The notes beneath the pieces are model-generated. The model made no database searches, had not been told where the DNA came from, and saw nothing but the letters and a program-made list of their open reading frames with translations. From a virus: 31,081 nt of DNA. A program made the position numbers and the translations under genes. The stretch covers positions 1-31,081 of the IMG/VR virus record IMGVR_UViG_3300042458_000141; one strand, 5' to 3'. Of this stretch, positions 1 to 31,081 are shown piece after piece; the stretch's first letter is position 1; the number at the start of each line of letters is the position of its first letter.

Positions 1-264
1 AAAAGACATAAAGTAAAAGAAACATTTGGTGATGAAGCGGAAGGAGCTTTAGTTATGCCTGATACAGATGTTTACTATTTACTAATAGGAGTAAAGTATC
101 TAACCCATAATACAATAGCTCATGAGATATTTCATGCTGCTGTTAGAGTGACAGAAGATAGAGGAGTGGTAGATGAAGAAGCACAAGCTTGGTTGGCAGG
201 ACACTTAACCTCTGTTACATATAAATTTATAGAAAAGAAGAAGTTAGTAATTAAACATGGCTGA
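1..264 (+). CDS. Zincin-like metalloprotease, C-terminal part (5' end outside window)
   Basis: The frame is open from the first base of the window, so the gene starts upstream. An ATG at 55 is an internal Met and is not needed as a start. The 87 visible codons end in TGA at 262-264. The protein contains HEIFH, the HExxH zinc-binding helix in which the Glu is the catalytic base. About 20 residues later comes a DEEAQAWLAGHLT segment, where one Glu is a good candidate for the third zinc ligand, as in gluzincins. Small zincins of this kind, with the pattern HE-x-x-HA then an EE-x-x-A helix, are common in tailed phages; their substrates are usually unknown. The stop overlaps the start of the muzzle gene by 8 bases, which suggests translational coupling and a late, virion-related role. 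It could be a maturation protease, but the sequence does not show that. The zinc site is clear; the function is not. Confidence 0.8.
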   Translation, partial: KRHKVKETFGDEAEGALVMPDTDVYYLLIGVKYLTHNTIAHEIFHAAVRVTEDRGVVDEEAQAWLAGHLTSVTYKFIEKKKLVIKHG

Positions 265-3200
265 AAAAGAATCACAAAATCCGGGAGCTGTTACCAACAC
301 CTTTAATAAAGGTATGGTAAAAGATTACAACGAGACCTTTGTAGGTGAGGGATTGTGGACGCATGCTCGTAATGTAGTTAATAACTCACATGATGGTCAG
401 ATTGGAGTTCTTGGTAATGAACCAGCTAACTTATATTGTGTTACTCTTCCTTATGCTTTAATTGGTACTGTACACTATGGTGGTGACCAATGGGTTGTTT
501 TTACAACAGATGATCTGAACTCTGAGATTGGAATATTTGATGAGTCTTCTTGCTCTTACACTAAAGTTATAAATGATCCATGTTTAAACTTTAAACGCAC
601 TCACCTTATTACTGGAGTTTGTCGTGAAAGATATGACTGTGAAAACTTATTATACTGGGATGATGGTTTAAACCCAACAAGAGTTTTAAACGTTAATGAT
701 GTTCCTTATGTTTGTACTACTACAGCATCAACTACTCAACCTTTTAAATATAGATTAATTGGAGCAACATGTAGTGCTAAAACTGCAACTACTACTCTTA
801 CATACAATGACATTAACTTTAATTCTCAAACTAAACATTTAGTAGATGGAGAGGTTTTTGAGTTTTTAACTTTTGATAAATCTGAGTTAATAAATATTAC
901 TAGTCGTAGCTGTACAGATGAACCATGTTATACTCATGTTATTAGTATTAGTATTCCTACTGCAGAACGTACTACTTATGAACTATGTCTTACTGATAAA
1001 CAAGCATATGACCAACAGTTTCCTGATGGATCACTTAATGCTTTAACTGTTATTAGTAAGAAGGTAGATTACAATGGTAATCCTATTCCTTGTGGTTGTG
1101 TTTCTCAAAGCACAACAACTGCTCCCTATAGATTAAATAATATCACAAGTTCAACTACATCTGATGGTCTCACTTGTAAAACTCCTGTTTGTTCTGATCG
1201 TTTAGATTGTGAAAAAATTAGACTAGCTTCTTTAGTAACACAACCTTGTCTTTCTTTACAAAAAGGAAAAGGAGCAGGTACGCTAGCCAATGGATCATAC
1301 CAAGTGGCATTAGCATACACTATAGATGGTGTTAGAGTTACAGACTATTTTGGTCTAAGTGAAGTTCAGTCTTTATTTAGTCATCAAAACTTATCTAGTT
1401 CTTTAGAAGTTACTATTACAGATATTGATAAAAACTTTGATGAGTTTGAGTTAGTTGTAATATCTAACATTAATCAACAAACTGTAGCTAAAAGTTTTGG
1501 TTTTTATTCTACTAGTCAAGGTGTAATCTATATTAGTACTGTAGGACCTGAGTTAATCACTGTACCTCTCACTTTTATTGTTCTAAGAACTGAACCAATT
1601 GAGAAGTCAGACGCTATGTATTCAGTTAATAACTATTTACTACGTGTCGGTGTATATAGTAAATTTAGATTTAACTATCAGAAACAAGCTAATGCCATTA
1701 AGTCAAAGTGGGTAGCTGTACAATATCCAGCAAACTACTATGTAAAAGGAGGAAATAATCCTTCTTTTATGAGAGATGAGCAGTATGCATTTTTTATAAG
1801 ATGGGTGTATAACACAGGTGAGCGTTCGGATTCTTATCATATTCCTGGTAGAGAAGCAACATCTTTAGAAACTTCTGCAATAGGTGGGGAAGATGCTTAT
1901 GAAATTGCAGACGGAGTTATTGTAGAACGTTGGCATGTAGAAAATACTGCCACTGTAGATTCAATAACTACTACTGCTTTACCAGATGGTGGTAAGATTA
2001 TTGCATCTGGTCAAATGGGTTATTGGGAATCTACAGAACTATATCCTGATAATAATCCTGAAGTTTGGGGTTCTTTATGTGGTAAACACATTAAGCATCA
2101 CAAGTTTCCTGACGCCACTGTAGACCCAGTTATTAATCATTATAACTCTAATGGTCAAAATATTGTAGTGTTAGGCGTAGAGTTTGAGAACATAACTCAT
2201 CCAATAGGTGCAGATGGAAAAACCATATCTTCTATAGTTGGATATGAAATACTTAGAGGAAGCAGAGAAGGTAATAAAACTATTCTAGCTACTGGTATAC
2301 TTAACAACATGCGTGAGTATGATATTCAAGAAGGTACTGCAGGTGTTCAAGGGCTATATCAAAACTATCCGTACAATGATCTAACTCCTGATTATTATTT
2401 AACATCTAATGAGAAATATATAAATCAAGGTTCTTTTGAAAATCGTAAAGGAGAACCCTTAAAGGATTATAGAAAAGATGTATTTTCTTTTCATAGTCCT
2501 GATACTAACTTTACTCAACCTTTTTTATCAGCACAAGAACTTAAAATATATGGTGAGGCTTACGGTAATTCACAGGGAGTATTTGAGATACCATGGAGGC
2601 ATCCTAAAAACAAGTTTATTGGTAAAGATGTAGAGTTTGTAAATAAAGCTTTACAAGTAATTAGAATCATTAATGCCTTATCTAGTGAGTTACCTCCTGG
2701 TGCTGTACAATTTACAGGTACTAATAAGCTTCCTGTTAATATTGATATTACTCCTGTAAAACCTGTACCAAAGAAAACAGTAGTAGGATCAATTCTTGGA
2801 GGTATAACAAATATATTTGCTCCTGGTGCTGGAGATATTGTATCAGGAATAGTTGATGGTATAGCTTTAGGTATTAACACAATTAGCTATGCAGCTCAAC
2901 TGCTTGTAGTAAAATACATACATACTGAAACTACTAGTGCTCAGATACAAATCTTAATTTACGGATTGATTCCTAAGCGTCAGTATGCTTTACAATATAA
3001 CTCACACGGGTTTTTTAATAAGTTCTCTGCTTCTAAAGAAGGAAATAGAAGAAGAAAGATTGATGATAGCTTATACATAAAAGGAAACGTACAAAGTTTT
3101 AATAATGATTTTAGAGTTAATAACTTATACAGAAGTAACTTTGTAATAGTTAAACTTGCTGATGGTAAGTTTATTGCTAATCCAGATAATGCAGATAATA

Positions 3201-5290
3201 GTAGAGTGCTTCTTAGTGATATAAATACAGATCCTCAAAAATCATTTCAACGTAATATATCTTCTCAATATGGAGCTTTAAAAATATCGTTACCATCACA
3301 ATACGGTCAGTTAGAGTCTATTAAACAAATTCCAATTTCTAATTGTGTAGGTAAAACTACTGCAGCAACTGGAGCTAAGTTTAAATCTGAGATTATATTT
3401 GGTGGTGATACTTACATTAATAAGTTTACTGAGAAAAATACAATGCCTTTCTTTAATGATTGGATGATAGACTTTCCAGATGAAACAGCTTATGACTATA
3501 GAAACTACATAAACGTACCTTATCCTAGGTATTGGATGAATACTACTGAAGTAGAATATAAACTATTACAGAGTTCAGCTAAAGAACATCATCACTTAGA
3601 TAAAAGTGTAAGTAGATTCTTTTACATCCATCAAGGATATATGTATCTATTTAATTCTGGTGTAAGAGAGTTTTTTGTTGAGTCTGAGATTAACCTAGCA
3701 TACCGTGATTGGGAAGATGAAACATCTAAGCGTCACTATGATAGTAGTTCATATACTGATCTAAGCTTAATCTTTAGAAGTGATATAATTAGAAGTGGTA
3801 ATTATTATAAGTATGATTACTCTTTGAGTTTATCTAAGCTATATAATAATTTTATATCTTGGGGTAACCTTTTACCAAGAACATATGATCCAATAACTTA
3901 TTCTAGTTGTTATACTTATAGACCAAATAGAGTGATCTATTCTTTACCACAACAAGATGAAATAAGTAAGGATAACTGGAGATTGTTTTTAACTAATAAC
4001 TATTCAGACTTTGCTTCTAAAGTTTCCAGCATAAAATCAGTAAACTCAAGTGGTGCATTGTTTATGATGGATACTCAAAGTCCAATTCAGTTTATGGGTG
4101 TGGATCAATTACAGACAGATGCTGGTACTAAAATTACTATTGGTGATGGAGGATTGTTTAGTCAACCGTTACAAAACTTAGTTAACTCTGACTCTTCTTA
4201 TGAGTACGGTTCTAACCAAGGTAGATTTTGTTCTGTTGGTACAAACTATGGTGTATTTTGGATAAGTCAAAATCAGGGTAAGGTGTTTCAGTTTGCTGGA
4301 CAGCTAAGTGAGATATCTCGTAATGGTATGAAGTGGTGGTTTGCTAAGTACTTACCTAGTGAACTACTTAAAGTGTTTCCAGACTATCCATTGTATGATA
4401 ATCAGGTTGCCGGTGTTGGAGTACAGATGATCTATGATAATACCCATGAGATAATATACATCACTAAGAAAGACTATAAACCTAAGTTTAGTGATTTAGC
4501 ATATGATGATAAAGGTTTTTATAGAATAATCTCTGGTCAAAAAACTTATTACACGTTTAAGAGTGATGCGTTTGAAGAGTCTTCTTGGACCATGAGTTAT
4601 GATCCTAAAAATAAAATGTGGTTATCATTCCATGATTGGATACCTACCTTCTTGATTCCAGGTAGATCTCATTTCATGTCTGTTAACATGAACACTATAT
4701 GGAAGCATAATCAACGTTGTGATAAGTTTGCTAATTTCTATAATAAAGATTATCCTTTTGAAGTTGAGTTTGTATCTTCTACTGGTCAAACATCTACTAC
4801 TATAAGAAACTTAGAATACATGTTAGAAACCTATAAGTATCACAATGATTGTAGAGATAAGTTTCATGTATTAGATGAGAACTTTGATCAGGCAATTGTT
4901 TATAACTCTGAACAGGTTTCAGGACTTTTAGAACTTTCTATTAAAAGTAAAACAAATCCATTAGATTTATTATCTTATCCAAGGATAGGTACTTCTTCTA
5001 TAAAGATTAACTATTCTAAGGAAGAAAACAAGTATAGGTTTAATCAATTCTGGGATGTTACTAAAGACCGTGGGGAATTTACAGGAGTAAATGTTCCTAT
5101 GTTTAATACTAAGGCTAATGGTTATCAGTTTGAAATCAACCCTCAGTATATTAATTATCAGAAAGCACCATTAGAACGTAAGAAATTTAGACATAATGTA
5201 AACAGAGTGCTTCTTAGAAAACTTGTAAGTAATAATTTAAAGATGATCTTTAAAATATCTAACCAAAAAATACAACAATCTTTTAGGTAG
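257..5290 (+). CDS. Probable tail muzzle/nozzle protein, crAss-like
   Basis: This is a 1677-residue protein with no signal peptide and few helices by eye. It is rich in Thr, Ser, Tyr and Asn, as in beta-structured phage tail proteins. Residues 14-60 (NTFNKGMVKDYN, then THARNVVNNSHDGQIGVLGNEP) match a start I associate with large crAss-like tail proteins that close the end of the tail tube, the muzzle or nozzle (P22 gp10/T7 gp12-like). The first 330 residues have many cysteines, for example CRERYDCENLLYWDDGLNP. Around residues 336-357 is GAGTLANGSYQVALAYT, a conserved beta module of the same proteins. A Gly/Ile/Val-rich segment (GSILGGITNIFAPGAGDIVSGIVDG) lies near residues 845-870. The start ATG overlaps the previous stop, and the gene ends in TAG, the only TAG stop here. 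Its place just upstream of wall hydrolases and the virion polymerase supports a tail role. A different large tail protein cannot be excluded. Confidence 0.7.
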   Translation: MAEKESQNPGAVTNTFNKGMVKDYNETFVGEGLWTHARNVVNNSHDGQIGVLGNEPANLYCVTLPYALIGTVHYGGDQWVVFTTDDLNSEIGIFDESSCSYTKVINDPCLNFKRTHLITGVCRERYDCENLLYWDDGLNPTRVLNVNDVPYVCTTTASTTQPFKYRLIGATCSAKTATTTLTYNDINFNSQTKHLVDGEVFEFLTFDKSELINITSRSCTDEPCYTHVISISIPTAERTTYELCLTDKQAYDQQFPDGSLNALTVISKKVDYNGNPIPCGCVSQSTTTAPYRLNNITSSTTSDGLTCKTPVCSDRLDCEKIRLASLVTQPCLSLQKGKGAGTLANGSYQVALAYTIDGVRVTDYFGLSEVQSLFSHQNLSSSLEVTITDIDKNFDEFELVVISNINQQTVAKSFGFYSTSQGVIYISTVGPELITVPLTFIVLRTEPIEKSDAMYSVNNYLLRVGVYSKFRFNYQKQANAIKSKWVAVQYPANYYVKGGNNPSFMRDEQYAFFIRWVYNTGERSDSYHIPGREATSLETSAIGGEDAYEIADGVIVERWHVENTATVDSITTTALPDGGKIIASGQMGYWESTELYPDNNPEVWGSLCGKHIKHHKFPDATVDPVINHYNSNGQNIVVLGVEFENITHPIGADGKTISSIVGYEILRGSREGNKTILATGILNNMREYDIQEGTAGVQGLYQNYPYNDLTPDYYLTSNEKYINQGSFENRKGEPLKDYRKDVFSFHSPDTNFTQPFLSAQELKIYGEAYGNSQGVFEIPWRHPKNKFIGKDVEFVNKALQVIRIINALSSELPPGAVQFTGTNKLPVNIDITPVKPVPKKTVVGSILGGITNIFAPGAGDIVSGIVDGIALGINTISYAAQLLVVKYIHTETTSAQIQILIYGLIPKRQYALQYNSHGFFNKFSASKEGNRRRKIDDSLYIKGNVQSFNNDFRVNNLYRSNFVIVKLADGKFIANPDNADNSRVLLSDINTDPQKSFQRNISSQYGALKISLPSQYGQLESIKQIPISNCVGKTTAATGAKFKSEIIFGGDTYINKFTEKNTMPFFNDWMIDFPDETAYDYRNYINVPYPRYWMNTTEVEYKLLQSSAKEHHHLDKSVSRFFYIHQGYMYLFNSGVREFFVESEINLAYRDWEDETSKRHYDSSSYTDLSLIFRSDIIRSGNYYKYDYSLSLSKLYNNFISWGNLLPRTYDPITYSSCYTYRPNRVIYSLPQQDEISKDNWRLFLTNNYSDFASKVSSIKSVNSSGALFMMDTQSPIQFMGVDQLQTDAGTKITIGDGGLFSQPLQNLVNSDSSYEYGSNQGRFCSVGTNYGVFWISQNQGKVFQFAGQLSEISRNGMKWWFAKYLPSELLKVFPDYPLYDNQVAGVGVQMIYDNTHEIIYITKKDYKPKFSDLAYDDKGFYRIISGQKTYYTFKSDAFEESSWTMSYDPKNKMWLSFHDWIPTFLIPGRSHFMSVNMNTIWKHNQRCDKFANFYNKDYPFEVEFVSSTGQTSTTIRNLEYMLETYKYHNDCRDKFHVLDENFDQAIVYNSEQVSGLLELSIKSKTNPLDLLSYPRIGTSSIKINYSKEENKYRFNQFWDVTKDRGEFTGVNVPMFNTKANGYQFEINPQYINYQKAPLERKKFRHNVNRVLLRKLVSNNLKMIFKISNQKIQQSFR

Positions 5291-5297
5291 AGAGAAT

Positions 5298-8200
5298 ATG
5301 AATAAGCTATTGCAACATATTATAAATGCTGGTGATGTAGATCACAAATTACTTCCTGGATTGCAGAAGATGCAAAAAGGTGGTACTGGTAAAGTATTGC
5401 CTAATTCTCCGTCTGATCCTAGAATGTTTCCTAAAGAAACTTTAAAGAATAGAGAAAAAGTATATAGAACAGTTCGTCCTACAGACTATACTGATCTTAA
5501 AAACTATATTAGATATACATTTAATAATGAAAGAGATGAGTATGATGACGAGCGTAGTGAAGAAGCATTTAAAATGTATCTAGGTTTAGAACCCAAGCCT
5601 GAATACTTTAGACCTTCTAAATATAAACCTACTATCAATGCAACACCTAACGAGTATTATTATAGTGCTGATGAACAGCTAGAACAAGATATATTTAATA
5701 GCTTTAAAGATAAGGTTAAACCTGGTCAGATATTACCAACTGATGAGTATCATGTAGATAGTAAGTTTCCTGGTAACCCAAATGCTTTTTGGGAAGGGGA
5801 TAAGCAGATGGTTAAACTAGATTATAATGATGAGAATCTTATATTTGGTAGACCTATGGCTAGTCGTGCTAGAGCATTAGGTCAGTTTGTTGTTAGTAGA
5901 GGTTCTGATAAAGAAGGTGATTATTTATCCTATGCTGATCAGTATGATTTTCCTGAAAAGCTTCAAAATAAAATGCAGGGAAAACCCTATAAGATATATG
6001 GTAGAGTGTATTATCCTAAAGCTAAACCTAAAAAAATGTATGGTGGGGATGATAATCCCTTTAGAGTTTTTGCACAAGAAGGTGTTGAATATCAGGGACC
6101 AAGTATTGTAGACTATCTAGCTACTAAGGGTTACTCTGGTAAAAAAGCATTTAGAAAAGATCTTGCTGAAAAGTATGGTGTAGAAGACTATAATTATTCT
6201 GCTGCTAAGAATACAGAACTTCTTAATAGACTTCGTGAGAATGATGATCTATTACAACAGAACTATGAGCCGACTCAAGCTGCAATACCTGTAGAAAGAA
6301 TGATGGAAATGGAGCGTCAAGCTAGAGCTGCTAGACAAGCCTCTGCTCAACCTGCTCAAACACAACCTAACCCTGCTCCTGTTTATAATTATAGTCCAGA
6401 GTTTCAGAACATGAGGATACCTCAGACTAAAGTGAATACATCATTACAACCTAAAGTTATATATGATAATAAGTTTTCTTTAAGTCCTAAAATGGTTGTA
6501 CAAGTACCAACTACTCCTAGAGTTACTACTCCTGTGAATAAAGTTGTGCCACCTGTTACTGCTGAAAGACCACAGACAGTTATTCCTAAGTTTGATCCGT
6601 ATGCTTTTTTACAGAATGCTAATCAAAGACCTTTAGGACCGGTTGTTATTAACAGACCTATTACTAGAGAAGCCGCTCCTATACAAAGAGAGCAAGCTGC
6701 AATACCAGGTATTTCTAAACCTATGGATGAAACATTTATGTTTCCTAATGAGTATCCTTATTCATTTAATAAACAAAAGTCTAGTCCTATATCATCAGTT
6801 GTACCTGCTAACAAGCCTCTTGTAAAAACTGAAAAGTACACTACAGAATCTGAAACAGAAGATGCTTCATGGTATGATAAAGCAGCAAGTACATTAAAAG
6901 GTTTCTATGATGACTTTACTACATCTGTAAATAATAGTCCTCTTGACTTTAGAGGTATGAATCTTGGTGCTGGTTTTTCTCCACAGGGTGTTAGAGAAAT
7001 AACAAAAAATACAGGTAAGAGTTTTCTTTCTTTATTTTCTGAGGATTTAGCTGATAAGTTTCAAAATAAGATAGATAGACAGGATGCAATAAATAATCCT
7101 AAAGAACGTAAGAGTTCTCTTGATCCATCTAAGATTATGTTTGATCCTATTAATGTTACTGGTGATACTATTCCAGATGCTGGTGGCAGACGTTACCATA
7201 TTCCAGAGTTAATGGATCTTGACTATATGCGTTTTGGTGTACGTAATCGTGGTGACTATAAAGATCTTGAAACTGAAGGAGCTCCTATTACAGCATTTGA
7301 ACCATTCCAAAGTTCTAAACAGTATTTTTCTAAAAGTAAAGATCCTGCTAACTCTACTTATATAGGTGTAGCACCTGATGGTAAAATTAAAGTGGGAGGA
7401 AAAGATCAGTTCTTAGATCAAGAATATCAGATTACTAAAACCTTTGGAAACAAAGTTGTTGACTTTAATAGAGATGATAAAGGAAGTATTATAAAAGTAG
7501 CATCTAATCCTAAAGCTTCTAAGGAAACACTATCTCCTTCAGTAAAAGTAATGGGAGATGATGGTAAGATTGTAGATGGTAAACTTAGTTTGTTACTACC
7601 TCGTGAAGGTAATCAAGAAGAGTCTTTTGATCTTGTTACTGGTGGACGTTATATTTTTCAAACTCCTGATGGTAAAACAAAGCTTGTAAGTGGCTCACTT
7701 AAGAATATTGAGGATGCATTTTATAATATGAAGAAAAGTAATCCATATGTTAATGTAATAACATTGGATAATGGTTCTTATGCTCGTGGTATTCGTACTT
7801 ATGATCAAAAGTTAACTAAGAAAGATCTTAAAGGATATGATAACCAAAATACTGCTGGTGGAAACTTTGCATATATACTTCCAGGTGTAACAACAAGATA
7901 TGAATCTAAGTTTTCAGACTTTGAAAAGGAAGCTAAAGCTAAACTTCAAGCAAAGTATCCTGGTAAGAATGTTAGTGTTGGTTATCAAGACAGTGGTCTT
8001 TATGATGAGTCAGGATCTCGTGATATTGAAAGTCAAGCTGCTATACAACAAAAGGGAAACTCTCAAACTCCAGTGTCTCTTCACAACTTTGGTGCTGCTA
8101 GAGATTATATACTTTATGTAGATGGTAAGCCTATAGATGCTGGTGCAAATAAAGACTTGTATGCTGATATTCTATGGACTAGTGCAGCTAAAACTGGACT

Positions 8201-9044
8201 ACATCATGTAGGAACTAAAGAGGATAACTGGGACCCCACTCATATAGGATTAGCTAAAGAAGGACAGAAGACTGCTTTTGATGAATTGTATTCTAAGTAT
8301 CCAGATATTTTTGCTAACCCTAACTTTGTTAAAAGTTTAAATTTTGTTAACAAGAATAAATCTAATCCTCAATATAAAGAGTATTATGAATTGTTAAATA
8401 ATATTCAGCCGTTTACAGGACAGCCTCGTACTACAGAAGCTATGAGAACCACAGCAGCTAGAAAACAAGAAGGTGGGCCTATTGTAGATGCTCGTGGTCA
8501 ATGGGCTTATCCTGGTAAGGTTACTCGTATACCTAGTGATAATATAACTATGCAAGGTGTTCCTTATCCTGTGTTTGGTGTAGGATCTAATGGTCAAAAA
8601 CAAATGATGTATCCAGAACAAGACTATAACTTTGGTGGTGCATCTTATGTAGATGAATATCCAATGATGAAGAACGGTGGTGGTCTTCTTAGTAGGACTG
8701 TTAGCTGTTCTAGTTGTGGATGGTCATGGAAAGCTGCAGATGGAGGAATAGATCCATTAACTTGTCATAAATGTGGTGGTGTTGTTAAGATGAAAAGCGG
8801 TGGTCAACATGGTGGACTAGACAGATGGTTTGCTGAAAAGTGGGTAGATGTAAAGACAGGTAAAGATTGTGGTAGACAAGAAGGAGAAAGTAGAGCAGGC
8901 TATCCAGCATGCCGTCCTTCTAAAAGAGTAAACTCTCAGACACCAAAGACTTCTTCAGAGATGAGTTCTGCAGAGAAGGCTAAGTTTAAAAGTAGTAAGA
9001 CAAGTAGTCAACGTATAGATTATAATCATAAAAGAAATAAATAA
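5298..9044 (+). CDS. Multidomain virion-type protein: M15-like peptidase, zinc ribbon, DUF5872-like C-terminus
   Basis: This protein has 1248 residues. Residues 194-218 (LGQFVVSRGSDKEGDYLSYADQYDF) form a small module I know from other phage proteins of unknown role. Residues 325-510 are Pro/Gln/Thr-rich and probably a flexible linker. Residues about 870-1000 resemble M15-type peptidoglycan peptidases: S927-x-H929-x2-G932-x-A934-x-D936, then W978-DPT-H982. H929, D936 and H982 are the expected zinc ligands, and such enzymes cut stem-peptide bonds. Residues 1059-1130 (GQWAYPGKVTRIPS, then ITMQGV) form a conserved phage/giant-virus-like module. C1137-x2-C1140 and C1156-x2-C1159 make a zinc ribbon. 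Residues 1171-1248 (GGLDRWFAEKW, then YPACRPSKRV) look like DUF5872 and are Lys/Ser-rich at the end. The gene starts 7 bases after the previous stop. Expected role: wall degradation during entry, or a virion scaffold carrying that enzyme. Module calls are from motif memory; the peptidase call is the firmest. Confidence 0.65.
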   Translation: MNKLLQHIINAGDVDHKLLPGLQKMQKGGTGKVLPNSPSDPRMFPKETLKNREKVYRTVRPTDYTDLKNYIRYTFNNERDEYDDERSEEAFKMYLGLEPKPEYFRPSKYKPTINATPNEYYYSADEQLEQDIFNSFKDKVKPGQILPTDEYHVDSKFPGNPNAFWEGDKQMVKLDYNDENLIFGRPMASRARALGQFVVSRGSDKEGDYLSYADQYDFPEKLQNKMQGKPYKIYGRVYYPKAKPKKMYGGDDNPFRVFAQEGVEYQGPSIVDYLATKGYSGKKAFRKDLAEKYGVEDYNYSAAKNTELLNRLRENDDLLQQNYEPTQAAIPVERMMEMERQARAARQASAQPAQTQPNPAPVYNYSPEFQNMRIPQTKVNTSLQPKVIYDNKFSLSPKMVVQVPTTPRVTTPVNKVVPPVTAERPQTVIPKFDPYAFLQNANQRPLGPVVINRPITREAAPIQREQAAIPGISKPMDETFMFPNEYPYSFNKQKSSPISSVVPANKPLVKTEKYTTESETEDASWYDKAASTLKGFYDDFTTSVNNSPLDFRGMNLGAGFSPQGVREITKNTGKSFLSLFSEDLADKFQNKIDRQDAINNPKERKSSLDPSKIMFDPINVTGDTIPDAGGRRYHIPELMDLDYMRFGVRNRGDYKDLETEGAPITAFEPFQSSKQYFSKSKDPANSTYIGVAPDGKIKVGGKDQFLDQEYQITKTFGNKVVDFNRDDKGSIIKVASNPKASKETLSPSVKVMGDDGKIVDGKLSLLLPREGNQEESFDLVTGGRYIFQTPDGKTKLVSGSLKNIEDAFYNMKKSNPYVNVITLDNGSYARGIRTYDQKLTKKDLKGYDNQNTAGGNFAYILPGVTTRYESKFSDFEKEAKAKLQAKYPGKNVSVGYQDSGLYDESGSRDIESQAAIQQKGNSQTPVSLHNFGAARDYILYVDGKPIDAGANKDLYADILWTSAAKTGLHHVGTKEDNWDPTHIGLAKEGQKTAFDELYSKYPDIFANPNFVKSLNFVNKNKSNPQYKEYYELLNNIQPFTGQPRTTEAMRTTAARKQEGGPIVDARGQWAYPGKVTRIPSDNITMQGVPYPVFGVGSNGQKQMMYPEQDYNFGGASYVDEYPMMKNGGGLLSRTVSCSSCGWSWKAADGGIDPLTCHKCGGVVKMKSGGQHGGLDRWFAEKWVDVKTGKDCGRQEGESRAGYPACRPSKRVNSQTPKTSSEMSSAEKAKFKSSKTSSQRIDYNHKRNK

Positions 9045-9049
9045 AAGTT

Positions 9050-10633
9050 ATGGCAAATAAACCTAACAACCCGGCATTGTGGTCTAGAGCTAAATCTCTA
9101 GCTAAGCAAAAATTTGATGTATATCCAAGTGCTTATGCTAATGGCTGGGCTGCTAAGTGGTATAAAGGTAAAGGTGGTAGCTGGCGTAAAGCTGAATACG
9201 GCATGGAAGTAATGGGTGACGGTGGTGCACCTAACAATGATGGATTTAATGCACTACCTTTGGCTGTACAACAAAAGATTATGGATAACATGGCACAAGG
9301 TGGAGAGAAGATGCCGGCAGAAATTGCACGTGCACGTTTTGCTGCAGCAGGTAATCTAGACCAAATGGATAACTACGGTTATGCTTATGGTGGATATTCT
9401 CCAGAGATGATGTATGGTGGTAAGCCATACATGCAACAAGGTGGTCAACAAGAACAGATCATGCAGATTATTCAGATGTATGCTCAGATGAGTCAAGTTG
9501 ATCCTGAGAAGATTTTACAGCAGTTGCAACAGATGTCTCCAGAAGAACAGCAAAAAGCTTTTCAACAGATGGCTCAAGCTGTACAACAAGGAGCTGGTTC
9601 ACAACAAGCTTCTATGCAACAACCTGATATGCAACAAGCTGCTATGAGATATGGTGGGTATATGACAGGAATGTTTGCCGAAGGTGGTGAACCAAATGGT
9701 GGTATGGCACTAGGTCAAATCTCAGCTGTTGCTGATAAGATGAATAAGCTCCGTGAGTTTGTTTCTCCTGAGCAAAACTTAGACCCATGGATTGCTTCTA
9801 AGCTTGCTGTTATTGATGATTCTACAGCAGCTATTGCTGACTATATGATGTACAATCCTGAAGCTCAAGAGGGAATGATGGAAGAAGGACTTATGCCAGA
9901 GATGGGTGGAGGTGGTTACACTGTAACTAGAAGTAATGATCGTAAAGGTAAGACACATAAAGTGACAGGTCCTGGTGGAGTTGTTAAATACTTTGGTGAT
10001 TCTAAACTAGGTCAACATCCTAAAGATCCTAAAAGAAAAGCAGCATTTTATGCTCGTCATAAAAGTAACTTAGCTGGTAATCCTTTCTTTAGAGCATTTG
10101 CTAGAAAGACTTGGCAGGATGGTGGCCAACCTGACTATAGTTCTATACTTGATCAAAATGCTGCAGATGCTGAGAAGTATCCTTCAGCTTATCATAAAGA
10201 TTTTGTAACAGGTTATCCTGTAGCAAATTCAGCAGGTAGTATACCTAGACCAGGTGGTTTTGATTGTCCTCCAGGTTATACCAAGTATAAAAATCCTGAT
10301 GGTACATTTTCTTGTATTATGACCAACTCAGCTCCTGGAAGTAGTAAAGTAGACTTTAGTCGTATGACTAAGGTGGCAGATGATATGCAGTTTAGTAGAC
10401 CTATGCAGCCCTCATTAGCAAGTGCTCCCATGAGAAAACATGGTGGTTCTACATTTAGCGGCAATGCTTTCTACGGATATGGTGGTGGATATATTCCAGA
10501 ATATGCAGAGATGGCATATGGTGGAAGTAATAATCAATATGGTGGTCTAGCAGAAGGTGATGTTCTTGATGTTACTCCAGAACAATTACAGATGCTTAAA
10601 CAAGGTGGATATAACTTTGAAATTATAAAGTAA
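9050..10633 (+). CDS. Gly/Gln/Met-rich modular phage protein, function unknown
   Basis: This is a 527-residue protein. Residues 20-44 (KFDVYPSAYANGWAAKWYK) form a small module common in phage structural proteins. Residues 130-200 are a Gln/Met-rich helical stretch (QQEQIMQIIQMYAQMSQVDPEKILQQLQQM) able to form a coiled coil. Residues 290-355 are basic (KGKTHKV, then YFGDSKLGQHPKDPKRKAAFYARHKSN), a module seen in many phage proteins and possibly nucleic-acid binding. A cysteine pair C406/C422 brackets PPGYTKYKNPDGTFS. The Gly-rich linkers carry about ten YGG or GG motifs. The last 31 residues (YGG, EGDVLDVTPEQLQML, GGYNFEIIK) resemble the tail of the next protein. It starts 5 bases after the previous gene behind an A-rich leader, and its TAA shares one base with the next ATG. 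The context suggests a virion or cargo protein. No enzyme motif was seen. Confidence 0.7.
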   Translation: MANKPNNPALWSRAKSLAKQKFDVYPSAYANGWAAKWYKGKGGSWRKAEYGMEVMGDGGAPNNDGFNALPLAVQQKIMDNMAQGGEKMPAEIARARFAAAGNLDQMDNYGYAYGGYSPEMMYGGKPYMQQGGQQEQIMQIIQMYAQMSQVDPEKILQQLQQMSPEEQQKAFQQMAQAVQQGAGSQQASMQQPDMQQAAMRYGGYMTGMFAEGGEPNGGMALGQISAVADKMNKLREFVSPEQNLDPWIASKLAVIDDSTAAIADYMMYNPEAQEGMMEEGLMPEMGGGGYTVTRSNDRKGKTHKVTGPGGVVKYFGDSKLGQHPKDPKRKAAFYARHKSNLAGNPFFRAFARKTWQDGGQPDYSSILDQNAADAEKYPSAYHKDFVTGYPVANSAGSIPRPGGFDCPPGYTKYKNPDGTFSCIMTNSAPGSSKVDFSRMTKVADDMQFSRPMQPSLASAPMRKHGGSTFSGNAFYGYGGGYIPEYAEMAYGGSNNQYGGLAEGDVLDVTPEQLQMLKQGGYNFEIIK

Positions 10634-12336
10634 TGAAGATACGTATCACAGGAAAAAAAATACCTAAAGCTCAGGTTGGTCGTGAGTATAATAATTTTAG
10701 TACTCCTCAATCTATCAATTCATATTTTAATAATATGGGTAAAACAGATTATAGGGCTAATACTCAAGCTGTTGCTGATTATAAATTGCAACAACAGAAT
10801 CCTGGATTAGGTGCTACTCCTCAGCAGCAAGCTACTAATAATTTTACAAAGTTAAGTTTTAAACCATTTACTCAAGCACCTATAAAAGCTAGTGGTACTA
10901 CTCCAGCAGTAAGTACTGCACCAGCTACAACTGCTACTACACCTGATCCTCCTAAAAGATTTTGGCATAAAGAATGGGATGATGAAGGGTTTGATACAGA
11001 TCCTGCTGGAGAATTTTACCAACCATCGGCACCTGCAGAACCTAAAGGTCCTAGTAAATTTGCACAAGCAGCTAGTTGGTATAATAAGAACATAGGTACT
11101 CCTGTAGAGAATGCATTTCAAGGTGTTGATAAAGCTGTATCATACGGAAACTTTGCTACTCAATTTGTTAATAGTTATAAACAAAAACAAGACTTTGATA
11201 AAAGGATGAGACGTCAAACATCTACAGATTCTTTATTTCCAGAAGTAAGTAGTGAGATGTCTGGTAATCGTGGAGATTATGTAGTTAGTGGAAGTAGATT
11301 TGGTGAATTTAGACCTGATGAGTATGTTGTAAACAAAGGTATGTACACTAGTCAATTCTTACCAAAAATGGCACAGTATGGTGGAGGGATTATTCCTGAT
11401 GCATTAACTATGCCTATAGATCCTATTGAGTTATCATCACCAATGCCATATGCCACGTCTGCTCCTGCAGAATCTAATGATGGTAGTCCTGCTCCAGCAG
11501 CAAGTAGTGGAGTTAATCCAGTTGCTGAACAAACATGGGAAGAAGTTTCTTCTCAGTTTGAAGGTGTTAAGCATCTAGGTATATTGGGAGATGAAAGACA
11601 TAAGAAAACTAAAAGTGATCACAATAGTGGGGATGCTTTAGATATTGGTATAAAAGATCTTGGTCAAGGTGAGCAGATAGCTCAAAAGCTTATTGGAGAA
11701 GCTCAAGATAAAAATATTAAATATATTATTTGGAATAAACAAATATGGAACCCATCTGTATCAGATTCTTGGAGACCGTATAATGGGGATAATCCTCATA
11801 CTAGTCATGTCCATGTAAGCTTTAATAGATCTGAACAATCAGGTGGTGGTGGAGATATTGCATTAACACATAACAATCCTTTAAACATACACCATGGTGA
11901 GTTTACTTCTCAGTATGGAGGTAAAAAAGGATCTAAAGATGCTGCTGGTTATGTTAGTATATTCCCTGATGTACAGACAGGATTAAAAGCAGCTACAGAT
12001 CTTTTGTTTGGACCGGCTTATTCTAACCTCACTATATCTGAAGCTAGAAATAAATGGGTTAGTGGCAATACAGGTAAGAGTAATAACTCTACTCCAGATA
12101 TTGTAAAAACAATGGGTGGAGATAAAGTGCTATCAAGTCTTAGCCCCTCTGAAAAAGAAAACTTAATTAAGCAGTTTGCTAAATGGGAAAGCAGACAAGC
12201 TTATGACAAAATAAGTAACATGAAGATATTTGCTGATGGTGGTTCAGTCTCCTATAAAGAAGGTGATGTGTATGAACTAACAGAAGATGAAATTAAGAAT
12301 ATACTTTCTTCAGGTGGTGACGTAGAATTTTTATAA
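10633..12336 (+). CDS. Probable bifunctional peptidoglycan hydrolase (M15-type peptidase plus lysozyme/transglycosylase-like domain)
   Basis: This is a 567-residue protein. Residues 1-15 (MKIRITGKKIPKAQV) resemble the N-terminus of the next gene. Residues 20-130 are Gln/Pro/Thr-rich linker. Residues about 300-396 carry S328-x-H330-x2-G333-x-A335-x-D337, YIIW at 363-366 and H392-x-H394. This is the zinc site of M15-type/ARB_07466-like peptidoglycan peptidases, with H330, D337 and H394 as probable ligands. Residues 412-500 begin with HNNPLNI and continue with GYVSIFPDVQTGLKAATDLL, like lysozyme-fold transglycosylases such as the PRD1 lytic enzymes and related phage muramidases. Residues 533-567 are a conserved tail shared with the upstream protein. 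There is no signal peptide or membrane segment, so an export-driven lysis role is less likely than a virion-borne enzyme that opens the wall at entry. The 1-base overlap (TAATG) with the upstream gene implies coupled translation. The peptidase call is strong; the glycosidase call is moderate because the catalytic Glu was not assigned. Confidence 0.75.
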   Translation: MKIRITGKKIPKAQVGREYNNFSTPQSINSYFNNMGKTDYRANTQAVADYKLQQQNPGLGATPQQQATNNFTKLSFKPFTQAPIKASGTTPAVSTAPATTATTPDPPKRFWHKEWDDEGFDTDPAGEFYQPSAPAEPKGPSKFAQAASWYNKNIGTPVENAFQGVDKAVSYGNFATQFVNSYKQKQDFDKRMRRQTSTDSLFPEVSSEMSGNRGDYVVSGSRFGEFRPDEYVVNKGMYTSQFLPKMAQYGGGIIPDALTMPIDPIELSSPMPYATSAPAESNDGSPAPAASSGVNPVAEQTWEEVSSQFEGVKHLGILGDERHKKTKSDHNSGDALDIGIKDLGQGEQIAQKLIGEAQDKNIKYIIWNKQIWNPSVSDSWRPYNGDNPHTSHVHVSFNRSEQSGGGGDIALTHNNPLNIHHGEFTSQYGGKKGSKDAAGYVSIFPDVQTGLKAATDLLFGPAYSNLTISEARNKWVSGNTGKSNNSTPDIVKTMGGDKVLSSLSPSEKENLIKQFAKWESRQAYDKISNMKIFADGGSVSYKEGDVYELTEDEIKNILSSGGDVEFL

Positions 12337-12356
12337 ATTTGTAATATATATATAAC
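12337..12356 (+). promoter_or_regulatory. Short TA-repeat leader before the next gene
   Basis: These 20 bases are all A/T except for one G and the final C (ATTTGTAATATATATATAAC) and lie directly before the ATG at 12357. There is no Shine-Dalgarno sequence, as is usual in Bacteroidota. The pattern TTGTA then an alternating TA tract then TAAC resembles the bases just upstream of the gene at 14335. It may be an A/T-rich ribosome entry leader or part of a promoter; only the similarity is observed. Confidence 0.3.
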
Positions 12357-14276
12357 ATGAAAATGTATAAAGTAAGAATTAAGAAATCACCAGACTCTAT
12401 GGCGTATGGTGGACAAAGTGGTTTTGGGTTAGATCTTAATCAATCAGGAAGATATGATGAGATGATTGATAATCCATATGACTCTGTGTCTAACACTATA
12501 CAGCCTGTAGACAGAGAGGATGCTAATATAGAAGCGGAAGCTGGTGAAACTGCATATGGAAGTTTTGGTAAAAACGGCCAAAAGCAGCATATGAAGATTG
12601 GTGGTAAGAAACACTCTCAAGGTGGTACACCACTAAATGTTCCTGAAGGTACATTTATCTATTCTGATACTAAGAAGTTAAGGATTGGTGGTAGTGTTCT
12701 TAGTAATTTTGGTAAGTCACCAGATACTAAACAAAAGTATACACCTGCTCAGTTAGCTAAACAGTATGATGTTAATAAGTATAGAGCTATACTTGATGAT
12801 CCATATGCTGATAAGCTGTCTAAAGAGACTGCAGGCATGATGGTTGAGAATTTTGAAAAGAAACTTGGAGGTTTAGCTTTGCTACAAGAAAGTATGAAGG
12901 GTTTTCCTCAAGGTATCCCTGATATAGCTATGTCTGTACTACCTCAAGGTATGGCAGAGCAGATGGCTGAGATGGGTGGTTATTACGGAAATGGTGGAGG
13001 TTATTATGCAGATGGCGGGCCAACACCTTTAAAAGTTAAGAAAGAAGAAATAGCTAAGTATGAAGCAGATGGTTATAAAAAAGTCCCTGGTTCTAACATA
13101 TGGAGAAAAGAAGGTAAAACCGTTGAGGTTAGTGATCCTATAAAAGGTACTCCTGGTACTGCTCCTGTTACTAGAACTATTCCAGGTATGAAATATGTAC
13201 CCAATGAAAATGATTGGTGGAGAAGTCTTACTCCTGAACAAAAAGCTGCTCATAATTTAAAGAAGCGTAAAGAAATTAAAGAAGATCCTCGGTACCAACC
13301 TACAACTGAAGTAGTTACTCCAGGTACTGAAGGAACAGCAGATACTTGTGAACCAGGATTTGCTATAAATCCAGCTACTGGTAAATGTGAAAAGATAATT
13401 CCATTTATGGATGAGATTTATTATGATGAGATACCAGTAGGTAAGATTCCTCCAGGTGATACTCCAGGTCAAACACCTCAAGGTGGTAGAAGACCGTTTT
13501 TTGGTAAGCAGTTTATGGTTCCTCCTAAGCGTTATACTCCTTATGCTGCTCCTCTTAATGCTATGATTCCAGAACCTACGTTCTATGATCCTAATAGAGA
13601 GTTAGCTGAAGGTGCATCTAATCGTAACATGATGGCTGCCTATATGCAGCAGATGGACCCACAGCAGTTTTCTGCTAGAGCTAATGCATTAAATGCACAA
13701 GGAGCCGAGCAAGCTGCTAACACTATAGGTAAATATCAAAACATGAACGTTGGTGTGGCTAATCAGTTTAGTCCTTTACAAACAGATATCATGAATAAGG
13801 TGATGGGTTACAGAGCTGATGCTGCTGATAAGTTAGTGTTTAACTCACAGCAAGAAGATAAAGCTTATCGTAATGCTATGAGAATGGATCTTAGAAATAG
13901 AGATATGTATGACATTAATGAGTATGATAGAATGACTAAGCTTGGAATGCTTAATGAAACTAATCCATACTACTCTATAGAAGAAGGGCCAAGAGGTGGG
14001 TCTCTTAAATGGAAAGATAAGAATAACTGGATGAGTATGGTTACTGGACGAAGTGCTCAACCTACTGAACAAAGTTTAGCAGCTATGCGAAAAACGGCTC
14101 TTGAGTTAAAAAATGAAGGACATGATGCTGCTGTTATTAATGGTTTTTTAAGATCTCAATTTCCTAATGCTTATCAAAACAGTAGAGGTGCCAGTAATGC
14201 TGCAGCTATTAATTCTCAGTATTTTATGCCTCAAGGAGATACTCCATTTGGCTATGATGATGGATATGGATATTAA
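12357..14276 (+). CDS. Conserved Bacteroidota-phage virion/cargo-type protein, function unknown
   Basis: This is a 639-residue protein. The N-terminus (KVRIKKSPDSMAYGGQSGFGLDL) is a type I associate with several large proteins of Bacteroidota phages. Residues about 69-205 contain HMKIGGKKHSQGGTPLNVPE, FIYSDTKKL, then YTPAQLAKQYDVNKYRAIL and ESMKGFPQGIPDIAMSVLP, a recognisable conserved block with no known activity. Residues 205-222 are Gly/Tyr-rich (YYGNGGGYYADGG). C331 and C344 bracket EPGFAINPATGK. The C-terminal 250 residues are helical and Asn/Gln/Met-rich (ANALNAQGAEQAANTIGKYQ), ending in a Gly/Tyr-rich tail (FGYDDGYGY). No signal peptide or catalytic motif was found. Its place between a wall hydrolase and the polymerase suggests packaged cargo or a tail-inner protein. 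The ATG at 12357 is kept because the conserved KVRI motif starts four residues later. Confidence 0.7.
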   Translation: MKMYKVRIKKSPDSMAYGGQSGFGLDLNQSGRYDEMIDNPYDSVSNTIQPVDREDANIEAEAGETAYGSFGKNGQKQHMKIGGKKHSQGGTPLNVPEGTFIYSDTKKLRIGGSVLSNFGKSPDTKQKYTPAQLAKQYDVNKYRAILDDPYADKLSKETAGMMVENFEKKLGGLALLQESMKGFPQGIPDIAMSVLPQGMAEQMAEMGGYYGNGGGYYADGGPTPLKVKKEEIAKYEADGYKKVPGSNIWRKEGKTVEVSDPIKGTPGTAPVTRTIPGMKYVPNENDWWRSLTPEQKAAHNLKKRKEIKEDPRYQPTTEVVTPGTEGTADTCEPGFAINPATGKCEKIIPFMDEIYYDEIPVGKIPPGDTPGQTPQGGRRPFFGKQFMVPPKRYTPYAAPLNAMIPEPTFYDPNRELAEGASNRNMMAAYMQQMDPQQFSARANALNAQGAEQAANTIGKYQNMNVGVANQFSPLQTDIMNKVMGYRADAADKLVFNSQQEDKAYRNAMRMDLRNRDMYDINEYDRMTKLGMLNETNPYYSIEEGPRGGSLKWKDKNNWMSMVTGRSAQPTEQSLAAMRKTALELKNEGHDAAVINGFLRSQFPNAYQNSRGASNAAAINSQYFMPQGDTPFGYDDGYGY

Positions 14277-14334
14277 ACTTTTAAGGTTTAGTTTTAAACT
14301 TTAAAGATTTTATTGTATATTATATATGTAAACT
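14277..14334 (+). promoter_or_regulatory. Largest intergenic gap: two small hairpins and an AT-rich leader
   Basis: This 58-base A/T-rich gap is the longest in the window. Two small tandem inverted repeats sit at its left side. AAACTT-TTA-AGGTTT (14275-14289) includes one G-T pair and begins inside the upstream stop codon; AGTT-TTA-AACT (14290-14300) follows. The direct repeat TAAACTTT occurs at 14274 and 14295. After a palindromic CTTTAAAG comes TTGTATATTATATATGTAAAC just before the ATG at 14335, similar to the leader at 12337-12356. It could combine a weak terminator or processing site with a promoter. The hairpins are too weak and GC-poor to call a terminator. Confidence 0.35.
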
Positions 14335-17300
14335 ATGGCACAATACCTTCCTTATATACCAGAGACAATTCCTGAACCGGCTTTATACAAGCCGGACTTT
14401 AATTTCTTTGATAGAATGCTGCAAAGAAAGCAGTCTATGTTTGAACAAGGTGCAAGTAGAGTTAGATCTGCTTACACCTCTGTATTAAACGCACCTCTTT
14501 CAAATAAGAATAATATACCTCTTAGAGATCAGTATATTAAAGATGCTCAAGAACAGTTGACTAAGATATCGTCTTCTGATCTTTCTCTTATGGAAAACGT
14601 GAATGCAGCTGAGTCAATCTATGCTCCTTTTTGGCAAGACAAGTTTATAGTGCAAGATGCCGCTATGACTAAAGCTTATCAAACTGAAATGCAAAAGTAT
14701 GCTAGTTGGAAAGATGCAGCTAAACCTGAAGATCGTGAGAAGTATAATAACATAGGCATGATATATCTTCAGAATGGACTAAGCAAGTTACAAAATGCTG
14801 AAAGAACTCCTGAAGCTTTTGGTTCTGTAGAGATGCGTAAGGCTGAGCCGTTTACAAATATTGAATCTTATCTACAAAAAATGGCTACGGCTGATAAGCT
14901 TGAAATTAAATATGATAGCCCTGATGGACCATATTTAATAGAAACTAAAAACGGACAACGTTCTGAAAAGAAATATGCTACTTGGGCAACTGGTATGATA
15001 GGTAATAACTTTCAAGGACAGTTTATGGTAACAGGTACAGTAGAAAATGAAGAGCGTGCTAAAATATTAAAACGTAATAATCCTACTCTTACTGATGCAG
15101 ATGTTAAATCTTTAATTGCTAAAGATGCAATTTCTGAACTTAAACAAGGATTTACTAAAAGACATCAAGAAGTGGATGTTGAATTAGCTAGAGTAGATAG
15201 TTTATTAACTTCTATTGGTCAAACTGGTGGTCCAAATAATAAAGGCATGTTTGATAAACTTGTAGAACAGCGTGCAGAACTAACAGCAAATAAAGTTAGT
15301 ATCAATGAAGAGTATAAAGGTTTTGATCAAGATAAAGATAAATTGCTTGAATATGTAACTAGTGCACCTAATCAATATTTTAGTGTACTAGCTAAGCAAC
15401 GTCTTGTTAATAATTGGGCTATAGGTAAAGCTAACATTGATGAAAAACTTGTAAAGAAAAATGAAGGTTTTGTAGCAGCACAAGATTATGAGTTAAGAAG
15501 AGCTACTCATGAATTAGCTACTATAAAAGTTGCTTATGAACGTGAACAAGACTTATGGGAAAGAGCTAACCCAACAACTAATTCTAAAAGTAACACTACT
15601 AGAGATTCTAATGGTAATATTATTCCTACTTCTCCAGCTGAAGTAGTTCCTGGTATTGATGAAAGTAAATCTATAGTGTATAGTGGGGTATCAGGTACTG
15701 CAGTTGAAAGAACTGCTTCTAGTATATATAATATATTTAATAAACAACAAGAGGAAAGATTTACTATTGGTCATAATTTATTGTTTACTCAACAAGGTCT
15801 TCTTGGTCTTACTAAAGATTTAGGACTAAAACAAGGAGAGATAGCTGATGTAGCTACAGCTTTTCAAAGTGAGATTAATACTAAGTATAATCATACTTTT
15901 ACTAAAGATCAAGCAGCTGCATCTACTAGACTATCAGATCTTTTACTTGCTAGCCCAGCCGTTAAAGATGCAGGTATAACAAAAATAACTGGTCCAGGTA
16001 CAATGAAAAATGCTCTTATTGCATATTCAACTAACTATTTTGCAGAGAAGATTAAAAATAATATTCCGTTTACTGAAGAGGAAAAAGAAGCACAAAAAAA
16101 CATGGTAGCTTCTGTTAGAAATTTAGAAGTGTATAATGCTAATGAAGCAAAAAGAAAAGAGTTAATTAAAACTAATTTGCTAAATAATAAAGCTTTAAGT
16201 CATCTTGTAGTTGATACTTCATTAGGTGAAAAGGATTTAGTTAGTATTAGTGATCTTGAAAAAAAGTTTAAAGCTACAGATTTTGAAGATGAAGATGGTA
16301 ACAAAGTAAATATATCAGCTAAAGATTTAGCTACTGCTTATATGTCTGGTAACATGACAGCATATAGACCTGGTTTTTTTGCGTCTATTGCTGCCGCACA
16401 ATCAGCAAGAGCTGCCGGAACTGTTACATTTGGAAAGACAGTAACAATTGATGGTAAAAAATATAGTTCTCAAGGAACACTTACACCAAACATGTTATCT
16501 CCAAGTAAACCTTTTACTAATTATCCAAAAGGTTTAGAAGAACTTGAAAGTACTGTTTTGTCTTTAAATAAAACTTATACTTCATCTCAACAGTTGTCTA
16601 AAGATATTAATACTGCTCATTTAAATGTTGTGCCTAACTTATTAGATTATAAAAATCTTAGTGGTACACAGAGTAAAGAGTTTAAATTAAACTTTAAATC
16701 AACTAAAACAATGACTGATGGTGATAATGCAGCTCTTGCTGTATATCAAGCTACTCAACCTGGTAATATGGATATGGTTTATGATGAGAATGGACAAATA
16801 GTTCCTGATACTCATATTAAAGCAATGAATACTTTATTAAAAAATGAGAAAAACATAGAAGAGTATGTATCAGCTGAGTATATACCTGATGGAAAAGATG
16901 GTAAAAAAACTTTAAGACTTACTCTTAGCAAGGTTAGAGATGATGAAGGTAAAGATGGAAAGATTGCAGATGTTAATATTTCTGATTTAAAAACTCAGTA
17001 TAACTATACTCTTAAAGAAAATACTGCAACTTATTTAGATGGACTCTATAAAAGTGCAAGCTTTCAGATTTTTGAAGGTATTGTTAAAGGTGAGGAATTT
17101 AAATCAGATCCTATGCTAGAAGCTGCTGGTTTTAAATTTTCTATTATTCCTAACCTTAAAGGAGTTGGTGCTAACCCTTCATTTGTAACAATAGATGTTA
17201 ACTATAAGGCAAGAGTTAATAAAAAAGATCCACAAACAGGAGAATTAACTTCAAATATAGAAGATAAGTCTTACCTTAGTAGAATAAGCCTAAAAGGAGA

Positions 17301-17487
17301 TACAGCCAAAGGTCCAGATGAAATAGTTAATGCTGTGTATGATGTTCTTTACAATAATATATCAGAAAATAATAGATTAGAAAAGGAATATAAGTATTAC
17401 ATAGATAACAAAAACAAGACTGGCGGTGCTAGTTGGGACGCAAAAGCAGCTTTACAAGCAGCAGGACTATCTCATTTAATTAAGTAA
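14335..17487 (+). CDS. Large helical phage protein, probable virion cargo, function unknown
   Basis: This is a 1050-residue protein, mostly helical and charged by eye. Residues 4-120 carry a block that I recognise as frequent in large Bacteroidota-phage proteins of unknown function. Its pieces are YIPETIPEPALYKPDFNFFDRML, YTSVLNAPLSNKNNIPLRDQY, SSSDLSLMENVNAAESIYAPF and a following KAYQTEMQKYA. The segment around residues 275-410 (ELARVDSLLTSIG, LVEQRAELTANK, ELRRATHELATIKVAYERE) is likely coiled coil. The last 250 residues look more beta-rich (FVTIDVNYKARVNKK). There are almost no cysteines and no signal peptide, membrane segment or catalytic motif. It lies directly upstream of the giant polymerase gene with a 21-base gap. 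In crAss-like phages, proteins beside the polymerase gene are packaged in the head or tail, so a cargo role is inferred. An internal tail or ejection protein is the main alternative. Confidence 0.7.
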   Translation: MAQYLPYIPETIPEPALYKPDFNFFDRMLQRKQSMFEQGASRVRSAYTSVLNAPLSNKNNIPLRDQYIKDAQEQLTKISSSDLSLMENVNAAESIYAPFWQDKFIVQDAAMTKAYQTEMQKYASWKDAAKPEDREKYNNIGMIYLQNGLSKLQNAERTPEAFGSVEMRKAEPFTNIESYLQKMATADKLEIKYDSPDGPYLIETKNGQRSEKKYATWATGMIGNNFQGQFMVTGTVENEERAKILKRNNPTLTDADVKSLIAKDAISELKQGFTKRHQEVDVELARVDSLLTSIGQTGGPNNKGMFDKLVEQRAELTANKVSINEEYKGFDQDKDKLLEYVTSAPNQYFSVLAKQRLVNNWAIGKANIDEKLVKKNEGFVAAQDYELRRATHELATIKVAYEREQDLWERANPTTNSKSNTTRDSNGNIIPTSPAEVVPGIDESKSIVYSGVSGTAVERTASSIYNIFNKQQEERFTIGHNLLFTQQGLLGLTKDLGLKQGEIADVATAFQSEINTKYNHTFTKDQAAASTRLSDLLLASPAVKDAGITKITGPGTMKNALIAYSTNYFAEKIKNNIPFTEEEKEAQKNMVASVRNLEVYNANEAKRKELIKTNLLNNKALSHLVVDTSLGEKDLVSISDLEKKFKATDFEDEDGNKVNISAKDLATAYMSGNMTAYRPGFFASIAAAQSARAAGTVTFGKTVTIDGKKYSSQGTLTPNMLSPSKPFTNYPKGLEELESTVLSLNKTYTSSQQLSKDINTAHLNVVPNLLDYKNLSGTQSKEFKLNFKSTKTMTDGDNAALAVYQATQPGNMDMVYDENGQIVPDTHIKAMNTLLKNEKNIEEYVSAEYIPDGKDGKKTLRLTLSKVRDDEGKDGKIADVNISDLKTQYNYTLKENTATYLDGLYKSASFQIFEGIVKGEEFKSDPMLEAAGFKFSIIPNLKGVGANPSFVTIDVNYKARVNKKDPQTGELTSNIEDKSYLSRISLKGDTAKGPDEIVNAVYDVLYNNISENNRLEKEYKYYIDNKNKTGGASWDAKAALQAAGLSHLIK

Positions 17488-17508
17488 TTATCATATAAAG
17501 ATATATTC

Positions 17509-20500
17509 ATGGCACTAGAAACTGGTGTAATACCTCAAGAACTTCAAGGAGTTTATTCTCAAGATCCAATTCTTCCATTACCAGGACCTGTACAAACAAG
17601 TATGCTAGATTTATTAGCAGGTTCTGGTATGTATATGGGTGGTATTGATAACACACCTAGTAGAGATGTAGTACAGAGTGGTCTTGATGCATTTAGTCGA
17701 TCTCCTGTTAGTATGACTACATTGTCAACTCCAGTGTATTTTGATTATGATGCTGCTCAAGTAGACAGGTATAAAAGTTCAGACAAGTTTAGCACATTAG
17801 GTTTTGACCCATCAGGTCAAACTAATAATGAGTATAAATATGGAGCTTATCAAACTTGGGGTGATGTTTGGTCTAATGGTCTTTCTGGCATGTTCAGCTT
17901 AGCTGGAAATACTTATATAGAAGGATGGAAAGGCTGGGGTAATATGGCAGATGCTATATATAGTACTAGTTGGGCAGAAGCAGGACAAGATTTAATTGGT
18001 ACTCCAGAGTATTTATTAGAGCAGGATAAGATTACTAAAGATATCATGAATAAATATGCTATCTATTCTACTCCTGAATCTGAAGCAGGCATATTTAACC
18101 GTAAGTTTTTTGGTGATATGTTACAGCAATCAGGTTTTGCTGTAGGTGCTATTGGTCAATTCTTATCAGAAGAACTACTTACATGGGGTTTATCTACACA
18201 ATTTTCATTAGCTAAGCTTGGACTAAGAGCTTCTAGCTGGGCAGGAAGAATTGTTTCTCATGCAGACTTAGCCGATGATGCTGTTAGATTAGGTAATCCT
18301 ATTTGGAAAGCCCGTTCTGTATCAGAAGGTTTAGTAAATGGAGCTAGAAAATTTGTACCATTTGCAGACACTGTATATGATCTAAATAGATATGGTAAAG
18401 CTGGAGCAGGTATTGGTCAAATGGCATCAATTGGTATTGGTGGAGTGAGACGTACACTATCTGAAGCTAACATGGCTATGACAGAAGCTCGAATGGAAGC
18501 TGCTGGTACATATGGAGAGTTATACAATAAGTTGTATGACGAAGAACTTCGTAAAACAGGACAAGCTCCTAGTTTTGCTTTAGAAGAAAGCATTAAGTCT
18601 ACTGCAATGAATGCAGCTCAGGATAACTTTGGTGTTAACGTTGGTATCCTAATGCTAAGTAATAGACTACAGTTTGATAATATGTTTAGCCGCTTTGGTA
18701 CAGGTCGTGCTTTTTTTGGTACTACTGGTGAGTTTGCAGATGATGTAATAAAAGTTACTGGAAAATCTGCTGCTAAAGAAGCAGGTGATATTACAACTAA
18801 AACATATGCAAAAGGACGCCTTGGTACATTTGGTATTCTTGGTCAGATATCAGCAGACTTTGGAAAGAAAGCCGCTGCTTGGCAAGCTACTAAATCACTA
18901 GGACGTAATATATTTAAGTGGGAAACTGCAGAAGGATTACAAGAACTTTTTCAAGAAGGATCTAATAAAGGATTAAGTGATTACTATTATGATCTTTATC
19001 ATGGTAAGAAAGGATATGACTCAAAGCTAAATGCTATTGTAAGTAATATTGATAATCCTATTACAGATCTACAAGGAGCAAAAACCTTCTTAATGGGTGC
19101 TTTAACAGGTAGACTGTTATCTCCTATTAACTATGGTGTAGGGAAGGCTAAGTTATATGGTGCCACTACTGGAGTTCAACGTCAAGAACGTAAACAAAAA
19201 GTAGAAGAAGCCGTAACTTTAATTAATGCCTTCTATGAAAATCCTAAGATGTTCTTAAATGAGCATATTGCAAATGTTAAAGTACAGGATCGTGCTGCTC
19301 AAAGTATGGAAGAAGCAATACGTAACCGTGATCAGTATGAGTTTGTAAACCATAAAGATGGAGCTTTTGCTAAGATGATGTCAGCTTCTATGAAGACTGA
19401 TATGTTTAAAGCTATAACTACTACTATACGTGACTATGGTGAGACCTTTAATGATGAAGACTTTAAAGAAGCTTTTGGTTTAGATAAGACACAAGAAAAT
19501 ATCAGCTCTGTTAAAGAATACTTTAATAAGGTTGCTGATGAAACAGAGTCTTTCCATAAGACATGGAAACAACTTAAAGATAAGTTTGGTGATTCTGTGA
19601 TGCTTGATTTGTATGAGCAAGGTACTCCTGAGTATAAAGTGGGTCTTAGAGCTAAGCGTGCATTAGATGATGCTATTGAAATATTAGCTACTAATAATTA
19701 TAAAGCTACTCGTGCTGCAGAAAGAGCAGTAAAAATTCAATCTGACACTGCTGCAATACCTGTTATTGGTTCAAGTGTAGCTACTTCTTTTAGAGTGTTA
19801 GGTGCTATTAAGAATACGGAAACTGAAATAGAGTTACTTCAGAATGAGCTTACAGGTTTACAAGCTGTAGAGAAAAAAGATAAGGCTACCAAAGATCTTA
19901 TTAAGGTAAAGAAAGCTCAGCTTAAATCATTAGAAGACTGGAGAGATAACTATGAGTCTTTTAAAGACAAAGGTGTTAAACAGAAAAGAAAGTTTAACAA
20001 AGCTCGTAAGTCATTTGAATCTTATATGACCTCTAAAAACCAGGAGTCTGGTATTGATCAAGAAGTAAAACTTGATCAGATGGAAGAGATCTATGAGAAG
20101 ATGGTTGACTACATAGAGCTAAACAAAGATAGTAAAGATTACATTGATGCTTACAATACACTAGCTAACCCTATTACATTTGTAAAAGTGCATCAGCGTT
20201 TACTTGACGCCATGGATTCTGCTAAAGAAAGATTGAATGAAGAACATATTCAAGAAGCTATAGAAGCTATTTCAGGTAAAAAAACAGTTACACCTGAAGA
20301 TGGTAAAGACGATGAAGCTCCTGACTTTACTAAGTACATGATGGATGCTTATGACAACATGAAGTCATCTGAGCAAATTGGTGATATTACTTTTGAAGAA
20401 TGGCTTACTAGTCCTTCTGGTAAAACATTTACACAATTATATAACAAGAAGTATAATAAAACTGAATCTACTGATCAAGAAATAAAAGATCGTAGGGCTA

Positions 20501-23500
20501 GTCTTCAAGCACTTAAAGAAGAGTTTACTAATGCTACCGATATTACAAGTGATTTTGTTAATAATATTTTTAATAAAATATCTACTATACTAGGTGTTGA
20601 TATTACAGAACTAGAAAATGATTACAATACTTATAGTGCATCACTAGCTAAAGAATTAAAACAACTTTTTTCAGACTTAGGTATTGAAGATCCTGCAGCA
20701 GATCCAGATAGATCTACACTTGAAATAGATAAGTATATTGTTCCTAAGTTTATAGATAAACTAATAACTAACAATGGTCTTGGTAATAAAAAAGTTGAAA
20801 CTGTAGATCCAGCTAAAAATCTAGACATAATTGAACTTCCTAACAGAAAAGTTAAGATGGTTAAGCCTGTTTTACAGCAGGGAGAAACTTTAATTGATGA
20901 TGGCAAGGCTGGTATATTTATAGTTAAAGCACCTACTGGTCTATATCAAGTTTTTAATTCTGAACGTAATAATCCTCTTGGCGATAGTACATCTATTTCT
21001 TATACTACTAGAAATGAAGCATCTCTTGGTAGAGATGAGATGATAGCTAAGCTTGCTGAGCAAGATAAGAAAGACCGTAGTTTTTATGTGTTTGACGGTA
21101 AAGAGATACGTGCTGGCTTAGTAGTTACAGATAACCAAACTGGTAAAGAACTTGTAGTGATTACTAAAGGTGAGCCTTTTTACTCTGAGGATGATAAAGA
21201 AAAGAAAAATCCTAAGATTGAGATCACTCTTCTTAAAAATAGAAGAAAGTCAGATACTACTATAACTATTAGTAATTTTAATAACTATACTATTAAGCAA
21301 AAAACTGAAGCTTTAGAAACTGGAGAAGTTATAGATGCTAGTATGTTTAGACTTTTTCGTACTAATGAACTTAGTAGAATATATCCATATGTAGATAGAA
21401 GCTCAAATGAATCTGAGCAGGCGGCTCAAGTTAGACTAGATAATTTATTAAGAACAACTGATCCTAAAACTCTTGCTGCAGGGATTACTATAAAGATTAA
21501 AGAAAACTCTAAGCCAGCTACTACTAAAAATGTATCAGGTGATAAAAAAGTTAATCCTAATTTAGTTCAGTCTAGTGACAAGTATCAAATACAAATCTTA
21601 TTTAATGGTGCACCTATTGGCTTTTTAACCAACTATGATAATTTACGTTTTATTAATGAGAATGGTGTAAATGTACCAATGTCTAATTTATCTATAGACC
21701 AGTTTAGAAAGATATTTGATAGTCAAGGTAGAGATACTAAAGATATGATGAATGCTTTTAAGGCTAACTTTGAATCATCAAAAGCTGCATACTTTGCTTT
21801 AGCTAAATACATTAAGCCAGGACAAGAAATAGAAATACCTGCAGATGAAGTGGCTAAGATTGTAAGCTTCACTATAGGAACTGGAGAATCTTCTTATGTA
21901 AAAGAGGATGAAGTAGGTACTCCTTTTAAAAATTTACAGCATAACACAATTAATGGATTCTACTATATTATAGATAGAAGTAGACGTTATGGTAATGGTT
22001 TTACTTTTCAAACAACAGAAACAGCTATTACTAACGCTACTAACAAAGATCGTAAAGAGATAGAAAAACAAATAGCTTTAGTTAGAGCAGTTAGAGATAC
22101 TACAGAACAACTTGGTAGATACATGGCTGTAGTAAAACTACCAAATGGACGTATACATTTTGTTGAGTTGGCTACTGATCCAATGACTAATGATAAGTTA
22201 ACTGATCTTGTTACAAAACTTAATGATCGTTCTACTGAATCTAAGTCAAAGAACGTAGAAGTAGGTAAAGATGAACAAAATAAAGATACACCAATACGTA
22301 AAAATATTGATTTTAATCAGGAACTAAACTCAGAAATTGTTTCTAGTTTATTTCTTTCAGTACCTCAAAGTGCTAAAGGTACTTATATAGATTTTGCATT
22401 AAACGATACTGGTAGTCTTGAACTTACCTTTCATAAAAAAGTAGGAGATAAAAATATTCGTAGACAGATCTATGTTTATGGAAAAACTAAATTTGATCCT
22501 GTTAACTTTAAAGATCCAGATGACATGCTTGAGCAGATAAATGCTGCTATAGAAAAGCATGATAAAGACTATGCTAAAAATGATTCTCATAAGATAGGAT
22601 TTAAACTAACTAAGCAAAACTTTAAAGTGTCTATTCCTGATGCTGTTTCTGTTTCTCAGTTAGAAAATAATCAAATAGAACTTAGATCATCTGTATATAA
22701 TACTATTGTTAAAAACTTACCACTTACTGTTAAAGCAGTAGCTGTTGATCCTGGTACTCTTCCAGCAGCACCTCAAACTTTAGAACCTACAACTGCTCAG
22801 CCAGCATCTAAAAATAAAGAATTAACTGAAGCTGAAATACAAGCTATTCGTGATAAAGTATCAGGAAAGACTACTACCACTACAGAAACTCCTTCTGCTG
22901 AGCCAACTCAAAGACCAGTTAACACTGAACTTGAGAAAGCTAAGATGGAAGTAGACACTCTTATAAGAGATAAGGAACTTGAAGTGGTAAAACGTAGAGA
23001 TGAAAAGATTGCTAATGGTATGCGTCCTTCTTCTGCTATGATGGAAGCTGATAGTGAAGCTTCTTCTATGTTTAACAAAAAGATTAAAGAAGGTAAGGAT
23101 AAAATTAATCAGATTAAAAATGCTGGTAGAAATACTGCACTAAAAATAACTGATCGTCCTACATTTGATCAAGGTAGTGTAGTTAATATTGATGACTTTA
23201 AAAAGTATATTAGTCGTATACTTGGAGATAAGGTTTCTGTAGAAGAGCTTGGCTTTATGGCTACGGCTCTTAAGGATGGTCAAATTACAGTTGGTAAGTT
23301 CTTGACATATCTTGAAGTACTTCAGAATGGCAGAACAGCTGTTAAAGGTCGTATAGAAGTAGGTGCAGAAACTGGCTTTAAATATCATGAAGCTTTTCAT
23401 GCTGTCTTCCGTTTAATGCTTACTGATAAGCAGATAGATAAGCTATTAGCTTATACTAAGATGGAGATTAACAAAAAAGGTATTGATATAAAAGCAGAAA

Positions 23501-26500
23501 TGCAGAAAATGCGTGAACTGCATACCATCTATACTGAAATGACTGAGCAAGAACTGGAAGAAAGATTCTATGAAGAATACATGGCTGACCAGTTTGAAGA
23601 CTTTAAAGGCAACCAAAAAGAAAGTAAAACTCTTCCAGGTATTCGTGGATTCTTCCAAAAACTTTTAGATTTTATCACAAGCTTGTTTAATGGTTTCTCT
23701 CGTAATCAGCTTACAAACTTATTTCGTGAAATAGATAGAGGAGCTTATAGAAATAATAAAGTAAGAGAAAATAGATTCACTAAACCAGACGCACTAAGTA
23801 TAAGTGAACCTGTTCTTAAAGCTATTAAGGTGGGAGAGATGGATGTACTAGATGAAAATGGTATGTACATTACTATTCCTAGATATCTTTCACAACAAGA
23901 AGGAGATCAACTTGCTAGTAATATAGCATCTAAGTATCACTTAAGAGTATTAAATGGTACTGGTCAGTATAATAAGATGAAGGTTCTTCAGGATATCTTT
24001 GCTGATTTTATGGAACTATATGATATCAATGGTTCTAAAAAAGAGTTTTATCTTAATGAGATTGATAATCTTTATGAACAAGATCCAGATCTTGCTAGAC
24101 AATACCAGAATAAACTACAACAGAAATATCAAATTTTTAAAGATACTGAAAATAGAAAGTCTCTATCTGAAGCTGTTGACACTCATTTAAAAATAATGGG
24201 GTATCAACAAGAGCTAGAAGATGATGAACTTGTATCTATGGAAGATGAGTTTGGTTCTAAAGTTACTACTGATAGTTGGAAAGAGACTCACTCTATTGGT
24301 GGGTTTGGTAGTCTAAGTAAATTCTTACGTCAATACATTGCTGCTACTACTTATATGGTAGATAAAGATGAATTTGGAAACACTGAATTTGTAAATGGAG
24401 AACCATTAATGCAAGCAGTAAATGCTAACTTAGTTTATAATGGTGTACTAAAAGCTGTTTCTAATATCACAGATCAAAATCAGTTTGTAAATAGACTACA
24501 ACAACTACGTTCTGAAAGTACAGAAACTGGTAAGTTCTTAAATAAGTTCTTTAATGATGTTGATCTAAATTTAGATCCTACTACTGGAGGATTTTCTGTA
24601 AACAACTCTACACAATCTACATTGTTTCAGATGGTTATTAAAGGATTTCAGCAGTACACTGTTGACTATATCTTTATTAACAAAGACATTCGTCAGAGTA
24701 AGAAAGTTTCTGCTCTTATGATTGCAAATAGATTAGGTGTAGCTAAGACTCAGTTTACACAATGGCAGAATGCTTATGTACAAGTATATGAAGATCAAAT
24801 TCTTAAGCTTAAAACTATTGAAGAAAAGAAAGCTTTTGCTAAAGAACAAACTGGTGCTTTTCAAGATTTAACTACATACTTAGACCCTGGTCAATACATT
24901 TCAGATGAAGAAATGTACATTGAAACTCAGCGTATTAGTAATGAACTAAAAGAAAATCTTGGTATTTCTTTATCACCGTTATTCTTAAAGTTTTCTATTT
25001 CTGCTGCTAAAGATCCAGGTATTAGAACTGAAAGCCAAAGAAAGCTTGCAGAATCATATTCTGATGTAACTGGTATTACTATAGACTCTATTAGACAGAT
25101 TGTTAAATCTATTCAAGCTTTAGAAAATCCATTTGCCAAAAACATTGATAGTCTTAAGAAAGACGATACTGATATTGTTCTTCTTGGGGAAGAGACTGCT
25201 GAATCTGATCTTTCAGATGACATGGGAGAAGGAGGTAACGTTAGTCGTATTAATGAATTAGCTAAAGGTAATGCTATCTTTGATGAGACTGTAAGTACCA
25301 CTTCTCATATGAATGCAGAAGGAGAGTTGGTGTATAGTCATCAGCTTCCTACATTCCATTTGGTTAAGGTGAACTCATTAAATGATCCTTCGGTTTTAGA
25401 TGAATTATCACAAGATGATTTTCTTTCTGGAAACATCTTACTAGACTCTCCACAGTTTCGTAGTTTAATTGGTGACTTAAAAGTAGAAAGAATAGAAGGA
25501 ATGAAAAGTTCTATTCTTAATGAAAATGCAGAAGGTGGTTATACTGAAGATAAGACTATTACTTCTAATCAGAACAAGGGTATAACATATGGTAAATTTT
25601 CTGATCGTGAGTTTATTATATCACTTCTTGAACTGTATAAATACAATAAAAAAGTAAAAGGAGAAAATAGTGTATTCTATACATCACAACATTTAGTAAG
25701 AGTAATTGAAGCTTCTAATACAGCAGATACAATATCCTTACCGGTTATTAAAGCTGTAACTACAGATGCTGATAATAACACAAAGCTTTCTACAGAAGCT
25801 TTAGAATACCTATCTAAAGAAATAGCTAGAGAGTTTGCTCGTATTCAAAAAGTAAGTATGGAAATCCGTACTAAGATTTTTGAAGAAGGAGAGATTGAAG
25901 GATATCATTATGCAGTAGATCAAAATGGCTTTAGAGATTCTAAGAAAAAGCCTAGAGGATTAAAGTTTTACAAGATGGCAAACATGCTAGGAAAAGAACT
26001 AGCTGAAGAACTTGAAACTGATTCTATAAATCCAGCTTTTGATCTAAGTACAAAAGCAGCCAAGATTAATGAACGTATCCAAGAATACTGGTCAGAAAGA
26101 ATGGATGAGTTTGTAGATACACTTGACAATCTTGGTGTTATAACTATCAGTACTACTGCTGAAACAGGTGAAACTATAGATAACAATTTAGTTGATGACT
26201 TTATTAATACTGGTTTTACAACTAAAGGAGATGATAAAAAAGATGTAGCTGACGAAAGAAAGAATGATAAGCTAAACCTTAAGCCAGGATCTGTTAGACA
26301 TAATCTTGCACAAATTTTAGTTAATGATTATATCAATACATTAGCTTTCAATCAGTTACTATATGGTGATGAAGCTAAAGCATTTAAAGATGAGATTGAT
26401 CAAGTAAAACGTGCTAGAGGTGCAAACGGTTCTGGTGCTAGTTTAGAGTCTATTATAATAAATCCTGACTTAGGCATTACTGAACAGTTTACTAAGGCTT

Positions 26501-29500
26501 ATATGCTAACTTTTACCGATCCTAAATATAAAGCTAAATATGCAGGTGGATTAAAAGATAAAGCAGATGCCCAGTCTTACTTTACAGCAAAAGGTATGAG
26601 GTATACATTATTTGGTCTTGGTCAACTTACTCCTCAAAGAGCTAAGATTCTTGATAAGATTGAAGCTGGTATAAAGCTTACAGCTGATGAAATATTTAAT
26701 AAAGATAGTGGGTTAAAAGCAATGGAAGGAATGTTTAACTCATATAAGCTTGTTTATTTTGATGGTCCTCAATATATTAAGACATCAACTGTAATGCTTA
26801 CTAAAGAGTTTACTTCTATGCAAGTAGATGGTGAATGGGTTTCTCGTCCTGGTTATGAAGAACTTCATGATATGAGAGAAAGAATGGAAACATTTGAGTC
26901 ACAAAACTCTACTGTTACTTTTTCAGCTCCTAAGTCTGCTAGTAAAGGTGTTAAGAAGAATATATTTGATTCTAAACTAGGATTTAAAAATGCTTCAAAC
27001 GATAACTTTATAGAGCAAAGTACTAAGTACTGGAGACTTCAGTTGGTTAACCCTTCTAATAAAATCTCTATAACTGATCCTACACAAGCTAAGCAGATCA
27101 TTATTGCTGAGCAAGATGATAGTCTTATAGTAGACTTTATGGGAACTGAGATGTCTGTAGGTGATCTTAAAAAACTTTACTTAGAAGATACAGCTCAACG
27201 TGTAAAAAATAATTATTTTAGAGCTCGTAATGAAATATTTACTATAGAAAAAGGTTTTGAAGAACTAGGTAAATCTATTGATCAAGATAAAGTATCGGCT
27301 AAACTTGAGAACTTTCAGAAGAAAGCAATAGAAACTCTTAGATCTTCTGGTGCAGATAGTCAACTATTAGAGTTCTTTTCTTTAGACGAGAATACTGGTA
27401 AGCCTAAATACAATCTTAACAGTACACTTACTCTTGAAAAATACACTCAATTATTCTTAGCTTATTTCTCTAAAGGAGTAATGAGTGAAAAATCACCAGG
27501 TCACTCTGTAGCTTTGATGTCTAACTATGGCGTTAAAGTGGTTAAAGTGTTTACTGGTAGATATGATGAAGACGGTGTACCTATTGGTAAAGTTGTTCCA
27601 CGTTCTATAGTAGAAGCAAGTCCTAAGAAGTATATGACTGCTAAACGTTGGGATAATGATATTGACCGTACATTTACAGGACTTAAAGAAGGTGATATTT
27701 ATGTTGATGACTTACGCCACAATGTGCCAGAGTATGATAATAATGGAAAGATTATAGGTCGTTATGCAGAGTTTATGATGCCTCCTCACTTTATGGAGGA
27801 TATGAACTTAAAACCTGGTGACCCAATTCCAGATTGGATTGCTAAAATATTTGGTGTACGTATTCCTTCACAAGATAAGCACTCTTTTATTTCTTTAAGA
27901 CTAGTAGACTTTATGCCGGCTTATTATGGTTCTACTGCAGTATTCCCACATGAACTAATTGAGATCTCTGGAGCTGACTTTGACATTGATAAACTATATA
28001 TGCATATTGCAGATACGTATACCCGTGGTGGTAAACGTATAGCATATGGTACAGCTAAAACAAAAGAAGGCAAGTTTGAAGAGTTTGTTCGTTGGAACTC
28101 TAAAAATAATAAAGCATTCCGTGAAGAGTTAAATCGTCTAAAAGAAATAGACCCTACTTATCAAGGTGTTCTAAAGAGAATAGCAGATCTTAAAAAACTA
28201 GAAAAAGGTATAGATAAAGCATTTGATGATACTCAAATGTCTGATCAATCTATCAAAGAAGGCTTATCTACAGCTGTTCAAGCGTCACGTTTAGTAGACG
28301 CAGTAAGACAGAAGCTTACAGGTATGCCAGATCTTAATGAGTTTTCTGATCAATATGGTCTTGTAGAAGATACATATTATATAAGAGATCTTCAGGATCA
28401 AATTGATGCTCTTGATAAGAAAGAAGAAAGAGATTTTATTCTTTCTATGGGGATTGAGTGGTATGAAACCTTTAAAGATCTTAATAATAAACTAAGAGAT
28501 GTAGAAACAAGACTCATATCTGATGCTTTAAAGTTAGTAGATCTTCCAACTTCTATTAGTAAGTTGGCAGAATCTAAAACTGAATTAAACAATGGTGTTT
28601 TAAATAATAAGATACTTAGCCAAAAGATTGCTCTTCTTAACAATGAACACATTACTAAAGGTGGTAATAAAGCTATTGGTTTTGAGGTGGCATCAGTAAA
28701 AGCTTTAAGTGACTTGTTAGATCCCACTGTAACAGATAACCTTCTTGATATACTATCAACTGGTATAGATGAAAATGGTGAGAAGACCTATCCAAAAGGT
28801 TTAAAAGAAATTTTGTTAGAAGGTGGTTCTGATGTAGATAGTTTAATAGGAAAGCTTAAAGCTTTTAAAAATAATAAAGAAGGTTCTCGAAATATTGGAC
28901 CTGCTGTTAATGCAATGCTTACATATGCTGTACTTAACAACTTTGATATTCAACTTAGAGATAATGCTATTGATCCAAAGTCTGGTGAGCTTGTGAAGAT
29001 GTTTAAGTTTAAGCTTAATGGACATATATTCTCTGGATATGGTAATACTCGTAGCTACAATGCAACTACAGGTAAGTATGATTCTGACCAAAGGATCTTT
29101 AATACTATATCTACTTTAGTATCTGCTATGACAGATAACGCTAAAGAACGTTTGGCTGCTCGTCTTGGTCTTAATATTGAAGCTGTTGGTCATGTATCTA
29201 ACATGGTAGCTCAAGGTGTTCCTCTTAAATCTGCTATACTATTTATGTTACAGCCAGTTGTAAGAGAGTATTTTGAGATGACTAAAATAGCTGCTAATAA
29301 TGTTAAAACTGCATCTGAAAATGAGATATACAAGTCTCAGATTTCTAAAGAGTTATTAAGTAAATACAGATCTGAAGCAGGTGAAAACTATGTTAAAGAA
29401 GATCTTACTGATGAAATTCTTTTAGATAACATAAAGAACAATGGATCAAGTGTTATATACCAGGCTTCTGTACTAGAAGACTTTATAGGTATTATAAACC

Positions 29501-31081
29501 AAAGTAAATACTATAGCTCTGTTGCACAAGTATTAAAGTTAACTAAAGGTTTAGGTACAAGTTTTGAAGAGTATGACAAGATCAATGACAACATTGACTC
29601 ATTAGGTTTGAGAGTTAAAGATAATAAAGCTTTTGAAAAGTATATTGATCCTATTATTGGTATGCATCCTCCATTTGACTTACGTCAAACATTTATGGGA
29701 TATGATGAAAACAAACCATATCATCATTTTATTGAAGGATATATTAAGATAGCTGATCAAATTTCTCAGATATCTAAAGGTATGTTCTTAGAAAGAACTC
29801 CAGTGTTTAAACGTATTGAGCAGATAGTAAAAGATAATTTATCTATACGTATTTCCCTTAGAGAAAGATTTAATACTGAGCTTAAAAAAGATTTGATTTC
29901 TTATCTATCTATTAAAGCATACAGGAAATATCTTGCTGATAACGGAAGAAGTGGTACCTTATCTACAATGACTAATGCTTTAATATATGATCAACTAGCA
30001 AAATCCAAAGGAGAAGAGTTCATGGATATAGTAGATATCATGAGAACTATCAGAGAAAAGCTTCCTAATAACTATTTAGCTAATCAATTTTTGAATGTAG
30101 TTTCAACTAGTATATATAATGCTAGTGGTGAGATGGCTCTTAATCCTAAAAATAGAGATGGTATAAACAAAATTGAAGCTAATACATGGGCTAAGCTTAG
30201 TGACTATCAAGTAGAAAAACTAAGAGATGCTTTTGTAGATATCTATCAATCTGAGATAGATTTTGATGGTTCAGGTAGAAATGGTAGAGATATGGCTAAT
30301 GCTTTATTTAACTACCTTGTTGTTAAAGATGGTGCACAGTTTAGAAGTGGATCTTTTATTAGATACATTCCTAACTTTATATTTACTGATTTCTTATCTA
30401 GTACTGGTGTTGCCAATGATGTTCTTAAGCTTTCATCTATAGCAGATAATACAGAAGAGCTAGATGAAAAGTATAAGCAGACTTTTGGTGTAACATCAAT
30501 TGATCTTTTTAACGAGTTTATGGAAAATTATGTTACACATATAGGTAATTCATACTTTGTTAAAAAAATGCCTATTGCTAATGAAACAAAGTTTGATCCC
30601 ACTGGTAATAAAGCTGTAGATGATTTTCAACCAGCATCACTTGTAGAAACTAAAGAAGGTATATCTATTAATATATTTAGAGGTGCTCGTGATAGTAAAG
30701 CAAAGTTTAAAACATATGAAGAGTCATTAGAATATGAAGCAGGACTTACATACATTAGTGATATAGAATATCTAGAGTATCTTAGCTTCTTATCTGAAGA
30801 AGAGAGAGCTGCTATCAATGAGGCTAAAGCTAAAACTAAAAAGTTTAACCCTGATGAAAAAGCTAGGTTTAAGAAAAACATGCAGTCATTAAGAGACAAA
30901 GGCTTTAATACAGGTGCTACTGGTGAGGTTATGTTCCCTTATATTATTAAAGTTAGTTCTGGAGAAAGGTTTAAAAGTGATACTTATTATATACTTAAAT
31001 CTGTACAAAAAGCTAAGAAAAATACAAAGAAAGGAACAGAGTCTAAAAGACTTATACAAAAAGGACAGACTGTAGCTCTAG
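17509..31081 (+). CDS. Giant virion RNA polymerase polyprotein with embedded zincin domain (3' end outside window)
   Basis: One frame runs unbroken from the ATG at 17509 to the window edge, giving 4524 complete codons and no stop. The start follows TATCATATAAAGATATATTC, without a Shine-Dalgarno site. Residues 205-315 include weakly hydrophobic Gly-rich stretches (SGFAVGAIGQFLSEELLTWG; AGAGIGQMASIGIGG). Residues 472-490 hold an acidic ETAEGLQELFQEG helix. Residues 770-822 are likely coiled coil. Residues 1745-1804 form a Pro/Thr linker. Residues 1885-2030 are a zincin domain with H1960-EAF-H1964. Residues 2929-2975 (NQLLYGDEAKAF, then VKRARGANGSG) match a conserved block of crAss-like polymerases. 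Residues 3451-3502 hold RIPSQDKHS, FPHELIEISG and D3490-F-D3492-I-D3494, the catalytic magnesium motif of double-psi beta-barrel RNA polymerases. In crAss-like phages this enzyme is packaged and ejected to transcribe early genes. Its length is far above single-domain versions, implying fusion with other virion modules. Confidence 0.92.
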   Translation, partial: MALETGVIPQELQGVYSQDPILPLPGPVQTSMLDLLAGSGMYMGGIDNTPSRDVVQSGLDAFSRSPVSMTTLSTPVYFDYDAAQVDRYKSSDKFSTLGFDPSGQTNNEYKYGAYQTWGDVWSNGLSGMFSLAGNTYIEGWKGWGNMADAIYSTSWAEAGQDLIGTPEYLLEQDKITKDIMNKYAIYSTPESEAGIFNRKFFGDMLQQSGFAVGAIGQFLSEELLTWGLSTQFSLAKLGLRASSWAGRIVSHADLADDAVRLGNPIWKARSVSEGLVNGARKFVPFADTVYDLNRYGKAGAGIGQMASIGIGGVRRTLSEANMAMTEARMEAAGTYGELYNKLYDEELRKTGQAPSFALEESIKSTAMNAAQDNFGVNVGILMLSNRLQFDNMFSRFGTGRAFFGTTGEFADDVIKVTGKSAAKEAGDITTKTYAKGRLGTFGILGQISADFGKKAAAWQATKSLGRNIFKWETAEGLQELFQEGSNKGLSDYYYDLYHGKKGYDSKLNAIVSNIDNPITDLQGAKTFLMGALTGRLLSPINYGVGKAKLYGATTGVQRQERKQKVEEAVTLINAFYENPKMFLNEHIANVKVQDRAAQSMEEAIRNRDQYEFVNHKDGAFAKMMSASMKTDMFKAITTTIRDYGETFNDEDFKEAFGLDKTQENISSVKEYFNKVADETESFHKTWKQLKDKFGDSVMLDLYEQGTPEYKVGLRAKRALDDAIEILATNNYKATRAAERAVKIQSDTAAIPVIGSSVATSFRVLGAIKNTETEIELLQNELTGLQAVEKKDKATKDLIKVKKAQLKSLEDWRDNYESFKDKGVKQKRKFNKARKSFESYMTSKNQESGIDQEVKLDQMEEIYEKMVDYIELNKDSKDYIDAYNTLANPITFVKVHQRLLDAMDSAKERLNEEHIQEAIEAISGKKTVTPEDGKDDEAPDFTKYMMDAYDNMKSSEQIGDITFEEWLTSPSGKTFTQLYNKKYNKTESTDQEIKDRRASLQALKEEFTNATDITSDFVNNIFNKISTILGVDITELENDYNTYSASLAKELKQLFSDLGIEDPAADPDRSTLEIDKYIVPKFIDKLITNNGLGNKKVETVDPAKNLDIIELPNRKVKMVKPVLQQGETLIDDGKAGIFIVKAPTGLYQVFNSERNNPLGDSTSISYTTRNEASLGRDEMIAKLAEQDKKDRSFYVFDGKEIRAGLVVTDNQTGKELVVITKGEPFYSEDDKEKKNPKIEITLLKNRRKSDTTITISNFNNYTIKQKTEALETGEVIDASMFRLFRTNELSRIYPYVDRSSNESEQAAQVRLDNLLRTTDPKTLAAGITIKIKENSKPATTKNVSGDKKVNPNLVQSSDKYQIQILFNGAPIGFLTNYDNLRFINENGVNVPMSNLSIDQFRKIFDSQGRDTKDMMNAFKANFESSKAAYFALAKYIKPGQEIEIPADEVAKIVSFTIGTGESSYVKEDEVGTPFKNLQHNTINGFYYIIDRSRRYGNGFTFQTTETAITNATNKDRKEIEKQIALVRAVRDTTEQLGRYMAVVKLPNGRIHFVELATDPMTNDKLTDLVTKLNDRSTESKSKNVEVGKDEQNKDTPIRKNIDFNQELNSEIVSSLFLSVPQSAKGTYIDFALNDTGSLELTFHKKVGDKNIRRQIYVYGKTKFDPVNFKDPDDMLEQINAAIEKHDKDYAKNDSHKIGFKLTKQNFKVSIPDAVSVSQLENNQIELRSSVYNTIVKNLPLTVKAVAVDPGTLPAAPQTLEPTTAQPASKNKELTEAEIQAIRDKVSGKTTTTTETPSAEPTQRPVNTELEKAKMEVDTLIRDKELEVVKRRDEKIANGMRPSSAMMEADSEASSMFNKKIKEGKDKINQIKNAGRNTALKITDRPTFDQGSVVNIDDFKKYISRILGDKVSVEELGFMATALKDGQITVGKFLTYLEVLQNGRTAVKGRIEVGAETGFKYHEAFHAVFRLMLTDKQIDKLLAYTKMEINKKGIDIKAEMQKMRELHTIYTEMTEQELEERFYEEYMADQFEDFKGNQKESKTLPGIRGFFQKLLDFITSLFNGFSRNQLTNLFREIDRGAYRNNKVRENRFTKPDALSISEPVLKAIKVGEMDVLDENGMYITIPRYLSQQEGDQLASNIASKYHLRVLNGTGQYNKMKVLQDIFADFMELYDINGSKKEFYLNEIDNLYEQDPDLARQYQNKLQQKYQIFKDTENRKSLSEAVDTHLKIMGYQQELEDDELVSMEDEFGSKVTTDSWKETHSIGGFGSLSKFLRQYIAATTYMVDKDEFGNTEFVNGEPLMQAVNANLVYNGVLKAVSNITDQNQFVNRLQQLRSESTETGKFLNKFFNDVDLNLDPTTGGFSVNNSTQSTLFQMVIKGFQQYTVDYIFINKDIRQSKKVSALMIANRLGVAKTQFTQWQNAYVQVYEDQILKLKTIEEKKAFAKEQTGAFQDLTTYLDPGQYISDEEMYIETQRISNELKENLGISLSPLFLKFSISAAKDPGIRTESQRKLAESYSDVTGITIDSIRQIVKSIQALENPFAKNIDSLKKDDTDIVLLGEETAESDLSDDMGEGGNVSRINELAKGNAIFDETVSTTSHMNAEGELVYSHQLPTFHLVKVNSLNDPSVLDELSQDDFLSGNILLDSPQFRSLIGDLKVERIEGMKSSILNENAEGGYTEDKTITSNQNKGITYGKFSDREFIISLLELYKYNKKVKGENSVFYTSQHLVRVIEASNTADTISLPVIKAVTTDADNNTKLSTEALEYLSKEIAREFARIQKVSMEIRTKIFEEGEIEGYHYAVDQNGFRDSKKKPRGLKFYKMANMLGKELAEELETDSINPAFDLSTKAAKINERIQEYWSERMDEFVDTLDNLGVITISTTAETGETIDNNLVDDFINTGFTTKGDDKKDVADERKNDKLNLKPGSVRHNLAQILVNDYINTLAFNQLLYGDEAKAFKDEIDQVKRARGANGSGASLESIIINPDLGITEQFTKAYMLTFTDPKYKAKYAGGLKDKADAQSYFTAKGMRYTLFGLGQLTPQRAKILDKIEAGIKLTADEIFNKDSGLKAMEGMFNSYKLVYFDGPQYIKTSTVMLTKEFTSMQVDGEWVSRPGYEELHDMRERMETFESQNSTVTFSAPKSASKGVKKNIFDSKLGFKNASNDNFIEQSTKYWRLQLVNPSNKISITDPTQAKQIIIAEQDDSLIVDFMGTEMSVGDLKKLYLEDTAQRVKNNYFRARNEIFTIEKGFEELGKSIDQDKVSAKLENFQKKAIETLRSSGADSQLLEFFSLDENTGKPKYNLNSTLTLEKYTQLFLAYFSKGVMSEKSPGHSVALMSNYGVKVVKVFTGRYDEDGVPIGKVVPRSIVEASPKKYMTAKRWDNDIDRTFTGLKEGDIYVDDLRHNVPEYDNNGKIIGRYAEFMMPPHFMEDMNLKPGDPIPDWIAKIFGVRIPSQDKHSFISLRLVDFMPAYYGSTAVFPHELIEISGADFDIDKLYMHIADTYTRGGKRIAYGTAKTKEGKFEEFVRWNSKNNKAFREELNRLKEIDPTYQGVLKRIADLKKLEKGIDKAFDDTQMSDQSIKEGLSTAVQASRLVDAVRQKLTGMPDLNEFSDQYGLVEDTYYIRDLQDQIDALDKKEERDFILSMGIEWYETFKDLNNKLRDVETRLISDALKLVDLPTSISKLAESKTELNNGVLNNKILSQKIALLNNEHITKGGNKAIGFEVASVKALSDLLDPTVTDNLLDILSTGIDENGEKTYPKGLKEILLEGGSDVDSLIGKLKAFKNNKEGSRNIGPAVNAMLTYAVLNNFDIQLRDNAIDPKSGELVKMFKFKLNGHIFSGYGNTRSYNATTGKYDSDQRIFNTISTLVSAMTDNAKERLAARLGLNIEAVGHVSNMVAQGVPLKSAILFMLQPVVREYFEMTKIAANNVKTASENEIYKSQISKELLSKYRSEAGENYVKEDLTDEILLDNIKNNGSSVIYQASVLEDFIGIINQSKYYSSVAQVLKLTKGLGTSFEEYDKINDNIDSLGLRVKDNKAFEKYIDPIIGMHPPFDLRQTFMGYDENKPYHHFIEGYIKIADQISQISKGMFLERTPVFKRIEQIVKDNLSIRISLRERFNTELKKDLISYLSIKAYRKYLADNGRSGTLSTMTNALIYDQLAKSKGEEFMDIVDIMRTIREKLPNNYLANQFLNVVSTSIYNASGEMALNPKNRDGINKIEANTWAKLSDYQVEKLRDAFVDIYQSEIDFDGSGRNGRDMANALFNYLVVKDGAQFRSGSFIRYIPNFIFTDFLSSTGVANDVLKLSSIADNTEELDEKYKQTFGVTSIDLFNEFMENYVTHIGNSYFVKKMPIANETKFDPTGNKAVDDFQPASLVETKEGISINIFRGARDSKAKFKTYEESLEYEAGLTYISDIEYLEYLSFLSEEERAAINEAKAKTKKFNPDEKARFKKNMQSLRDKGFNTGATGEVMFPYIIKVSSGERFKSDTYYILKSVQKAKKNTKKGTESKRLIQKGQTVAL
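23161..23604 (+). other. Zincin metalloprotease domain inside the giant polyprotein
   Basis: These bases encode residues 1885-2032 of the giant protein. The first part (FDQGSVVNIDDFKKYISRIL, ITVGKFLTYLEVL) is a beta/alpha lead-in. GFKYHEAFHAVFR follows, with H1960 and H1964 as zinc ligands and E1961 as the base. About 58 residues later, ELEERFYEEYMADQFEDF offers E2022 or E2023 as the third ligand, as in gluzincins. The domain sits directly after a Pro/Thr linker (1745-1804) and a charged helical stretch, so it could fold independently. The small protease at 1-264 has a related HExxHA helix. The motif set suggests an active enzyme; the substrate is unknown. Confidence 0.82.
27853..28008 (+). 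other. RNA polymerase catalytic double-psi beta-barrel segment (DFDID)
   Basis: These bases encode residues 3449-3500. The order R-I-P...H-S...V-D-F...P-x-E-L...S-G-A-D-F-D-I-D-K-L-Y-x-H parallels the beta-prime barrel of cellular RNA polymerases, where R-x-P...H...S precedes NADFDGD-x-x-x-x-H. The three Asp residues (codons within 27976-27990) should coordinate magnesium. The variant DFDID, rather than DFDGD, is the form I associate with crAss-like virion polymerases. An upstream EKSPGHSVALMSN segment (residues 3327-3339) may belong to the partner barrel, but its catalytic lysines were not assigned. Confidence 0.92.

Follow-up and report, generated by a model that had tools for sequence, protein, structure and literature searches.

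Analysis of a 31,081-nucleotide viral record (IMG/VR IMGVR_UViG_3300042458_000141, the whole of which is referred to here as the window) revealed a giant open reading frame that is the fused form of a crAss-like virion-packed, ejected cargo chain, its function being predicted from that of its relatives. The frame joins a 47-type (zincin) module to a 50-type virion RNA polymerase (RNAP) module, and in the relatives a 49-type subunit follows. Comparison of these loci revealed a rule of cysteine placement: where the chain is broken into separate genes, at the 47|50 and 50|49 breaks, the upstream protein ends with a cysteine and the downstream protein starts with one. The giant ORF itself is not unprecedented; the terminal-cysteine pattern around the chain looks new. 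We propose that reversible head-to-tail disulfides between these termini probably replace gene fusion in the three-module chain.

A fused 47-50 frame open at the contig end

Reading from the ATG at 17509 meets no stop up to base 31080, as the original prediction had held, and the frame spans 43.7% of the window (about 44% had been claimed). With the base composition of the window, the chance of so long a stop-free run is ~10^-165. The start is backed by the aligned relatives and by the end of the previous gene at 17487. The stop cannot be read in the window because the window is the whole IMG/VR record. The frame had been called invisible to gene callers, which is true of tools that skip open-ended ORFs and not of an ORF list that allows open ends, where it appears.

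Three IMG/VR relatives (L002, L003 and L004) contain the same frame in a collinear, frameshift-free alignment, with identities mostly of 40-90% (lowest 28%). The frame is complete with a stop in L004 (a 127.7-kb contig; 4791 aa) and L003 (4734 aa), and its 5' end is cut off in L002. Compared with these relatives, the last ~200-270 residues of the giant protein fall outside the window. All three (3/3) carry a separate gene directly after the giant ORF, encoding a 1518-aa protein that matches crAss001 gp49 (99.8%, E 1e-28 by profile alignment). A contig that stops inside an ORF might suggest an assembly artefact fusing two genes, but the recurrence of the collinear frame in three independent contigs, and of the same fusion in Suoliviridae genomes already deposited as well as in dozens of further lineages, leaves that explanation with next to no probability.

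Table 1. Features of the window (coordinates in nucleotides; residues numbered from the ATG at 17509)
Feature	Position	Strand	Basis or remark
1677-aa virion structural protein (22 Cys)	257..5290	+	Upstream structural block; PHROG 37948 E 1.6e-65, 15100 E 1.4e-40
1050-aa protein without cysteine	14335..17487	+	Upstream of giant ORF; placed like crAss001 gp45/46
Giant open frame, 47-type (zincin) and 50-type (virion RNAP) fusion	17509..31080	+	4524 codons, open at contig end
47-type module, aa ~1-2144	17509..23940	+	Boundary approximate
Region in common with the Leptolyngbya phage Lbo-JY46 1552-aa protein, aa 319-682	18463..19554	+	
HEAFH zincin motif, aa 1960-1964	23386..23400	+	
EEYMAD, aa 2022-2027	23572-23589	+	After HEAFH
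Virion RNA polymerase module, aa 2589-3992	25273..29484	+	hhalign to crAss001 gp50/Dulem/phi14:2 RNAP
RNAP core, aa 2900-3700	26206..28608	+	Invariant K3080, K3091, DxDxD; query for profile and fold searches
DFDID catalytic motif, aa 3490-3494	27976..27990	+	Motif and invariant columns

The polymerase module aligns with the RNAPs of crAss001 (gp50), phi14:2 and Dulem over 1135 columns (hhalign 99.0%, E 3.2e-18). A profile of 41 relatives headed by the window's core matched the solved phi14:2 virion RNAP (6vr4_A) at E 1e-196, so that the polymerase match on which the original prediction depended was found, and the fold search agrees. The best Foldseek match of a predicted model of the core (pLDDT 64.5, a moderate quality) is again 6vr4_A (E 3.2e-19), followed by QDE-1, an RNA-interference polymerase (E 3.2e-3). 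The giant ORF combines DFDxD and the profile match with a double-psi-barrel RNAP fold, the last read from this model of pLDDT 64.5. The family profile was needed: a phmmer search that used the window sequence alone gave nothing in the PDB, and searches of Pfam and PHROGs with the giant ORF gave no usable match. Packaging of the RNAP in the virion and transcription of early genes by it are known for phi14:2 and crAss001 only (PMC7886860, PMC10172136).

The 47-type module resembles gp47 most clearly near its C-terminus, where residues 1948-2080 match the C-terminal zincin of crAss001 gp47 and a Dulem protein of 2474 aa (hhalign 96.5%, E 7.8e-10) and where the HExxH motif lies; weak collinear matches to gp47-type proteins extend N-terminal of residue 1948. 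The region in common with Lbo-JY46 was detected by tblastn (E 4e-8) and by hhalign (95.9%, E 6.2e-9). Profile and fold searches of the PDB with the zincin region, whose model is of low confidence, found no match. The original prediction of polymerase and protease modules in one frame thus stands for the polymerase (DFDID at residue 3490) and for the HEAFH motif (residue 1960) of a putative protease.

Alternatively, the giant ORF product might be a polyprotein, cleaved by the zincin it contains at the junction of the 47 and 50 modules; in favour of this, HEAFH lies close to that boundary and is retained in 38 of the 43 lineages with the window's arrangement. However, the zincin persists in lineages that encode the modules separately, HExxH is absent from two of the four zincin-typed one-ORF chains, the boundary region is well conserved with no gappy linker, and no fold match was found for the zincin region. 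We considered self-processing and do not favour it; it seems improbable.

The frame had been judged extreme even for phage proteins, an assessment that is not supported: RNAP genes of crAss-like phages reach ~6000 aa (PMC10136315, a review), and Suoliviridae (delta) carry the same 47-50 fusion, followed by a separate 49-type gene with terminal cysteines at that break. Their fusion ORFs (cr50_1, 4774 aa; cr55_1, 4551 aa; cr114_1, 4272 aa) each contain HEAxH and DFDxD, are only ~20% identical to that of the window, and bear the annotations hypothetical protein or DNA helicase. The window lies outside the delta phages on the RNAP tree and is not placed in the Suoliviridae; it clusters with L004 alone, and the next rows are distant environmental lineages. 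The genes for TerL and MCP lie outside the window. TerL, read from the relative G001, matched 127 phages at ~20-28% identity, mostly crAss-like with some Flavobacterium phages.

Other known chains divide the modules differently. The phi14:2 virion RNAP (6vr4; 2180 aa) and crAss001 gp50 share the window's core residues, DFDxD, invariant lysines and fold, but each is a separate protein with a cysteine at both termini, whereas the window's RNAP is fused behind a 47-type module. The three modules are three separate genes in phi14:2 and also in crAss001, where gp47 is on the opposite strand. p-crAssphage has the same modules in the same order as gp45 (RNAP-associated, zincin) and gp44, the latter a 50-49 fusion in contrast to the 47-50 fusion of the window. 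The N4 virion RNAP (3500 aa) is likewise a giant ejected polymerase with an HExxH domain (PMC12633501); it differs in being a single large RNAP gene in another phage family.

Upstream of the giant ORF, the 1050-aa protein has no detectable homology to crAss001 gp45/46 and, by analogy of position, is probably an ejected cargo protein. Gly-rich stretches, which had been assigned to the giant chain, occur mainly in the upstream ORFs. The ORFs of 5298-14276 are rich in short YGG/DGG motifs, and two neighbouring ORFs within 9050-12336 finish with a similar tag, EGDV..LTxEEI...GGxxxExx.

Terminal cysteines at the gene breaks

Cysteine is absent from all 4524 residues of the giant ORF; the remaining ORFs of the window have 5.6 per 1000. 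Because the window stops before the predicted terminal cysteine, the rule is read for it from the relatives. The sole cysteine of the complete giant protein in the relatives lies three residues before the end (residue 4788 of 4791 in L004), and that of the 1518-aa protein that follows the giant ORF in the relatives is residue 3. In the 127.7-kb relative these two are the only ORFs, among 59 of at least 200 aa, with cysteines exclusively at the ends.

Named phages show the same pairs at each of their gene breaks. In phi14:2 (KC821624 numbering), gp78 ends with C1797, its last residue, facing C3 of gp77, and gp77 C2179 faces C3 of gp76; in crAss001 the pairs are gp47 C2339/gp50 C5 and gp50 C2404/gp49 C5. 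Cysteine pairs at gene breaks also occur in Dulem virus 41, cr3_1, cr11_1, p-crAss, cr50_1, cr55_1 and cr114_1. Placement varies, from residue 2 to 9 of the downstream protein (usually 3-6) and from 0 to 8 residues from the upstream end, and many downstream N-termini have short common motifs such as CPN or CIN. In p-crAssphage (L009), KP06_gp47 (5225-7798; 857 aa) contains one cysteine only, residue 856; its partner was not found, the following proteins having no N-terminal cysteine except the RNAP.

We extended the comparison to 150 further loci, with ORFs called mechanically, modules typed with profile HMMs, and a cysteine counted when within 10 residues of a terminus. Among 111 non-redundant lineages, the 50|49 break has a cysteine at the RNAP end in 73/73 and at the 49 start in 73/73, and the 47|50 break at 61 of 64 upstream and 60 of 63 downstream ends; at the non-break ends the counts are 0/24, 0/18, 0/71 and 0/29. 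With HMMs and rules frozen beforehand, a test set of 65 new lineages from two more scans gave 51/51 and 51/51 at the 50|49 break, 22/24 and 22/24 at the 47|50 break, and 0/21, 0/17, 0/49 and 0/8 at the non-break ends. Combined (176 lineages), the 50|49 break has its cysteine in 124/124 on each side, and the 47|50 break in 83/85 upstream and 82/84 downstream once three loci are omitted whose 'upstream 47' is a fragment of a cargo gene; with these three included, the 47|50 counts are 83/88 and 82/87. None of the 237 outer ends has one (0/45, 0/35, 0/120, 0/37). As to the exceptions, the last cysteine of L145 lies 32 residues before the end, L320 is probably a fused ORF disrupted by a frameshift and L059 probably a start miscall.

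The interior cysteine density of the chain proteins in the 111 lineages (1.16 per 1000) predicts a cysteine near ~1.2% of termini by chance. The remaining ORFs in the surveyed loci have 9.28 cysteines per 1000, ~8x more. Cysteine is not strictly forbidden in the chain, since gut lineages have interior cysteines: lineages near crAss001 and p-crAss (L029-L064, L151-L176) have many, up to 27 per RNAP ORF, and most of L066-L149 have none. This difference might reflect how oxygenated each habitat is.

The ejection proteins of T7, P22 and N4 are also nearly free of cysteine (none in the 3008 aa checked of the N4 virion RNAP), as would be expected if cysteine is generally kept out of ejected proteins. 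No terminal cysteine pairs were seen in these T7, P22 and N4 proteins; T7 gp14 carries Cys2 on its own.

Breaks that move, vanish or become unlinked

The cysteines follow the breaks. Complete one-ORF chains (47+50+49) in seven lineages, of 4627-5639 aa, have zero cysteines (the one-ORF loci are L066, L068, L071, L086, L096, L197, L295, L325 and L269). Where the break falls before the zincin (L075, L087, L093, L100, L103) or deeper in the 47 module (L058, L062, L072), the pair shifts with it, and where it splits the RNAP itself, ~90 aa N-terminal of the catalytic core (L070, L094), the pair is found at the cut. This two-piece polymerase occupies 9818-15022 in L070 and 9818-14809 in L094. An ORF of 157-160 aa, of one family (ending in LLFDQELGK or similar), lies between the 47 and RNAP genes in L058, L062, L070 and L094.

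Breaks of another kind lack the cysteines. In L028, L059, L108, L146, L148 and L149 the RNAP is interrupted at DFDxD by intron-type breaks with no cysteine, most of these insertions holding an ORF of ~215-230 aa. By their position the insertions look like homing-endonuclease-like introns, in which case the break would be mended in the RNA.

Physical separation of the genes does not abolish the pair, which is kept when gp47 is encoded on the other strand (crAss001, L028, L059), across ~5 kb of unrelated genes (L054), across an inserted gene that has no terminal cysteine (L062) and across an unrelated gene (L291). This bears on whether the pattern could arise at the nucleotide level, as a side effect of the signals for translation where genes meet, as the position of the cysteine codons near starts and stops might suggest. 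That reading is already contradicted, because unlinked genes, on opposite strands or kilobases apart (L054, L291), keep the pattern. Moreover, TGT and TGC both occur (240:39 near termini versus 1087:255 elsewhere), and the other ORFs of the loci lack the pattern despite their higher cysteine content (terminal cysteines at 13/136 N-termini and 18/182 C-termini). We regard a translational origin as very improbable.

On the RNAP tree, which is a quick tree, break state equals cysteine state in 86/86 and 105/105 rows, with at least 7 and at least 8 changes needed. Well-supported independent contrasts (5 and 7) point in the same direction in 12/12 cases; the sign tests (p 0.06 and 0.016) are modest because few branches qualify.

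The cyanophage Lbo-JY46 of Leptolyngbya (L019, PP438436; 19155-32061) has a 1552-aa 47-type protein, in which cysteine occurs only as the final residue, and a 2748-aa 49-type protein whose only cysteine is residue 4. No DFDxD RNAP core was found in this phage, and a scan of viral contigs with its gp49-type region returned no relative. From these sequences, a stapled pair may occur without a polymerase.

Proposed disulfide staples between ejected cargo proteins

The arrangement of the cysteines points to a chain in which the 47-type zincin, the 50-type RNAP and the 49-type subunit would always be linked in one linear order. When the modules share a gene, the link would be a peptide bond; when they are separately encoded, the terminal cysteine of the upstream protein and the initial cysteine of the downstream protein are most likely joined by a disulfide, head to tail. 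We infer from the cysteine rule that such disulfides would form after assembly or release, that the chain would be pulled through the tail as a single thread or train, and that the reducing cytoplasm of the new host would cut the staples, so that the subunits are released, refold and transcribe the early genes. Gene fusion would make the link permanent, which these phages evidently tolerate. We consider it fairly likely, if somewhat less so than the staples themselves, that the whole phage order delivers its RNAP as one covalent train, coupled by peptide bonds or by redox-cleavable disulfides and largely stripped of its other cysteines, which would leave only the correct ends able to join.

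Phages assemble in a reducing cytoplasm, which counts against staples; they would therefore need to be made at a late stage or once the cell has lysed. Two annotated thioredoxins, gp39 and a truncated gp37, lie at 30615-31882 of p-crAssphage (L009), and are relevant if staples need making or cutting.

A terminal cysteine pair might instead act without a disulfide, through a shared metal ion, a non-covalent docking site or another thiol link. Any pairwise use of the thiols would give the same pattern, and the short N-terminal motifs (CPN, CIN) are common to many of the proteins. Yet two cysteines alone make a poor metal site, their exact position varies, no further conserved ligand was noticed, and inter-subunit disulfides are known in the same kind of virion (PMC10172136). 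We judge these possibilities unlikely, though the least so of the alternatives, and retain the disulfide.

The crAss001 virion contains gp47, gp49 and gp50, and it has inter-subunit disulfides in the tail and portal vertex (PMC10172136). Those bonds join virion proteins and stabilise the shell, whereas the proposed staples would couple ejected cargo end to end. In the openly readable literature we found mention of shell disulfides only and none of this cysteine pattern in crAss-like RNAP or cargo proteins, so priority is uncertain. Virion inter-subunit disulfides and crAss-like RNAPs are each already known; the staple, if confirmed, would be a new coupling of ejected proteins. Covalent coupling of separately encoded ejected proteins that are freed by host reduction would, if true, be a delivery mechanism not previously described in the literature searched.

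crAss-like phages rank among the human gut's most abundant viruses. How they eject protein in megadalton amounts, and in the right order, through a tail less than 50 Å wide is a standing question; in crAss001, tail barrel constrictions of <50 Å demand partial unfolding of the cargo (PMC10172136). A head-to-tail covalent train would simply explain the ordered ejection, the giant fused genes and the separate genes with matching ends. For annotators, the cysteine rule tells which proteins belong to the chain and which broken genes are real.
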